Below, piece by piece: positions 1 to 64,000 of a stretch of DNA of 64,000 nt (position 1 is the first letter of the stretch; each line of letters starts with the position of its first letter). The stretch is from NCBI RefSeq assembly GCF_018736065.1, contig NZ_CP076128.1:1674001-1738000 (forward strand), written 5' to 3'. The translations under genes were made by a program, and so were the position numbers. The DNA is from Flammeovirga kamogawensis. GTDB taxonomy: Bacteria; Bacteroidota; Bacteroidia; Cytophagales; Flammeovirgaceae. The notes under the pieces are model-generated. The model worked only from the letters and a program-made list of their open reading frames with translations, was not told the DNA's origin and did no database searches.

Positions 1-360
1 TTCACCACCTAATACACCGTAGTTCATTGCAATAGTTTTAGAAGCGTCAGCTACTAAAGGATAAGTTACACCTTCAATACCACCTTCTTTCTTTGGTGTC
101 ATTAACCAAGCTAAGTGTGTTTCTTCTGTATCTGTAGAAACACCAATTACTTGAACTCCTCTTTTTTCGAATTCAGGTAATTTTTCTTGAAATGCCAAGA
201 TTTCAGTTGGACATACGAAAGTAAAATCTTTTGGATAGAAGAAAAGTACTACTTCTTTCTTACCAATAAATTGCTCTAAAGAAAAGCTTTCTACTATCTC
301 TTCTCCGTTGATTACTGCACCTGCAGTGAACAATGGTGCTGCCTTATTAACTAATGACAT
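1..360 (-). CDS. 2-Cys peroxiredoxin (AhpC/TSA family), 3' end outside window
   Basis: Thiol peroxidase that reduces hydrogen peroxide and organic hydroperoxides in the cytoplasm. The first 120 codons are visible. The protein starts MSLVNKAAPLF and carries the peroxidatic-cysteine motif FTFVCPTE with C50, followed by GVSTDTEETHLAW, typical of Prx1/AhpC-type enzymes. The resolving cysteine would lie beyond the window edge. The start is the ATG at 360, the only one giving the normal N-terminus. A possible Bacteroidota -7 box (TACTTTTG, minus strand) lies about 44 bp upstream, and a 12-bp palindrome lies further up. Family assignment is secure; the exact subclass is not. Confidence 0.93.
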   Translation of the reverse strand, partial: MSLVNKAAPLFTAGAVINGEEIVESFSLEQFIGKKEVVLFFYPKDFTFVCPTEILAFQEKLPEFEKRGVQVIGVSTDTEETHLAWLMTPKKEGGIEGVTYPLVADASKTIAMNYGVLGGE

Positions 361-403
361 TGAATTAATTTTTTACGTTAAACAAAGTTTATTTTTGTTA
401 TCA

Positions 404-411
404 CAAAAGTA
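404..411 (-). promoter_or_regulatory. Possible -7 promoter box of the peroxiredoxin gene
   Basis: The minus strand reads TACTTTTG, matching the Bacteroidota -7 consensus TAnnTTTG. It would place transcription start roughly 37 nt before the peroxiredoxin ATG. No clear -33 TTG was found at the usual distance, so this is tentative. Confidence 0.35.
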
Positions 412-453
412 GTGTTTATTAGCTTAAAACCTATTTTTGTCACCTTTTTTTAA

Positions 454-465
454 TGATAATTATCA
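454..465. promoter_or_regulatory. 12-bp perfect palindrome TGATAATTATCA upstream of peroxiredoxin
   Basis: TGATAATTATCA is a perfect inverted repeat between the end of the acetyltransferase gene and the peroxiredoxin promoter region. It resembles Fur/PerR half-sites (TGATAAT/ATTATCA) placed closer together than usual. Short AT-rich palindromes also arise by chance here, so an operator role is only a possibility. Confidence 0.25.
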
Positions 466-495
466 AGCTATAAACTTACCTCATTCACTTGTAAT

Positions 496-987
496 TTAGA
501 CACTCTTTACCAAAATATAATCGTCCATTACATAGCCCTTACCTATATCAGCAACAACATCATCAATTACTTTAAAATTCATCTTTTTATAAACCGCTAT
601 AGAATTCTCGTTGTATTTATTTACGGTAAGTCGTACTCCTTTTTTATTTCTATGTCTTGCTTGTTCCTCTACAAATTGTATTGCTTTTTTACCTATACTT
701 TTTCCTCTATAATCAGCATCAACATACACTTTACTTAAGAATAAATTTTCTTCTTCATTTTTAAAACCAATATAACCAACACACACGTTGTTATACTTGA
801 GTTCATAGTATTCTAATCCATCTTGTACTTGCAGCTTCATAGCTGTAAAAGATTGAAACTTCTCAAGCATGTAAGCTACTTGTTCTGCTCCAATGATTGG
901 TGTGTAATGTGCTTTCCAAATTTTTTCGGCTAGTTGTTCAATTATTAAAAATTGTTGGTCTGTTGTGGCTCTTATAATCTCTATCAT
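496..987 (-). CDS. GNAT family N-acetyltransferase
   Basis: A 163-residue protein with the GNAT fold. The acetyl-CoA binding loop is YRGKSIGKK (about residues 94-102), following the beta-strand FLSKVYVDADY. The C-terminal part (NENSIAVYKKMNFKV) is the usual helix-strand that closes the domain. The substrate cannot be read from the sequence; small-molecule or protein N-acetylation are both possible. It stands alone, with the SusE-like gene's terminator upstream and the peroxiredoxin downstream on the same strand. Confidence 0.85.
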   Translation of the reverse strand: MIEIIRATTDQQFLIIEQLAEKIWKAHYTPIIGAEQVAYMLEKFQSFTAMKLQVQDGLEYYELKYNNVCVGYIGFKNEEENLFLSKVYVDADYRGKSIGKKAIQFVEEQARHRNKKGVRLTVNKYNENSIAVYKKMNFKVIDDVVADIGKGYVMDDYILVKSV

Positions 988-1067
988 GTTATATCTTTTA
1001 GAATGATGAATATCGGCTGATGAGAATATTTTTCCAAATTGATATCTCTACATTATGTTTATTACAC

Positions 1068-1098
1068 AAAAAAGCAGCCCTATTTCTAGAGCTGCTTA
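1068..1098 (-). terminator. Intrinsic terminator after the SusE-like gene
   Basis: On the minus strand the stem AAGCAGC/GCTGCTT is followed by a run of T. It lies just after the SusE-like stop codon and closes the susC-susD-susE transcription unit. Confidence 0.75.
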
Positions 1099-1121
1099 TT
1101 TATTTCATTGATCAAAAGGGC

Positions 1122-2240
1122 TTATTCTACTGACAATGTCTTTGTTTCTATGTTTAAAGTAAATGTAGCTGTTGCTAAATCTGCTCCAGTATAATTAAAG
1201 TTTCCGCCTTTTTCTTCTAACTTAATTACACTTGCGGCTGATGAGATTTCACTAAAACCATAGTTTCCATAATCCCAAGAACCTAAAACATTTACGAATT
1301 TAAATTCTTCACCAGATTTTAATGGCCCAGTATAAACTAATACATTTTCATCTTCAGCAGTTGGTATAAATTCCATAATTGTCTCACCTGCATTATTCCA
1401 ACCGTTTTCAGAACCTACTTTAAAGATACCGTACTTTCTTACTTGAAGCGTTTTCTTTTCAGGGTCAGTAGCATCAATTTCAAAATGATAATTTCGTGCT
1501 TCATCATTTAATACAATATTTGTACTCTCTCCTGCATCTTTTTGAATGTTTGATGAATGTCTACCTTCAAAAGCAGTATAATTCCACTCAGAACCCCAAT
1601 CTCCTAAAAATTCTAGTACTTTAAATACTGCATTATTTTCACCATCTTTTTCGATATAGTGTACACCAGTAAACTTAATATCTGATGTTTTTTCTAAAGC
1701 AAATTCTGTCGATTCAGGATTCCAACCACTAAATGATCCTACTAAGAATACTTCAGTAGCCTGAGCAAATACAGCTGCTGCAAAACCAAAATGATTTGAT
1801 GGTAAAGCCTGAATACCTTCTACAGGGGTTTCTAACTTCCCTGCAAAAGCTTTAACTCGAATATCAAAATCGGTAATATTACCTGGTGAGACCTCTAATT
1901 CATTTAATGCTTTATTTATCTCCTCATTCGTAATATTCGCAGTTAAATTAGTAGTTTCTAAAATTGTTGCAACGTTTGTACTATCTCCTTGCAAAGCTAC
2001 TTGAACTGCATATTGTGTTGCAGCTGTAACTCCTAAATTTGCTTCAGACCAAGATACCGTTTCCCAATCTTCTGGAAGATTATCTTCAGTAAATATATAC
2101 TCCGTTTTAGTGATTGGATCTTCTAAAATTGGTGAAATAGAATTACTTGGATGATATACTGTTTTCTCTTGTGTTTGACAAGACACTAAAATCAAAAAAG
2201 TAAAACTTAATATATTGATATATAGATTATTAAATCTCAT
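1122..2240 (-). CDS. SusE/SusF-like outer-membrane lipoprotein
   Basis: A 372-residue surface lipoprotein with a lipobox ending at C21 (LILVSC). The N-terminal domain (about 40-150) looks like the SusE immunoglobulin-like module (strands such as ATQYAVQVALQGDS). Two further modules (about 155-265 and 270-372) contain VGSFSGWNPES and VGSENGWNN, typical of the carbohydrate-binding domains of SusE/SusF proteins. It should bind glycan at the cell surface and deliver it to the SusC/SusD pair. It is the last gene of a three-gene cassette, 67 bp after susD. The glycan is unknown; SusE-type domains are best known from starch systems, but no amylase is nearby. Confidence 0.8.
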   Translation of the reverse strand: MRFNNLYINILSFTFLILVSCQTQEKTVYHPSNSISPILEDPITKTEYIFTEDNLPEDWETVSWSEANLGVTAATQYAVQVALQGDSTNVATILETTNLTANITNEEINKALNELEVSPGNITDFDIRVKAFAGKLETPVEGIQALPSNHFGFAAAVFAQATEVFLVGSFSGWNPESTEFALEKTSDIKFTGVHYIEKDGENNAVFKVLEFLGDWGSEWNYTAFEGRHSSNIQKDAGESTNIVLNDEARNYHFEIDATDPEKKTLQVRKYGIFKVGSENGWNNAGETIMEFIPTAEDENVLVYTGPLKSGEEFKFVNVLGSWDYGNYGFSEISSAASVIKLEEKGGNFNYTGADLATATFTLNIETKTLSVE

Positions 2241-2307
2241 AATTATAAAATTTTAATCGTATTACAACTTCAAAATTAAACTATAGTATAACTCTGAAGT
2301 TAAATTA

Positions 2308-3906
2308 CTAATAATTAGGGTTTTGTTTAAGGTTTGGATTTGCTCCCACATCAGATGCTGGCAATGGGTATAATTCGTATCTAGAGTCAACATCTTTACC
2401 ATCTACAACACCACCTTTATAAGACCACGGTGCTACATAAGTACCATTTGTATATTGACCAAAACGTCTTAAATCTGTACGCCTGTGCCCTTCCCAATAC
2501 AATTCTCTCGCTCTTTCGGCCAATAAAAACTCTTCTGTAATTTGAGGAACTGCACCTGTTCTTCCAACTCTATCCCAAAGCTTCTTTACATTTAAATTTG
2601 ATGCAGCACCAGACAATCTTAATTCAATTTCTGTTTGCATTAGTAAAGCATCAGCCAAACGGAATACTGGGAAGTTTGTATCTACAAAGTCTAAACGTGT
2701 AGCTCCAGAACCATCTGATTTCATGTTTTTGAATTTCTCAATTCCATATCCTTCAGTAAATTCTCTATAATCCGTCACCTCTCTTTTATTCCCTTTAAAG
2801 AACATTCCTCTAGGGTCTATCTGCTTCTCATTTCCATCTTCAAATTGTTCGTACAATGAAGGCATAGAGCGGTTACCACCCCATCCGCCACCAATACCAA
2901 ACTTGGCAGCATCCATTTCTCCACCAACAGAAGCACAAACTAAGTAAGTTGTACCACCATATGTTTGTGTATAATTTCCATCAAAATTTATTGCAAAAAT
3001 GATCTCATTATGTTGTAAGTAATTATCTGCTAAGAAGAGTGTTTCGTAAGCAGTGTAATCTTTTGTTGCATTTTCTATTAAAGAATAATTAGCGATTACT
3101 AAATCTGTATATTTTTTAGCTTCAGTTAATTTATCTTGGTTGATATATACTCCAGCATTTAAATACAATTTAGCAAGTAACATATAAGCTGCACCCTTAT
3201 TTGCTTGTCCTACAAGGCCCGCATTTGCATCAACTAATTGCTCTTCTCCAGAAGTTTCAATAATTGCTAAAAGCTCTGCTTCTATATAATCAAACAATTC
3301 AGTACCGCCTAGTTCACCAGCAGGATTAGGTAAATCAGATCCAACTTTATCATTTTCTGTAACAAAAGGTACGATATTACCGAATAAATCAAGTGCATGC
3401 CAATAAGAGAATGCTCTTAAGAACCTAGCCTGAGCTCTATACGCTTTCACTTCTTCAAAAGGAGCATCATTCGTATCTCTTAAATACTGGTTACAAAGCG
3501 TTACTTGATAAATTACACGGTTATAAAGTGCTTCAATTAACGTATTGGTTGACACCCAGTTCATGAAACTCATTGATGGTTGACCAGGATCTGTCCATCC
3601 ATTAATTGCTTCATCTGTAGGTAATTCTTGTGCTTCCCAAAGTCTTCTTAAATATTGAGATGCACCTTCATCAATACCACCTAAATCACCGTCACCTGCT
3701 GGGCCTTGCTGACCTGTTGTTGCATAACCTGCATACAGTTTTGATAAACCTTGTTGGTAACTTGCAAGATCAGTATATGTATTGTCTTTCGTTTTCTCTC
3801 TTGGATCAACTGGAACGGTGTCTAGTTGGTGAACACAAGAGGTAAGTGAAGTAGCTAAAACTAATATAGCTACCCAAATAGATGTTTTTATATTTTTAAT
3901 ATTCAT
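2308..3906 (-). CDS. SusD/RagB family glycan-binding lipoprotein
   Basis: A 532-residue outer-membrane lipoprotein (signal peptide with Cys at 24, TSLTSC). The TPR-like helical core, the RAQARFLRAFSYWHALDLFG motif and the C-terminal RARELYWEGHRRTDLRRFG motif are diagnostic of SusD/RagB proteins. It caps the SusC transporter and captures the oligosaccharide. It starts 12 bp after susC stops, so the two are co-transcribed. Ligand unknown. Confidence 0.95.
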   Translation of the reverse strand: MNIKNIKTSIWVAILVLATSLTSCVHQLDTVPVDPREKTKDNTYTDLASYQQGLSKLYAGYATTGQQGPAGDGDLGGIDEGASQYLRRLWEAQELPTDEAINGWTDPGQPSMSFMNWVSTNTLIEALYNRVIYQVTLCNQYLRDTNDAPFEEVKAYRAQARFLRAFSYWHALDLFGNIVPFVTENDKVGSDLPNPAGELGGTELFDYIEAELLAIIETSGEEQLVDANAGLVGQANKGAAYMLLAKLYLNAGVYINQDKLTEAKKYTDLVIANYSLIENATKDYTAYETLFLADNYLQHNEIIFAINFDGNYTQTYGGTTYLVCASVGGEMDAAKFGIGGGWGGNRSMPSLYEQFEDGNEKQIDPRGMFFKGNKREVTDYREFTEGYGIEKFKNMKSDGSGATRLDFVDTNFPVFRLADALLMQTEIELRLSGAASNLNVKKLWDRVGRTGAVPQITEEFLLAERARELYWEGHRRTDLRRFGQYTNGTYVAPWSYKGGVVDGKDVDSRYELYPLPASDVGANPNLKQNPNY

Positions 3907-3918
3907 TGTTGCTATGTT

Positions 3919-6915
3919 TTAGAAGTTCACATTTACACCTAACATAAATGTTGTAGGACGAGGATACATATTGTTATCAATACCTCCTTGAATTTCCGGA
4001 TCTACTCCTTTGTAATTAGAAAATACACAAGGGTTGTTTACTGTACCAAAAACTCTTGCCGACATCTTTCCATCATTTAAGTTATTGAAGTTATAACCTA
4101 CCATAATGTTGTCTATTCTAAAGAAGTTAGCATCCTGAACATAGTAATCTGATTTTAACTGGGCATTTTGGAAACCTGTATTGTAAATATCAGAAGTTAC
4201 GTTGTTTGTATTTCCGTTGGCTGATGAATACAAGTTGTTATAATATGCATTGTTTGAGTCTACATTATTATATACTTGTCCGCCAAAGCTAGCACGACCA
4301 GCCATACTAAATTCCCAGTTTTTATACGATACTCTTGTAGTAAAACCTAAATATACATTTGCCATAGGGTCACCAGCGATGTACATATCTTTTTCGTCAA
4401 TTACACCGTCACCATTTCTATCTACATAAGCCCCTTCAATTGGTTTTCCAGCTTCGTCATAAATTTGCTCATAAACTAAGAATGAGTATGGAGCATATCC
4501 TTCTTTATGAATTTGGATTGTTTCGCCTGTACCACCAGAGATACCACCAACTTTCACACCTTCATAGTTAGGATCGTCTACCATTGTTAGTTTCGTAATT
4601 TTTGAATCGTTATAAGTAAAGTTCACACCAAAATCCCAATGGAAATCTTTCTTTTGAATGATCTTAGTATTTACAGACAATTCAATACCCTTATTTTCCA
4701 TAGAACCTACGTTAGTAAGTAACATGTTTGTAAGGTTAGATCCTGCAGGAACTGGAACCATATTTAATAAGTCGTTCGTTACTCTATAATATCCTTCAAC
4801 TGCACCTGTAACCCTATCATTAAAGAAACCATAATCTAAACCGACGTTATAAGTAACTGTTTCTTCCCATTTAATATTCTCATCGTATCCTTCAGGACGA
4901 ATTGTAGGAACATAAATGATCTGACCTGTGTTTGGATCGTAGTAAGAATATTGAGATTGTGCATCACCATAGGTATATCTTGCCATGTATGGGTAATCTC
5001 CCCCACCAATATTCTGTTGTCCTGTAATACCAACACCTGCTCTTAATTTAAGGTTAGATAATTTATCAAAACCTTGCATCCAAGGTTCTTCATTAATTTT
5101 CCAAGCTAAAGCTAAAGAAGGGAATGTACCCCATCTGTTATCAGGAGAGAAACGAGAAGTACCATCTTGACGTACAGTAACTGTAGCCATATACTTATCA
5201 TTAAATGTGTAATTAAATCTACCAAAGAACGATACTAAATAATATTCAGTTGCCCAGATATTCTCTTTAGGATTTTCAACATTACCTTGAACGTTATTTT
5301 CATTACTTGTACCTTCAGAATAGAAGTGCTGCCAAGAATAACCGCCCATAACATCGAACCTAGATTTACCTATTTCTTTATTGTATTGTAAATAAACATC
5401 TAATAATTCATTACGTTTATTTTCTGTATAATCACTTACAAAACCACCAGTTGCTCCGTTATTAATATTCCAAGGTGTTTCTTCTCCTGCATAGATACCT
5501 CCATTAGAAGATGAGTAATCATAACCTGCATTTACTTTTACACTCAAATCTTCAAATCCATGAATTTTGTAATCTAATTGCATGTTACCAATACTTCTAT
5601 TCACCTTAGCTTTATTACTTTCTTGTTCTAACATTGCCATTGGGTTAGAAGGTGCATTTACAGACGGAGCACCATTTTGTAACCATGTATGGTAGCCACC
5701 ATAAGGAGCATAAGCAGGGTCGTTACTCTTTACAGGTTGTGTTGGATCGTATATAACAGCAGAACCCATTGCTCCAGTATTTGCAAATTGGTTATCTACA
5801 AACATACCTTTTATAGATGCATTTACTTTTAAATGATCGTCTAAAAATGTAGGTGATAAATTAAGATTTACAGTAGTACGTTCCATCTGAGATGTTTGCA
5901 TAGTACCATTATCCAAGTTGTAACCAACAGTTGCTCTAAATGGTAAAACCCCTTTAATGTTACCAGAAACACCCACATTCTGATCTGTACTTACCGTTGT
6001 TCTTAATACCTCTTGTTGCCAATCTGTATTTGCATCACCTAATAAATGTTCACCAGGTCTGCCACTCATTAAATCTCTATACTGATCTGCCGTTAAAACA
6101 TCTACTTGTTCGTTTGGCGTATTAACAGATACAGAACCAGAATAATTAACACTCAATTTTGAGCTACTATTTTCTCCTTTTTTCGTTGTAATAATTAATA
6201 CACCATTTGATGCACGTGAACCATAAATTGCTGTAGCAGAAGCATCTTTCAATACAGTCATGCTCTCAATATCGTTCGGGTTAATGGCATTTAAAGGGTT
6301 ACGCATACCTGCAACACCTTCTGAATCAACAGGGACACCATCAATTACAATCAATGGGTCATTCGATGCAGATAAAGACGATCCACCACGAATACGAATT
6401 GTAGATCCAGCACCTGGAGCACCACCTGAGTTAGTAATCTGAACACCCGCTACTTTACCTTGTAATAAACCTTGAGGTGATGTAATTGCACCTTGGTTAA
6501 ATCCATCTGCAGTAACGGCTTCTACAGAACCTGTAGCATCTTTTTTGTTTACACTACCGTAACCAATTACCAGAACTTCTTCTAATTGTTCTGCATCAAC
6601 TTCCATGTTAATATCAATGGTTGTTTCTGTTGTAAGCGTCACCTCTTTCTTTTGATAACCAATATAACTATACATCAAAATAGAAGCTTGATTATCAATA
6701 GTCAATTTATAATGACCATCAAAATCTGAAGTAGTACCTTGTGTGGTTCCTTTTACAACTACTGCAACTCCTGGTAATGGTGAGCCATTTTCATCAACAA
6801 TAGTTCCTTTGATGGTTTTTTCTTGTGCGGAAACAATGTTACTCATCAAAGTAGAGAGTATAAAGATCCATGCACAAACAAACCATTTGTTTGTCTGAAG
6901 TAGATTTCTTTTCAT
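3919..6915 (-). CDS. SusC/RagA family TonB-dependent outer-membrane transporter
   Basis: A 998-residue TonB-linked outer-membrane protein. A signal peptide of about 31 residues (ending VSAQ) is followed by a carboxypeptidase-D-like regulatory domain (TIKGTIVDENGSPLPGV), the LEEVLVIGYG stretch, a plug domain (residues about 120-240, with RIRGGSSLSASNDPLIVIDG and DASATAIYGSRASNGV) and a 22-strand barrel ending in VNVNF. It imports glycan captured by the SusD partner. It is the first gene of susC-susD-susE. No sigma/anti-sigma pair, hybrid regulator or glycoside hydrolase adjoins it, so substrate and control are unknown. Confidence 0.96.
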   Translation of the reverse strand: MKRNLLQTNKWFVCAWIFILSTLMSNIVSAQEKTIKGTIVDENGSPLPGVAVVVKGTTQGTTSDFDGHYKLTIDNQASILMYSYIGYQKKEVTLTTETTIDINMEVDAEQLEEVLVIGYGSVNKKDATGSVEAVTADGFNQGAITSPQGLLQGKVAGVQITNSGGAPGAGSTIRIRGGSSLSASNDPLIVIDGVPVDSEGVAGMRNPLNAINPNDIESMTVLKDASATAIYGSRASNGVLIITTKKGENSSSKLSVNYSGSVSVNTPNEQVDVLTADQYRDLMSGRPGEHLLGDANTDWQQEVLRTTVSTDQNVGVSGNIKGVLPFRATVGYNLDNGTMQTSQMERTTVNLNLSPTFLDDHLKVNASIKGMFVDNQFANTGAMGSAVIYDPTQPVKSNDPAYAPYGGYHTWLQNGAPSVNAPSNPMAMLEQESNKAKVNRSIGNMQLDYKIHGFEDLSVKVNAGYDYSSSNGGIYAGEETPWNINNGATGGFVSDYTENKRNELLDVYLQYNKEIGKSRFDVMGGYSWQHFYSEGTSNENNVQGNVENPKENIWATEYYLVSFFGRFNYTFNDKYMATVTVRQDGTSRFSPDNRWGTFPSLALAWKINEEPWMQGFDKLSNLKLRAGVGITGQQNIGGGDYPYMARYTYGDAQSQYSYYDPNTGQIIYVPTIRPEGYDENIKWEETVTYNVGLDYGFFNDRVTGAVEGYYRVTNDLLNMVPVPAGSNLTNMLLTNVGSMENKGIELSVNTKIIQKKDFHWDFGVNFTYNDSKITKLTMVDDPNYEGVKVGGISGGTGETIQIHKEGYAPYSFLVYEQIYDEAGKPIEGAYVDRNGDGVIDEKDMYIAGDPMANVYLGFTTRVSYKNWEFSMAGRASFGGQVYNNVDSNNAYYNNLYSSANGNTNNVTSDIYNTGFQNAQLKSDYYVQDANFFRIDNIMVGYNFNNLNDGKMSARVFGTVNNPCVFSNYKGVDPEIQGGIDNNMYPRPTTFMLGVNVNF

Positions 6916-7334
6916 AATAAATAATGATAATAAATTAGGTATTAGTCTAGACCCCTATATATTTAAAGGATCTAAATTCATTTCAATACTGCTATTGTTT
7001 ATTTAAACTTGCGAAATTTTAAACTTAAAAAAATACAATACTATAACTGCTTATATTACAAGTGCAATGTTAACACTTATGCGTTAATTTTACACATTAA
7101 TTTTTTGTAAAAAAAGAAGAAGTATTTAACAGAAATAATTAAACATATTTTTATAACACACAACACTACGCAATAGATAGCCGATTTTAAGTTAAATTTA
7201 TTAAAGCAAACGGTTTCATTAAATCTTAATTTTATGATAAAAAGAAGTGTTACATTTAACAAATGAGCTTTTTTTTTGATAAAAAGATGAATGACTATTA
7301 TCAGTATTTTCTACCAAAAAAATAGAATAAATAA
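6916..7334. other. Intergenic leader region upstream of susC (no gene seen)
   Basis: About 420 bp of very AT-rich DNA between the first susC and the terminator of the SDR gene. I see no convincing coding sequence, RNA gene or clean TAnnTTTG promoter box. It must contain the promoter and leader of the susC-susD-susE cassette. A 61-codon minus-strand ORF at 7077-7262 was judged non-coding. Confidence 0.5.
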
Positions 7335-7370
7335 AAAAAGCACTTAACAACCGGTTGCTAAATGCTTTTT
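7335..7370 (-). terminator. Intrinsic terminator after the SDR gene
   Basis: A long stem-loop: the 18-base arms AAAAAGCATTTAGCAACC and its partner pair almost fully on the minus strand, the two differences becoming G-U pairs, followed by T residues. It ends the DsbA-like/SDR transcription unit. Confidence 0.7.
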
Positions 7371-7419
7371 CGTACAGAATACTATTTTTTTAAAAAAAGA
7401 GCACCTTAATTTTAATGTA

Positions 7420-8118
7420 TTACGGATTTGTTGCCCAAACACTTAATTGAGGTACAAAAGCTCTTCTTTTTAAAGATAAATTTGAAATAATTACCTCTGC
7501 GATATCCTCTGCAGTTAATTTATTTTCATCCAATGGTATTTCACCACCTAGATTATTATTAAAAGTACCTGTAGTCCAACTAGGGTCTACATGATAAACT
7601 CTAATATTATCTTTTCTTAATTCTTTTACTAATGTCTGTGATAAATTTAATAATGCTGCTTTACTAGATGCATAAGCTGCACCATTCTCAAAACCATAAC
7701 TTCCGCCTGTAGCTCCTATATTAACGATGTCTCCATAAGTTTGTGATTTAAAATACGGCAAACATAGCTGAACCAAACGTGCAGGTGCAATAACATTCAC
7801 AGCATACATTAATTCAAAGTCAGTACGTTTTAATTCTTCAATACCCGCAACAATAACAAAACCAGCATTGTTTATTAATAAATCTACAGTTGAGAGTTTC
7901 TCAATAGCATAATTAAAATAGGTAAGGATCCCATCTTCCGTACTTAAATCTACAGTAATGCCTTTTGCAGATGTTTGCTGAATCACTTTTTCAACTTTAT
8001 CAGCTTCTTTTCCACAAAAAACTACTTCAGCTCCAAGGTCAGTTAACTGTTTTAAAAGTTCTAACCCGATACCTGAACTCCCTCCTGTTAGCATTACTTT
8101 TTTACCTGTCCATATCAT
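7420..8118 (-). CDS. Short-chain dehydrogenase/reductase (SDR)
   Basis: A 232-residue Rossmann-fold oxidoreductase. The glycine-rich cofactor loop TGGSSGIG lies at residues 11-18, the NNAG motif at 83-86, and the catalytic YASSK at Y149/K153. The usual serine 13 residues before the tyrosine is replaced by A136 within IVNIGATGGS, so catalysis may differ from classical SDRs. The start codon overlaps the stop of the upstream DsbA-like gene by 4 bp (ATGA), implying translational coupling. Substrate unknown. Confidence 0.9.
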   Translation of the reverse strand: MIWTGKKVMLTGGSSGIGLELLKQLTDLGAEVVFCGKEADKVEKVIQQTSAKGITVDLSTEDGILTYFNYAIEKLSTVDLLINNAGFVIVAGIEELKRTDFELMYAVNVIAPARLVQLCLPYFKSQTYGDIVNIGATGGSYGFENGAAYASSKAALLNLSQTLVKELRKDNIRVYHVDPSWTTGTFNNNLGGEIPLDENKLTAEDIAEVIISNLSLKRRAFVPQLSVWATNP

Positions 8119-8738
8119 ACAGTAAAACCGTAAATTTTATCTACCATTAGATCACCATCAAAATACCCTGCAGCCAACTCTTCTGCTTCACCATTGCCCT
8201 TATCTATTAATAAAGAAGGAAAACCATTTGCTAAATGCCTTGCCTGATTTATTTCTGCAATTGTATCACTTTGATCTTCATCCGAGCCCCAACCATCCAT
8301 AAATGTTTTTGTATCTATTTCTAAATTTTGCAAAACAGTTAAATATGTTTTAAAATCATCAAAACGCTGACCAAAATAAAACTGTGCTCTTTGTAATTCT
8401 GATATAAAATCTAACAGCTTTTCTGGAGCATTCTTTTTCACCCAAGTAATCGCTAGTGCTGGTTCAAAACTAGAAAAAGTATACGTTTCATCTTTTGATA
8501 ATTCATAAAACTCAGTACTAACAAGTGCTCCTGTTTTCTCTTCCATAACTGGCGAATGCTGTTTCATAAAATGGTTTGTTTCTTCACCACCTTTAGGCGC
8601 TTGATCACCAATCCACATTCCGCCTACTAAAATTTCAAAGTCTATTTCACCTTTGTATGCATCATATACTTTTTGAATATTCTTGCTATTTCCGTAGCAC
8701 CACCCACACTGAGGGTCCATTACATATATTAATTTCAT
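8115..8738 (-). CDS. DsbA family thiol oxidoreductase-like protein (FrnE-like)
   Basis: A 207-residue cytoplasmic thioredoxin-fold protein without a signal peptide. The N-terminus carries the active-site CGWC (C11/C14) after the first beta strand (KLIYVMDPQ). The helical insertion and the late strand with FPSLLIDKGNG (a proline just before the strand, like the thioredoxin cis-Pro) fit the DsbA/FrnE family. FrnE-like proteins are linked to redox stress and disulfide handling. It is translationally coupled to the SDR gene, suggesting a shared redox role. Confidence 0.85.
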   Translation of the reverse strand: MKLIYVMDPQCGWCYGNSKNIQKVYDAYKGEIDFEILVGGMWIGDQAPKGGEETNHFMKQHSPVMEEKTGALVSTEFYELSKDETYTFSSFEPALAITWVKKNAPEKLLDFISELQRAQFYFGQRFDDFKTYLTVLQNLEIDTKTFMDGWGSDEDQSDTIAEINQARHLANGFPSLLIDKGNGEAEELAAGYFDGDLMVDKIYGFTV

Positions 8739-8790
8739 CTTTTTCTAATTTGATTGATCTTGGCAAAGATTGATAAAAATTACCCATAAA

Positions 8791-8822
8791 AAAATAGTCC
8801 GAGTAAATACAAGGACTATTTT
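8791..8822 (-). terminator. Intrinsic terminator after the large T9SS protein gene
   Basis: Stem AAAATAGTCC / GGACTATTTT with a 12-base loop, located just beyond the stop codon of the gene ending at 8839 and giving U-rich RNA on the minus strand. Confidence 0.75.
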
Positions 8823-8838
8823 CCCTTTACTAACTATT

Positions 8839-11800
8839 TTATCTAATAATTATTTTCTGATTATGAATCATTTTATTACCTGCAAAAACCTCTATAATAT
8901 AGACTCCCGGAGGTACTGATGACACATTAAATTCCATATTATCAAAATCTTCCTTTCCCTCTAATACATATTGTAAACCATCCGTAGCATGAATAAGACG
9001 AACGGTCATTTCCCCATCTTCTTCATTCAGATTCTGTACCTCTACATTTAGTTTTGTATCTGCAGGAATCGGGAAAATATTCACATTGTATGCACTATTA
9101 CCTTCCTGATGAACTATCCTAACCCATTCTTCTGATTTACCATCAAAATCAAATTCTACTAGCTTATAATAAATCATAGATTCATTTGGGACATTTTCAT
9201 CAGTAAAGGCATATACTTCTTCTTTATTAGAATTACCCGCTGCTTGAATTTCCTCTGAAATTGTTGAATAATTCTTACCATCAACTGAACGTTGAATTAT
9301 AAAGTGAGATGTATTTACTTCTTGCTCGTCAATCCAATCAAGATCAACATAACCATCATCTATTGTTGCTGTAAAAGTAGAAAGTGTTATAGGCAAATTT
9401 GTCACATCATCAATCCAATTAGAAGTAACTTCTGACCTTAAATTTATTACACTAGTAGAGGGTTCATCTGATAAAGGAACATCTTGAATAGCAACTAATT
9501 TATATTGAATAAAAGTTCCAGGTTTAACCTTTTTACTTACTCTATCATCTTTAAATGTTAAAGTATAAGTATCTCCATTTTTTTTAAGCTGACTTTTAAT
9601 GATCGTTTTAATATCCTCTATAACATATGTTTGAGCATCACTTTTATTTGTAGCTATTATTCTTTTTAAAACATATGTATCTCCAAATTCACGTTCCTTG
9701 ATAGTAATATCAATATCTACAGATTTATCTGATTTAATAATTTGAGCAGATAATGCAGTCTTCAATATGCCTGTAGTTTTAATAATATCAGCATCTAGTT
9801 TCCTTAAATCACTATCTCTACAATTTGGTTGAGAAGTATTTTTAAATACCTTCGGGAATTTCTTTTTATTTAAAAAGTAGCTTTCTATTGCTATTGCAAT
9901 ACTATCAATACGGTTATAGTTATTAGCATAATCCCTTCTAGTTAAAGGTATCTTTGATTTAAACTGAAAAGAGTAAAGTTGTTTTTCTTTCCATGCATAA
10001 CTACCATTCTGTAAATCATGTGTATATGCTTTACCTAATATTGCTACTTTACCTTCTAATGCAGATGGATGTCCAATAATTGTTGGAACCATCTCTTCAT
10101 ACCCTTTAAAGTCTCCTCCAACACCAATAAATCCGGAGTTCATTAAAGTTATAATCTGACGGCCACCGTAAACATTTAAGTCTTCTAAAATAATACTACC
10201 TGAAACTAATAAATTTCCTTCATTAATAACTTCGCTATTACCTGTAACATACAAATCTCCACAAACCATTAAAGTCTCACCTTTCCTTATTTTAAGAATT
10301 TCATGAGAGGATGAACTTACTGACCCCCATCTAAACCCTCCTATTTTCTGATATAATTTACCTTGATGATTGTATTGCGGAATCACCTGAGTTAGCATAT
10401 CTAACGTAAAACTATTTGTTGTTCTATTTAATTTTAAGATTGACGTTATTTTTGATAATCCATTACTACATACATTACCTCGTGGAACTGTATGATTAAA
10501 CATATCTATACAATTAAATAGTAATGTTGTTTTTACAGGGTATAAATTTTGTTTAAATACTTCACTCAATGATTTAATAGGTAGAAATTCACTTTTACCT
10601 GATCTAGCAGTGTAAGTTTCCGCAAATACTCCTTCTTTATTCATAAAAGAACCTTTTGCATTTATAAAAGTACCACCTGTAACTAAAGCACCTCCACTAC
10701 TTAAAGAGTAACCACTTGGTATATTTCCAGAAAACTGATCTTCATAATCTTGACCTACGAGAATTATACCGTTATTTTTATGATAGTATGGAGGGACGCC
10801 ACTCTCTTTTTCCATTTTTAAATTTTCGGTAACAATAAGTCCTCCTAATGGTTTTATATCAATTTTAAAAGATGAATCAAGGCCTTTTAAACTACCACAA
10901 ATAATAATCAATTCATTATTATAAATATTAAATGATGTGATTGAATGTATTGGTTTAATAGTAATATTTCCAGCAAATACTGAAGGTGCCTCAAAAATAG
11001 TATATACATCAAAATCTTGACCCGTTGTATTTTGTAGTTTCTTTTTTGTTACTTCATGGCCTGCAAACAATCGTTTTATATATGCCAACCGTGGTTCAGA
11101 GGGGCCCTTTAAATACATAATATCTTGTGTACCATTACTCCTTTCTGCAATCAACTTGTAATACTTCTGGCTGTATTGAGTATTTGCATCAACATAAATA
11201 AATAAACCTGTACTTGTACTACTAGGTTTATTTCCTTTTTGGGTATACACCTCCTCATAATTAATTTTATTTAAAGATGTTTCTATATAAAAATTGGTAA
11301 TCTGCGCTTTAATAGAATTAGAAGGCTTCCAAGATAAAGTTGTGTTGCCTGTTTTCTGATCATATGAATAATTAAAATTGTAAAGTTGATTTTTTAATAA
11401 ATTACTTTGACTTCCAAAATCAACTGTATTACTCTCTATATTCTCTAAATCATTTTCAATTTGTATTATTTTTTGATTATCAACACTTAAACATCCTTTT
11501 GCTTTTAAATATTCAAAATGATGAATTATATGATTTACATAAACAACGTCTGTAGCACTTTGCCCATCTGATAAAATTGACAGATGCCCCACATTACTCT
11601 TAGATACGCTTGATGCCCATGTTCTACCAGAAGCTACCATTCCGTTAATATCAATGTTACCATGTACAATCAAATTCCCTGAATGTATCTTTCTTGATGT
11701 TACCGTCTCTGGGTCTGATTCTAAAAAGTCACCTCCTACTATTATATTTCCAGAGTTTTCAAACTTATTCAATCCACCAATAGTAAACCCTTTCAATATA

Positions 11801-12063
11801 ATATCTCCTGAAGTAATAATACTTCCTGCATTAGAAAGTACACTCATCTTATCTAGAATTAAATCTCCACAAATTATTAAAACCTCTCCAGAAGCAACAT
11901 TAAGACGGTCTGTTCCAAATGTTAAAGATTGATTAGTTTCATAGATCCCATCTGTAAGTGTAACTTTCCCAGCAGATTCTAAATCATTCAAATAAACTTC
12001 TTTAGCATTTAGTCTTGTGAAAACAGTAGTAATAAAGATAAATAGTAAAAGATATTTCTTCAT
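8839..12063 (-). CDS. Large T9SS-secreted surface protein with three repeated CGDL-GGDF modules
   Basis: A 1074-residue secreted protein of unknown function. A signal peptide covers residues 1-20. Three related beta-rich modules lie at about residues 59-116, 383-440 and 595-655. Each begins with a hydrophobic strand running into CG(D/S)L (C65, C389, C601) and ends in GxDF/GQDY, with glycine-rich short strands between. This suggests beta-helix or stacked-strand segments. Fibronectin-III-like regions occur around 230-320 and 880-965. The last ~80 residues (from FPIPADTKLNVEVQN to KIIIR) are a type A T9SS sorting domain. It is flanked by its own terminator and is probably monocistronic. Adhesin or matrix roles are guesses. 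Confidence 0.8.
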   Translation of the reverse strand: MKKYLLLFIFITTVFTRLNAKEVYLNDLESAGKVTLTDGIYETNQSLTFGTDRLNVASGEVLIICGDLILDKMSVLSNAGSIITSGDIILKGFTIGGLNKFENSGNIIVGGDFLESDPETVTSRKIHSGNLIVHGNIDINGMVASGRTWASSVSKSNVGHLSILSDGQSATDVVYVNHIIHHFEYLKAKGCLSVDNQKIIQIENDLENIESNTVDFGSQSNLLKNQLYNFNYSYDQKTGNTTLSWKPSNSIKAQITNFYIETSLNKINYEEVYTQKGNKPSSTSTGLFIYVDANTQYSQKYYKLIAERSNGTQDIMYLKGPSEPRLAYIKRLFAGHEVTKKKLQNTTGQDFDVYTIFEAPSVFAGNITIKPIHSITSFNIYNNELIIICGSLKGLDSSFKIDIKPLGGLIVTENLKMEKESGVPPYYHKNNGIILVGQDYEDQFSGNIPSGYSLSSGGALVTGGTFINAKGSFMNKEGVFAETYTARSGKSEFLPIKSLSEVFKQNLYPVKTTLLFNCIDMFNHTVPRGNVCSNGLSKITSILKLNRTTNSFTLDMLTQVIPQYNHQGKLYQKIGGFRWGSVSSSSHEILKIRKGETLMVCGDLYVTGNSEVINEGNLLVSGSIILEDLNVYGGRQIITLMNSGFIGVGGDFKGYEEMVPTIIGHPSALEGKVAILGKAYTHDLQNGSYAWKEKQLYSFQFKSKIPLTRRDYANNYNRIDSIAIAIESYFLNKKKFPKVFKNTSQPNCRDSDLRKLDADIIKTTGILKTALSAQIIKSDKSVDIDITIKEREFGDTYVLKRIIATNKSDAQTYVIEDIKTIIKSQLKKNGDTYTLTFKDDRVSKKVKPGTFIQYKLVAIQDVPLSDEPSTSVINLRSEVTSNWIDDVTNLPITLSTFTATIDDGYVDLDWIDEQEVNTSHFIIQRSVDGKNYSTISEEIQAAGNSNKEEVYAFTDENVPNESMIYYKLVEFDFDGKSEEWVRIVHQEGNSAYNVNIFPIPADTKLNVEVQNLNEEDGEMTVRLIHATDGLQYVLEGKEDFDNMEFNVSSVPPGVYIIEVFAGNKMIHNQKIIIR

Positions 12064-12109
12064 TGTTAGGTTATTTTGGGGTTATAATGAATTGAAATAA
12101 AATGATTGG

Positions 12110-13012
12110 TTATTGAAGGTATTGAATTTCAGCTTCTGTATTATTACACTCAATTTTATATATACCACCTAAAATTATTGGGGTATTTGGAGCTTCGTGT
12201 CCACATGTAACATTTGTAATTACAGGTACATTCACCTTTTCTTTTATTATTTGTTTAATTGATAGTGGAAATAAAGGAGCCTCCTCTTCTGGAATCATAG
12301 AAAACTGTCCCATAATAATGGCTTTCACATATTTAAGGTCACCACTTCTTTTTAACCTTGTCATCATACGGTCTATCTGATAAGGCTTCTCTCCTACTTC
12401 TTCTATAAGTAATATTTTCCCTTCAATTTCTAGTTCTGAATACGTTCCTATTTGGTCAGCAATCATACATAAATTACCACCAACAATTTCACCTTCTATC
12501 ACTTGATTACTAAAAGACTCATTTACTTTACCATGTAAAATAGGTACTTCATCTTTAAATAATAATTTACGTAACTGTTCTACACTTTCAGAAAGCTCTT
12601 TCCGTGCAAATTGTGCAACCATTGGTGCATGGATCGACTTATAACCTAAGTTATTTAAACAATTATGAAGTGCTGTAACATCAGAAAAGCCAATTAACCA
12701 TTTTGGATTATCTATAAATCTAGCCCAATCTAAACGGTCTATAACTCTTGTTAACCCATATCCTCCTCTCGCCATAAAAATGGCTTTAATATCGGGGTTA
12801 TCAAGTTCTTTTTGTAAACGACTAATTCTTCTGCTGTCGTGTCCTGCTAAATTACCCCATTCTGCTGCCCATTCTTGATCATCATCAACTACTAAGCCCC
12901 AAGAACGGAGAACTTCTATACCCTGTAAAACTGCTTCTATATTTACTTTACCAGAACCTGCAACTACTGCTACTCTATCTCCTCTTTGTAATGTCTCCAT
13001 TGTTTGATACAT
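12110..13012 (-). CDS. LD-carboxypeptidase, peptidase family S66 (LdcA/MccF-like)
   Basis: A 300-residue serine peptidase without a signal peptide. The Ser-Glu-His triad is visible: S110 in LIGFSDVTALHN, E204/E205 in LLIEEVGEKPYQIDR, and H272 in CGHEAPNTP. FMARGGYGLTRV precedes the nucleophile as in the family. LdcA removes the terminal D-Ala from recycled L,D-tetrapeptides; MccF relatives cleave peptide-nucleotide antibiotics. The neutral genomic setting favours murein recycling. METLQRGD, four codons in, is an alternative start. Confidence 0.92.
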   Translation of the reverse strand: MYQTMETLQRGDRVAVVAGSGKVNIEAVLQGIEVLRSWGLVVDDDQEWAAEWGNLAGHDSRRISRLQKELDNPDIKAIFMARGGYGLTRVIDRLDWARFIDNPKWLIGFSDVTALHNCLNNLGYKSIHAPMVAQFARKELSESVEQLRKLLFKDEVPILHGKVNESFSNQVIEGEIVGGNLCMIADQIGTYSELEIEGKILLIEEVGEKPYQIDRMMTRLKRSGDLKYVKAIIMGQFSMIPEEEAPLFPLSIKQIIKEKVNVPVITNVTCGHEAPNTPIILGGIYKIECNNTEAEIQYLQ

Positions 13013-13052
13013 TTTGTACTAATATAATTTCAGAAGATATTGATTAATAAAA

Positions 13053-13084
13053 AAGCCGAACTCTGTTTAAATTGAGTTCGGCTT
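13053..13084 (-). terminator. Intrinsic terminator after thyA
   Basis: Perfect 11-bp stem AAGCCGAACTC / GAGTTCGGCTT with a 10-base loop, flanked by an A/T run giving U-rich RNA on the minus strand. It sits 34 bp past the thyA stop codon. Confidence 0.85.
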
Positions 13085-13117
13085 CGAAATATTATAATCT
13101 GTCTTGCAAATAAGCAC

Positions 13118-13912
13118 TTAAACAGAAACTTCTGCTTTAATATGTGGATGTGGATCGTAATCTGTTAATTTAAAATCCTCACCTGTAAAGCTAAAAATAT
13201 CTTTAACATCAGGGTTTATTTGCATTTTTGGTAAGCTCCTAAAATCTCTAGTAAGCTGTAATCTTGCTTGGTCTAAATGATTATTGTATAAATGAGCGTC
13301 ACCAAGTGTATGCACAAAATCTCCTGGTTCTAAATCGCAAACTTGTGCAATCATTAATGTAAGCAACGCATAAGAAGCTATATTAAATGGTACTCCTAAA
13401 AATACATCTGCACTTCTTTGGTATAACTGACAAGATAATTTACCGTCTGCTACATAAAACTGAAATAAAGCATGACAAGGCATTAACGCCATTTTTGGTA
13501 ATTCTGCAACATTCCAAGCCGAAATTACTAGACGTCTTGAGTTTGGGTTTGTCTTAATTTCATTAATTAACCACTCAATCTGATCTACAGCTTGTCCGTC
13601 TGCTCCTTCCCAAGAACGCCATTGTTTACCATAAACAGGACCTAACTCTCCGTTTTCGTCTGCCCATTCGTTCCAAATACGCACTCCATTTTCTTGTAAG
13701 TAAGCAACGTTTGTCTCTCCTTTCAAAAACCACAGTAATTCATGAATAATTGAACGAAGATGAAGCTTTTTTGTCGTTAAAACCGGAAAGCCTTCGGATA
13801 AATCAAAGCGCATTTGATGTCCAAATACAGAGCGTGTTCCTGTACCTGTTCTATCTCCTTTTACGGCGCCTTCGTCTAATATTCTTTTAAGTAATTCGTG
13901 GTATTGTTTCAT
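13118..13912 (-). CDS. thyA: Thymidylate synthase
   Basis: Converts dUMP and 5,10-methylene-tetrahydrofolate to dTMP and dihydrofolate. The protein is 264 residues, the same length as the E. coli enzyme, and the catalytic cysteine is C146 ([10 protein letters not shown]), the same number as in E. coli. Other conserved blocks are [12 protein letters not shown] (phosphate loop), [50 protein letters not shown] and the C-terminal DPHPHIK. It has its own terminator. Confidence 0.98.
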
Positions 13913-13949
13913 GTCCTTTGTCTATAAAAAATCTAATTACAAAAGTGCG

Positions 13950-14867
13950 TTATTTCCTTTCGACTACCAAATTTTTTCCTTCATCAAAATAATAATCTCC
14001 ACGTCTAGCACCACCAATGTAAGTATAATGTAAAGAAGCATCGTCAAATTTCTGTTTTCCTCTAAAAACGGCACTTCCTAAAGAGGTCATTTCAAATATT
14101 CCCTCTTCATTTTCTTTTATTAATAGAGGCTGAATAGATTTTATGATATTCTCGTACTGCATATCCCCGTATCCTTCCCAAGTTTGCCTTCTCAGCATTG
14201 CGCCAACTAATTGATGCTTTGTTAGGTTCGACTCATTTATAAATTTAAGTAACCTACGTTCTAATTTATTTATTCCAGAACGCTCACTCGGAAACCTTTC
14301 TAAATGTGCTCTCATAGCAGCTTCTAAAAAAATAAAGGGTTTTGTATGCTGATGTATATACGGAATAAGGTCGTTTACATCTTCTGATAAATACTTTTTC
14401 CAAAAGAGGAGTGCATACTTCAAATCTTTACTTTCTAAAGCTATTCTATCGTTGTAAAGTTTTTGATACTCTTCTGGTAAATATTCTCCTAAACCTTTGT
14501 TTGAAGATGTAATAATTATTGACACTTTATCAGTAAGTGATTCAATAGTGGCTATGTAAGCTAAAACTGACATCATATTAATCTGACAAAAAAGATCATA
14601 TTCAAACCATAAGACCACTTCATGAGCATCTTTTATCTCTGTAATTTTCAGTAATTCTGATGTAGACAGTTTATCATACTCTGCAGGAGAAATTGTATAA
14701 TTATAAGAGAAATAATGCCTTCTACTCGTAAAAAATGCATCTGACAACAATTTGCCCCTGCAATCTCCTTCAACAAGCATTTCTCTAAAAATAATTGGTT
14801 CTGCACTAAAGTTATTTTGTTTCCATAAAATATAACTACTATCTCCATTAAGTATATGATAATCCAT
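13950..14867 (-). CDS. DUF1835 domain-containing protein
   Basis: A 305-residue cytoplasmic protein. The N-terminus (HILNGDSSYILWKQ, then IIFREMLVEGDCRG) matches the DUF1835 pattern: an HxxNGD start followed by a REML-type block and a glycine loop. The middle contains VVLWFEYDLFCQ, also typical. Members have no established biochemical function. It starts 37 bp upstream of thyA on the same strand and may be co-transcribed with it. Its promoter should lie in the very AT-rich 14868-15038 interval. Confidence 0.75.
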   Translation of the reverse strand: MDYHILNGDSSYILWKQNNFSAEPIIFREMLVEGDCRGKLLSDAFFTSRRHYFSYNYTISPAEYDKLSTSELLKITEIKDAHEVVLWFEYDLFCQINMMSVLAYIATIESLTDKVSIIITSSNKGLGEYLPEEYQKLYNDRIALESKDLKYALLFWKKYLSEDVNDLIPYIHQHTKPFIFLEAAMRAHLERFPSERSGINKLERRLLKFINESNLTKHQLVGAMLRRQTWEGYGDMQYENIIKSIQPLLIKENEEGIFEMTSLGSAVFRGKQKFDDASLHYTYIGGARRGDYYFDEGKNLVVERK

Positions 14868-15080
14868 AGATCAAATTGCATTTACATTCATTTATTTGTA
14901 TTAAAATAGCTAAAATTTTAAACATATATTAATAATATATCACATATAATGAATTTTGAATTAAAAAAACGTGCTTTTTTAATATTTTTTCGATATAATG
15001 CATATCATAATTAAATATGATGAATATCATTTTTTTGTGTGCAAATACTGCAGGTAACATATAACTTTACATTGACTATC

Positions 15081-15446
15081 ATGAGAGCATTATCTAAAAA
15101 AGAACAAGACATTATTTCCATCATCAAATCCAGCTTAAGAGAATCTTTAAAATTTGGATTTATTGCTGATTATATGAGTCTTATTTTACCGGAGCATAAA
15201 ATTTATGCTGAAAAAGCATTGAATAAATTGTGTCCACACTCGGGAGCTCAAAAAGAGAATCTTGACTCCGACGACATTCAAGTGATAAGGAAACTTATGG
15301 AACTTATTTCTGAACCTGACACTCCTTTTGTGAATATTATTCACCCTTACCACAGGAAGTTAGCTTTGGATTACAAAATGAGTTGGTTATATAATTTAGC
15401 ACATATTGGAACTCCAATGGTAAATGTGCCAAGTTATTTAAAATAA
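15081..15446 (+). CDS. Hypothetical protein
   Basis: I do not recognise this protein. From the ATG at 15081 it is 121 residues (MRALSKKEQD...), mostly helical and without signal peptide or membrane segment. An upstream in-frame ATG at 15039 would add 14 residues that look like non-coding translation, so I prefer the later start. It contains IIHPYHRKLALDYKMSWLYNLAH near the C-terminus, rich in aromatic and basic residues. A strong terminator follows directly, supporting a genuine single-gene unit. Confidence 0.6.
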   Translation: MRALSKKEQDIISIIKSSLRESLKFGFIADYMSLILPEHKIYAEKALNKLCPHSGAQKENLDSDDIQVIRKLMELISEPDTPFVNIIHPYHRKLALDYKMSWLYNLAHIGTPMVNVPSYLK

Positions 15447-15465
15447 CAAAAAACGCTATAGTTAG

Positions 15466-15505
15466 AAAGGGTACTGTCATTACAAAAATGATAGTACCCT
15501 TTTTA
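15466..15505 (+). terminator. Intrinsic terminator after the hypothetical gene
   Basis: A 16-bp stem (AAAGGGTACTGTCATT pairing with AATGATAGTACCCTTT, one G-U pair) with a 5-base loop and a T-run on the plus strand. It lies 20 bp past the stop codon. Confidence 0.85.
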
Positions 15506-15618
15506 AATATTTCAGTCCAAACTAAATGTTAGTTTTTGACATTTAAATATCCATGTTTTGATAATGAGAAAAATTAGTATTGATTACAGAGTACATATAA
15601 ATCTTTACTTTTTTGTAA

Positions 15619-16233
15619 TTATAAATTCTTCTTAGCAAACTTTCTTTTAATATCTACTAGCCATGTTTTACGCTTTTCATCAGATGCCGATTTTACCATG
15701 TTAAGGTTTATCCACTTACGGTTTTTGTAACCCATTTTCCAAAATGTTCCTAGTAGCATTGCCTTCTTAATTGCATTTCCAAAAAGAATACGATAAAGAA
15801 GCTTCGGGGTATTCATTGTGGTAATCATGGTAACACCACTAAGGTTTAACTTTTTCATCATTCTATTGCCTTTGGGGTTAAAGTCATAAGCAATTCCTGG
15901 GAAAATTAATTTATCGATAAATCCTTTAGTCAACGCAGGCATTAATTCCCACCAAATTGGAAATATAAAAATTAAATGCTCGGCGTTTTCTAATCTATTT
16001 TTATAATCTTTTACTTGTGGATCAAGTAATTTATACGATTCTTCTGGATTTCTTGAGCCTGTAACAAAGGCCTTTAAATCTTTTGCTCGCATTACAGGGT
16101 CAAACTCATCATTATCTAAATGAATAAGGTCTACTTCATGATTAGCCTCTTTCAGTCCTTCGGTTACTGCTTCTAATATCGCGTTGCAATAACTCTTCTC
16201 ATAAGGGTGATTAAATACTATTACTACTTTCAT
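15619..16233 (-). CDS. NAD(P)H oxidoreductase, flavodoxin-fold (NQO1/KefF/MdaB-like)
   Basis: A 204-residue FMN- or FAD-dependent quinone reductase of the flavodoxin-2 type. The N-terminal VVIVFNHPYEKSYCNA is the family's phosphate-binding start, and HLIFIFPIWWELMPALTKGF is the characteristic flavin/quinone site motif. It should catalyse two-electron reduction of quinones or similar electrophiles using NAD(P)H. It begins 78 bp after the stop of the Crp/Fnr-type gene. A 22-bp sequence found again at 17773-17794 lies in this gap, so control by a shared regulator is plausible. Confidence 0.88.
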   Translation of the reverse strand: MKVVIVFNHPYEKSYCNAILEAVTEGLKEANHEVDLIHLDNDEFDPVMRAKDLKAFVTGSRNPEESYKLLDPQVKDYKNRLENAEHLIFIFPIWWELMPALTKGFIDKLIFPGIAYDFNPKGNRMMKKLNLSGVTMITTMNTPKLLYRILFGNAIKKAMLLGTFWKMGYKNRKWINLNMVKSASDEKRKTWLVDIKRKFAKKNL

Positions 16234-16259
16234 TATGGTACTGTTTAAAAATTACAGTA

Positions 16260-16308
16260 CAAAAGACCGAAATCAATACTAAATCAACGATAACAATTGA
16301 TAAGAAAT
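16260..16308 (-). promoter_or_regulatory. Putative operator/promoter element, copy 1 (22-bp repeat plus distal CAAAAGnCCG)
   Basis: Positions 16287-16308 carry ACGATAACAATTGATAAGAAAT, copied exactly at 17773-17794. In both copies CAAAAGnCCG begins exactly 27 bp to the left (16260 here). The element sits just past the Crp/Fnr-type stop codon and about 55 bp upstream of the oxidoreductase ATG. A binding site for a common regulator is inferred from the conserved spacing. Confidence 0.55.
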
Positions 16309-16311
16309 GAT

Positions 16312-16866
16312 TTATCTCCTATTTCGTATTCTACTTAATGACACAGATGTAATACCTAGATAAGAAGCTATATAGTGCTGAGGAACTCTTGTTATTATTT
16401 CTGGGTAATTTTCCAGCAAATCATTATACCGTTCTTGTGGACTGTCTTTAATTCTAGAAAGAAATAATTGAGTGTAATTCCCAAATCTTCGGAAAATCAG
16501 TTTTTGAAATAAATCCTGTAACTCTGGAAGAATAGCGAGTATTTCATCAAAATCTTTTTTATTGATGGTGTATAATACTGATGCTTCAATACTTTCAATT
16601 GAAAATATGCTTGGTGTATTATTCACAAAACTATCTAATGATGCAACTCCCTGCCCTTCAAAAAAGAACTGAAAGGTGATGTCCTTTCCTTCCTTATTGA
16701 ACCATTGACGTAAGCAACCTTTTTTTATGAAAAATATTTTTGATGGAATTTCTCCATCATTCAATACTACTTCTCTAGCAGGAATTTCAATTTCAGTAAA
16801 AGCATTTTGAAAATGCTCCCAATTCTTTGGGTCTTTTTTAATAATAGCAGTTAATTGTTCAAACAT
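16312..16866 (-). CDS. Crp/Fnr family transcriptional regulator
   Basis: A 184-residue protein with a cyclic-nucleotide-binding-like beta-roll (about 10-115, including KIFFIKKGCLRQWFNKEGKD and FFFEGQGVASLDSF) and a C-terminal helix-turn-helix (VPQHYIASYLGITSVSLSRIR). The beta-roll lacks the classical cAMP phosphate-binding RxS cassette, and there is no N-terminal cysteine cluster of Fnr, so the ligand is unknown. The oxidoreductase gene follows on the same strand. The repeated element beside both suggests it regulates that gene and perhaps the DUF4267 gene. Confidence 0.9.
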   Translation of the reverse strand: MFEQLTAIIKKDPKNWEHFQNAFTEIEIPAREVVLNDGEIPSKIFFIKKGCLRQWFNKEGKDITFQFFFEGQGVASLDSFVNNTPSIFSIESIEASVLYTINKKDFDEILAILPELQDLFQKLIFRRFGNYTQLFLSRIKDSPQERYNDLLENYPEIITRVPQHYIASYLGITSVSLSRIRNRR

Positions 16867-16934
16867 AATCTGAATTCTTGATTATTTATTATTCCTATCT
16901 AATATAATTAAATTACAAATACTTACACTACTAT

Positions 16935-16976
16935 AAAAAAGGGCATCTAACATCAAAATATTTGACATTGTGCCCT
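16935..16976 (-). terminator. Intrinsic terminator downstream of the DUF4267 gene
   Basis: On the minus strand AGGGCA ... TGCCCT encloses an inner near-palindrome (ATGTCAAATATTTTGATG) and is followed by six T. It separates the DUF4267 gene from the Crp/Fnr gene. A weaker CTTCATTT/AAATGAAG stem followed by T's lies at 17043-17077, closer to the stop codon. Confidence 0.7.
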
Positions 16977-17125
16977 ACTGAAGTTTCTTCTTTCTTAATG
17001 GGGTTTTCCGTTTGTATTAAAAAAATGTGTATAAAAAATACCCTTCATTTATTGATCGGAATAATTAAAAAATGAAGAGCATAAACAACTCAATGAGTTT
17101 TTGCGATTACTTTCCGTCTAATCAA

Positions 17126-17572
17126 TTATTGATTGTTTTTTCGCATTCCGGAATACCTAGTCCAAGCAGCCATTACCAACATAAATATTACAAAGGTAAA
17201 ATGCTTTATTGCCATTCCTGAAAAACTTGAATTTGAAGTTACAAGGTAACAATCCATTGCTGCCATTATTGCCATGGCAATGAATACTGTTATCATTGAG
17301 AAGCGAAGCCCTGTGATTGCAAAAAATATTCCCATAGAGCTAAGTACTATGTTACGAGCACCAACAACACTCAAATAACTAAGTCCTTCATCATGTGTTA
17401 GGGGTATGCCAAATGTAATATCTATACCTGCAGGTGATATTAATTCTTTTACACCTATGTAGAAATAAGGTAAAAATAGAATAGTGGAGATAATTCTTGT
17501 TACGAGTGAAGCTTGGGGTAAACTTTTCATTTTCATGTTATTTAAATTTTGAGAATCGATTTTTTGGAGCAT
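17126..17572 (-). CDS. DUF4267-like small membrane protein
   Basis: A 148-residue integral membrane protein with four predicted helices (about 23-42, 66-88, 92-110 and 122-140). The block FGIPLTHDEGLSYLSVVGARN resembles DUF4267 proteins, which have a GIPL...YLxVxGxRD pattern before the second helix. Function unknown. The first residues (MLQKIDSQNLNN) are poorly convincing and M13 or M15 may be the true start. The 22-bp repeated element lies about 200 bp upstream. Confidence 0.7.
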   Translation of the reverse strand: MLQKIDSQNLNNMKMKSLPQASLVTRIISTILFLPYFYIGVKELISPAGIDITFGIPLTHDEGLSYLSVVGARNIVLSSMGIFFAITGLRFSMITVFIAMAIMAAMDCYLVTSNSSFSGMAIKHFTFVIFMLVMAAWTRYSGMRKNNQ

Positions 17573-17905
17573 TTATTTTTTTATTATAAAGTCATATCAA
17601 AGTTGAAAATTTTCATTCTCAATAATATAGTTGGTCCACTTCATAGCTTGAAATTTTGTCTTAAAATGACATTATAGAAGTCTTCTTTATATAACTGATA
17701 AAAAACAATAACAACTTTCACTAATAAATAATTTAAATTGCTCTGCAAAAGTCCGTATTATATTACCCCCAGACGATAACAATTGATAAGAAATAGATAG
17801 TCCATACTCAATGAGATATTTTATTATATAAAATCAAGTACCCAATTTAAATTGTATTTGCTTATAGATTATAAGTGAGCTACAATCCATTGAGTTCTTG
17901 ATCTC
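17573..17905. other. Intergenic region containing the second copy of the repeated element
   Basis: A 333-bp interval between the DUF4267 and DTW genes. Apart from the repeated element at 17746-17794, I see no coding sequence. The ~175 bp between that element and the DUF4267 gene would be an unusually long leader if the element marks its promoter. Confidence 0.5.
17746..17794 (-). promoter_or_regulatory. Putative operator/promoter element, copy 2
   Basis: Positions 17773-17794 repeat exactly the 22 bases seen at 16287-16308. CAAAAGTCCG starts 27 bp to the left (17746), the same spacing as copy 1. The sequence between the two blocks is not conserved, as expected for a two-part recognition site rather than a recent duplication. 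Confidence 0.55.
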
Positions 17906-18649
17906 TTATTTTTTATCTTCATCTAACTTTTGCTCGAAAATAATGTTCCTTTCAGTTTTCTTTTTATACATATCCTTAGTAACAATCTTATTTTTTTTAC
18001 TAGGGCGATAAGAATTATTGTGAGGGTTTAGAATACATTCTACTTGATATTCAAGCATTTTTTCAAAAGGCTTAAGAAATTCTTCTGTATTACAATCCTC
18101 TACTTCACCTTCCTTTAGTAAATTTAATACAGTGTAGACAGACTCAATAGTACTTAGACAAAGAGATTCAGGCTGTTGTTTAAGAATAAATTTTGATTTG
18201 ATTTCATTATCAAAGCTAACTCTTTGTAGTGTTTGTAAGTTCTTACTTAGCTTAAGCATTTTACGAGCACAAGGCCATGTACCATCTAAAATGAAGATGT
18301 GTGGATTGTTCCCTAAAAAAGAATTTATTTCTGAGCCAGTTCTTACAGATAAGTTGAAATTTTCCTTTCCTGGATAAAGTAAGAAAGATGAACTTGCTTC
18401 ATTAGTCAGTATTTCATTTACTCGCTGATTGTCAGTAAAATCAACTCCTACTATAATTTCTGAATTTTCAAGTTGCAGCTTAGTCATACGACCCGTTCCA
18501 TTTTTTTCTTTATAATACTCCATTGGGTGCATAAGAATAACAAAACGAGTATTTGTTGGTACAGAATTGGTGTGTTTACAAATACATGAACTTGAAGGTC
18601 GCATGCATGTGTAACATTTGATTCTTGGATTTTCTATTTCTACTCTCAA
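17906..18649 (-). CDS. DTW domain protein (tRNA-uridine aminocarboxypropyltransferase-like)
   Basis: A 247-residue protein. The N-terminus has zinc-ligand cysteines (C12, C15, C22, C24: CYTCMRPSSSCIC), then VILMHPMEYYKEKNGTGRM. The DTW-type motif DGTW occurs at residues 122-125 within FILDGTWPCARKML, and PESLCLSTIE follows as in the family. Enzymes of this family (TapT/DTWD) add a 3-amino-3-carboxypropyl group from S-adenosylmethionine to uridine, giving acp3U in tRNA. The lysine-rich C-terminal tail would suit RNA binding. Confidence 0.88.
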   Translation of the reverse strand: MRVEIENPRIKCYTCMRPSSSCICKHTNSVPTNTRFVILMHPMEYYKEKNGTGRMTKLQLENSEIIVGVDFTDNQRVNEILTNEASSSFLLYPGKENFNLSVRTGSEINSFLGNNPHIFILDGTWPCARKMLKLSKNLQTLQRVSFDNEIKSKFILKQQPESLCLSTIESVYTVLNLLKEGEVEDCNTEEFLKPFEKMLEYQVECILNPHNNSYRPSKKNKIVTKDMYKKKTERNIIFEQKLDEDKK

Positions 18650-19055
18650 AATAAATACCTTTTATTGGCTATAAAATTTGTACAATTCGAGTTTATCACG
18701 ATTTGTTTTATAAAGATTTCTTCGTCTTAAAAACTTCAAATTCTATATTAAAATGATGTATTTCTACGAAAGTAACAAACTTAACAAATTGTATTATTAG
18801 TATTAAATGTTAATCTAATATTTTATTACAAATATCTTTTTTGAATAAATAAGTTTTCAGACTTTCATTTAGATTTTCATGAAGAGTAAATCAAAAATTA
18901 TTATTTCCATAACATAATTCACATTTAGCCACAAATTACTTTATCAGTATCTCAAATAAGATTCAACAAAATATCACCTATCTTAGAATTATTTGTGAAT
19001 TTTTGATATATTTAGGCTATCAATCAGCATTAACTCAATAATTAACTCTCAAACA
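18650..19055. other. Divergent promoter region between DTW gene and PAS/DHp gene (no gene seen)
   Basis: About 406 bp of AT-rich DNA with outward-facing genes on both sides. I see no coding sequence or strong hairpin, and no perfect TAnnTTTG box. Confidence 0.45.
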
Positions 19056-19649
19056 ATGGAACAAGATTTCCTAACTTTGTACGACGACTTCACTTTAGGA
19101 GTGGCTGCATACAAACGCTTGAAGCATAAAACTTTCATTTTTTGTTACCTCAATGAACAAGGTAAAAAACTTGATAACTTTGATGTAAAGAATTATGGTA
19201 AAATTATACATGAAGTATATCCTGAATTAGAAGAATTTGGTTTAGTTGATCAACTAGAAGAAGTTTATCAAACGGGACAGCAAATTATTATCCCTTTTTC
19301 TGCCTATTCGGCATTTCCTAACAAGACAATCTTTAGAGCTAATAAAATTAAGAAAGTAGGGAAAGACATGATCATCAATATATACAATGATGAATCTGAG
19401 ACTTATTCTTATATAAAAGACATTAAAAAAAACAATAACAAGGTAAATGAAGCTTTAGCTATTTTGTCACATCAAATTAGAGGTGATGTTTCTACCTCTT
19501 TAGGTTTAATAGAATTGCATAAGCAAAAATTAATTGAGCCTAATAGATTAGAATGCTCGTTAGACCTTGTTAAAAAGAATTTAGAAAATATTGATTTTAC
19601 TATTCACGATTTGGTAGATGTTTTATTTAAAAAGACTACTGATGAATAA
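19056..19649 (+). CDS. PAS-like/DHp protein lacking a kinase catalytic domain
   Basis: A 197-residue protein. The first ~115 residues look like a PAS-type sensor (FIFCYLNEQGKKLDNFD ... MIINIYNDES). Residues 130-190 are a histidine-kinase dimerization domain with H-box LSHQIRGDVSTSLGLIEL, phospho-acceptor H139. The usual proline after the H-box arginine is absent (RGD). The protein stops after the second DHp helix, where an ATP-binding domain of ~150 residues would normally follow, and no broken remnant is seen downstream. It could be phosphorylated in trans or act as a dimerising signal partner. Function is inferred only. Confidence 0.7.
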   Translation: MEQDFLTLYDDFTLGVAAYKRLKHKTFIFCYLNEQGKKLDNFDVKNYGKIIHEVYPELEEFGLVDQLEEVYQTGQQIIIPFSAYSAFPNKTIFRANKIKKVGKDMIINIYNDESETYSYIKDIKKNNNKVNEALAILSHQIRGDVSTSLGLIELHKQKLIEPNRLECSLDLVKKNLENIDFTIHDLVDVLFKKTTDE

Positions 19650-19715
19650 ACAAACGTAGGAATATACTTAGACATCGTTAAACTATTTTTTACTATTAAC
19701 TCTCTTAATTAGCTA

Positions 19716-20900
19716 TTAAAAATAATAACCAATATTCATATTCAATCTAAAATTCCAATTCGCATCCCCATTTCCTTCTGCTAATCCGTAATTGTAATTA
19801 GGACCTAACCAAGGGTGGTTCTTACCAAATGCGGCATCAACGTAAGTAATAATTGCACCTGCTTTAATCATACAGCCCGTAACATTTTCGTAAGAATCAT
19901 GAAGTTTAAATTCTTTCTCTTGAGTTACTTTGTCTACCATACTAAAATCATTGTAAAACTTTAAGGAAGTAAGTGGTCCTAACACTACAGATACAGTATA
20001 ACTTACACCAAATGTGTATGTACTTGCCTCTGCCGCTACTAAATAAGGAGCACCAAAAGCTGTCATTGCAATTACATCTGTTCTTTCTCCTTTAGGTGCA
20101 TTTACCGTTTTTTTATAATAAGAAAGTTGTGCCTTCATATTCCATTTCTTATAATCTAAATTATAAAAAACAGCACCCGCTACATGAGTACCTATAGCAT
20201 ACGTATCTAGATTATATAACCCTCCTAGAATTCCAGAAATACCTATTGTTTCTTTAACAGGGCTTTTTGTAAAATGACGTGCTATGCTGCCAGCGAATTG
20301 GTTAATCTCTTTGTTTCTATACATATATACTTCTTTTTGGTTATTAGTTTCTTTAAAAGAAGCTACATCATAAGCATACCTACTATTTGAAATATCAGAG
20401 TCGTTACCAAATTTTAACTCTTCGGCATTCTTAAAAAATGCAAGAGTATAATAGTAACGTTCATCATTATGAATAAACTTCACTCCCATATCGTAATCAT
20501 CTTCTAAACCTACATAACAATTTAGGCTAAAAAAGAAATTAGAGGAGTTAAAAGGTGTGTTACCAAAAGGCACTTGTGTTAACCCCAATTCTATTGAGTT
20601 TTTGTCCGAAAAATGATAATCAAACCAACCCTTTCTTAACATCATTCCTCCAAAATTGGAAGCATAAAACCTAAAATCTGCTTTAAATCCAATCCCTTTG
20701 TATTTCGCTTTTGGTGTTAAAGCAAATGTATCGTAACCAAAGTCTCCCCCCCTTTTCATGGCTTCAGGCTTCCAAGTAGCATAGTTATATGTAAATCTAA
20801 GAATACCACCTAAACCTACTTGAGGTTTATCTTGAGCATTAAGGGAAGTAATTAATCCTAAAAAGAAAATTACAATTAGGTATAGTTTAGTTTTTTCCAT
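19716..20900 (-). CDS. Outer-membrane beta-barrel protein (porin-like)
   Basis: A 394-residue protein with a signal peptide ending at SLNAQ (residue 23) and alternating aromatic/polar strands to a C-terminal LNMNIGYYF, ending in phenylalanine as outer-membrane barrels do. Features such as GIGFKADFRFYASNFGG and KGWFDYHF resemble phosphate-selective/general porins of Bacteroidota. It lies 143 bp downstream of the last PUL esterase on the same strand. It may be the PUL's last gene, passing small breakdown products, or it may be independent. Confidence 0.7.
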   Translation of the reverse strand: MEKTKLYLIVIFFLGLITSLNAQDKPQVGLGGILRFTYNYATWKPEAMKRGGDFGYDTFALTPKAKYKGIGFKADFRFYASNFGGMMLRKGWFDYHFSDKNSIELGLTQVPFGNTPFNSSNFFFSLNCYVGLEDDYDMGVKFIHNDERYYYTLAFFKNAEELKFGNDSDISNSRYAYDVASFKETNNQKEVYMYRNKEINQFAGSIARHFTKSPVKETIGISGILGGLYNLDTYAIGTHVAGAVFYNLDYKKWNMKAQLSYYKKTVNAPKGERTDVIAMTAFGAPYLVAAEASTYTFGVSYTVSVVLGPLTSLKFYNDFSMVDKVTQEKEFKLHDSYENVTGCMIKAGAIITYVDAAFGKNHPWLGPNYNYGLAEGNGDANWNFRLNMNIGYYF

Positions 20901-20967
20901 TTGAAGTGGAAGTTTTAAATGGGTAAGAAAAATAGTCTTATAAATTAGAATTTAAGGGTGATTTTGT

Positions 20968-21033
20968 AATTGAATGTACTCAGAAGGAATTTATGAATGA
21001 CGATTTTTATACTCCTCCTAAATACATTCAATT
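20968..21033. repeat. Inverted repeat between esterase and porin genes
   Basis: AATTGAATGTA (20968-20978) and its perfect complement TACATTCAATT (21023-21033) are separated by 44 bp. There is no T-run on the minus strand, so it is not a standard terminator. It may fold in the RNA or bind a protein upstream of the porin gene. Confidence 0.4.
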
Positions 21034-21043
21034 AATAGAAAAG

Positions 21044-21925
21044 TTACTTTAGTCGTTTTGTCCAATTGATAAATAAATCAACCCATTGATTTGTACCATC
21101 AACCTCTCTTCCAGCTCCAAAACCATGTCCTCCAACAGGAAAAATATGGGTTTCTACTGCTGCTCCAACTTTGTGCATTTTCTCTGTATACAGTGTAGTT
21201 TCCTTTATAAAACAAATATCATCATCGTAAGCATGTACTAAAAATGCAGGTGGAGTATCTTTACTTACAAAGTTTAATAAAGTATTTTGTTCTATTTCTT
21301 CAGGCGTCATTTTACGGTAGTATAAATCATTTTCTAACCATTCTTTATTCGCATCAGACAAATCTGTAACACCATAAATGAACGCAGAAAAATTCGGTCT
21401 TTCTTCAATATCTTCTGATGGCCACAACGTTGCCACAGTTGCTAAGTGTCCGCCTGCAGAAAAGCCCATTACTCCTACTTTATCTTTCTTAAAACCGTAT
21501 TTATTAGAAATTGCTCGCATTAGTTTCAAGCTTCTTCTTGCATCTGTAATAGGAACTAGCCAAGGTGTATCAGAAGATTTTGGATTGGGCAATCTATATT
21601 TTAGTACTGCTGCAGTAATTCCACTTTTTGATAATGCTTTTGCTAAATCATACCCTTCATGGTACATTGCTACTAAGCCATATCCTCCTCCTGGAATGAT
21701 TACAACTGCTTTGCCTGTATTCTTTCCTTTAGCTTTAAAAACCGTTAGAGTAGGCTCTGTAATATCAAAAACACAAGTTGTTCCATAAGCTTCTTCCTCA
21801 TATTCTTTTAAGTCATTTTCTTTATAAAAAGGTTTTTCTTGCCCTTCCCAAAGGTGAATAACCTCTTGTGCATTTACAGCATTGAAAACCAATAAAAGAA
21901 AAAATGATAGTACTATATTTTTCAT
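21044..21925 (-). CDS. Secreted alpha/beta-hydrolase, carbohydrate acetylesterase-like (BD-FAE type)
   Basis: A 293-residue periplasmic esterase with a signal peptide ending at VNAQ (residue 20). The oxyanion-hole motif IIPGGGYGL is at 77-84, the nucleophile elbow GFSAGGHLA has S156, the acid is in HAYDDDICF, and the histidine is in VGGHGFGAG near residue 267. This order matches the BD-FAE/acetyl-xylan-esterase-like hydrolases found in PULs. It follows the CE7 esterase gene after only 2 bp, so the pair is co-transcribed. It probably removes acetyl (or feruloyl) groups from imported oligosaccharides. Confidence 0.85.
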   Translation of the reverse strand: MKNIVLSFFLLLVFNAVNAQEVIHLWEGQEKPFYKENDLKEYEEEAYGTTCVFDITEPTLTVFKAKGKNTGKAVVIIPGGGYGLVAMYHEGYDLAKALSKSGITAAVLKYRLPNPKSSDTPWLVPITDARRSLKLMRAISNKYGFKKDKVGVMGFSAGGHLATVATLWPSEDIEERPNFSAFIYGVTDLSDANKEWLENDLYYRKMTPEEIEQNTLLNFVSKDTPPAFLVHAYDDDICFIKETTLYTEKMHKVGAAVETHIFPVGGHGFGAGREVDGTNQWVDLFINWTKRLK

Positions 21926-21927
21926 AA

Positions 21928-23214
21928 TTATTTTACTTTATTCATTTTAAAATAAGCTCTTATTTCTTCAAATTGGCTATCCCACTTTTCATATGTTACC
22001 CAATGCCCCTGTGTTTGATCTATAAAATATTTTTTTGGCGATGTGATACGGTTGTAAGCAGAAAAACTAGTTGCAGGAGGGCACACATCATCTTGTAAAC
22101 CAATTGACATAGATACAGGCACCTTTATTTTGTGCATTAAATTTTTTGAATCAAAATAGCTTAACACATCCAGTACATCGTTCCAATTTTTTGATGGATG
22201 AGCGGCTAAGAACTCGTCAATTTCTTCCCAATGCGAAATTGTAAAATATCTTTCCCAATCTGTTAAAAACGGTATACCAGCTACACAAAAAGAAATTCTA
22301 CTATCTAAAGCTGTTGTAATCATGGCCAACCCGCCACCTTGGGAAGCACCAACAATTGCAATTCTAGATTTATCAACATCATCTCTAGTCATTAAGAAAT
22401 CCATTGCCCTAATACAATCAAGGTAAATTCCTTTGTAATAAAATTTATTCTGATCTTCTAAACCTCTGTTCCACATTTTATAATGCCTTGGACCTGTATT
22501 GTCAGAATTACCATGATCACGCACATTAAATGAGAAGACAATCATGTCATCATATTTATCTTGAGGTTCTAGACTCACAGTGTAGCCAGGTACTTCTAAG
22601 ATTGTTGGATAAATGCCTTTTTTCTTTGGTACTTCTAACCAACCTCTTACTGTTATTCCATCCGTACTTTGCATTTCCACCTCAAAAAGGTTTGTTTTTG
22701 CACTCTTATCCCTTTTAACTTTTTTCAGTTTATAATTCGGTGCTACTGCCGCTAATTCCTTTAAATTATCTTCCCAAAACTGATCAAAATCTTTTGGTTT
22801 ACGTAATGGTGAACTAATATTTTCCGGATGAGTACCAACAACCGTATACAGTTCTTGTTCTTCTCCTTGATATGTAAATTTGGCTGTTACTCTAAAGAAC
22901 CCATCTTTCTTAAAACGATAGATGGGGCAATAAGCAGACAGTATAGAGTCTCCTTTTACTTTATAAGGAAATTGTAGCGATTTAAGAGGGGTTCCTTCAT
23001 CATCTGTGATTACCCAATGTATTTTTAAATCTACATCTTCAGAGGTTTTGTTCTCTATTTGTGCATGGATTTGTAATAAACGATCTGGAAACATTCCCTC
23101 ATTATGCGGTACTAGTTGTATTGATAGTTTAGTGTTTGTTTCTTCTTGTGCAAAGGCTGTAAAATTTACCACTGTAAAACACAAGGCTAATAAAATTAGG
23201 AGATTTTTTTTCAT
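21928..23214 (-). CDS. CE7-type acetylesterase (acetyl xylan esterase/cephalosporin-C deacetylase family)
   Basis: A 428-residue secreted esterase: signal peptide (1-22), a ~100-residue beta-sandwich domain, then the CE7 alpha/beta-hydrolase. Family marks are KPKDFDQFWEDNLKEL at the domain start, VRDHGNSDNTGP in the RGQ-loop position, the nucleophile motif GASQGGGLA, D of LQDDVCPP and the histidine of QGHWVTYEKW. CE7 enzymes deacetylate short acetylated oligosaccharides of several sugars. The extra N-terminal domain is common in PUL homologues. It is in operon with the 21044 esterase. Confidence 0.9.
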   Translation of the reverse strand: MKKNLLILLALCFTVVNFTAFAQEETNTKLSIQLVPHNEGMFPDRLLQIHAQIENKTSEDVDLKIHWVITDDEGTPLKSLQFPYKVKGDSILSAYCPIYRFKKDGFFRVTAKFTYQGEEQELYTVVGTHPENISSPLRKPKDFDQFWEDNLKELAAVAPNYKLKKVKRDKSAKTNLFEVEMQSTDGITVRGWLEVPKKKGIYPTILEVPGYTVSLEPQDKYDDMIVFSFNVRDHGNSDNTGPRHYKMWNRGLEDQNKFYYKGIYLDCIRAMDFLMTRDDVDKSRIAIVGASQGGGLAMITTALDSRISFCVAGIPFLTDWERYFTISHWEEIDEFLAAHPSKNWNDVLDVLSYFDSKNLMHKIKVPVSMSIGLQDDVCPPATSFSAYNRITSPKKYFIDQTQGHWVTYEKWDSQFEEIRAYFKMNKVK

Positions 23215-23232
23215 GTTTTTGAATTAATAAAG

Positions 23233-23263
23233 AGTCACCTCAATTTACCCAATTGAGGTGACT
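23233..23263 (-). terminator. Strong hairpin between SGNH and CE7 genes (terminator or processing site)
   Basis: A perfect 13-bp stem (AGTCACCTCAATT/AATTGAGGTGACT) with a 5-base loop lies between the SGNH stop and the CE7 start. The following minus-strand bases (CTTTATTAATTC) form only a weak T-run, so partial termination or mRNA stabilisation within the PUL operon is likely. Confidence 0.55.
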
Positions 23264-23340
23264 GATACTATAAAATATTCGTCTTATAAACAGCTATTAA
23301 TTTAACATAAATCAACAGCAAGAATGATGTTATTTCATTA

Positions 23341-25149
23341 CTACTTCTTGATAAATTTAAGTGGTGCTGCATAGCCTTCCACTTTAATTAAATACACACC
23401 TTTTGATAGGTTTTGAATCTGAATTTCAGTGCCTTTACCATTTAGTTGCTGTACTCCTTGTACATTGTAAACTTTATAAGTTGGCATTTCATTCTCCATT
23501 CCATCTATTGAAAATTTCACTCTATCAACCGATGGGTTTGGATAAATTGTATACTTTAATTCTTGCTCTAAACTCTTCTTAATCAGTTTTTGTCTTCCAT
23601 TGCTAGATGCTAATTGCATTTCTGCTAAATCAAATTCTACTGTAGAGCTATTTAATGCCTCTAAAATGACATTAATATGCCAAGTTCCTTCTGGTGCTGG
23701 TATTGTTGTTAAGATAATTTGTTTCCAATCAGCATCTAAATCAAAAACATCAACACTACCTGCTTCTATCACTTCTTGCCCTTGATTTCTAAATTCATAT
23801 TTTAATCTTCCTCGTGATCCACTTTGTGTTCTTGCATATACTGATAAATCAAATACATCTCCAACATTAGCAGGAGCTGCATGCATAACACCATAAGTTG
23901 GAGGGCATACTAAATAGCTTGTCCCATCATAAGCATCTGTTTTATCTGCTGCGTATTCTGGAAAAGACCAGGTTGCAAAAGGTCTCCAACCATCCGCAAA
24001 CCCATCTATTAAAGAAGATTCAAAACTACCATTTCCTAAAGAGCCATAAGGTGCAATAGAAGACAATTCGCTAGGTGTTGGTGCTGGTAAGTTTAATTCA
24101 TTTGCGATATGTGCAGCTAAAATATTTGCAAAACCTGCATGTTCATTTACAACTGTATGATAATCGCTCCAATACCAAGGGAATTTCACAAACGACATAT
24201 TTGTATCTCCGTTTGCAATTCTTTCAGCAACAAAATCGCCAACATAATCTGCAGGTTCTCCAAAGGCCCACCCTTTAGAATTTGCCATTACAATATGAGC
24301 ATTTGGGTAATGTGTTCTTAATGTAGTTACTAATTCATTCCAACTGCTTCTCATTACTGCTTCCGTTACACCAGAATAATAATCATTCGCTCCTAAATTA
24401 ATAACAACTACATCTGGAGTAAATCCCCAATAGTTATTCTCAAAATCCCATTTGTTTACTCTTTGGTTTCCTCCTGTAATATGAATTTTATCGTAATGAT
24501 CTTTTAAATCTAACTTACGTACAGCATCAGTTACGCCATGTCCACCTGCAGAAAAATTAGAAACTTCTGCATTCAACATTCTGGCCGTCATTGCTGGGTA
24601 TGTATAATACCCTCCAGATAATCGTGCATATCCTTCATCTCTTACATCCCAAGCTGACCAACCTGCTGCATTACTATCTCCGTAATATTCTATTTTAAGT
24701 GAGGGTCTAGCCGAAGGAGGTAAAAGTCCTGTACCATTCTTAATTGTAAAACCTTTAAAAGTAACCTTAGTATCGTATTCGTTTACTTTTACAATCTCCA
24801 ATGTATGGTTTCCTGCAGAAAGGTTATTTGCTAAAGTAAACACCTGATTTTTAGCGGTAACTTTTATGATTTCTCTGTTATAAGGATCTGCATTTCCATC
24901 TACAATAATATATAGAAAACTATTTCCTAATGTGTTAGAAAATGTACCTTCTACTTCTGTTCCATTAAAATTAATTTTTATTGATGTACTTGGAAGACTA
25001 AAAACAGGAGCATCTGGGGTCTTCATTGTCATTCTTCCAGAATACTGAATATAGTTGTTTGATGGAGTGACATTGATAGTCTGTGCGATAACAGTACTTT
25101 GTAATGCAAAAAGCACTACAACAATCAAAAAATTTGTAATTGTGTTCAT
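23341..25149 (-). CDS. CE2-like SGNH acetylesterase with carbohydrate-binding and T9SS domains
   Basis: A 602-residue secreted enzyme. After the signal peptide (1-22) comes an N-terminal jelly-roll domain (25-140) as in CE2 esterases, then an SGNH hydrolase with nucleophile S159 in YYGDSN, the glycine block SAGGHG, GAND (VVINLGANDYY), and the catalytic His in WSDYHTVVNE. Residues ~370-510 form a CBM-like beta-sandwich (NGSFESSLIDGFADGW). The last ~75 residues (YPNPSVDRVKFS ... LKFIKK) are a T9SS sorting domain, so it works outside the cell. It should deacetylate the polymer before or during uptake. Confidence 0.88.
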   Translation of the reverse strand: MNTITNFLIVVVLFALQSTVIAQTINVTPSNNYIQYSGRMTMKTPDAPVFSLPSTSIKINFNGTEVEGTFSNTLGNSFLYIIVDGNADPYNREIIKVTAKNQVFTLANNLSAGNHTLEIVKVNEYDTKVTFKGFTIKNGTGLLPPSARPSLKIEYYGDSNAAGWSAWDVRDEGYARLSGGYYTYPAMTARMLNAEVSNFSAGGHGVTDAVRKLDLKDHYDKIHITGGNQRVNKWDFENNYWGFTPDVVVINLGANDYYSGVTEAVMRSSWNELVTTLRTHYPNAHIVMANSKGWAFGEPADYVGDFVAERIANGDTNMSFVKFPWYWSDYHTVVNEHAGFANILAAHIANELNLPAPTPSELSSIAPYGSLGNGSFESSLIDGFADGWRPFATWSFPEYAADKTDAYDGTSYLVCPPTYGVMHAAPANVGDVFDLSVYARTQSGSRGRLKYEFRNQGQEVIEAGSVDVFDLDADWKQIILTTIPAPEGTWHINVILEALNSSTVEFDLAEMQLASSNGRQKLIKKSLEQELKYTIYPNPSVDRVKFSIDGMENEMPTYKVYNVQGVQQLNGKGTEIQIQNLSKGVYLIKVEGYAAPLKFIKK

Positions 25150-25310
25150 AGTTAATTTTAAATTGTAGAGAATATGAGCTTGGTTAAAATATCCTCGTGT
25201 AAATTAATTCATTCCAATAAATTATAGCATTCTAGAATTGCCGGCATTTAGTCTAGTTGCTATTTACTTTGTTATAAAACAGTTCTTTATATTAAATTCA
25301 GAAGGTAAAA

Positions 25311-26894
25311 TCACTTACCTAAATCTTTGTTCTTAGTTGAGTTGCTTGTAACAGATATAGCTTCCATTGCTACTGCATCAAACTTTACTTTATTGTTTAC
25401 TCCTGCCTTTAAAACAACATTTATTTGCCAAGTGCCTAACGGAGCTTCTTCAGATAGAAACTGTACTTTTGTCCAGTTACTTGTAACCGTACACACCTTA
25501 TTATGTTTTGTAATTACTTGCTGTGCTTGGTTTCTAAATTCATAACCTAAAATTCCAGTACCTTTCGTTCCTTTTACCCACACAGAAATTAAATATTTAT
25601 CTCCTTTTTGTGCTTTTACTGCTTGATGAATCCCTCCATTTTCTTCACACTCAACATAAGCCTTTCCTTCTTTTGCATTAGATGTATTGACTATAGTTTT
25701 TGCTTCTGCAGAAGAAATTGGACGCCATCCATCTGGTCTTATTTTTAAAATACTGCTTTCAAAAGAGGTATTCCCTAACAGTTCTCCTTCTTTAGGAAAA
25801 CATGAATATTGATTTGGTTTTGGCTTATCCCATCCTTTTACTTTAGCAATATGTGCTGCTAGAATATCTGCAAAACCTGCTTGTTCTGAAATAACTGCAT
25901 GATCTGGCCCCCACAACCAAGGAAATTTGACATAAGAAATATTGTGTTCTCCATTTAATTGAAAATCTTTAATCATTTCCTTTATGTAATCAGTCGGTTC
26001 GCCAATAGCCCAACCTTCTGAATTTGCAAGTACAATGTGTGTATTTTGATAATGCGTTCTCAATAAATAAGTAACAAAGCGTTTCCAGCTTTCAATTTGC
26101 TCGGCTTTGGTTGCCCCATTATAAAAGTCGTTTGCTCCTAAATTGATAACTACAACATCTGGTTCTTTATTGATATAATTGTTTTCAAAATCCCAATAAT
26201 TAGTAGATGGGTTATCTGTTTTAATATGGATTTTATTATAATATCTTGACAGGTCTCTTTCTCCCATTTTTGGTGTTATTCCGTACCCTCCTGCAGAGAA
26301 GTTGACATATTCTGCATTTAATGCTCTTGATACAAATCCTGGATAAGTAAAATAACCTTCACTTTCGTTATCACCTCCTTGGTCTCTGTCGTTCCATGCC
26401 GACCAACCCGAAGGGTTTGAATCTCCATAAAACTCTATAAATCTTTTTGGTTTTGCCTTTAAAGCGTATGTGTTATTTGAGGGAATATCAAACCCATAAA
26501 AAGAAACCATACTCCAATACTCGCTTACTTTAACAAGTTCTACAGTATGAAAAGTGTCTGATAAATTCGTTGCAATTTCGTAGCTTTTTTTTGTACCTGA
26601 AACCTCTATTATAGTTCTATTGTATGGTGTAGCTTTTCCATCAACAATTACATATAAATAGCTTTTGCCATTACCATCAAAATTATTACTTGATAAAACC
26701 GCATTGATGGCCGTTCCTTTAAAGCGAACTTTAATAGCACTACTTGGCATACTAAAAGTAGGAACTTTCGGGTTAGAAAATTCGATACGTCCAGTGTACT
26801 GAAGATGTGGATTATCAGGGTAAATATTAATTGTTTGTGCTGTTACAATTCTAGAGAAGAAAAGTAACAACACAATTAGATCAAAGAGTTTCAT
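25311..26894 (-). CDS. CE2-like SGNH acetylesterase, paralogue without T9SS domain
   Basis: A 527-residue paralogue of the 23341 protein with the same order: signal peptide (1-19), jelly-roll domain, SGNH domain (FYGDSNPSGWSAWN, NFSAGGYG, VVINLGANDFY, GPDHAVISE) and CBM-like beta-sandwich (NTSFESSILKIRPDGW). It ends at that domain with no sorting signal, so it is probably periplasmic or simply released, in contrast with its T9SS-exported sister. It starts 8 bp after the GH30 stop codon, in the same operon. Confidence 0.87.
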   Translation of the reverse strand: MKLFDLIVLLLFFSRIVTAQTINIYPDNPHLQYTGRIEFSNPKVPTFSMPSSAIKVRFKGTAINAVLSSNNFDGNGKSYLYVIVDGKATPYNRTIIEVSGTKKSYEIATNLSDTFHTVELVKVSEYWSMVSFYGFDIPSNNTYALKAKPKRFIEFYGDSNPSGWSAWNDRDQGGDNESEGYFTYPGFVSRALNAEYVNFSAGGYGITPKMGERDLSRYYNKIHIKTDNPSTNYWDFENNYINKEPDVVVINLGANDFYNGATKAEQIESWKRFVTYLLRTHYQNTHIVLANSEGWAIGEPTDYIKEMIKDFQLNGEHNISYVKFPWLWGPDHAVISEQAGFADILAAHIAKVKGWDKPKPNQYSCFPKEGELLGNTSFESSILKIRPDGWRPISSAEAKTIVNTSNAKEGKAYVECEENGGIHQAVKAQKGDKYLISVWVKGTKGTGILGYEFRNQAQQVITKHNKVCTVTSNWTKVQFLSEEAPLGTWQINVVLKAGVNNKVKFDAVAMEAISVTSNSTKNKDLGK

Positions 26895-26902
26895 ATGAGA
26901 GC

Positions 26903-28507
26903 TTATTTAGATATTACATAAGTTGTAATAGACTTAGGAGTAATCACTACAGGTGCATTAACCTCTTGTTCTCCTATATATTCTAGGTTTTTAGAAGAAG
27001 ATGTTTGGTACATTTTCATCTCTTGATTATCCATTGCCTCTCCATCAAAATTAAAATTGATGGTATACTCGTAATCGTTATAATTGACCAGAACTAAAAC
27101 AACTTTACTTCCATCTGAAGTTGCATATGCAGACGCCATAATTCTTTTTTGAGTAAAAGGATCATCGTTCGTTTTACCAAACAATTGATTTATCTCAACT
27201 CTATACATTCCTTTATCGATAAAGCGACTATAATTGCCCATTGCATAAAGCATTTTAGAAGTTTGGTAACTACCTCCAGTTTCAGATTTATCTATATAAA
27301 TAAGCCCATCTTTATAATCATATGGGCTTGCTGCAATCCACCATTGCCAAGCAGATGCATTGGCTTCTGTAAGGTCGTAATGCATTACTCTTGCTAAGTA
27401 AAGTCCCATATCAATAGTTAAATCTCTTCCATTACCATCAATATTTTCTTCGTTATCACCCATAATACAATACTCCGACATATTGTATTTTAAGGTAGGG
27501 TTCGTTTCTTTTATTTTACTCCAAACTTGTTGGCGCATTGGTGCTAACTTACTTTGTTCGGTAGTCCAATAACTATGCCCCGCAACACTTTTAGAAAGGT
27601 GATTTAAACCGGCTACAGAGTTACTCCCCGATCCATAAAAATCTTCTATCTGATTATCTTTACCAGGTCTATTAGTTCCTGTTTTATAGAGGTAATCTAT
27701 TTGCCCTGCCTCTGTTAATTCTATTTTTGTAGCTAAACCTTTTTCTGTGATTTTAGCATCAAGTTTTCTTACTAAATCAGCTACTTCTTCATTTGTGAAA
27801 GGACAACCTTCTTGCCCAGATGAACTATCCCAATCCCATTGAGTTTCGTTTACTGGACTTATATCATTCAACGTAATACCTTCAATATCTTTTAACTGTT
27901 TTGCGACATCTGTTAAGTACTCTGCAAAGTTTTCAAACTCTTCTGTTGCTAAATTTGACGCCTGTGCAGTAGATGTATTTGCTTTTCCGTTCTTTGTCAT
28001 CTGAACTGGTGCACTATTAGAGAAACCAATAAATTTATCTACACCACGTTGTTTTGCTGCTTGTAAAAACCAACGCTGACCAGCTTGTTTTGTCCAATCG
28101 TACGTACCGTTATCTAATAAAAAGCCTTCTGTTCTTCTCCAGGGGTCATAAATATCACTGTTACTCCCTTGAGCTACAGAACCTGCCCCAATATTAAAAC
28201 GCCAAATGTTTAAGCCAATTCCTTTCGGAGAACCAGTATCATCCATTTGTGTAGAAAATAATAAATCGGCTATTTCGTTTTTTGTTGATTCAGGCCATTT
28301 TCCAACATGTTGCATAGACCACGCATCAGAAGCTCCAAAACCATCAATTACTTGATATTTATCTGATAATCTAATTGTTAAAGTCGTATCTCCTAAACTG
28401 TTATCTTCATTTCTTGTCGTATTATCATCATTACAAGCTGTAATACTTAAAGAAACAAGTGCCAAATAAATCCATTTTAATTTCATTAGATCTGTATTTT
28501 TATTCAA
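26903..28507 (-). CDS. GH30 family glycoside hydrolase (lipoprotein), endo-beta-1,6-galactanase-like
   Basis: A 534-residue lipoprotein (lipobox Cys at 25, SLSITAC). The (beta/alpha)8 domain starts with YQVIDGFGASDAW and has the acid/base E221 in SPVNETQWDW followed by SSSGQEGCPF, and the nucleophile E345 in YNMSEYC. A small beta domain (about 440-534) completes the family layout. The NE(T/P)QWDW...QEG pattern resembles the GH30 group with endo-beta-1,6-galactanases more than glucuronoxylanases. Related specificities cannot be excluded. The adjacent GH2 beta-galactosidase supports a galactan-type substrate. Confidence 0.85.
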   Translation of the reverse strand: MNKNTDLMKLKWIYLALVSLSITACNDDNTTRNEDNSLGDTTLTIRLSDKYQVIDGFGASDAWSMQHVGKWPESTKNEIADLLFSTQMDDTGSPKGIGLNIWRFNIGAGSVAQGSNSDIYDPWRRTEGFLLDNGTYDWTKQAGQRWFLQAAKQRGVDKFIGFSNSAPVQMTKNGKANTSTAQASNLATEEFENFAEYLTDVAKQLKDIEGITLNDISPVNETQWDWDSSSGQEGCPFTNEEVADLVRKLDAKITEKGLATKIELTEAGQIDYLYKTGTNRPGKDNQIEDFYGSGSNSVAGLNHLSKSVAGHSYWTTEQSKLAPMRQQVWSKIKETNPTLKYNMSEYCIMGDNEENIDGNGRDLTIDMGLYLARVMHYDLTEANASAWQWWIAASPYDYKDGLIYIDKSETGGSYQTSKMLYAMGNYSRFIDKGMYRVEINQLFGKTNDDPFTQKRIMASAYATSDGSKVVLVLVNYNDYEYTINFNFDGEAMDNQEMKMYQTSSSKNLEYIGEQEVNAPVVITPKSITTYVISK

Positions 28508-28508
28508 A

Positions 28509-28534
28509 AGGCGAAGAACTTTACTTCTCCGCCT
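28509..28534 (-). other. Intercistronic hairpin between GH2 and GH30 genes
   Basis: A 10-bp stem (AGGCGGAGAA pairing with TTCTTCGCCT, one G-U pair) with a 6-base loop in the 37-bp gap between the GH2 stop and the GH30 start. No T-run follows. It is probably an RNA processing or stabilising element. Confidence 0.5.
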
Positions 28535-28544
28535 CTCTCACTGT

Positions 28545-31709
<3,165 letters not shown>

Positions 31710-31740
31710 TTAAATTCAGGTTAATAAGATGAGGTATTTT

Positions 31741-31764
31741 GGCACTCCCTTTTACAGGAGCACC
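31741..31764 (-). other. Intercistronic hairpin between susD and GH2 genes
   Basis: GGTGCTCC and GGAGTGCC pair (two G-U pairs) around an 8-base loop in the gap after susD. On the minus strand it is followed by CAAAATA rather than T's, so it is not a normal terminator for this operon. A transcript-processing role is inferred. Confidence 0.45.
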
Positions 31765-31786
31765 TTTTTATATAGTTTTAGGTTAT

Positions 31787-33355
31787 TTAGTATCCTGGAT
31801 TTTGTTTCACAGCCCCATTAGATAAATCTATTTGAGTCTGAGGAATTGGAAAAACAATATGCTTGCTTTCATTCCATAACGATCCTTTATTATTTCCTGC
31901 ATCGTAATCAGTATTTGAATTCATGTTATAATCCACAAAATCTCCAATTACTTGTGTCATACGACCCGTTCTTTTTAAATCATAAAAACGCTCTCCCTCC
32001 ATTGCTAATTCTAAACGACGTTCTTTATAGATATCACTTAATAATTGAGCTCCAGAAGAATTTATTAATGCCATTCCATGTCCTGCTGCTGCGTTATCAA
32101 TTGCTCTTTGACGAACTTGATTTACATAATTCTTAGCAGAACTTTGATCACCAGTATGATAAGCTGCTTCTGCCGCCATTAAAAGAACATCTGCGTAACG
32201 TATGATTTTGTATTGGTATGGATCATTATAATATTGTCCAGTTCTTGCAGAAGATTTTAAAAACATCTTTCTATTAATTCTACCTGATGCATTAGATCCA
32301 TCATTCTCATTGTCTGCAAAAGCATAATACGGTGTTCCCGTAGCATCTGGGTTACCATCTCCATCTAATTTATCCATATGCTTAATCATAGTGAATCCTT
32401 TACGGGGATCGTCTGAACCAAAAGCAATATCAAGATTACTTGATGGTGTATCAAAACCCCATCCATTTACATTTCCATTCTGACTAGAGCGTGAACCCGA
32501 TACTGTTGGAAATGATGCACCTAAAGCAAAAGACATATCATTAGATGTTTGAATTTCAAAAATAGACTCTAATGAATTTCTTGTTGTTCCATCCCAAAGT
32601 GTTGATAAAGATGATTCTAAAGAATAGCCCCCTTTCATTACTTCTCTAGATTGTGCTAAAGACTCTGTCCATTTACTTTGGTATAAATATACTTTGGCTA
32701 ATAATGCCTGCGCTGTTCCTTTAGTAATTCTACCTAACTCATCAGAACCTTGTGCAGATCTTGTTGGTAAATGAGGAATTGCTGCTAATAAATCTGACTC
32801 AATAAAAGCCCACGTTTCTGCTTCAGTACTTCTTGGTTTTTCTGCATCTTCTTCTCTAGATTCTGCATCCATAATAATTACTCCACCAAAGTTTCTAACC
32901 AAACCAAAGTACTGGTAGGCTCTTAAAACTTTTGCTTCTGAAACTATTTGATCTTTAATTTCTTGGTCATCAAAAGGTGCATTTGGAACCCTATCAATTA
33001 CTATATTGGCATGGTAAATACCTTTGTAACTATAATTCCACTCTTGCTCTAACCACTCATTCTGAGGCGTGATATCAAACTTAGAAAGTAAAGAAAAATC
33101 TAGCTGATCTGAATAGCCATCAAAAGCATCATCAGAACAAACGTCTCCTACATATCTAAAGAAATCTTTATAATACCAATCATCACCACTTAACCAGTAA
33201 TAAGATGCCATTAAACCTTGAGTGGCTTCTTTTTCATTCTGATAAAAGTTATCTACAGTCTGCACTCCTTGAGGAGGATTATTTAAGAAATCTGAACACC
33301 CTACAGTTCCAGATAGAAGTGCAGAAGCGATTATATATTTTGCTAATGTTTTCAT
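31787..33355 (-). CDS. SusD/RagB family glycan-binding lipoprotein (PUL)
   Basis: A 522-residue outer-membrane lipoprotein with lipidated Cys at 20 (GTVGC). VLRAYQYFGLVRNFGG, the TPR-like repeats (AQALLAKVYLYQSKW) and the C-terminal KERRLELAMEGERFYDLKRTGR are hallmarks of SusD/RagB. It follows susC by 20 bp and precedes the GH2 gene. It should bind the PUL's target oligosaccharide on the cell surface and form the lid of the SusC transporter. Confidence 0.95.
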   Translation of the reverse strand: MKTLAKYIIASALLSGTVGCSDFLNNPPQGVQTVDNFYQNEKEATQGLMASYYWLSGDDWYYKDFFRYVGDVCSDDAFDGYSDQLDFSLLSKFDITPQNEWLEQEWNYSYKGIYHANIVIDRVPNAPFDDQEIKDQIVSEAKVLRAYQYFGLVRNFGGVIIMDAESREEDAEKPRSTEAETWAFIESDLLAAIPHLPTRSAQGSDELGRITKGTAQALLAKVYLYQSKWTESLAQSREVMKGGYSLESSLSTLWDGTTRNSLESIFEIQTSNDMSFALGASFPTVSGSRSSQNGNVNGWGFDTPSSNLDIAFGSDDPRKGFTMIKHMDKLDGDGNPDATGTPYYAFADNENDGSNASGRINRKMFLKSSARTGQYYNDPYQYKIIRYADVLLMAAEAAYHTGDQSSAKNYVNQVRQRAIDNAAAGHGMALINSSGAQLLSDIYKERRLELAMEGERFYDLKRTGRMTQVIGDFVDYNMNSNTDYDAGNNKGSLWNESKHIVFPIPQTQIDLSNGAVKQNPGY

Positions 33356-33375
33356 TATCGTATCTCGTTTGTTGA

Positions 33376-36300
33376 TTAGAAGTTAAAGTTTACACCCATC
33401 ATGATAGTTCTTGGTGTTGGGTAAGCACCCCAATCAATACCTCTATCAAGAAGTCCATTTGAACTACCATTTACATCTGGGTCCATACCGTCATAACCTG
33501 TAATAGTAAATAGGTTTTGAGCAGATGCAAAAACTCTTAATTGCTCAACATTCTTGATTTTATTAAACGTATAACCAACTTGGATATTTTGAAGTCTCAA
33601 GAACGATCCATCTTGTATATAAAGACTCGAGAATCTATGGAAGTTTGCAGTCTGACTAGCACCATCTAAACGTGGGTAGAAATTTGTTGATCCTTCTCCA
33701 GACCATGATCTATCTGCTACTCCTTGTTGAATATTTGTGTTTCCTAAATCACCTGAGTAAGTATATGGAGCCATTCCATTAATGATGTCATTACCATATG
33801 TTCCTTGGAAAGTCATTGATAAATCAAACCCTTTGTATGTACCATTTAAAGTTAAACCAAATACTACATCTGGTTCTGGGTTACCAATATATTGTCTATC
33901 CTCATCAGAAATAACACCATCACCATTCAGGTCTTTAAAACGGATATCGCCAACAGCAGCATTTGGCTGAATTAGTTTCCCTTCGTTAGTTGCATGGCTA
34001 TTAATTTCTTTTTGATTTTGGAATACACCATCGTGTACAAAACCATAGAACCCAGCAACCGTACTTCCTACAGTAGTTCTTGTCATGTAGTTTACTCTTT
34101 GAGATGATCCACCCCAAAGTGACTCTCCTTCTTTCGATAACTCAACTACTTGAGATCTTGCTTGAGATAAGTTTAAAGATGCCCCAAAAGTCCAATCTGT
34201 TTTATTTAAATTGTAAGAGATGTTTGCATCCCAACCTCTTGTATTCATACTACCAACGTTAGCATAAATAAGTCCTGGATGTCCTGGGAAGCCCAAATGT
34301 GGAGGTACATTTTTTTGCATCAACATATCTTTTGTTGTTCTGTCGAACCAGTCAAAAGTAAATGTGAATTTATCGTTCATGATTCCAACATCAATACCGA
34401 TATCAATATCCTCTACAGTTTCCCATTTTAAATTAGGGTTACCAATAATTGCTGGAGCTAAACCTGGAGCTCTATTCCCATCAACTCCATAAACGTAATC
34501 GTAATTAGTTAATGTAGTTAGGTAGGCAGTGTTGTCTGGAATGGCTTGGTTACCCACTTGTCCCCAGCTACCTCTAAGTCTTAATTGAGACAACCAGTCG
34601 GCATTTTCTAAAAATGCTTCATTAGAGGCATTCCAACCTAATGATATTGAAGGGAAAGAAGCCCATTTGTTCTCATCTGGGAACCTCGAAGAACCATCTA
34701 TTCTAAAATTGGCAGTCATGAAGTAACGCTCATCATAAGAATAAGATAATCTTGCAAAGCCCGATGCTAATGAGTTAATATCATTTGTACCCCATCCTCT
34801 AAAGCCGTCTTGTGCAGCTTCTGGATATCTTAAATTTGGATTATTACTAGGTACATTTAACCCAGATGCTCCAGCAGTTTGATGATTTAAACGTTCCATT
34901 GCCATACCAATCATTCCAGAAACACTATGCTTGCCAAACACCTTTTGATACGTTAATGTATTATTCCACACATAGTTAGATTGAATATTCTGATCTCTCT
35001 GTGCTTTAGTAATTTCATTAAAATCATTTGGTCCGATAGAGTACTCAGGAGAAAAAGAATTTGCCTGCCATGTACTATAATAATACCCTAATTGAGTTTT
35101 AAAGGCTAATCCCTCTGCGATTTCGTAATTAAGATATGTATTTGAGAATATCTTATTTTGGATTTCATTGTAATCATTTCTAGCCACTCTACCTGCTAAG
35201 TTCGGTACATCGTTACTAGATGGTGCGTAAATACTGTATTGATTTAAGCCTTGTTGCTCATCAATTGGTTTATAAACAGTGTCAGTTGGTCTTAATCTTA
35301 CTGCATCAAAAGGAATACTTCCTGCTCCATGTATAGTTTTTGATGGAGTGATTGAAAAAGTTTGACCTATAGTTACTTTATCAGATAATTGAACATCTAA
35401 GCCAAATCTACCTGTAAACCTTTCGTAGTCATATCCTTTTAAAACCCCTTCTTGAGAATAATAGTTACCACTGATGTTGTATCTTATTTTCTCCGATCCT
35501 CCTGTAATATTAATGTTATAATCTTGAATTGGAGCAGCATCATTTTGTACTTCATTGAACCAATTTGTATCTGCACTACCAAGGGTTGTTGTACTACCAA
35601 TCATTCCCATAGCTCTTTTATACTCTTCTGCATTGGCTATTAGTGGTGTTCTTGCAACAGATTGAACACCCGCAGAAGCATCTACAGAAACACGCATAGT
35701 TCCTTCCGTTCCTTTAATTGTAGTTACGATAATTACACCGTTAGAACCTCTTGAACCATAAATTGCTGAAGATGCTGCATCTTTTAATACATGAATTTCT
35801 GCAATATCTTTTGGGCTTAAAAATGAAATATCCTCTACAATTGCCCCATCTACAACATATAATGGAGTGTTACCATTTAATGTACTAATACCACGTATGT
35901 TTATATTTGGTGATTGCCCCGGAGCTGTACCTGATTGAGAAACCTGAACACCACTTACTCTACCTTGTAATGAAGTTGCTACATCTGAAGTAGCCATTTT
36001 TCTTAGCTCATCTCCATCTGCTGAAGAAATTGCAGAAGAAACTTCACTCTTTTTTTGAGTACCGTAACCTACAACTACTACTTCTTCTAATTGCTCTGCA
36101 TCTTCTTCTAAAGTTGCATTTATTATTGATTTATTTCCGACTGTAATTTCTTGAGAGAAAAAGCCAATATAAGAGATAACTAATACATCTTCTGGTTTGG
36201 CTGAAAGGCTATAATTACCATCAAAGTCTGTTGTAGACCCAATTGATGTTCCTTTTATCAATACAGTTACTCCAATTAATGGCTCTCCAACATTTGAAGT

Positions 36301-36387
36301 TACTGTACCTGTTATTTTTTGATCTTGAGCCCAAACATTGAGCGCCATTATTATTCCGAGGAATAAAAAAAGTAATCGTTTTTTCAT
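33376..36387 (-). CDS. SusC/RagA family TonB-dependent outer-membrane transporter (PUL)
   Basis: A TonB-linked glycan importer of 1003 residues from the chosen start at 36387 (MKKRLLFLFLG), which begins a clean signal peptide ending VWAQ. An in-frame ATG at 36474 would add 29 residues ahead of the signal peptide and overlap the upstream gene, so I reject it. The carboxypeptidase-D-like domain (KITGTVTSNVGEPLIGV), EEVVVVGYG, plug (NINIRGISTLNGNTPLYVVD, AASSAIYGSRGSNGV) and a barrel ending GVNFNF are all present. It pairs with the SusD protein downstream. Confidence 0.96.
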   Translation of the reverse strand: MKKRLLFLFLGIIMALNVWAQDQKITGTVTSNVGEPLIGVTVLIKGTSIGSTTDFDGNYSLSAKPEDVLVISYIGFFSQEITVGNKSIINATLEEDAEQLEEVVVVGYGTQKKSEVSSAISSADGDELRKMATSDVATSLQGRVSGVQVSQSGTAPGQSPNINIRGISTLNGNTPLYVVDGAIVEDISFLSPKDIAEIHVLKDAASSAIYGSRGSNGVIIVTTIKGTEGTMRVSVDASAGVQSVARTPLIANAEEYKRAMGMIGSTTTLGSADTNWFNEVQNDAAPIQDYNINITGGSEKIRYNISGNYYSQEGVLKGYDYERFTGRFGLDVQLSDKVTIGQTFSITPSKTIHGAGSIPFDAVRLRPTDTVYKPIDEQQGLNQYSIYAPSSNDVPNLAGRVARNDYNEIQNKIFSNTYLNYEIAEGLAFKTQLGYYYSTWQANSFSPEYSIGPNDFNEITKAQRDQNIQSNYVWNNTLTYQKVFGKHSVSGMIGMAMERLNHQTAGASGLNVPSNNPNLRYPEAAQDGFRGWGTNDINSLASGFARLSYSYDERYFMTANFRIDGSSRFPDENKWASFPSISLGWNASNEAFLENADWLSQLRLRGSWGQVGNQAIPDNTAYLTTLTNYDYVYGVDGNRAPGLAPAIIGNPNLKWETVEDIDIGIDVGIMNDKFTFTFDWFDRTTKDMLMQKNVPPHLGFPGHPGLIYANVGSMNTRGWDANISYNLNKTDWTFGASLNLSQARSQVVELSKEGESLWGGSSQRVNYMTRTTVGSTVAGFYGFVHDGVFQNQKEINSHATNEGKLIQPNAAVGDIRFKDLNGDGVISDEDRQYIGNPEPDVVFGLTLNGTYKGFDLSMTFQGTYGNDIINGMAPYTYSGDLGNTNIQQGVADRSWSGEGSTNFYPRLDGASQTANFHRFSSLYIQDGSFLRLQNIQVGYTFNKIKNVEQLRVFASAQNLFTITGYDGMDPDVNGSSNGLLDRGIDWGAYPTPRTIMMGVNFNF

Positions 36388-36416
36388 TGTCTTTGTTGAA
36401 TTAGAAATTGAGAGTA

Positions 36417-36449
36417 TTTCCGAGTAAATGCAATCACTAACTCGGGAAA
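36417..36449 (-). other. Intercistronic hairpin between glycan-binding protein and susC
   Basis: CCGAGT and ACTCGG (extended by T/A pairs around one bulged base) form a stem with a 14-base loop in the 73-bp gap. There is no T-run. It may set the ratio of the surface binding protein to SusC by mRNA processing. Confidence 0.4.
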
Positions 36450-36460
36450 GTTTAGCCACC

Positions 36461-37741
36461 CTACTGTTTAACAACAGTACAAATATTTGTTATTGTGTTT
36501 ACTGTAATTTTATAAGAACCCGGACTACTGATATAATATGGTATATATAAATCCGAATCTACATTTGTTACTTCTACTGGCGGAGTTAGCGGCCAAGAAT
36601 CATTACCTGTTGGATTTTCTCCATTCTGATCTACACCATAATTAATTGGATTATAATCTGATGTTTGCCCTAAAAATGCAAAGAAAACACCGTATTCACC
36701 TGTAGCGTCGTCCCAAGGAATATCTTTAAATGTATAAGTCCCTTCAAAAATACCTTCAGAACTCCTTGTCATTTCTGTAGCTAATGATGGATTGTACCAT
36801 GAGTTATCATCTAATCCATCAATTCCTCCAGAAATAATATACATTTGCTCTGGTGCTGGAGGTAAAGGAGCTTGGGTTAATTTAATAGTTAACTCCATTG
36901 TTTCTATATTAAACAACACTTTATATTTACCTGGGCTATCGTAAAACGAAAGTGGTTGAATATTGTAAAAACCTGGTTCTGAATCCCAACTTGGAATTGA
37001 GGCATTTTCATCAGTTACCATTGGGAAAGTCATCTCGCCAGCATTTTCATCAAATATCACATAACCAGGATAATTACTACTTTCTTCATAGTTATTTCCA
37101 TTCCACCACCAAGAAGTATCATGGAAAGATGGATCTACATTTTCTACATCAACTACTGCATTAAAAGGAAGTACTCCTGAAGTTTGACCAATAATAGCCA
37201 ATGCTACACCCCAACTATCGGCTCCACCGCCACCCATAAATTCTACATCTACAGAGTATATATTTGGGTCAGTCTCAGATCTTTTCATTAAGAGTGCATT
37301 AGCAGGTGTTGTCCACTCTGCATTTACACCTACTAAATTATGCCCGTGCAAATAAATATTCTGAGAGTCGGTAACTTTAGCTAATTGCGTAGCTTTTGTA
37401 GTATTTCCACCAATACTTGTTGCTGTTAGTTCTATAGATGCTTCATCTTTTGCATCTGCAGGAATTGCAAATGTGTAATTTAAATCAAAAGTTTTAGGCA
37501 TTTCATCCTTCAACTCTATTACTCTATCTAAATCCCATTCGGGTTGATATAAGTGTATATTACTTAATCCCAATTCGTGAGAAATTGTGGCTTGAATCTG
37601 CATATTCTCGCCTCTTGTTACATCTACTGACTCTGCTGTATTAATAACAGGATTAGTAGGATCATTGATTTCATCCTCTTTACAAGATTGGAAGAGTAAG
37701 CCAATCAGAAGGATATTTAATAAGTAAAGTTTAGTTCTCAT
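36461..37741 (-). CDS. SusE/SusF-like surface glycan-binding lipoprotein, first gene of the PUL
   Basis: A 426-residue lipoprotein (lipobox LLFQSC, C20). After an immunoglobulin-like domain (about 30-125), two related modules (about 128-290 and 300-426) contain tryptophan-rich strands (TSWWWNGNNYEES, DNSWYNPSLA) and the paired phrases VALAIIGQTSG and VFFAFLGQTSD, showing internal duplication. These look like carbohydrate-binding platforms. Being promoter-proximal to susC is unusual, since such genes more often follow susD. It is transcribed divergently from the hybrid regulator, which presumably controls it. Confidence 0.78.
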   Translation of the reverse strand: MRTKLYLLNILLIGLLFQSCKEDEINDPTNPVINTAESVDVTRGENMQIQATISHELGLSNIHLYQPEWDLDRVIELKDEMPKTFDLNYTFAIPADAKDEASIELTATSIGGNTTKATQLAKVTDSQNIYLHGHNLVGVNAEWTTPANALLMKRSETDPNIYSVDVEFMGGGGADSWGVALAIIGQTSGVLPFNAVVDVENVDPSFHDTSWWWNGNNYEESSNYPGYVIFDENAGEMTFPMVTDENASIPSWDSEPGFYNIQPLSFYDSPGKYKVLFNIETMELTIKLTQAPLPPAPEQMYIISGGIDGLDDNSWYNPSLATEMTRSSEGIFEGTYTFKDIPWDDATGEYGVFFAFLGQTSDYNPINYGVDQNGENPTGNDSWPLTPPVEVTNVDSDLYIPYYISSPGSYKITVNTITNICTVVKQ

Positions 37742-38049
37742 AAGTCAGTTGAAACTATTGAAGATAATAAATTCATTTCATGTTGCTTTTACGCTTACAA
37801 ATATGAAAGGCACAATTTTAAAACGGGTCTTTTAATTATTTTAATCAAAGGGTCAAATCATTACACAGTAATTTACCTATAGAACAACAAAAGGTACAAA
37901 TCAGTATATCAGCAGATCAAACAAAACTCAAACAACTAATATTCAGCTACTTAAATTATATTAATAAAGAATTATTTCACCCTTAAATATTAAGTGTTAT
38001 TTTTACTACATAAATACAATTATACTCTATTCGCGTAGTCTTCCCTCTA
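37742..38049. promoter_or_regulatory. Divergent PUL control region (operator/promoters not resolved)
   Basis: A 308-bp interval between the first PUL gene and the hybrid regulator, transcribed outward in both directions. It must hold the AraC-type binding sites of the regulator and both promoters. I could not find a perfect TAnnTTTG box or clear direct repeats by eye. Confidence 0.5.
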
Positions 38050-41000
38050 ATGTTTAACAAAACTAATTTACTTCTTTTAACGGTAATCCTACTTCTTAGT
38101 CATCTATCTGTAGGACAATCTTCTAATAACTATACTACTCTAGATGGTCTATCACACAATACTGTTTATCAAATTGAGCAAGATGATTATGGTCTAATTT
38201 GGTTAGCTACAGAAAGTGGTTTAAGTGTTTTTGATGGTAATGATTTTAACCTTGTACAACCAATTTATAGAGATAGTTTACCATCTCATTTTATTACATC
38301 TATAGAAATCAAATCACCAAAAGAAGTATGGGTTGGTACTACAAAAGGTTTAAGAGTAATTGATCAGGTACATGAAAAAATTATAAATGCATTGCCTGAC
38401 TTAGAAAACAAAACAATTTCACATATCAAGAAATTAAATGACAACTTAACTTTAATTGGTGTCAATAATTTTGGTATTTATTTAGTAGATAATCAATACT
38501 CTATTCTTGAGCATTGGTATCAGGGTAGCTCATCAATTTCTCTTTCATCAAATCAAATAGAAAAAATTGGTATTGATAAAACTACGGGGCTAGTGTGGGT
38601 TACTAACAAAGAGACTGGAATTGACCTTATAAATATGACAAACCATTACAGTACTACTTTTCCTATTGGTAATGGTGTAAATCAGGTTCCCTCAAAAAAA
38701 GTGTATTGTATTACCCAAGATAAAGAAAACAATATATGGGTGGGTACATCTAAAGGTATTGCAAAATATGACGCCAAAACTAAAACATTATTTTCGGTTC
38801 ACAAACGTGCTTTTTTTAATACAACAATTCTATCAATCCATGCAGATTCTAAAGGTGATATTTGGATAGGTACAGAGTTAAACGGTTTATGGAAAATCCC
38901 TGCCAAAGCAAATAATCAGTTAAGTAGGGTTTCGTTACATCATGAAATTAGCAATCAGTCTATACGTTCTATTTACGAAGACATGCAACATAATATTTGG
39001 GTGGGTACACAAAGAAGAGGTGTTTATTTATTAAAAGATCAATACCATACTTTCAAGTTGATAAAGAAAGATATCTTGAGTAGTAATATTATTTGGGGTA
39101 TAACTTTAGATAATGATCAAAATATATGGGCTGGCACAGATGGACAAGGGATTACGAAATATAACCTAGAAAATAAAACTACTAAAAGATATATTCATGA
39201 CGGAAATGAGGGCTCACTTTCAGATAATAATATTATTACTGCGTTAACTTCTAAAAACGGTACACTTTGGTTTGGTACTTACTCTGGTGGTTTAAATAAA
39301 TATGATTCTATAACTGATAGTTTCCATCATTATAACAAAGAAAATGGTTTATTAAACAATGATATTAGAGCTTTAGCTGAAGATAATGACACTACTTTAT
39401 GGGTTGGTTCTAACCGTGGCGGCTTACATTTTATTGATGAACAAAACCAAAAAGCGATTTCTATTAATGCCACCCGTACAATGGACATCCGCTCTATTGC
39501 TATTAAAGATAATTTAGTATGGTTTGGAACTTATGGCGATGGTGGAATTTTTACATATAATAAATTAAAAAAAGAACTCAATAAAATTGAATTGCCTTTT
39601 GATATTGAAATTACTTTTGATTTATTTTTTGACAATAACTCACCCATTCTTTGGATAGGTACTTTTGATAAAGGGCTACTTGCCTATCGTTACAAAGAAA
39701 AAAGACTAGAAGATTTTAAAGAACATCCTTCGTTATCTTCTAATATAATTCATGCAATTCAACAAGATCAAAATGGTGTACTTTGGTTAACAACCAACCA
39801 TGGAATTGTAGCTTTTAATTACACTAAAAATACAATAACAAAACATGGTATTGATGAAGGTATTCAGCATCATGATTTTATGGATGGTTCTAGGGCAATA
39901 GGCAAAGACGGAACAATATATTTTGGAGGAGCAGGAGGTTTAAATTATTTCCATCCTAAGAACATAAAAATTAGTGTTTTACCACCACAAATTTTACTTA
40001 CGAAACTGGAAATCTATAACAAAAAAATTAGAGCTAACGATGATTCTGAAATTCTTGCTAAAAATATATCAGACACCAAATCTATAACTCTTAATAGCGA
40101 AGAAGCTCAATTCTCAATCGCTTTTCAAGGAATTGATTATAGAAACCATGATGCATTACAATATAGATATTTCATGAAAGGGTTAGACAGTGACTGGAAC
40201 TTGGTAGGTAAAAATAACTCTGCTAATTACAGTAATATTAATCCAGGAACATACCAATTTAATGTCTCTACAAAAAGTATTGGAGGTAAATGGAGTCAAC
40301 CTGTTTCTTTAGAAATCAAAATTCTTCCTCCTATTTGGGCTACATGGTGGGCAAAATTAGTTTACTTCTTTTTGGTTATTCTTGGCGCATGGTATTGGAA
40401 ATATTTTACAGGAAAGAAAGCAGAAATCCGCTCAAAATTAAAGCTACAAGAAGAACAAACTAACTTGCATAAAGAAAATAAAGAAGTGTATGAAGATATT
40501 ATTAATGAATTAAATACTCCAATTAATCAATTGTTGATGCCATTAGAAAATATGATTTATAATAATACCAACACTTCGCCAGCATTACGTAAGCAGTTGC
40601 AATTATTGTATTTAAATGCCTCTAAAATGCATAACATTGTTCGCTTTATTTTATCTAATAAAGATAGAGACGAGGAACATTTTAAATTAGAAGTCTACCA
40701 ATACAACCTTTCTACTTTTTTATTAAATTTTAGAGAATCCTTTTTATTACAAGCTGCACAATTAGGTATTAAAATAGATATTCAGTTACCAGAAAATGAC
40801 ATTACAGCTTGGTTTGATATTGAGAAAATTGAAACAATACTTCATTTTTTATTTCTTACTGTATTTCAAAATGCAACAACCTCAGATCAGTTTTTGATTG
40901 TTATAGATGTTACCGAAAACAACCGAATTAATTATGCTAATATAAATCTCTATCTAATTGATGGAGAAATGAGAGAGAAAAAAATTGATCTAGAAATGAG

Positions 41001-41994
41001 AAAAACAGCACTTATTGGAGTTCCTATGAGTGAATGGTTTCTTAAAAAACACAAAGGTTCACTCCTACTTCCTAATTCATCTTCAAATAGAATTTGTATT
41101 ACTATTCCTATCGATAAAGAGGCTTACACTACTGATGAAATAAAATTGGATGCAGAAGAAAATGGCCAGTATTATTTTAATAATGAGTTAATTACAGAGC
41201 ATACTTCTACAGAAAAAATTGATAAAACTGCTCATACGATTACAATTCTAGATGATAATAAAGATGCAATAACATTTTTCTCATCCATTTTAAGTGAATA
41301 CAACATTGTAGCTTTTGATAATTCTGTAGAGCTATTTCAGTATCTAGGAAAGAACGATACTGATATTGTACTTATTGATAATACACTCAACTCTGGATCT
41401 GGAATTGATATTATTAAAAAATTAAAGAAAGATGCAAAACTAGCTATCATTCCAAGTATATTAATAGCCTCTCATCTTACAGAAAAAAATAAAGTAAACG
41501 GCTTAAAAGCTGGTGCAGATTTATGTATTTCTAAACCCTTCCATATATCGGTTTTAAAAACTCATATTCAGAATTTAATTAATAGCAGACAATACTTTAA
41601 GAACATCTATAGAAATGAAATTCTAACGGAATCAAAAGAAGTTGTACCTGTAAATGAAGATGAAATACTAATTGCAAAAATCACTGATTTGATTGAAAAC
41701 AATATGTCAAACCCTGATTTTAAAGTACAAAGTATTCAAGATGAAATAGGTATTAGTCAATCTTCATTATACAAAAAGATTAAACAGCAAACAGGAATGT
41801 CTTCTTCTGAATTTTTACGAAATTTCAGAATTAAATTTGCAGCTAAACTTCTCGCTAAAAGCAATTTGCCTGTTGCAGAAGTAATGATGAAAGTGGGTTT
41901 CTCAGATGCAAAATATTTTAGAACAAGTTTTAAAAAGAAATACGAACTATCTCCTTCTCAATATAGAAAAGAGCATCAAAAAGAAAGTGAGTAA
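38050..41994 (+). CDS. Hybrid two-component system regulator with degenerate kinase domain
   Basis: A 1314-residue one-protein sensor-regulator for the adjacent PUL. A signal peptide (1-22) is followed by a periplasmic 14-blade Reg_prop propeller (about 30-660, repeats like NIWVGTSKGIAKYD), a Y_Y_Y domain (to ~757), a membrane helix (about 765-785), a DHp/ATPase-like region (795-1045), a receiver (1063-1180) and an AraC helix-turn-helix (1205-1314). The H-box reads INELNTPI with N819 where the phospho-acceptor His should be. The N-box and glycine boxes of the ATPase are also unrecognisable. The receiver keeps D1068/D1069, D1110 and K1162, but the switch Thr is A1140. Signalling may be allosteric or use another kinase. 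Confidence 0.93.
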   Translation: MFNKTNLLLLTVILLLSHLSVGQSSNNYTTLDGLSHNTVYQIEQDDYGLIWLATESGLSVFDGNDFNLVQPIYRDSLPSHFITSIEIKSPKEVWVGTTKGLRVIDQVHEKIINALPDLENKTISHIKKLNDNLTLIGVNNFGIYLVDNQYSILEHWYQGSSSISLSSNQIEKIGIDKTTGLVWVTNKETGIDLINMTNHYSTTFPIGNGVNQVPSKKVYCITQDKENNIWVGTSKGIAKYDAKTKTLFSVHKRAFFNTTILSIHADSKGDIWIGTELNGLWKIPAKANNQLSRVSLHHEISNQSIRSIYEDMQHNIWVGTQRRGVYLLKDQYHTFKLIKKDILSSNIIWGITLDNDQNIWAGTDGQGITKYNLENKTTKRYIHDGNEGSLSDNNIITALTSKNGTLWFGTYSGGLNKYDSITDSFHHYNKENGLLNNDIRALAEDNDTTLWVGSNRGGLHFIDEQNQKAISINATRTMDIRSIAIKDNLVWFGTYGDGGIFTYNKLKKELNKIELPFDIEITFDLFFDNNSPILWIGTFDKGLLAYRYKEKRLEDFKEHPSLSSNIIHAIQQDQNGVLWLTTNHGIVAFNYTKNTITKHGIDEGIQHHDFMDGSRAIGKDGTIYFGGAGGLNYFHPKNIKISVLPPQILLTKLEIYNKKIRANDDSEILAKNISDTKSITLNSEEAQFSIAFQGIDYRNHDALQYRYFMKGLDSDWNLVGKNNSANYSNINPGTYQFNVSTKSIGGKWSQPVSLEIKILPPIWATWWAKLVYFFLVILGAWYWKYFTGKKAEIRSKLKLQEEQTNLHKENKEVYEDIINELNTPINQLLMPLENMIYNNTNTSPALRKQLQLLYLNASKMHNIVRFILSNKDRDEEHFKLEVYQYNLSTFLLNFRESFLLQAAQLGIKIDIQLPENDITAWFDIEKIETILHFLFLTVFQNATTSDQFLIVIDVTENNRINYANINLYLIDGEMREKKIDLEMRKTALIGVPMSEWFLKKHKGSLLLPNSSSNRICITIPIDKEAYTTDEIKLDAEENGQYYFNNELITEHTSTEKIDKTAHTITILDDNKDAITFFSSILSEYNIVAFDNSVELFQYLGKNDTDIVLIDNTLNSGSGIDIIKKLKKDAKLAIIPSILIASHLTEKNKVNGLKAGADLCISKPFHISVLKTHIQNLINSRQYFKNIYRNEILTESKEVVPVNEDEILIAKITDLIENNMSNPDFKVQSIQDEIGISQSSLYKKIKQQTGMSSSEFLRNFRIKFAAKLLAKSNLPVAEVMMKVGFSDAKYFRTSFKKKYELSPSQYRKEHQKESE

Positions 41995-42190
41995 TCTAAC
42001 ACTATGCATTATTACAAGAAGTGTAAAAACACATATTATTACGGGATCGCATACATCTTTAAAAAATAAAAAAAGCCTAATAATTAAAGTATAGTGTAAT
42101 TATTTACGGGGAGCTATACATATTTAGAATAAAAGTAAGTAGAATGATACTTTAATTGTAATTGAAAGTATGATAAAACCTAATTTCTAA

Positions 42191-42928
42191 TTATACATCA
42201 TACTCCTTGATATTTACCGATCCTAAAACACAAAGCCCTTCTAAAATTACAGTACAATTAATAGTAGGTACTTCTTTTGACTGAACGCTAGCATCTTCAT
42301 CATAAGAACTAAATGATTCCCTAAAAATTTTACTCCAGCTTTTACTCTTCAAGCTATACTTATATTCACTAAGTACTTTTTTAGTATGGTCTACTACATG
42401 TGTCCCTTTTGCTACTTTAATATTTACTTCTCCCAACACTTTGGTTAAACGTAAATTTAGAACAGCACCTTCTAAACAATGTGCTCTTAAATCTATTTTA
42501 GTCTCTCCAACAACAGTTACAATTTCAAAGCTTGCTTCGGCATTGGTTAATTCTTCAGACGAAAAAGAAAGTTTTTGCTCTCCAACGATAGTAAAAAAGC
42601 GAGAAGGAACTTCAGAAATTTTATGTATAACAGAGTCTTTCCCTCCTAAAATATTTAAAGAGAGTTTATCCACATTCTGATTAACCACAAGTTTATTTGC
42701 TGAAGTAGGTTTACCTACAGCTTTAGAACTAGTTATTTGATTTACATATTGATCTGGAAAATCTGAAAAAACTAATTTTAGAGCTTCTTCAGAATCTGCC
42801 TTCATGGCTAAATCAAGACGGTTTTCATAATCATTTTCATCTAAGTCTCCATCAGAGAATGCTTTCTGAAGTAAGTCTAAGGCTTTTTGCCTTTTTTTAG
42901 GTAATCCGAATTGAGAAGAATGTTTCAT
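42191..42928 (-). CDS. DUF1707 (SHOCT-like) domain protein with LiaF-like C-terminal region
   Basis: A 245-residue protein without signal peptide. Residues ~9-60 (KKRQKALDLLQKAFSDGDLD, ENDYENRLDLAMKA) form the DUF1707 helical module. The remainder (about 85-240) is a beta-rich region (LSLNILGGKDSV, ASFEIVTVVGETKIDLR, VLGEVNIKV) like the right-handed beta-structure of LiaF/DUF2154-type proteins. Such proteins often act in cell-envelope stress sensing. No LiaRS-like partners are adjacent, so function here is open. Confidence 0.78.
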   Translation of the reverse strand: MKHSSQFGLPKKRQKALDLLQKAFSDGDLDENDYENRLDLAMKADSEEALKLVFSDFPDQYVNQITSSKAVGKPTSANKLVVNQNVDKLSLNILGGKDSVIHKISEVPSRFFTIVGEQKLSFSSEELTNAEASFEIVTVVGETKIDLRAHCLEGAVLNLRLTKVLGEVNIKVAKGTHVVDHTKKVLSEYKYSLKSKSWSKIFRESFSSYDEDASVQSKEVPTINCTVILEGLCVLGSVNIKEYDV

Positions 42929-43045
42929 TGTATAAAAAAGCTGTTAATGTGCCATCTTCTATGAGAAAGCTGTTTTTTGACACTCGATGTTATTTACTTA
43001 AAAATAAGCCGTAATTATTTATAAAAATAAAAATAACAAAAAAAA

Positions 43046-43067
43046 CCTATTGAACGAATTCAATAGG
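43046..43067 (-). terminator. Intrinsic terminator after the microprotein gene
   Basis: A perfect 9-bp stem (CCTATTGAA/TTCAATAGG) with a 4-base loop followed on the minus strand by eight consecutive T residues. It is a textbook Rho-independent terminator 54 bp past the 24-codon ORF. Confidence 0.85.
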
Positions 43068-43120
43068 CTGATTGTGTTAATAAAATATGTGTTTCTTAAT
43101 AAGTTAAGATTAGTATATCT

Positions 43121-43195
43121 TTAAAGTACCGATACCGCAAATGCAATTACGAATCCTGAAACGATTACTAATGTTGCGATTGTTAAATTCTTCAT
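43121..43195 (-). CDS. 24-residue hydrophobic membrane microprotein (unannotated)
   Basis: A short ORF that starts MKNLTIATLV and ends IAFAVSVL. Apart from the N-terminal MKN it is one continuous hydrophobic helix of about 20 residues, enough to span a membrane. It is bracketed by a strong promoter match (TTTG, 20 bp, TACATTTG at 43243-43274, giving a leader of about 40 nt) and an excellent terminator (43046-43067), forming a compact ~190-nt transcript. No family recognised. A small regulatory RNA with a chance ORF is the main alternative. Confidence 0.55.
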   Translation of the reverse strand: MKNLTIATLVIVSGFVIAFAVSVL

Positions 43196-43242
43196 GTCAA
43201 TGTATTTATATATGGTAATTTGTATGTCTTATTTTGATACTT

Positions 43243-43274
43243 CAAATGTATATTTTACCCTTATTATTACCAAA
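43243..43274 (-). promoter_or_regulatory. Bacteroidota promoter for the microprotein transcript
   Basis: On the minus strand TTTG (43271-43274) and TACATTTG (43243-43250) are separated by 20 bp, matching the -33/-7 consensus TTG...TAnnTTTG. It is the best promoter match I found in the window. Confidence 0.65.
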
Positions 43275-43602
43275 CATTTTATCAAGTATTTTTTACACTT
43301 AAAAAGTAGGCTATTTACAAATTTTGAATGAAATAAAGTTCTAATTGAAAACTCGTAAATAGAGTAGTCTTTCTTTTTAAATTTCGCTTAATAATAAGTG
43401 TAATTAATACAGAAAAAATAATTTAAAAAAGATTGAAAATACATGTTAATTAAAGATTTATGTATCTTTAATAATAGAATTTATGATTAAAATAAATTTT
43501 GATGATATTTAAAGAACCTTATCAAAAAAAGTGGAATAGTTGTAAAGTTTCTATTTCTATGAATAAGGTGATTAAATTTGACGATATCGAATAAAAAAAT
43601 AT
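43275..43602. other. Intergenic region upstream of the aldo/keto reductase (no gene seen)
   Basis: AT-rich DNA with no supported coding sequence. A plus-strand TAAATTTG at 43573-43580 fits the -7 consensus and would give a 16-nt leader for the reductase gene, but no -33 element is properly spaced. Confidence 0.4.
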
Positions 43603-44604
43603 ATGAGTAAGTTATCAATAGTCCCTTTTGGGAAAACAAATTTATACGTTTCAAGAATTGGTTTAGGTGTTGCTGCTTTAGGACGACCGGGTTATATTAA
43701 TTTAGGCCATGGTCAAGACTTGCAAGAAAACTACGATTCTGACTTCATGAGAGAAAGAACTTCAGAGGTAATGACTGCTGCTGCAAATGCTGGAGTAACT
43801 TATTTTGATACTGCAAGAAGTTATGGAAAAGGAGAACAATTTGTAGCTTCTTGGCTAAAAGAACAAGCTGATAAAAGTAAATATATAGTTGGTTCTAAAT
43901 GGGGGTATGAATATACTGCGGAATGGAATGTTAAAGCTGAACATCATGAAGTAAAAAGCCATACAGTAGATCTTTTAAGAAAACAATGGGTAGAAAGTGT
44001 AGAAAACTTAGACGACAACCTTAAAATATATCATATCCATTCTGCCACATTAGAAAGTGGTGTTTTAGAAAACGAAGAAGTATTAGAACAACTTTGGGAT
44101 ATAAAATCAACAGGAACAATTATTGGGCTTTCATTAAGTGGTCCGCATCAAGCTGACACTCTAAAAAAGGCGTTAAGAATAAAAAAAGAGGATAAGTTTC
44201 TATTTCAATCTGTACAAGCTACCTATAATATTTTAGAGAGATCTGCTGCTAAAATGTTAGAAGAAGCAGCTTATCAAGGTTGGGGTGTTATTATTAAAGA
44301 AGCTGTTGCAAATGGTCGTTTAACATCAAGAAATACCGAAGAGCAATTTGCTAAACATAAATCTACCTTAGAATTTATTGCTCAAAAACACGATGTTACT
44401 ATTGATGCTGTTGCTATCTCTTTTATTATTGCCCAGCCGTGGGTTAGTGTAGTACTTAGTGGTGCTTCTACTCCAGAACAATTCGAACAAAATAGAAAAG
44501 GGGCAACTTTTAGACTAGACCTAATGGATTTACAAATGCTAGATGAACTAATAGAAGAGCCAGAAGAATATTGGTCTATTCGTAAGAACCTTGAATGGAA
44601 TTAA
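43603..44604 (+). CDS. Aldo/keto reductase
   Basis: A 333-residue NADPH-dependent oxidoreductase with the TIM-barrel AKR layout. The catalytic tetrad is visible: D69 and Y74 in YFDTARSYGKGEQ, K99 in VGSKW and H146 in YHIHSA. The cofactor-binding C-terminal segment (VVLSGASTPEQFEQN) is present. Members reduce aldehydes, ketones or sugars; the substrate cannot be read. It is a single-gene unit ended by a bidirectional terminator. Confidence 0.92.
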   Translation: MSKLSIVPFGKTNLYVSRIGLGVAALGRPGYINLGHGQDLQENYDSDFMRERTSEVMTAAANAGVTYFDTARSYGKGEQFVASWLKEQADKSKYIVGSKWGYEYTAEWNVKAEHHEVKSHTVDLLRKQWVESVENLDDNLKIYHIHSATLESGVLENEEVLEQLWDIKSTGTIIGLSLSGPHQADTLKKALRIKKEDKFLFQSVQATYNILERSAAKMLEEAAYQGWGVIIKEAVANGRLTSRNTEEQFAKHKSTLEFIAQKHDVTIDAVAISFIIAQPWVSVVLSGASTPEQFEQNRKGATFRLDLMDLQMLDELIEEPEEYWSIRKNLEWN

Positions 44605-44610
44605 AAAAAT

Positions 44611-44642
44611 AATCCTCCCTAATATCAGATTAAGGAGGATTT
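44611..44642. terminator. Bidirectional terminator between convergent genes
   Basis: Stem AATCCTCC/GGAGGATT with a T-run on the right and an A-run on the left, so it can end transcription of the aldo/keto reductase (plus) and of the 44660 gene (minus). Confidence 0.8.
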
Positions 44643-44659
44643 TTTTATATCATATAATC

Positions 44660-46933
44660 CTATTGATTAATTACTTTCTTTCTACGAATCTGCTTATCAG
44701 AAACCAATTCTATAATATGAATACCCTTTGATGAAAAATCTGACTTATCAATTATTAATTTATTTATTCCATTTTGCCCAATTCCCTTTTTAGAATGAAC
44801 AACACTTCCTGTTAAATCATATACTTTTATTTCGTATTCTAATTGATCTCCTAGATTAAATTCTAGGGTAGATTGATCTACAAGAGGATTGGGGTAAACA
44901 CTCATTATCAAATCTCCCTCTGAAGAATCTAAGGAATATGAACTTGCATTTAATCTAGCACTTGAATAAGTACGATAACCAATATATACTTCTTGGCTTA
45001 TGTCATCACTTGGCCAAAAATCCACATTACTATATTTGACTTGAACTTGCACCCATGTATAGGTATAATTTGGACTTAGGGTTACTGTTCCTGAATTTCG
45101 GTTATTTTCATAATACCATGTAGAATAGTTTTTCTCCCATTTACCATCTTTTACATTTTCTCCAGGAAAAGAACCATCATTTTCATATGTATAAGTACGA
45201 TACCTAACGTCCATATCTACATTTAAATAATGACCACTATTCCATGTTACTATAGCACTGTGGTTTACTGCATTTACATTATAATTATTTACATGGCTAT
45301 TATCAATTGTAAACGTAGAGTGGTGGTTCCATTGATTGTCGTATGAAGATTTTATCTCAAGGTCGTATGTTCCTGGAGGAACTCCATCAATATGGTATGA
45401 TCCTATGACAAAACCAGAATCCATGAAATCAAAGTTACCTGATTCAATCCAGTTGTTACTATTTTTTTCTTTATATCGAAAATCAAATGGTGAGTCTCCC
45501 CAGATCCCTTTTTCCCAATCTTCAACAACAACTTCTTTCCCATCTACTTTAACTGAAAAGAATTCCGTCCAATTAGGAGTAAACCTTACGGTCTTTTTCT
45601 TCCAAGAATTTAATGATGTATACTTATATGATATCTCGTACTCTTTGGGAGTAAATCCATTAGTGGGTCTATATTCTACAGGTGAAATATCTTGTGACAA
45701 CAATGACACATCTGAAAATTCGAAATCAAAACTTGTACCTCCTCCAAATCTGTTACCATTTGATATATAAGATGGCCAATTTATTTCTAATTTATCACCA
45801 ATTGGGGTGAAAGTAATTAAGTCTGCAATGGATATTGTAACAGTTTGCTTATTTCCTTCATAAGATCCATTTATACCAAAACTATAAGATATATCAATAT
45901 CTCCGGGAGCAAATCCATTTGTCGGTGTTAAATCAATATGCCCAGATGTTTGCATCAATCTATAATTAGACTCATTAGTTTCTTTTATCAGATATTTAAG
46001 ATTTATACTGCCTCCATATTTATTTGAAGGCCATATTACTGATATTCTATCTTCGACCTTATGAACCGTAATAAAATCTGCTCCTGGATTACTTATAGTA
46101 AAAGATTGTTTATTTTCTTCATAAGAACCGTTTGAATCAAAACTATAAGATATTTCAATATCTCCTGGTAGAAATCCATTTGCAGGTGATAAATCAATAT
46201 TCCCTGATGTTTGCATTAACCTATAATTAAGCTCATTAGTTTCTTTTATCAGATATTTAAGATTTATACTGCCTCCATATTTATTTGAAGGCCATATTAC
46301 TGATATTCTATCTTCGACCTTATGAACCGTAATAAAATCTGCTCCTGGATTACTTATAGTAAAAGATTGTTTTTTTGCACTTCCCCAGTCGCTATTTGTA
46401 AACTTATATTCAACCTCTACTTCTCCAGGTGAAAAACCATTTTGGCTTAAATCAATATGCCCAGAAGTTTGGTTAAATAAATGTTCCCAATTTTCTCCAC
46501 TCTTACGATATCGAATGTCCATTGGAGTACTTCCATACCGATTTTTATCCCATTGTACAGTAATTCTATCATCATGTTGTGTTCCATAAATATGACTTGG
46601 ATAATAGGAGATTGTATACGTCTTTTCATACGTACCCCAATACCCATTTGCTCTAACCTCTATAGCAATTGAGGTTCCCGGCGAAAAACCATTTGATCTC
46701 TCAATATAATACTCTTTGATTTCTTCAGGGTCGACACTAGCTGTATGACTTGAACTTCCAATAGTATACTTTATAGACATGGCACTACCCCACCAATCAC
46801 CCCAATATACCCTGACTTTATCGTTGATAATTTCAGAATTTATAGTATTAAGAGCATAAGCTTGTGATTGATGTACTAATAATACTAATAGTGTTACAGA
46901 TAAATACTTGCTGATAATTTGTAATAGTTTCAT
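44660..46933 (-). CDS. T9SS-secreted repeat protein A
   Basis: A 757-residue secreted protein of unknown function. A signal peptide (to ~27) is followed by about eight beta-sandwich-like units of 75-90 residues. Each has an IxVxW strand, an FxYR/LKY strand, a (S)G-x-IDLS turn and a GFxPGDIEISY strand. Two adjacent units (DFITVHKVEDRISVIWPS...) are almost identical, from a 261-bp tandem duplication. The C-terminus (VYPNPLVDQSTLEFNLGD ... KKVINQ) is a T9SS sorting domain. It is the paralogue of the next gene and lies in a three-gene run with a chitinase, so surface binding of chitin or another glycan is plausible but unproved. Confidence 0.75.
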   Translation of the reverse strand: MKLLQIISKYLSVTLLVLLVHQSQAYALNTINSEIINDKVRVYWGDWWGSAMSIKYTIGSSSHTASVDPEEIKEYYIERSNGFSPGTSIAIEVRANGYWGTYEKTYTISYYPSHIYGTQHDDRITVQWDKNRYGSTPMDIRYRKSGENWEHLFNQTSGHIDLSQNGFSPGEVEVEYKFTNSDWGSAKKQSFTISNPGADFITVHKVEDRISVIWPSNKYGGSINLKYLIKETNELNYRLMQTSGNIDLSPANGFLPGDIEISYSFDSNGSYEENKQSFTISNPGADFITVHKVEDRISVIWPSNKYGGSINLKYLIKETNESNYRLMQTSGHIDLTPTNGFAPGDIDISYSFGINGSYEGNKQTVTISIADLITFTPIGDKLEINWPSYISNGNRFGGGTSFDFEFSDVSLLSQDISPVEYRPTNGFTPKEYEISYKYTSLNSWKKKTVRFTPNWTEFFSVKVDGKEVVVEDWEKGIWGDSPFDFRYKEKNSNNWIESGNFDFMDSGFVIGSYHIDGVPPGTYDLEIKSSYDNQWNHHSTFTIDNSHVNNYNVNAVNHSAIVTWNSGHYLNVDMDVRYRTYTYENDGSFPGENVKDGKWEKNYSTWYYENNRNSGTVTLSPNYTYTWVQVQVKYSNVDFWPSDDISQEVYIGYRTYSSARLNASSYSLDSSEGDLIMSVYPNPLVDQSTLEFNLGDQLEYEIKVYDLTGSVVHSKKGIGQNGINKLIIDKSDFSSKGIHIIELVSDKQIRRKKVINQ
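45851..46372 (-). repeat. 261-bp tandem duplication inside repeat protein A
   Basis: Bases 45971-46111 (141 bp) are identical to 46232-46372, an offset of 261 bp (87 codons). The flanking parts of each unit are similar but not identical. A third, near-identical single copy is in the neighbouring paralogue around 48675-48814. Confidence 0.9.
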
Positions 46934-47071
46934 TTCAACTCATTTTTAATTTTCAAAAGAATAGAGAGCTATATCTACGAACCTTGTTATAGATATTACA
47001 AAAAAAGTTATTGTTAATGACAGCATACTGTCGCATTATTTATATTTAGAAAAGATTACTAGCAACAATAA

Positions 47072-49375
47072 TTAATTTCTAATAATTTTCTTTCTCTGAA
47101 TTTCTTTTCCCGATCTTAACTCTATAATATGAATACCCTTTGACGAAAAATCTGACTTATCAATTATTAATTTATTTATTCCATTTTGCCCAATTCCCTT
47201 TTTAGAATGAACAACACTTCCTGTTAAATCATATACTTTTATTTCGTATTCTAATTGATCTCCTAGATTAAATTCTAGGGTAGATTGATCTACAAGAGGG
47301 TTAGGATAGAAATTAAATATATTTTCAATTCCTATTTCATCTTGTAAATTATTCTCTCTAAAAGAAGAGTTAGAAAGTGGAATTGTACATCTTCTGTCAT
47401 TTCTTGTGTAGAACTCATCAAATGAGTTATCTGCTAAACCATTGTAATCCCACCAAATTTCGATATCAGTTATTGTCCCTGATATGTAATTATCAAAAAT
47501 AATTTTTCTATTCTCAATTTGAGAGTTAGTAGGATCGGCACCATATAAAATCATAGGAGAAGAACCACTACATCCCCAACCGCAAGTATAATTTACAGTA
47601 CCTCTTGCAAGTGGTTGTCCATCGTACATTATTTGGCCGTCCGAATTTCTATCATTCCATGTTATTGTTATTATTCCACCACTCATTACTGCAGAATAAT
47701 GAGTTGGCTTTCTAGAAGCTATTGTTTTATGCTCTTCTCTTAAAATAGGCCATGTTGTAGTGGCATTAAACTTTACTTGAATTTGCATTAAAGTTCTAGG
47801 TGCAAAACCATTATTAGGTCTTATTTTTACTCTTCCGGAAGATTGATCATTTATATAATTCCAATCACTATAGTTATCTGTAAACTCTTGAGCTGTTCTA
47901 TATCGTATATCCATTGTTGTTAAAGGATAATGACTTGTATTCCATTTAGCCAAAATAAAATCTTCCTCTTCTTCGAAACTTATTGATTCTAAAGCTACAT
48001 CTCTATGCGAGATAGAATACTGAGAAAGACTATTCCAATCATTTGAACTTGGTACTTTCACTTGTATATCGTATACCCCTGATGGTAAGCCATCAATATG
48101 GTATTGACCAAAACTAAAACCAGAAGACATATCAGAATAATTAGATTGATGCCATTGATTTTCGGAAGTTTCTTTAAATCTAAAATCTAAATCTGAATTA
48201 CCCCATGTTCCATTTTTCCAGTCGTCCACTACAATTTCAAATCCATCTACATTAACTGAAATAAATTCAGTCCAATTAGGAGTAAACCTTACGGTCTTTT
48301 TCTTCCAAGAATTTAATGATGTATACTTATATGATATCTCGTACTCTTTGGGAGTAAATCCATTAGCAGGTCTATATTCTACAGGTGAAACATCTTGTGA
48401 CAACAATGACACATCTGAAAATTCGAAATCAAAACTTGTACCTCCTCCAAATCTGTTACCATTTGATATATAAGATGGCCAATTTATTTCTAATTTATCA
48501 CCAATTGGGGTGAAAGTAATTAAGTCTGCAATGGATATTGTAACAGTTTGCTTATTTCCTTCATAAGATCCATTTATACCAAAACTATAAGATATATCAA
48601 TATCTCCGGGAGCAAATCCATTTGTCGGTGTTAAATCAATATTCCCAGATGTTTGCATCAATCTATAATTAGACTCATTAGTATCTTTTATCAAATATTT
48701 AAGATTTATACTGCCTCCATATTTATTTGAAGGCCATATTACTGATATTCTATCTTCGACCTTATGAACCGTAATAAAATCTGCTCCTGGATTACTTATA
48801 GTAAAAGATTGTTTTTTTGCACTACTCCAATCGTTATTTGTAAACTTATATTCAACCTCTACTTCTCCAGGTGAAAAACCATTTTGGCTTAAATCAATAT
48901 GTCCAGAAGTTTGGTTAAATAAATGTTTCCAATTTTCTCCACTCTTACGATATCGAATATCAATTGGAGTACCTCCGTAACGATTTTCATCCCACTGTAC
49001 TACTATTCTATCATCATGAATAGATGCATACGCATGACTTGGTGTAGTAGCTACGTAATAAGTTCTTTCATAATCACCAATCCAAATATTTGTTGAACTA
49101 AGCTTAATATCTATCCTAGTACCTGGTGCTAATCCATCTCCTTCCCCAATTGTTTTACCATTAGGTTTATTGTTATCATCATATTCATAGCTTATTTCCT
49201 GCCAAATCCCTTCTGAAATTCTATAACGAAATGTTACTTGCATACTTGTATTCCAATATACGTTCACCCTGTCTGTTAAAAGTTCAGAACTAAAAGTATC
49301 AGCAAAAGACTGAAAACTAAGTAATAACAAACATGACAAGCACAATAGCTGCTTTTTTAATTTAGAAACATTCAT
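47072..49375 (-). CDS. T9SS-secreted repeat protein B (paralogue of A)
   Basis: A 767-residue secreted protein with the same unit architecture as protein A and one fewer copy of the DFITVHKVEDRISV unit. A signal peptide (to ~25, LLSFQSFADT) is present, with a T9SS sorting domain at the C-terminus (FYPNPLVDQSTLEFNLGD ... KKIIRN). Near residue 600 it has a distinct segment, CGWGCSGSSPM, with two cysteines not found in protein A. About 540 bp (48272-48814) and the 3' ~180 bp (47122-47299) are nearly identical to protein A's gene, suggesting recent duplication or gene conversion. Function unknown. Confidence 0.75.
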   Translation of the reverse strand: MNVSKLKKQLLCLSCLLLLSFQSFADTFSSELLTDRVNVYWNTSMQVTFRYRISEGIWQEISYEYDDNNKPNGKTIGEGDGLAPGTRIDIKLSSTNIWIGDYERTYYVATTPSHAYASIHDDRIVVQWDENRYGGTPIDIRYRKSGENWKHLFNQTSGHIDLSQNGFSPGEVEVEYKFTNNDWSSAKKQSFTISNPGADFITVHKVEDRISVIWPSNKYGGSINLKYLIKDTNESNYRLMQTSGNIDLTPTNGFAPGDIDISYSFGINGSYEGNKQTVTISIADLITFTPIGDKLEINWPSYISNGNRFGGGTSFDFEFSDVSLLSQDVSPVEYRPANGFTPKEYEISYKYTSLNSWKKKTVRFTPNWTEFISVNVDGFEIVVDDWKNGTWGNSDLDFRFKETSENQWHQSNYSDMSSGFSFGQYHIDGLPSGVYDIQVKVPSSNDWNSLSQYSISHRDVALESISFEEEEDFILAKWNTSHYPLTTMDIRYRTAQEFTDNYSDWNYINDQSSGRVKIRPNNGFAPRTLMQIQVKFNATTTWPILREEHKTIASRKPTHYSAVMSGGIITITWNDRNSDGQIMYDGQPLARGTVNYTCGWGCSGSSPMILYGADPTNSQIENRKIIFDNYISGTITDIEIWWDYNGLADNSFDEFYTRNDRRCTIPLSNSSFRENNLQDEIGIENIFNFYPNPLVDQSTLEFNLGDQLEYEIKVYDLTGSVVHSKKGIGQNGINKLIIDKSDFSSKGIHIIELRSGKEIQRKKIIRN

Positions 49376-49406
49376 ACTGATAATAGTTTAAAAATTTAAA
49401 TAAAAT

Positions 49407-52364
49407 TTACTGTTTAATTATCTGCTTAGTAACCATCTCTTCTCCAATCATAATTTTTAAGAGATACGTCCCTGAGGATAGATTACTAAAATCGATAATT
49501 GTCTGAATTGGGAGTTCTTTTATAAATAACCCATCATTTGTAAATAGTACCATTTTGGTAATTTCATTCACCGTAGTTAGCTTTAATATATCTGTAAAGG
49601 GGTTAGGGAAAAGCACTAACTCTGTGCTTTCACTTTCTTGATCAATAAAAATTTCTTCCTCCGTATTAGACGTTGTTTTTCTTGCTGCAGAAATAGGTTC
49701 TGGTTCTATACCTCCAAAAGGAGTTTGATCTTTACACCCACAAGCGTTACAATCATTTTGTCCATTAAGATCTGTAGTTACACCAAGTATTTCACTATGC
49801 CTTTGATAATGGCCTATTCTATATTGCACCTTAGGTATTTCTGTTCCACTTCCACATTCTAAACCTCCATTAATAATATTGACGGTCACGCCAAAGCCTG
49901 GTACACGGTTATTTTGAGTATCATAAGTAGTTGGTAACCAATCTCCGACCATTACATCATGTGCGGATGGTTTCGGAAATTGTGGAGTCATCCAAAACCA
50001 AATAGCTATCTGGAAAGCCAACGCTCCATCTTCTATTACTTTTTCAGGCTCATTTAGTAAAATGGTTTTATCACCGTATAAAAATTCACTTGCAGCACCA
50101 TAATTATAATTCCAACTTAACTGAATTGGGCCTCTACCATGATAAGATTTCCCTGCTACAGGAGGATAATGTGTAGACAAAGTATCTATGTAACCTATCT
50201 GCCCATTTTCATATCCAACTTCTTGTCTAAAGTATAACCCCCAAGCATATCTACCACCCGGTGCAGTGTCCCAACCTCCTGTTGTCTCCTGAGAAATATT
50301 TGCAAAAAAAGCAGCTAACTCTCTTTTCCTTATTGTAGAATCTCCTTCATTTATAAAAGTTCCATAATCAACTTCTTGCCTTACAATATTTTTAGTTAGA
50401 TTCTCATTGGCATCAAAATTTGCATCTGCCCTAATGATTGTAAACGAATTTGTAGTTTTATCAATTCTAGTGAGTCTATACAAATTAGTCGTAGCCCTTC
50501 TTTCAAAAACAACTTTAATGTTAGCCATTCTATTAATAGCCTCTAAAAAATTAGCGTAAGAGAAAAAGTCTTCACCAGGTAGAATTTGATTTACACCAAA
50601 ACGATTAGGGAAAACCTCATCATATTTTTGTTCTGTTATTAGCTGTTTAAATACTATTGTAATCTGCTTCGTTTCAGATTCTCCATTACTATTTGTTGCA
50701 GTTGCAGACATTAAATAACGACCATAAGTAGATGGAATCCAAGAGAAATGAGTACCAGAAAATTCTTGATTATCAACTGTAGTTACTACTTGTTTCTCTA
50801 TTCCATTCTGATCAAAAGCACTTAGTATTACTTCAATTGGTTTTAATGTTGAAGTATAAATAACTTCTCCATCTTCAAGCGACTGAAAAAATAAGCCCGG
50901 TTCAAAATGTTCTGAGAATGTTTGATTTATTTTATTTACAAAAGGTGATTTTGTTTCTAAACAGAACCTTAATTTACTTCCATAGATTGTTCTTACTTCA
51001 CTAAAATCTAAATCTCCCCATACAGGAGAAATAATTACTCCTCCACCATCATTTTGATTTACAAAGAGAGCCTTTCCTTTGGTACTTGTTGTATCTTCAA
51101 TACTCAAAAAATAATTACTTCTGGTATAATAGGGAACTTTCGCAGTATTGTCCCAATGTTTTGACCATGTATCATAAATATATGAAATTGGCCCTATAAA
51201 AGGCCTTCCATCCCATGCTGCAAACGTGTCTGTATCAGCTCCAATTACAGGTCTATCTAAAGCTGCATTGCCATTAGTCTTTACTCCTGCACCGTAAAAT
51301 GGGATTCCAAGTATTATTTTCTCAGAAGAAACTCCCGCTCCTGTCATTAAATTAAAGGATGTCTCAAGAGAAATATTTTGATCTGATTTGTAATTATGTA
51401 ATGGCGAGTTGTGTCCTGTTTTTTCTGAAAAACTACCATTAATATCAAATGTCTGCATATTGAAAAAATCAACAGATTGACTTAACAAGTTCCACTCAAA
51501 AGGTTCTTCTCCTGCATTAGAATGAAACGCTGCTGTTAATAATTTATCTTGTCCTATCGCTGCTCTAACATCTTGAATAAGAAGCGTAAAACTATGGTAA
51601 TCAGCCTGTGTTCCTTGAAAATTAAGTCCACCTCTTCCAGGGTATACCCAATTGATATCAATACCATCAAACCCTAAAGCCATTAGTTTATTTATATCTT
51701 CAATAAAGCGAGCTCTTTTAATTGGATCTGCCGCAATAGTTGGAAAATGTTTACTCATTGTAGCACCTCCAATAGACGCTAAAATTTCTACACCATTCTC
51801 CTCTCCTAATTCAAGTAAACCTTTTCTTCCATTACTTTTTTTACAAGGAATAGGAAAATCTCCAGATATGTTCCAACCTGTATTGTGCCAACCATTTCCT
51901 TGTGCTATAAACCCTTGTGACGTAGCTGTTGCATCAATCGATGGCTTTAAATCTAACTCTCCAAATAATAAATAGTAATCCCAACTACTATACACATCTG
52001 GGTGTAAAATTTCTCCAGGATCTTGTTCTTCATTGACATTATTTATAGCTGGATTTTTTAAATCAGCACTATGTAAAGAGCCATCTTTTGCCACTCCAAA
52101 AAAAGAGTAATTTAGTATTGTATATTGAGAATAATCTAAATTTAACTGATTATAAATTCCATTTATTGGAAGGTTATTAGCTGTACCTTTCCACGCATCC
52201 CATTGCGTAAAGTATCCAATTACTTCTTTTTGATGATTATTGGTTGTATAGTTTGCCTCCCCATTTATCTGGGCAGTTAATTGAAGGTTACCAATAATAA
52301 AAATAAAAAAAGTGAGCAATATACTCCTAGAGCATAATGTAGTAGTTTTAAATGCATATTTCAT
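49407..52364 (-). CDS. Bimodular GH18(degenerate)-GH19 chitinase with T9SS domain
   Basis: A 985-residue secreted protein: signal peptide (to ~32), GH18-type barrel (about 45-470), an Ig-like linker (about 480-580), GH19 chitinase (about 590-880) and a T9SS sorting domain (about 915-985, LFPNPFTDILKL). The GH18 strand motif EILASIGGAT is intact, but the catalytic motif reads DGIDINWV (residues 233-240) where DGxDxDxE is required: the proton donor is V240 and the preceding Asp is N238. The GH19 part is intact, with E693 (QETTGGW) and E715 (YFRQE), 22 residues apart as in plant GH19 enzymes, plus YHGRGPIQLSWNYNYG. It should hydrolyse chitin with GH19 chemistry, the GH18 fold perhaps serving to bind substrate. 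Confidence 0.9.
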   Translation of the reverse strand: MKYAFKTTTLCSRSILLTFFIFIIGNLQLTAQINGEANYTTNNHQKEVIGYFTQWDAWKGTANNLPINGIYNQLNLDYSQYTILNYSFFGVAKDGSLHSADLKNPAINNVNEEQDPGEILHPDVYSSWDYYLLFGELDLKPSIDATATSQGFIAQGNGWHNTGWNISGDFPIPCKKSNGRKGLLELGEENGVEILASIGGATMSKHFPTIAADPIKRARFIEDINKLMALGFDGIDINWVYPGRGGLNFQGTQADYHSFTLLIQDVRAAIGQDKLLTAAFHSNAGEEPFEWNLLSQSVDFFNMQTFDINGSFSEKTGHNSPLHNYKSDQNISLETSFNLMTGAGVSSEKIILGIPFYGAGVKTNGNAALDRPVIGADTDTFAAWDGRPFIGPISYIYDTWSKHWDNTAKVPYYTRSNYFLSIEDTTSTKGKALFVNQNDGGGVIISPVWGDLDFSEVRTIYGSKLRFCLETKSPFVNKINQTFSEHFEPGLFFQSLEDGEVIYTSTLKPIEVILSAFDQNGIEKQVVTTVDNQEFSGTHFSWIPSTYGRYLMSATATNSNGESETKQITIVFKQLITEQKYDEVFPNRFGVNQILPGEDFFSYANFLEAINRMANIKVVFERRATTNLYRLTRIDKTTNSFTIIRADANFDANENLTKNIVRQEVDYGTFINEGDSTIRKRELAAFFANISQETTGGWDTAPGGRYAWGLYFRQEVGYENGQIGYIDTLSTHYPPVAGKSYHGRGPIQLSWNYNYGAASEFLYGDKTILLNEPEKVIEDGALAFQIAIWFWMTPQFPKPSAHDVMVGDWLPTTYDTQNNRVPGFGVTVNIINGGLECGSGTEIPKVQYRIGHYQRHSEILGVTTDLNGQNDCNACGCKDQTPFGGIEPEPISAARKTTSNTEEEIFIDQESESTELVLFPNPFTDILKLTTVNEITKMVLFTNDGLFIKELPIQTIIDFSNLSSGTYLLKIMIGEEMVTKQIIKQ

Positions 52365-52899
52365 ATTAATGAACGTTAGTATAAAATTAATTAGTTTTTT
52401 GACGATTACTTTGGTCTCTAATTACTCCTGAGGATAGTAATAGAAACTTACTTTTTTATTCAATAATTCATTGTAATGTTGTAAGATTATGGTGTTTAAT
52501 TAAATGAGTTTCCTCCTAATATATTATCCAATAGCTAGCTTAATAATTGTTTATTCTATCAATTGAAAGGTGTAGTAGTTTTGATAGAAGATTAAGTATT
52601 TGAACTAAAAATAGTTAGAAACAATTCTCGAGCACATCTCAAATGTTGATCAAATAGAATGAAAAAAAAAATTGATTTAAATCTATAATAAGCAGTTTAA
52701 TAAAAATTACAAATAACTGAATATCAATAATTTATTTGAAATTTAAATTAGAATTATTGTTTAAGTATAATCACATAAGTAATCAAATTATTAATATACA
52801 TTAACTAATCAATGTAAGAACTTTTAAAAATTACGACCTAAATTTTAATTCTGATTATTCAACAACCAGTTGAAGAAATACTCAAGGATATAACTAACT
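52365..52899. other. Divergent intergenic region, chitinase / zinc-ribbon protein (no gene seen)
   Basis: About 535 bp of very AT-rich DNA between outward-facing genes. TAGTTTTG at 52576-52583 (plus) matches the -7 consensus but lacks a properly spaced -33 box and is over 300 bp from the next start. No coding sequence or hairpin was convincing. Confidence 0.4.
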
Positions 52900-53610
52900 A
52901 TGAAAAAATTATTAAACGAACACCTAAAGACCGTACTACTTCTACTGTCTGGCCTAACCTACATTGTATTTTTAATTGTATTCTTTTTAAAAAAAAGGTA
53001 TTTAAATAGAGTGAAAATAAAGACATCTGCTATTCATGAAGTAGAAAAAGGAAACTTATTGGATAAAGAAATTCAACAAAAATCTGAATTATGTAAAATT
53101 CTTAATTCAAAAAATAGTCTTCTTCAAGAAAAAATTGGGCAGTTAGAAAAAGAAAATTTCACTTATAAAGAAAAAGTTTCTTATAGTTCATTACTCTCAT
53201 TTAATGAATTTATTAAATTGTTCCCCACAGAAAAATATTGTTTAGAAGTGTTAGATAACCTAAAGTGGGAACATTGTTATTCTTGTAAAAAATGTGGGCA
53301 TCATTTATACTCAAAAACTGACAAAGGGAGAAGGTGTAAAAAATGTAACTATGTTGAATCTGAAAGAATAAATACTATTTTCCATAGGGTAAAAATCCCA
53401 TTACAGAAATCCTTTTATATTCTCTACTTTATCTTCTACAATAAAAACAATGTAAATGTTGCTTTGTTAGCTGAAAATACTGAAATGCGTTATAATACGT
53501 GTTTGTGCTTGGTCCGAAAAATTCAAAAAATAATTGAGAGTCACAACGATGATATTTTTCTCAACCCAAAAGGATGGAAAAAAATAGTGTTATTAGATAG
53601 GCTAGATTAG
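52900..53610 (+). CDS. Membrane-anchored protein with IS1595-type transposase zinc ribbon
   Basis: A 236-residue protein. One membrane helix (about 11-30) is followed by a basic stop-transfer segment (KKRYLNRVKIK) and a coiled coil (about 45-95). Then comes an IS1595-family zinc ribbon: FIKLFPTEKYCLEVL leads into Cys pairs C129/C132 and C146/C149, followed by FHRVKIPLQKSFYILYFIFY, as at the start of those transposases. The DDE catalytic domain is absent; only a helix-turn-helix-like stretch (NVNVALLAENTEMRYNT) follows to the natural end. No inverted repeats or target duplications were seen, so it looks domesticated rather than a live insertion sequence. Function unknown. Confidence 0.75.
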   Translation: MKKLLNEHLKTVLLLLSGLTYIVFLIVFFLKKRYLNRVKIKTSAIHEVEKGNLLDKEIQQKSELCKILNSKNSLLQEKIGQLEKENFTYKEKVSYSSLLSFNEFIKLFPTEKYCLEVLDNLKWEHCYSCKKCGHHLYSKTDKGRRCKKCNYVESERINTIFHRVKIPLQKSFYILYFIFYNKNNVNVALLAENTEMRYNTCLCLVRKIQKIIESHNDDIFLNPKGWKKIVLLDRLD

Positions 53611-53625
53611 AAAGATTATCTTTAA

Positions 53626-53671
53626 AACAATAAGGCTATTTCATTTTAAATAATGAAATAGCCTTATTGTT
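53626..53671. terminator. Bidirectional terminator with 20-bp perfect stem
   Basis: Bases 53626-53645 are perfectly complementary to 53652-53671 with a 6-base loop, and T-rich flanks occur on both strands. It ends both the zinc-ribbon gene (plus) and the nitrate operon (minus). Confidence 0.9.
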
Positions 53672-53673
53672 TT

Positions 53674-55335
53674 CTATAACTCAACACCAATTACTAATAC
53701 ATCGTCTGTTTGGGTATTTGTACCTTTCCATTTATCAAAAACTGCATCAAGTACTTTTTGTTGCTTGGCCATAGGGTAATTAATTGTTTTATTTAATGTT
53801 TCTACAAACCGTTTTTGCATAAATTTTGTATCTGTAGCACCTCCAAATTGATCTTGAAAACCATCACTTGTCAAATAAATTCTATCTCCACCTTGATAAT
53901 GAATTAAAGTAGAATTAAAGTCTTTTCTAGCTGTTTTACTATTGTAACCAATTGTAGATTTAGACCCTGCGTACTTTTCAATAACATTATCTTTTCCAAC
54001 AAAATAAAGTGGTCTTTTTGCTCCAGAAAATTCTATTGTTCTATTGTCACTATTAATAACAACCAACCCTAAGTCCATACCATCATGCACTTTTTTGGTA
54101 TTCTTTAGGTTCATTAAAGCATACAATTCCATATCAAGTAAATTGAGAATATTATCCGGAGAAAACACCTTTTGATTGGTGATAATATCATTTAACAATA
54201 AATTTCCGATAATAGTCATAAATGCAGCAGATACTCCATGTCCAGTACAATCTGCAGCTACTAAAAATCTAAGATTTTCCGTTTGGTAAAACCAATAAAA
54301 ATCTCCTGATATTATATCCTTTGGCTTACTAGTAATGAAACCGTCTTTAAATTGATCAATTATACTCTGACGGTTTCCGATAATGGAATGTTGTAACTTT
54401 TTGGCATAACTAATATTATCAGTAAGCTTAACATTTACTTTTGATATAACTTCGTTTTGATATTTGAGTTCGTTACTCTGTTGAAGTATCTCTTCTTTTT
54501 GATCTTGAATTTCCCTTGTTCGTTCATTGATTTTCAGCTCCAAATCTTTATTGATATTCACCTGTAAATCGTGATTTTTCTGGAGTTGCTCAAAAAGTTC
54601 TTTTTCTACTGACTCCGTTTTTTCTTTAGATTCAATTAAATTATTATGTGCATCTTGTAAAGCAATTCCCCTACTTATCGTTTCTCTCAAATATTTATCA
54701 ATTGCATTAACTGCAGGTCTAAAAATAAAGAAGGCCTCAAGAAAAATAGCCCCTAAAGTGATAAACAACAATACATATTCAATAAAAGATACTTTCTTCG
54801 TTCTACTTGTAGATTCATGATCATACTGAAACGTAATTGTATTCATCTGCTTTAAAAAAGATCCCTCGTTCTTTAAAATAGTTGAAACATCTTCTTTAAT
54901 TTCATATGCGTGAGAAGATAATAAAATACTATTTCCAGCCTTAAAAATTGATTCGAAATTTTCTGAGATATCTTCGAACATTTTTTTAATTGTCTCACTA
55001 TTTTCACCTCCCAGCTCCATTTCTTCAGAACGGTTCATTAGCCCGAAATGCGACGTAGATAAAAGGTGCATTACATCTTTTAACTGACTTTTCAATATTG
55101 AGTATTCTTTAGTAGAATTTGCTCTTTCTAATTGTAAAGCTAGTTTACTTATTTTCTGACTTAACATTCTCTGACGTCCAGATATATTAATAATTCTAGC
55201 ATCTTTTTCTTGTTCTGTTAATACAGATCTAATTATAAGTTGACTTGCAATACTTAAAAGGGCAATTAACGAGAGGGCAATTATATAAGAAGCCGTAAAT
55301 CTTTTTTTCGGATTCTTTAGTAAAAAATGATTCAT
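53674..55335 (-). CDS. NarX-like nitrate/nitrite sensor fused to SpoIIE-type PP2C phosphatase
   Basis: A 553-residue membrane protein phosphatase. Helices at about 14-36 and 183-205 enclose an extracytoplasmic PilJ/NarX-type four-helix sensor. Its first helix holds DARIINISGRQRMLSQKI (46-63), matching the NarX/NarQ P-box pattern DAxxINxAGxxRMxS that binds nitrate. A coiled coil (about 220-315) leads to a PP2C/SpoIIE domain (about 320-553) with all metal-binding aspartates visible (SGDFYWF, AADCTGHG, TSDGFQDQ, TDDVLVIG). It is the last gene of the nitrate-transport operon, 46 bp after an ATPase gene. It probably senses nitrate and dephosphorylates a STAS-type or other phosphoprotein; no such partner is in the window. 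Confidence 0.85.
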   Translation of the reverse strand: MNHFLLKNPKKRFTASYIIALSLIALLSIASQLIIRSVLTEQEKDARIINISGRQRMLSQKISKLALQLERANSTKEYSILKSQLKDVMHLLSTSHFGLMNRSEEMELGGENSETIKKMFEDISENFESIFKAGNSILLSSHAYEIKEDVSTILKNEGSFLKQMNTITFQYDHESTSRTKKVSFIEYVLLFITLGAIFLEAFFIFRPAVNAIDKYLRETISRGIALQDAHNNLIESKEKTESVEKELFEQLQKNHDLQVNINKDLELKINERTREIQDQKEEILQQSNELKYQNEVISKVNVKLTDNISYAKKLQHSIIGNRQSIIDQFKDGFITSKPKDIISGDFYWFYQTENLRFLVAADCTGHGVSAAFMTIIGNLLLNDIITNQKVFSPDNILNLLDMELYALMNLKNTKKVHDGMDLGLVVINSDNRTIEFSGAKRPLYFVGKDNVIEKYAGSKSTIGYNSKTARKDFNSTLIHYQGGDRIYLTSDGFQDQFGGATDTKFMQKRFVETLNKTINYPMAKQQKVLDAVFDKWKGTNTQTDDVLVIGVEL

Positions 55336-55381
55336 TTGTTTGCTGTTAGTTGTTTTGTGTTGCTTAAGTGTTTTGTTAGTA

Positions 55382-56206
55382 TTAATGATTCAAGAAATCC
55401 ATTAAATATCCTCTGTAATGATAGTAATCTGGATGTTCTAAAATATCTACTCTATTTCTTGGACGTTCAAAAGGTATTGTAAGCTCATCTCCAATTTTAG
55501 CAAAAGGTCCACTAGTCATCATAATCACACGGTCTGCCAAGAATATAGATTCATCAACATCATGAGTAATCATAATTGCTGTAATCTGTTCTTTTTGCCA
55601 AACCTCAAGCAATACATCTTGCAATTCTCCTCTAGTTAAAGAATCCAACATGCCAAAAGGTTCATCTAAGAGTAATACTTTCGGTTTTAATGCAAATGCT
55701 CTTGCTATACCTACTCTTTGTTGCATTCCTTGAGAAAGCTCTGATGCTCTTTTATTAAAATCATTTCCTAAACCCACTTTATCTAGGTAATACTTACAGA
55801 TATCTTGCTTTTGTTTTTTTGTAGCGTGAGGAAATACTTGCTTTACACCAATCATTACATTTTGTAAAGCTGTCATCCACGGGAATAAGCTTGGCGATTG
55901 GAAAACAACAGCTCTATCTGGTCCTGCCCCTCTTACTTCATCTCCATCAACATAAACACTACCTTTACTTATATCATTTAAGCCTGCAATCATGGTTAAT
56001 AATGTAGACTTTCCACAACCAGAATGTCCAATTACAGAAATAAACTCTCCTTTTTTAACTGTCAATTGTAGGTCTGATAATACCGTATAATCACCTTTAG
56101 GTGTAGGATAAATTTTAGCAATATCTTTACAAACAAGCATATCAGGACGTGTATCTTCAATAATACTTGTTGTAGGAGCAATAATATTTTTTTCTAAAAC
56201 ACTCAT
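55382..56206 (-). CDS. ABC transporter ATP-binding protein (nitrate, NrtC/NrtD-like)
   Basis: A 274-residue ATPase of the nitrate/taurine importer family. Walker A is GHSGCGKST, the Q-loop is FQSPSLFPW, the signature is LSQGMQQRV (a Q in place of the usual second Gly-side residue), Walker B is VLLLDEPFG and the switch is THDVDE. A ~40-residue N-terminal extension precedes the domain. It lacks the solute-binding C-terminal domain of cyanobacterial NrtC. Two separate ATPase genes in tandem suggest a heterodimeric motor for the single permease. Confidence 0.92.
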   Translation of the reverse strand: MSVLEKNIIAPTTSIIEDTRPDMLVCKDIAKIYPTPKGDYTVLSDLQLTVKKGEFISVIGHSGCGKSTLLTMIAGLNDISKGSVYVDGDEVRGAGPDRAVVFQSPSLFPWMTALQNVMIGVKQVFPHATKKQKQDICKYYLDKVGLGNDFNKRASELSQGMQQRVGIARAFALKPKVLLLDEPFGMLDSLTRGELQDVLLEVWQKEQITAIMITHDVDESIFLADRVIMMTSGPFAKIGDELTIPFERPRNRVDILEHPDYYHYRGYLMDFLNH

Positions 56207-56256
56207 TTTAATTCACTTTTAATGTATAGTAATTGATTTCCTTTTTTTGATTTTCA

Positions 56257-57141
56257 TTAAAAGAATTGTTGTTTTTCTTTTCTTCTTTGAATACCCCATT
56301 TAATCCTACCAGGCATTACTGGTTTTAAATCAGGAAGTTCATAAGAAGTAGTTTGTTCATTCTTTCTAGAAGCACCAACAGCAATCAAATACTCTAAAAT
56401 TTCATTTCTGAGCTGTTTGTATCTATCGTCTTTATTAATTTCTGCAATCACCCTTGGGCGAGGTAAATCAACAGTAAAATCAGGTCCTAACTCTGCTCTA
56501 GGTCCTGGTTTTAATGGTATAATTCTATCTGCCATCACTACCCCTTCGTCAACATCATTTGTAATTAAAAGGCATGTTTTTCTATCTTCTCCCCAAATGT
56601 TTACAATTTCTTCTTGTAGGGTTCCTCTAGTTAATGCATCCAATGCACTTAAAGGCTCATCCATTAAAAGCATTTTTGGGTTCATTGCTAAAGCCCTTGC
56701 TACAGACACTCTCTGACGCATCCCCCCAGACAATTCTGCAGGTTTTTTATCTATCGCATGTGATAAGTGAACCATATCTACATACTTTTTAATTAGTGCT
56801 GTTTTTTCTTTTTTAGAAGATGATGTATAGACTTCATCAATTGCTAATTTTATATTCTGAGCTACCGTTAACCATGGTAATAAAGAATAATTCTGAAAGA
56901 CTACCCCTCTATCTGGTCCAGGCCCTGTAATTCTTTTTCCTTGCAATAATACCTCTCCCTCATCTGGAAATTCTAATCCATTGATAAGATTAATGAGTGT
57001 TGTTTTACCACTACCAGTAAACCCTACAATTGCTACAAATTCTCCTTCTTCAATAGATAAATTGATATTGGACAATACCTCTACCCTATCTTTTCCTGTA
57101 CCGTAAGACTTGCTTACATTTTTAAGTTCTAAATAAGCCAT
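56257..57141 (-). CDS. ABC transporter ATP-binding protein (nitrate, NrtD-like)
   Basis: A 294-residue ATPase. Walker A is [10 protein letters not shown]-loop [10 protein letters not shown], signature [14 protein letters not shown], Walker [13 protein letters not shown], and the switch position reads TNDVDEG, with Asn-Asp where a His-Asp pair is usual. The switch histidine is therefore missing, whereas it is present (THDVDE) in the partner ATPase. This suggests one consensus and one degenerate ATP site. A basic C-terminal tail ([15 protein letters not shown]) follows. It begins 10 bp after the permease gene. Confidence 0.92.
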
Positions 57142-57151
57142 AGTGATACAA

Positions 57152-58246
57152 TTAAGCAGTTTCGTTTTTATTAAAAGACATCATGTTTTGTATTACCATC
57201 ATGATTCTATCCAATAGGAAACCAATCATACCAATTACAAACATGGCTACAATAATTTTTGCGTTAGAATCATTTGCTCCATTTTGAAACTCTTCCCATA
57301 CAAAAGAACCTAAACCAGGACTTTGTGCTAATAATTCTATGGCAATTAATACCATCCATGCTACAGATAAAGTAATTCGTAATCCTGTAAAAATCATTGG
57401 TAAAGAAGAAGGCAAAACTACTTTAAATATATTCTGTCCAATACTTAACTTTAATACCTTAGCAACATTTACAAAATCTTTATCTACAGAAGAAACTCCC
57501 ATACTTGTATTTACTAACGTTGCCCACATAGAACATAAACCTACACTAATAAATGAGATCATGAACGACTTATCCATATCAGAATCAGACATTACAGTCT
57601 TAATAATCATAAATACTAAAAGTAACCACACAACTGGAGATACTGGTTTTAATATCTGAATTAGCCAGTTAAAAGAGGTTCTTAATGTAGTACTTAAACC
57701 AATTACAATTCCCAATGGGATCGCTATAAAAGCCGCTAATAAAAAACCTGCAAACACAGTCTTTAAGCTAGTACCTATCTGATCAACAAAAGAAGGACGT
57801 CCTGTATATGTAATCGGGTCTTTTCCTGCTGCTACTCTTTTTTCATTTGTTTTTGCCACTTTAGCAGCAAACGCCTCTTTCTTTCCCGAAATAATATTGT
57901 GGTCTGCCAATAACGATAAATAGGCGTCCCAAACTTTTACTGGAGACGGTAATGTGTTAGGTTGGCAACTTACATCTCCAGAATAAATACAATTTTGCAT
58001 TTCTAAAGCCGCTGCCTCACCTTGTTCTGTTTGTGCTTTTGCTATCTTAGCCGTTGCTTCTTTATTAAATAAATAACTTGCACTTATCTGCCAAACAAAC
58101 AAAAACAGTAGAATTGATAAAAAAGGAAATACATACGACTTCACAATGGTATCAATATTTTTCTTTACTTCTTCGCCTTGAAATACATTTATCCATGGAG
58201 CTAAGAATGCTTGAATCCCTGTTATTTGTAAAATTTTTTCTTTCAT
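57152..58246 (-). CDS. ABC transporter permease (nitrate/sulfonate family, NrtB-like)
   Basis: A 364-residue inner-membrane permease with the BPD_transp_1 domain (about 160-355). The EAA-type loop appears as [21 protein letters not shown] large hydrophilic segment (about 65-150) after the first helix contains two cysteines ([10 protein letters not shown]) that could form a periplasmic disulfide, and the [10 protein letters not shown] motif typical of the family. It works with the two ATPases and the lipoprotein binding protein encoded upstream. Confidence 0.92.
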
Positions 58247-58320
58247 AGTTGTAATCTTTAAGTGTCTGAAAATTGAGTTGTTGTTAGTTTATTCTATCAA
58301 GGAAGGTTGTTTCTTTTTCT

Positions 58321-58381
58321 AAGTTGATGAATGTAGGTGTTTCACAGCGCCAGTTCCACACCTACACTTTTCAGTCAACTT
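58321..58381 (-). other. Intercistronic stem-loop between binding protein and permease genes
   Basis: Two nested stems (AAGTTGA/TCAACTT outer, GTAGGTGT/ACACCTAC inner) form a long hairpin in the 175-bp gap. The next minus-strand bases are A-rich, so it is not a terminator. Its position suggests it protects the 3' end of the porin/binding-protein mRNA, giving more binding protein than permease, as in many ABC operons. Confidence 0.55.
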
Positions 58382-58421
58382 AGATATACTAATTATTTTA
58401 TGGCAAATAATTAATTATGGC

Positions 58422-59828
58422 TTACATTGAAGCATCTTTATTACCTATTTTAAAGCTATTGATATATTGGATAGGCTCTTTTCCATCAAATAATTTACCA
58501 TCGATAAAATCATTTGTTGGTGCTTTATAACCATCAGTTTCAGGAATGTCAGTTTTAGCTAAATGACCTTCTTCTACTAATAAAGCTGCCGCTTTTTCCC
58601 ATATATCTGGGCGGTAAATATCTTTAATTGTTTCATCGTACCATCCTTTAGATTTAGCTGTTGGAATTTGTCCCCATCTTCTCATTTGTGTTAAGAACCA
58701 AACTCCATCAGAATAGAAAGGATATGTGGCATTATGTCTAAAAAACACATTAAAATCTGGCATTGCACGTTTGTCTCCTTTCTCAAATTCAAAAGTACCC
58801 GTCATTGAGTTTGCAATTACTACAGAATCTGCACCTACATATTCTGGCATAGATAAAATACCAACTGCTTTTGCTCTATTACCTGGCTCGTCTAACCATT
58901 TTCCGGCACGAATTAATGCTTTTGTTACTGCTACCGCTGTATTCGGATATTTCTCAGTAAACTCTTTTGTCATTACAAACACCTTTTCTGGGTTGTTTTT
59001 CCAGATGTCATAGTTTGTTGTTACCGGTACACCAATTCCTTTAAAAACTGCTTGCTGATTCCATGGCTCTCCTACACAATACCCAAAAATTGTCCCTGCC
59101 TCAAGTGTTGCAGGCATTTGTGGTGGAGGTGTAACAGAAAGTAAAACATCTGCATCAATCTGACCTTGAATATTTTCTTTAGTATAATAACCTGGATTAA
59201 CACCTGCTGCAGCTAACCAATAACGTATTTCGTAGTTATGAGTAGATACCGGAAATACCATCCCCATTTTAAATGCTTTTCCTTCACTCTTATATTCATT
59301 AATAACAGGTACTAATGCATCTGCTTTAATTGGGTGAACCGGCTTACCATCTGCTCCTTTTGGCACATTTGGTTTCATCTTACTCCAAACATCATTAGAT
59401 ACAGTAATTCCATTACCATTTAAATCCATAGAGAAAGAAGTTACCAAATCTGCTTGTCTACCAAAACCAGCTCCTGCTGCAATTGGCTGACCTGCCAACA
59501 TATGAGAACCATCTAGTTGACCATCAATTACACGATCTAAAATATTTTTCCAATTTGACTGAGCTTCAACAGAAACAAACAATCCTTCATCTTCAAAATA
59601 GCCTAATTCCTTTGCTATTGCTAAAGGAGCCATATCCGTTAACTTGATAAAACCAAATGTTAACTGTGGCTTTTCTATCTCCAATTGTTTAGTTGATGAT
59701 TCTTTTTCTACTACTACAGTAGTTTGTGTTTCTGATGAAGTTTTTGAACCACTACAGTTAAAAAATAAGCCAATTATTGCCACCCCCACTACTTTAGCAG
59801 TAAGTGATCTAGAGAATAAATTTTTCAT
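58422..59828 (-). CDS. NrtA/CmpA-like nitrate-binding lipoprotein of ABC transporter
   Basis: A 468-residue lipoprotein (lipobox LFFNC, C25). [20 protein letters not shown] opens the periplasmic-binding fold, and [36 protein letters not shown] and [15 protein letters not shown] are blocks shared with cyanobacterial NrtA and CmpA. It should capture nitrate/nitrite (bicarbonate in the CmpA branch) for the permease. The neighbouring NarX-like sensor and Amt gene favour nitrate. Confidence 0.92.
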
Positions 59829-59849
59829 AAGTTGATTTTTAAAGTTTGA

Positions 59850-61148
59850 TTAGTTTGCTGATTTAGTTTTAAAAAGAGTAGGTTTAAATGTCAGCATTAC
59901 AAATGCCCAATTATTGATTAATCCACTATCACCGCCTTTTAATACTTCCATAGAAGAAGTGGCAAACATTTGAGAATAACCCACCATTAATGTTGCTACA
60001 GGACTTAATTTGTTTACATATACTAAATCGATTTCAGTTCCTAAATTACCATCAACAATTTCCTGTACTCCATCTGAACTAACAGATTTCACTACATCTG
60101 TTGCTGCTAAAAACTGGTGTAATTGAGCTTTTAAAGTTCCTTTACCAATTTTAAACTGAGTATTTAAGTAGATATCTTGTAATCCTACATTATTACCTAT
60201 TGCATCGTTATGTGGGTTACCAACGTAGAAGTAATCCATAAATCCATTAAATTTATGATTAGTACCATATGCAGGAGTAAAGTTTGTTACTTCTCCTGAA
60301 GCAGGATCGCCACCTGATAAGATTTGGTAACCAAGTGTGATTGGAGTTAATTTTGTTTTTGCAGTAAAGTTTAAGTCTAATAAGTAAGCATTCACATCTG
60401 CTGTACCTCTCTGCCCAGTTTGGTAATAGCCTTCACCTGCAACTTTCAGAATACCGAATTTTTTAGAACCTACTAGACCTAATGTTTGTCTTTGGCTTAC
60501 ACTATCGGTAGTTGAACCATATTGATAACTTTCATTAAAAACTAAACCAGAAATGGCTCCACCTTCCCAATCTTTATGTGCCCACAGGTATTGCATTGCT
60601 TTATAGTTATTTGTACCTAAATACACATTACCTTCAACTTTTTTAGGCTCAACACCATTTTGGTTATATGCTAACCCTGCATGAATTTTAAACTTCTTTG
60701 CCTTATCATCAAATATAAATAATGCGGCATCGTGTCTTCTTCCTTGTTGTGCCCATTCTAAACCACCTAGAAAACGTTGGTTATCATAAGAAATAATTTG
60801 ACGACCAACTTTTAAACCAAATTTAGAAGTAAAGTTATACTGTGCCCATGCTTCAGAAATTGTAGTCATTGCAGGGTCTTGCTTATAAATTTGATCTGTT
60901 TCACCCCACATACGAACGTCTTGTAATGATAAACGCATGATTACTTTATCAGAAGAGTAATCAAGATTTAATCTTGAGCGTTGTTCTGTAAAAAATGCAG
61001 GAGTAGAAGAATCTGTTCTTAATTTTTTAAATCCGTTTCTAAATTCAGAACGAGGACGGATTTCTGCAGACATTTTAAAGTCTTGTGCAAATACTTCAAA
61101 GCTTGTTGTTAAAAGTAGAATGAGAGCTGTGTAAATTAATTGTTTCAT
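59850..61148 (-). CDS. Outer-membrane porin, alginate-export-like barrel, of the nitrate operon
   Basis: A 432-residue outer-membrane barrel with a signal peptide ending at VFAQ (residue 22). The segment IRPRSEFRNGF, then FFTEQRSRLNLDYSSDKV, RLSLQDVRMWGE and GLKVGRQIISYDNQRFLGG are typical of the alginate-export (AlgE-like) porin family used by Bacteroidota for anions and small solutes. It is the first gene of the nitrate operon, 21 bp upstream of the binding protein, so it probably admits nitrate to the periplasm. Confidence 0.85.
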   Translation of the reverse strand: MKQLIYTALILLLTTSFEVFAQDFKMSAEIRPRSEFRNGFKKLRTDSSTPAFFTEQRSRLNLDYSSDKVIMRLSLQDVRMWGETDQIYKQDPAMTTISEAWAQYNFTSKFGLKVGRQIISYDNQRFLGGLEWAQQGRRHDAALFIFDDKAKKFKIHAGLAYNQNGVEPKKVEGNVYLGTNNYKAMQYLWAHKDWEGGAISGLVFNESYQYGSTTDSVSQRQTLGLVGSKKFGILKVAGEGYYQTGQRGTADVNAYLLDLNFTAKTKLTPITLGYQILSGGDPASGEVTNFTPAYGTNHKFNGFMDYFYVGNPHNDAIGNNVGLQDIYLNTQFKIGKGTLKAQLHQFLAATDVVKSVSSDGVQEIVDGNLGTEIDLVYVNKLSPVATLMVGYSQMFATSSMEVLKGGDSGLINNWAFVMLTFKPTLFKTKSAN

Positions 61149-61195
61149 TTGCTTAAGTTTTTGATTTAATTAAGTAATTATACTTAGATCATATG

Positions 61196-61222
61196 CAAAC
61201 TTAAGGCGGTTATAGAAAACAA
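61196..61222 (-). promoter_or_regulatory. Putative promoter of the nitrate-transport operon
   Basis: On the minus strand TAAGTTTG (61196-61203) matches TAnnTTTG, with TTG 16 bp further upstream (61220-61222), slightly shorter than the usual spacing. It would give a leader of about 40 nt before the porin ATG. Confidence 0.45.
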
Positions 61223-61348
61223 TATAGGGGAATTATCAGCTAAAAAGATGTTTTTAAAACAATACAAAACCTGCCAAAAAACAGTTAGAGGACTTAAAAA
61301 ATGGCCTCAGATAGTCAAAAACCAATATTACGTATATTTACTTAAGCA

Positions 61349-61388
61349 AAAAGAAGGTAATTACTTACTACTGTAATTACCTTCTTTT
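61349..61388 (-). terminator. Intrinsic terminator after the 120-residue protein gene
   Basis: A perfect 16-bp stem (AAAAGAAGGTAATTAC/GTAATTACCTTCTTTT) with an 8-base loop, starting one base beyond the stop codon. It separates this gene from the nitrate operon. Confidence 0.85.
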
Positions 61389-61389
61389 A

Positions 61390-61752
61390 TTAAATTGTTG
61401 GAGAAAATTTCTCAATTTTATTTTGAGCGTCTCGTTGAGCTTGAATCACCCAACGCTTAAACATTCTCATTTTTCTATCTAATTCTCTAGAATTTGTACC
61501 TACTTGAGCTTTATAGACTACCAATTCATTCAAATTTACATCTTCAATACCAAAATCTTCTCTAAAACGGTTATTGGTCAATAATTCTTTATGTATTCTT
61601 TCCGTTCGTTCTCGACTTAAGTTCACATTATTAGAAAGTGCTTTAAATGCAAAAGTAGCAACTTCAACAACTCCTCTCTTTAATTGTAAACTCCATCTAA
61701 AATCTATTTCTAACGGTATGGTGTCTATTAATTGTGAATTAAAATTATTCAT
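61390..61752 (-). CDS. Hypothetical protein between amt and nitrate operon
   Basis: I do not recognise this 120-residue soluble protein. It has a beta-like start (TIPLEIDFRWSLQL) and a charged helical remainder (LSRERTERIHKELLTNNRF, KMRMFKRWVIQAQRDAQNKI). There is no signal peptide or membrane segment. TAATTTTG on the minus strand at 61807-61814 could be its -7 box. Its place between Amt and nitrate genes suggests, but does not show, a nitrogen-related role. Confidence 0.65.
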   Translation of the reverse strand: MNNFNSQLIDTIPLEIDFRWSLQLKRGVVEVATFAFKALSNNVNLSRERTERIHKELLTNNRFREDFGIEDVNLNELVVYKAQVGTNSRELDRKMRMFKRWVIQAQRDAQNKIEKFSPTI

Positions 61753-61880
61753 TTTGATAGTTGATTTTGTATCTGCGTTATTATATATGGTAATATAAAT
61801 TTACATCAAAATTATTAAGATCAATAATAATTAAAGGATAATAACAGTATTTTTTACACTTATGTAATTTTTTCATAAAA

Positions 61881-61916
61881 AAATGGTTGTTATAACCTAT
61901 CGTATAACAACCATTT
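61881..61916 (-). terminator. Intrinsic terminator after amt
   Basis: A perfect 14-bp stem (AAATGGTTGTTATA/TATAACAACCATTT) with an 8-base loop and a T-run on the minus strand, just beyond the amt stop. Confidence 0.85.
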
Positions 61917-61935
61917 AAGTTTTGAAAGTCAATTA

Positions 61936-63486
61936 TTAAGCAATTGATCTCTCTTCTATATTATTTTTAAGGTATAATGAAATTTGTTTCATTGCTTCTA
62001 CATATTCAATTTTACCTCCTTGATCATCAATAAAAGTTACTCTATCAGTTTCTATCAACTGATTTCTATAAGTTGTATCGAAGTCAACAAAATCTCTAAA
62101 TGATAATAAATTATATCCTTTACCAGATACACGCATAGACACGTACCTTACTTTATGTATAGTTTCTTCATTATAAAATTGCTCTGGCATGTTCCTACCT
62201 AAAAGCATTCCTTTTAATTCTTGTTCAGGAGAAACTCTCAAACCGTATATTGCTTTTATAGCTTTAAACATTACTATAGATACAATTGCTGTAAATACAA
62301 TGCACACTTCAATACCAATTCCTTGAATCAATAATTGCTCCCATCTAGGTAAGAGTAATAATTCTTCTTTTCCAAAAATTGCAACACTAAGGGTACCAAA
62401 TATACCTCCAAATCCATGCACTGGAATTGCACCTACGGGATCGTCTAATTTAAAAACTCGTAAAATTAGATCGTATCCAAGGTTATGGATAATACCTGCG
62501 ATACCGCCAATAATTAAAGCATTTAATGGAGATACAACATTACAACATGCTGTTATGGCTACTAAACCAGTTAATGCTCCACCGGCCATTTTTTCAATCA
62601 CTTCTGAACGATCTTGAAAAAAGTAACAAAAGAAAAATGCAGTTAAACAAGCTCCAGCACCTGCTAGGTTAGTATTTAATATAATACTAAAAACATCCAT
62701 TGAGAAAGATAGTGTGCTCCCTCCATTAAAGCCCCACCAGCCAATCCAAAGTAACATTACTCCTAAAATACTGTATGAATAATCAGAAACTTTTACTGGT
62801 AAAACATTTCCTTTTGCATCAAAACGACCTAATCTTGGGCCAACCATTATCATACCTACAATACCCACTGTTGCACCTACTGTGTGTACAACCGTTGAGC
62901 CTGCAAAATCCATAAAACCCATATCAGCCAACCACGCTCCATTATCAGGGTAATAAAGATTACCCCAAGCCCAGTGCCCAAAAATTGGGTAAATAATAAT
63001 GGCTGTAACCATAGAACCAATAAAGTAAGGTACTAAGCCAGTTCTTCCAGACATTGCTCCAGAAACTATAGTAAGTGCTGTTCCTGCAAATACTAATTGA
63101 AATAAGAAAAATACTACCCCAGGAATACCTAGTGTACCATGTTCAAAATTGTTCCCTAAAAATAGGTCTGTGTCTATTCCAATAACTCCATAGTAAGATG
63201 TACCGAACATTAGTCCAAATCCTACTAAAAAGAAGCCGACAATACCAGCTACGAGGTCTAATAAGTTTTTGCTACCTACACTTGCTCGATGCTCTTTCTT
63301 AACCAATCCTGTTTCTAACGTTTTAAAGCCTGCTTGCATAAAAAAAACCAATACAGCAGATAATAATACCCACAATGTATCCATATTTATGTAAGAAGAT
63401 GGCACTTCAGTCAGTTGTTCCTCAGTAGCAATTGAACACAATGGTGCCATGAGGAAGATAGTAATTAAGGTGAAAAATTTAGTCAT
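61936..63486 (-). CDS. amt: Ammonium transporter (Amt/MEP/Rh family) with C-terminal extension
   Basis: A 516-residue inner-membrane ammonium channel with a signal-like first segment and about 11 helices. Conserved blocks include the Asp and first pore histidine in FMDFAGSTVVHTVGA, the second pore histidine in IPVHGFGGIFG, and DPVGAIPVHG. The usual C-terminal region (YGLRVSPEQELKG) is followed by about 80 extra residues (from NEETIHKVRYVSMRVSG to the end) that are soluble and not part of standard Amt proteins. No GlnB/GlnK gene adjoins it, so this tail might provide regulation. Confidence 0.93.
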   Translation of the reverse strand: MTKFFTLITIFLMAPLCSIATEEQLTEVPSSYINMDTLWVLLSAVLVFFMQAGFKTLETGLVKKEHRASVGSKNLLDLVAGIVGFFLVGFGLMFGTSYYGVIGIDTDLFLGNNFEHGTLGIPGVVFFLFQLVFAGTALTIVSGAMSGRTGLVPYFIGSMVTAIIIYPIFGHWAWGNLYYPDNGAWLADMGFMDFAGSTVVHTVGATVGIVGMIMVGPRLGRFDAKGNVLPVKVSDYSYSILGVMLLWIGWWGFNGGSTLSFSMDVFSIILNTNLAGAGACLTAFFFCYFFQDRSEVIEKMAGGALTGLVAITACCNVVSPLNALIIGGIAGIIHNLGYDLILRVFKLDDPVGAIPVHGFGGIFGTLSVAIFGKEELLLLPRWEQLLIQGIGIEVCIVFTAIVSIVMFKAIKAIYGLRVSPEQELKGMLLGRNMPEQFYNEETIHKVRYVSMRVSGKGYNLLSFRDFVDFDTTYRNQLIETDRVTFIDDQGGKIEYVEAMKQISLYLKNNIEERSIA

Positions 63487-63642
63487 TAGTTTGTTTTAAA
63501 TAGATGATAGTAGAAAAGTAATTTCGATGCACACGCTTACAATCGACACACAAATAAAGTAATTATACGTAAATAAAATAAGTAATCTATCGTATTAAAT
63601 CAAGCTATTATTTATAACTCACTAATTTTCAGCAACAAAAAA

Positions 63643-63672
63643 AATCACGTAATAATTAATTACTACGTGATT
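63643..63672 (-). terminator. Intrinsic terminator after the saccharopine-dehydrogenase-like gene
   Basis: Stem AATCACGTA/TACGTGATT with a 12-base loop followed by a long T-run on the minus strand, about 30 bp beyond the stop codon. Confidence 0.75.
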
Positions 63673-63704
63673 CATCTTATAAATTTAGAAATAATTACTT
63701 ACAA

Positions 63705-64000
63705 TTATTCTTTACCATCTACGTAACCTTGTAAATAGCTAAACTTATCTGTCAATTTTTTATTCTCTGTAATTGTTGCTCCACTTACTACCCCTTTGTT
63801 AGTTACAAAAAGATCTTCTAAAACATTATCAATCATCTGACGTCCAAAAGATTCCGATGCATCTCTTGGTAATTCATTTGGTAAATTATCAACTGCCATT
63901 ACTGTAATGTTTTTATCATTAGATAATGCTTTCTCTACTTTACCTGTAACTGGGTTATAATCATAAAGTGGATCTGCAATTGTAGATGGTTGTAAAGTAG
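63705..64000 (-). CDS. Saccharopine dehydrogenase / lysine-oxoglutarate reductase-like protein, 5' part outside window
   Basis: The last ~98 codons of a gene that begins beyond the window. Reading continues in frame past the internal ATG at 63899: STIADPLYDYNPVTGKVEKA, then ITVMAVDNLPNELPRDASES and FGRQMIDNVLEDL. The phrase VDNLPxELPRDAS and the preceding STIxDPxYDYNP block are characteristic of the alanine-dehydrogenase/LOR-type N-terminal enzyme of lysine metabolism. The end at GYVDGKE fits the family's C-terminus. It presumably works in lysine synthesis or breakdown with NAD(P). Confidence 0.8.
   Translation of the reverse strand, partial: TLQPSTIADPLYDYNPVTGKVEKALSNDKNITVMAVDNLPNELPRDASESFGRQMIDNVLEDLFVTNKGVVSGATITENKKLTDKFSYLQGYVDGKE

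Follow-up and report, generated by a model that had tools for sequence, protein, structure and literature searches.

Among the regulators of polysaccharide utilisation, hybrid two-component regulators (HTCSs) form a major class, and phosphorylation is regarded as what switches them on. How might such a regulator signal when its phospho-accepting histidine is replaced? The question is raised by P0001, a 1314-aa HTCS encoded on the forward strand (38050–41994) of the window, the 64,000-nt stretch of Flammeovirga DNA analysed here. P0001 carried a Reg_prop propeller, Y_Y_Y, receiver and AraC domain on a single chain and its gene lay beside SusC/SusD genes, both as expected of an HTCS; the solved HTCS sensors 4a2l and 3v9f matched its propeller/Y_Y_Y region. 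An earlier note on this DNA had given the open reading frame, its coordinates and the residues I818-N819-E820-L821, D1068/D1069, D1110, A1140 and K1162 correctly, and the propeller, D1110, D1068/D1069, K1162 and AraC domain that it listed as remaining were all found by Pfam and alignment. The layout of the gene was as follows.

38050..41994, + strand: HTCS gene with propeller sensor, Y_Y_Y, TM, pseudokinase DHp-CA, receiver and AraC domain (ORF and Pfam)
38119..40329, + strand: Reg_prop propeller and Y_Y_Y, periplasmic, residues ~24–760 (Pfam)
40450..40689, + strand: pseudo-DHp, residues ~801–880 (alignment, dN/dS)
40504..40506, + strand: codon AAT, N819, phospho-His column (alignment)
40690..41154, + strand: pseudo-CA, residues ~881–1035, with N-box Asn columns F933/T937, shortened ATP lid and G2 Gly lost (alignment)
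41233..41589, + strand: receiver, residues ~1062–1180, with D1068, D1069, D1110 and K1162 retained (Pfam, alignment)
41377..41379, + strand: D1110 codon, phospho-acceptor column of the receiver (alignment)
41443..41454, + strand: A1132-I1133-I1134-P1135, standing where the REC-DBD lock has its contact motif S/C-H-I-P (alignment; motif from the accessible text of PMC11253607)
41467..41469, + strand: A1140 codon, switch Thr/Ser column (alignment)
41524..41526, + strand: C1159 codon, beta5 switch Tyr column (alignment)
41740..41970, + strand: AraC-type DNA-binding domain, HTH_18 (Pfam)

N819 had been proposed to replace the phospho-accepting His, and alignment with other HTCSs indeed placed it in the phospho-His column, leaving the H-box without the acceptor of a His-Asp relay. 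Fourteen of the 15 HTCSs found in the same genome kept this His, P0001 being the exception; among 151 HTCS clusters, a non-random sample collected by similarity, the column held His in 144 and Asn in seven. In related genomes, the regulator of G002 (91% identical) also had Asn and those of G003 and G004 had His (CAT), the H-box surroundings being the same in Asn and His orthologues (IINELNTPINQLLMPLENMI versus IIHELNTPINQLLMPLENMI). A sequencing or assembly error was ruled out, since the Asn of G002 uses another codon (AAC versus AAT). So was an alignment slip: 33 of 34 aligned rows were gap-free around the H-box, the sole row with a gap (L052) having no kinase in that region, and an HMM survey concurred. 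A DNA pattern survey of 395 genomes, which fixes the residues preceding the site (and so is blind to P0001) and leaves out Gln, Lys and others, found N, D or Y replacing His in one genome and His in 363.

Orthologues of P0001, four in all, were found in four of nine genomes of the genus Flammeovirga. P0001 as representative of a wide family was rejected, a profile search having found orthologues in only four of 18 genomes of its family; a contig scan gave one close match of 33 (L090, the G004 contig of Flammeovirga sp. EKP202). The ATP site was dead in all four orthologues: both N-box Asn were absent, and the G1-to-G2 stretch (ATP lid) was 19 residues long, against 27–36 in the 198 other HTCS ORFs compared, where repeat fetches make some genes count more than once. 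By sequence, therefore, an ATP-binding CA domain with N-box Asn, G boxes and lid was lacking. The alignment confirmed the degradation of N-box and glycine boxes described in the earlier note but not the Asn of its quoted N-box: N941, in QNA/QNATT, is not that residue, and the two columns of the N-box Asn hold F933 and T937 in P0001. No Pfam match to HisKA or HATPase_c was obtained for P0001 at E≤1. At the same setting, three ordinary paralogues and one Glu-receiver paralogue matched HisKA (E 4e-11 or better) as well as HATPase_c, the orthologue L031 matched neither, and the His-bearing orthologues L032 and L033 had no HATPase_c match and HisKA scores that fell short of the cut-off (E 0.02 and 0.18).

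Because two of the four orthologues with a dead ATP site still had the phospho-His, the change to Asn came later than the death of the kinase. N819 is not the primary lesion, these two copies having His yet an equally dead ATP site. Judged from the alignments, the loss of kinase function is wider than the H-box alone, and staged. The AlphaFold2 (AF2) model of P0001 showed a DHp-CA fold, and chains 4q20 (DivL), 6dk7, 6dk8 and 7n0e (RetS) were among its best 50 PDB fold matches, beside many ordinary kinases. With a pTM of 0.40, the arrangement of the domains was unreadable from this model. As modelled, then, P0001 would keep the histidine-kinase fold, and its catalytic residues are lost, as in a pseudokinase.

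The receiver presented a mixed picture. The acceptor Asp, acidic pair and Lys needed by a relay (D1110, D1068, D1069 and K1162) were retained in all four orthologues, but since the receivers of L001 and L032 are 70% identical (80/114), the retention of these four sites says little in either direction. The switch Thr was A1140, as the earlier note had read it, and the beta5 Tyr column held C1159, so that neither switch residue was present. Most HTCSs carry an S/CHIP-DK inhibitory lock, according to the accessible text of PMC11253607, where lock substitutions in a BT4124 response-regulator fragment are reported to give phosphorylation-independent DNA binding. The lock of P0001 read AIIP-DK: I, P, D1204 and K1243 were kept and S/C and H lost. 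The changes from Thr to Ala, Tyr to Cys and S/CH to A/I take away some of the elements through which phosphorylation is believed to release the DBD.

The neighbouring PUL, divergent from the regulator gene, comprised the following features.

37825..37854, strand not assigned: putative operator in the intergenic region between the divergent genes, a direct repeat GGGTC-N20-GGGTC (position conserved in all four regulator-bearing genomes)
36461..37741, - strand: probable SusE/F-kind outer-membrane lipoprotein (from position and lipobox; no Pfam match)
33376..36474, - strand: SusC-like TonB-dependent receptor
31787..33355, - strand: SusD-like protein
28545..31697, - strand: GH2 beta-galactosidase-like enzyme
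26903..28507, - strand: GH30-type glycosidase (Glyco_hydr_30_2)
25311..26894, - strand: CE2-type esterase
23341..25149, - strand: CE2-type esterase with secretion-system C-terminal sorting domain
21928..23214, - strand: AXE1 acetyl xylan esterase-like protein
21044..21925, - strand: BD-FAE / alpha-beta hydrolase esterase

Synteny of the PUL was conserved in all four genomes with the regulator. The repeat GGGTC-N20-GGGTC, found post hoc, occurred once in each of them, always between the regulator gene and the divergent SusC/D operon, and in none of the five genus genomes without the regulator. A reversed-pattern control gave eight matches over the nine genomes, so it is the position of the repeat, not its count, that is evidence.

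The dead kinase was under strong purifying selection in the closest pair, G000/G002 (dN/dS 0.01–0.03). At a dS of ~0.86, dN/dS was 0.010 for the pseudo-DHp, 0.028 for the pseudo-CA, 0.055 for the propeller and 0.047 for the whole protein, and dN was 0 across residues 1200–1308 of the AraC domain. In the more distant pairs, where synonymous sites were saturated and several ratios not computable, the pseudo-CA gave 0.168 versus 0.101 for the propeller (L032/L033, the extra constraint on the kinase being absent) and 0.122 versus 0.186 (L001/L032). Simple drift was thus opposed by the G000/G002 ratios and less clearly by the others.

We consider P0001 to be, with a probability of about 60%, a functional pseudokinase HTCS that signals conformationally, without His-Asp phosphorelay. 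Glycan fragments would bind the periplasmic propeller; the DHp helices, as a dimer with the lid-less CA packed on them, would transmit the movement across the membrane; the receiver would pass it on as a structural element; and the AraC domains would act on the direct repeat that is conserved upstream of the SusC/D-GH2-GH30 operon on the opposite strand. The retained D1068, D1069, D1110 and K1162, expected if phosphorylation still mattered, and the retained DBD lock partners D1204 and K1243 count against such a mechanism. The earlier note had left conformational signalling and a kinase in trans side by side; that proposal survived the tests, and the evidence leans to the former. Phosphorylation of D1110 by another HTCS in trans, possibly in a heterodimer like RetS-GacS, or by acetyl phosphate, with the pseudokinase as a gate, is unlikely but deserves to be taken seriously. 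It would account for the four receiver residues; His is present in all 14 other HTCSs of the genome, RetS chains belong to the 50 best PDB fold matches, and a Flammeovirga HTCS group with an intact kinase and a receiver Glu means that kinases without a cis acceptor exist. Against this, loss of the switch Thr/Tyr and of the lock S/C and H leaves a phosphorylated D1110 no obvious route to DBD release, and no histidine kinase was found among the 29 other window ORFs scanned (of 44 of at least 100 aa), a result qualified by another HTCS ~22 kb from the regulator in G004.

Two further explanations seem remoter. Were the gene decaying, its kinase residues drifting since the PUL regulator is no longer needed, the stepwise loss of catalytic residues, the restriction to four of nine genus genomes and an in-frame stop between CA and receiver in G004, by which one of the four copies may be broken, would all be understandable; full-length ORFs in three genomes, the PUL synteny and repeat common to all four, and the low dN/dS of the whole protein and the DHp between G000 and G002 make this quite improbable. 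A kinase that is unconventional but alive, using another acceptor such as H861 in the second DHp helix, is very improbable indeed: H861 is invariant in the four orthologues, but every one of them lacks the two N-box Asn and the greater part of the ATP lid, so that no ATP site is evident.

Relay loss was also seen in a separate lineage from another Bacteroidia family (L190, L192, L193, L196, L197 and L198), with His replaced by Asn and the N-box Asn lost. Its receivers have Glu or Lys in the Asp column, and five of the six also differ at the second acidic residue (L192 reads Glu-Glu). Unlike in P0001, its lid stretch was of normal length (30–37 residues versus 19) and the receiver Thr/Ser and Tyr columns were mostly kept, so loss of the switch does not mark relay-dead HTCSs in general. 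Its lock kept HIP, with changes at the S/C position and at the DBD Lys (Gln or Arg), whereas P0001 keeps K1243. A SusC gene adjoined the HTCS in all three neighbourhoods scanned; as His, N-box Asn and receiver Asp are all lost in this lineage, HTCSs seem able to persist near SusC genes without any relay. A common origin of the two Asn lineages was unsupported: in a midpoint-rooted REC-DBD tree the ancestor they share is also that of every one of the 151 sampled clusters, and in the full tree both were placed among His-bearing sequences. Sister-group support was 0.85 for P0001; for the other lineage it was 0.47, rising to 0.998 at the next node up.

Across clusters, S/C plus H of the lock were absent in 10 of 10 relay-lost clusters versus 27 of 103 others (Fisher p 5.6e-6), or in 15/15 versus 14/136 when Asn was counted as normal at the first lock position, a choice made post hoc; the lock His alone was absent in 5/15 versus 2/136. 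Incomplete site coverage had removed 26 of 234 ORFs, including the broken G004 copy. This link between relay loss and lock loss is only suggestive, because the clusters represent only ~3 independent lineages. Tentatively, and at somewhat less than even odds, Bacteroidota may repeatedly convert HTCSs into transmembrane transcription factors that work without a relay. In two or more independent lineages the ATP site would have been damaged before the same His-to-Asn change, leaving the pseudokinase dimer as a purely mechanical conduit from glycan-sensing propeller to AraC domain.

A conserved HTCS that has lost its kinase, its switch and part of its lock uncouples phosphate chemistry from sensing and from the geometry of the dimer. 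Nature also supplies pairs of orthologues on one and the same PUL, one with His and one with Asn, in which to ask whether a change of shape is enough to drive a PUL. The annotation "histidine kinase" can mislead even where the domain architecture looks complete.

Compared by their descriptions, the canonical Bacteroides HTCSs BT1754, BT4124, BT4663 and BT3334 share the architecture of P0001 and its role in polysaccharide utilisation, and their receivers accept phosphate from phosphoramidate in vitro (PMC11253607, accessible text); P0001 is set apart by lacking the kinase, the switch and two lock residues. The same text provides a precedent for an HTCS without phospho-His, BT4236 of B. thetaiotaomicron, in which Q848 replaces it, the lock reads CSIP-EK and activity is suggested to be probably phosphorylation-independent. 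The earlier statement that well-studied members use His-Asp transfer is qualified accordingly. As described there, BT4236 resembles P0001 in its non-consensus lock and differs in having Gln instead of Asn. Beyond that remark, no paper on relay-dead HTCSs was found in a search of titles and the beginnings of abstracts that covered neither subscription journals nor preprints, which is not proof of absence. Aspartate-less receivers, as far as the accessible part of PMC4395418 describes them, work or may work unphosphorylated; P0001 keeps its Asp, and it is the second lineage and the Flammeovirga Asp-to-Glu group that resemble them. In DivL of Caulobacter, described as a pseudokinase, and RetS of Pseudomonas, described as blocking GacS, the histidine-kinase fold is reused for allosteric signalling, as proposed here. 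These two act on separate partner proteins, whereas P0001 unites sensor, pseudokinase, receiver and DNA-binding domain on a single chain.

The window encodes a hybrid two-component regulator (HTCS) that reads as a pseudokinase:

38050-41994, + strand: HTCS gene P0001, a single ORF whose 1314-aa product carries propeller, Y_Y_Y, receiver and AraC domains

Pfam scans (E<=1) detected neither HisKA nor HATPase_c in P0001 or its orthologue L031; at the same setting both kinase domains were scored in three ordinary paralogues and one paralogue with Glu in the receiver Asp column. The His-bearing orthologues L032 and L033 gave sub-threshold HisKA matches (E 0.02 and 0.18) and no HATPase_c. Alignment confirmed that N819 occupies the phospho-His column, as the earlier note had claimed; 14 of the 15 distinct HTCS H-boxes detected in the window genome have His there. 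Its assignments of D1068, D1069, D1110, A1140 and K1162 were also correct. Of the N-box that it called degraded, both Asn columns were indeed lost (F933 and T937), but the Asn of the quoted QNATT belonged to another column. The G1-to-G2 stretch, which holds the ATP lid, was 19 residues long in all four orthologues. In 198 other HTCS ORFs it spanned 27–36 (median 32); this comparison set had redundancy and was limited to ORFs that carry the His, the N-box Asn and the G2 Gly.

P0001 orthologues were found in four of the nine genus genomes, G000 (the window's), G002 (91%), G003 (58%) and G004 (56%), and a profile search across the family (18 genomes) added none. The codon in the phospho-His column was AAT in G000, AAC in G002 and CAT in both G003 and G004, so that the His-to-Asn change sought in related genomes was shared by G002 but not by the two others. 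Since the dead ATP site was common to all four and His persisted in two, kinase death came first and His was replaced later. The helix around the replaced His was unaltered. The G004 orthologue (L033 1375-4572, G004:C139; Flammeovirga sp. EKP202) carried an in-frame stop between the pseudo-CA (the degraded ATP-binding domain) and the receiver, with the pieces on either side continuing in one frame.

Between G000 and G002 (overall dS 0.86), the dN/dS values were 0.010 (DHp), 0.028 (pseudo-CA), 0.047 (receiver), 0 (AraC domain) and 0.055 (propeller), the domain limits being approximate; judged by this pair, the dead kinase domain is retained. More distant pairs, with saturated dS, gave a mixed picture of constraint (L001/L032, where L001 is the P0001 locus: DHp 0.113, pseudo-CA 0.122, propeller 0.186; L032/L033: pseudo-CA 0.168, propeller 0.101). 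Every ratio computed was <1. Decay of the P0001 gene conflicts with the selection seen between the two closest orthologues and is very improbable. Phosphorylation of D1110 in trans is a less likely candidate, kept because the acidic pocket of the receiver is intact; with the L001 and L032 receivers 70% identical (80 of 114), the conserved pocket is weak evidence. Conformational signalling via a pseudokinase dimer is the simplest account (probability about 0.6).

An AF2 model of residues 784-1314, built from 18 sequences (mean pLDDT 76.8), folded into DHp-CA, receiver and AraC domain; its pTM of 0.40 leaves the arrangement of domains unreadable. The best PDB matches were for the most part histidine kinases. 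RetS stood high among the first 50 and DivL at ranks 32 and 33; ordinary kinases (HK853, the SrrAB kinase) were also matched by fold.

In all four genomes the gene was divergent from a lipoprotein-SusC-SusD-GH2-GH30 operon, followed by esterase genes in G000, G002 and G003; these had no match in G004. The intergenic region contained:

37825-37854: direct repeat GGGTC-N20-GGGTC, putative operator

The repeat occurred once in each regulator-bearing genome (4/4), every time at this position; the five remaining genus genomes had no copy. A reversed control pattern gave eight matches over five of the nine genomes, so it is the position of the repeat, not its number, that counts as evidence. The AraC domain may bind there.

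Near the GH30 gene end in G004:C139 (L187 16897-17454), two short frames looked like the receiver end plus the AraC domain from another HTCS, apparently a broken remnant. Elsewhere in the window, a second SusD-like gene (2308-3906, - strand) suggests another polysaccharide locus at the window start, and one protein (49407-52364, - strand) combined GH18 and GH19 chitinase domains with a secretion-system C-terminal sorting domain.

Passages of PMC11253607 (Gao, Wu and Stock) describe an inhibitory receiver-DBD contact in HTCSs, S/CHIP-DK, with Ala at its first position in about 6% of Bacteroides HTCSs, and a Thr/Ser-Tyr switch in the receiver. In P0001 the motif position reads A1132-I1133-I1134-P1135 and the switch columns A1140 and C1159; the DBD retains D1204 and K1243, at offsets agreeing with PDB chain 12aw_A.

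Another Flammeovirga HTCS group, with copies in all eight genus genomes checked (of nine, leaving aside G002), had intact kinase residues; its receiver Asp column holds Glu, the acidic pair is Glu-Lys, Tyr is replaced by Phe, and the contact motif reads KNMP, KHTP, KNTP or KQIP. By its residues it is the mirror image of P0001.

G000:C3:147813-151235: Glu-receiver HTCS L020, L024
L152, L157, L158, L159, L163, L168, L170, L174, L176: further members

The HTCS L172 (G005:C412) kept His, N-box Asn and receiver Asp, with Val in the G1 Asp and Ser in the G2 Gly column.

A DNA pattern with N, D or Y for His matched in one of 395 genomes of the class, and its His version in 363. The single match, L190 (G369:C22), was an HTCS from another Bacteroidia family; it carries NISNEFRTP, lacks the N-box Asn and has its receiver Asp replaced by Glu. 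Searching 40 genomes from that family brought up L192, L193, L196, L197 and L198. These relatives shared His-to-Asn, loss of the N-box Asn, receiver Asp-to-Glu (Lys in L192), an altered second acidic residue (Glu in L192), an altered S/C position and Gln or Arg for the DBD Lys; HIP and the beta5 Tyr were kept. The lineage lay apart from P0001 in both trees, and its ATP-lid stretch was of normal length. Its tree sister, L194, kept His and Asp and had Ser in the N-box Asn column; from this one basal sequence, thin ground, ATP-site damage appears to have preceded His-to-Asn here too. Of six neighbourhoods retrieved, three were scanned (L251, L254, L255); each had an adjacent SusC-like gene, and a SusD-like gene was confirmed in two.

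None of the literature titles and abstracts surveyed described an HTCS clade combining staged loss with evidence from selection and an operator. An HTCS without the phospho-His is itself already in print, namely BT4236 with Q848, in passages of PMC11253607.
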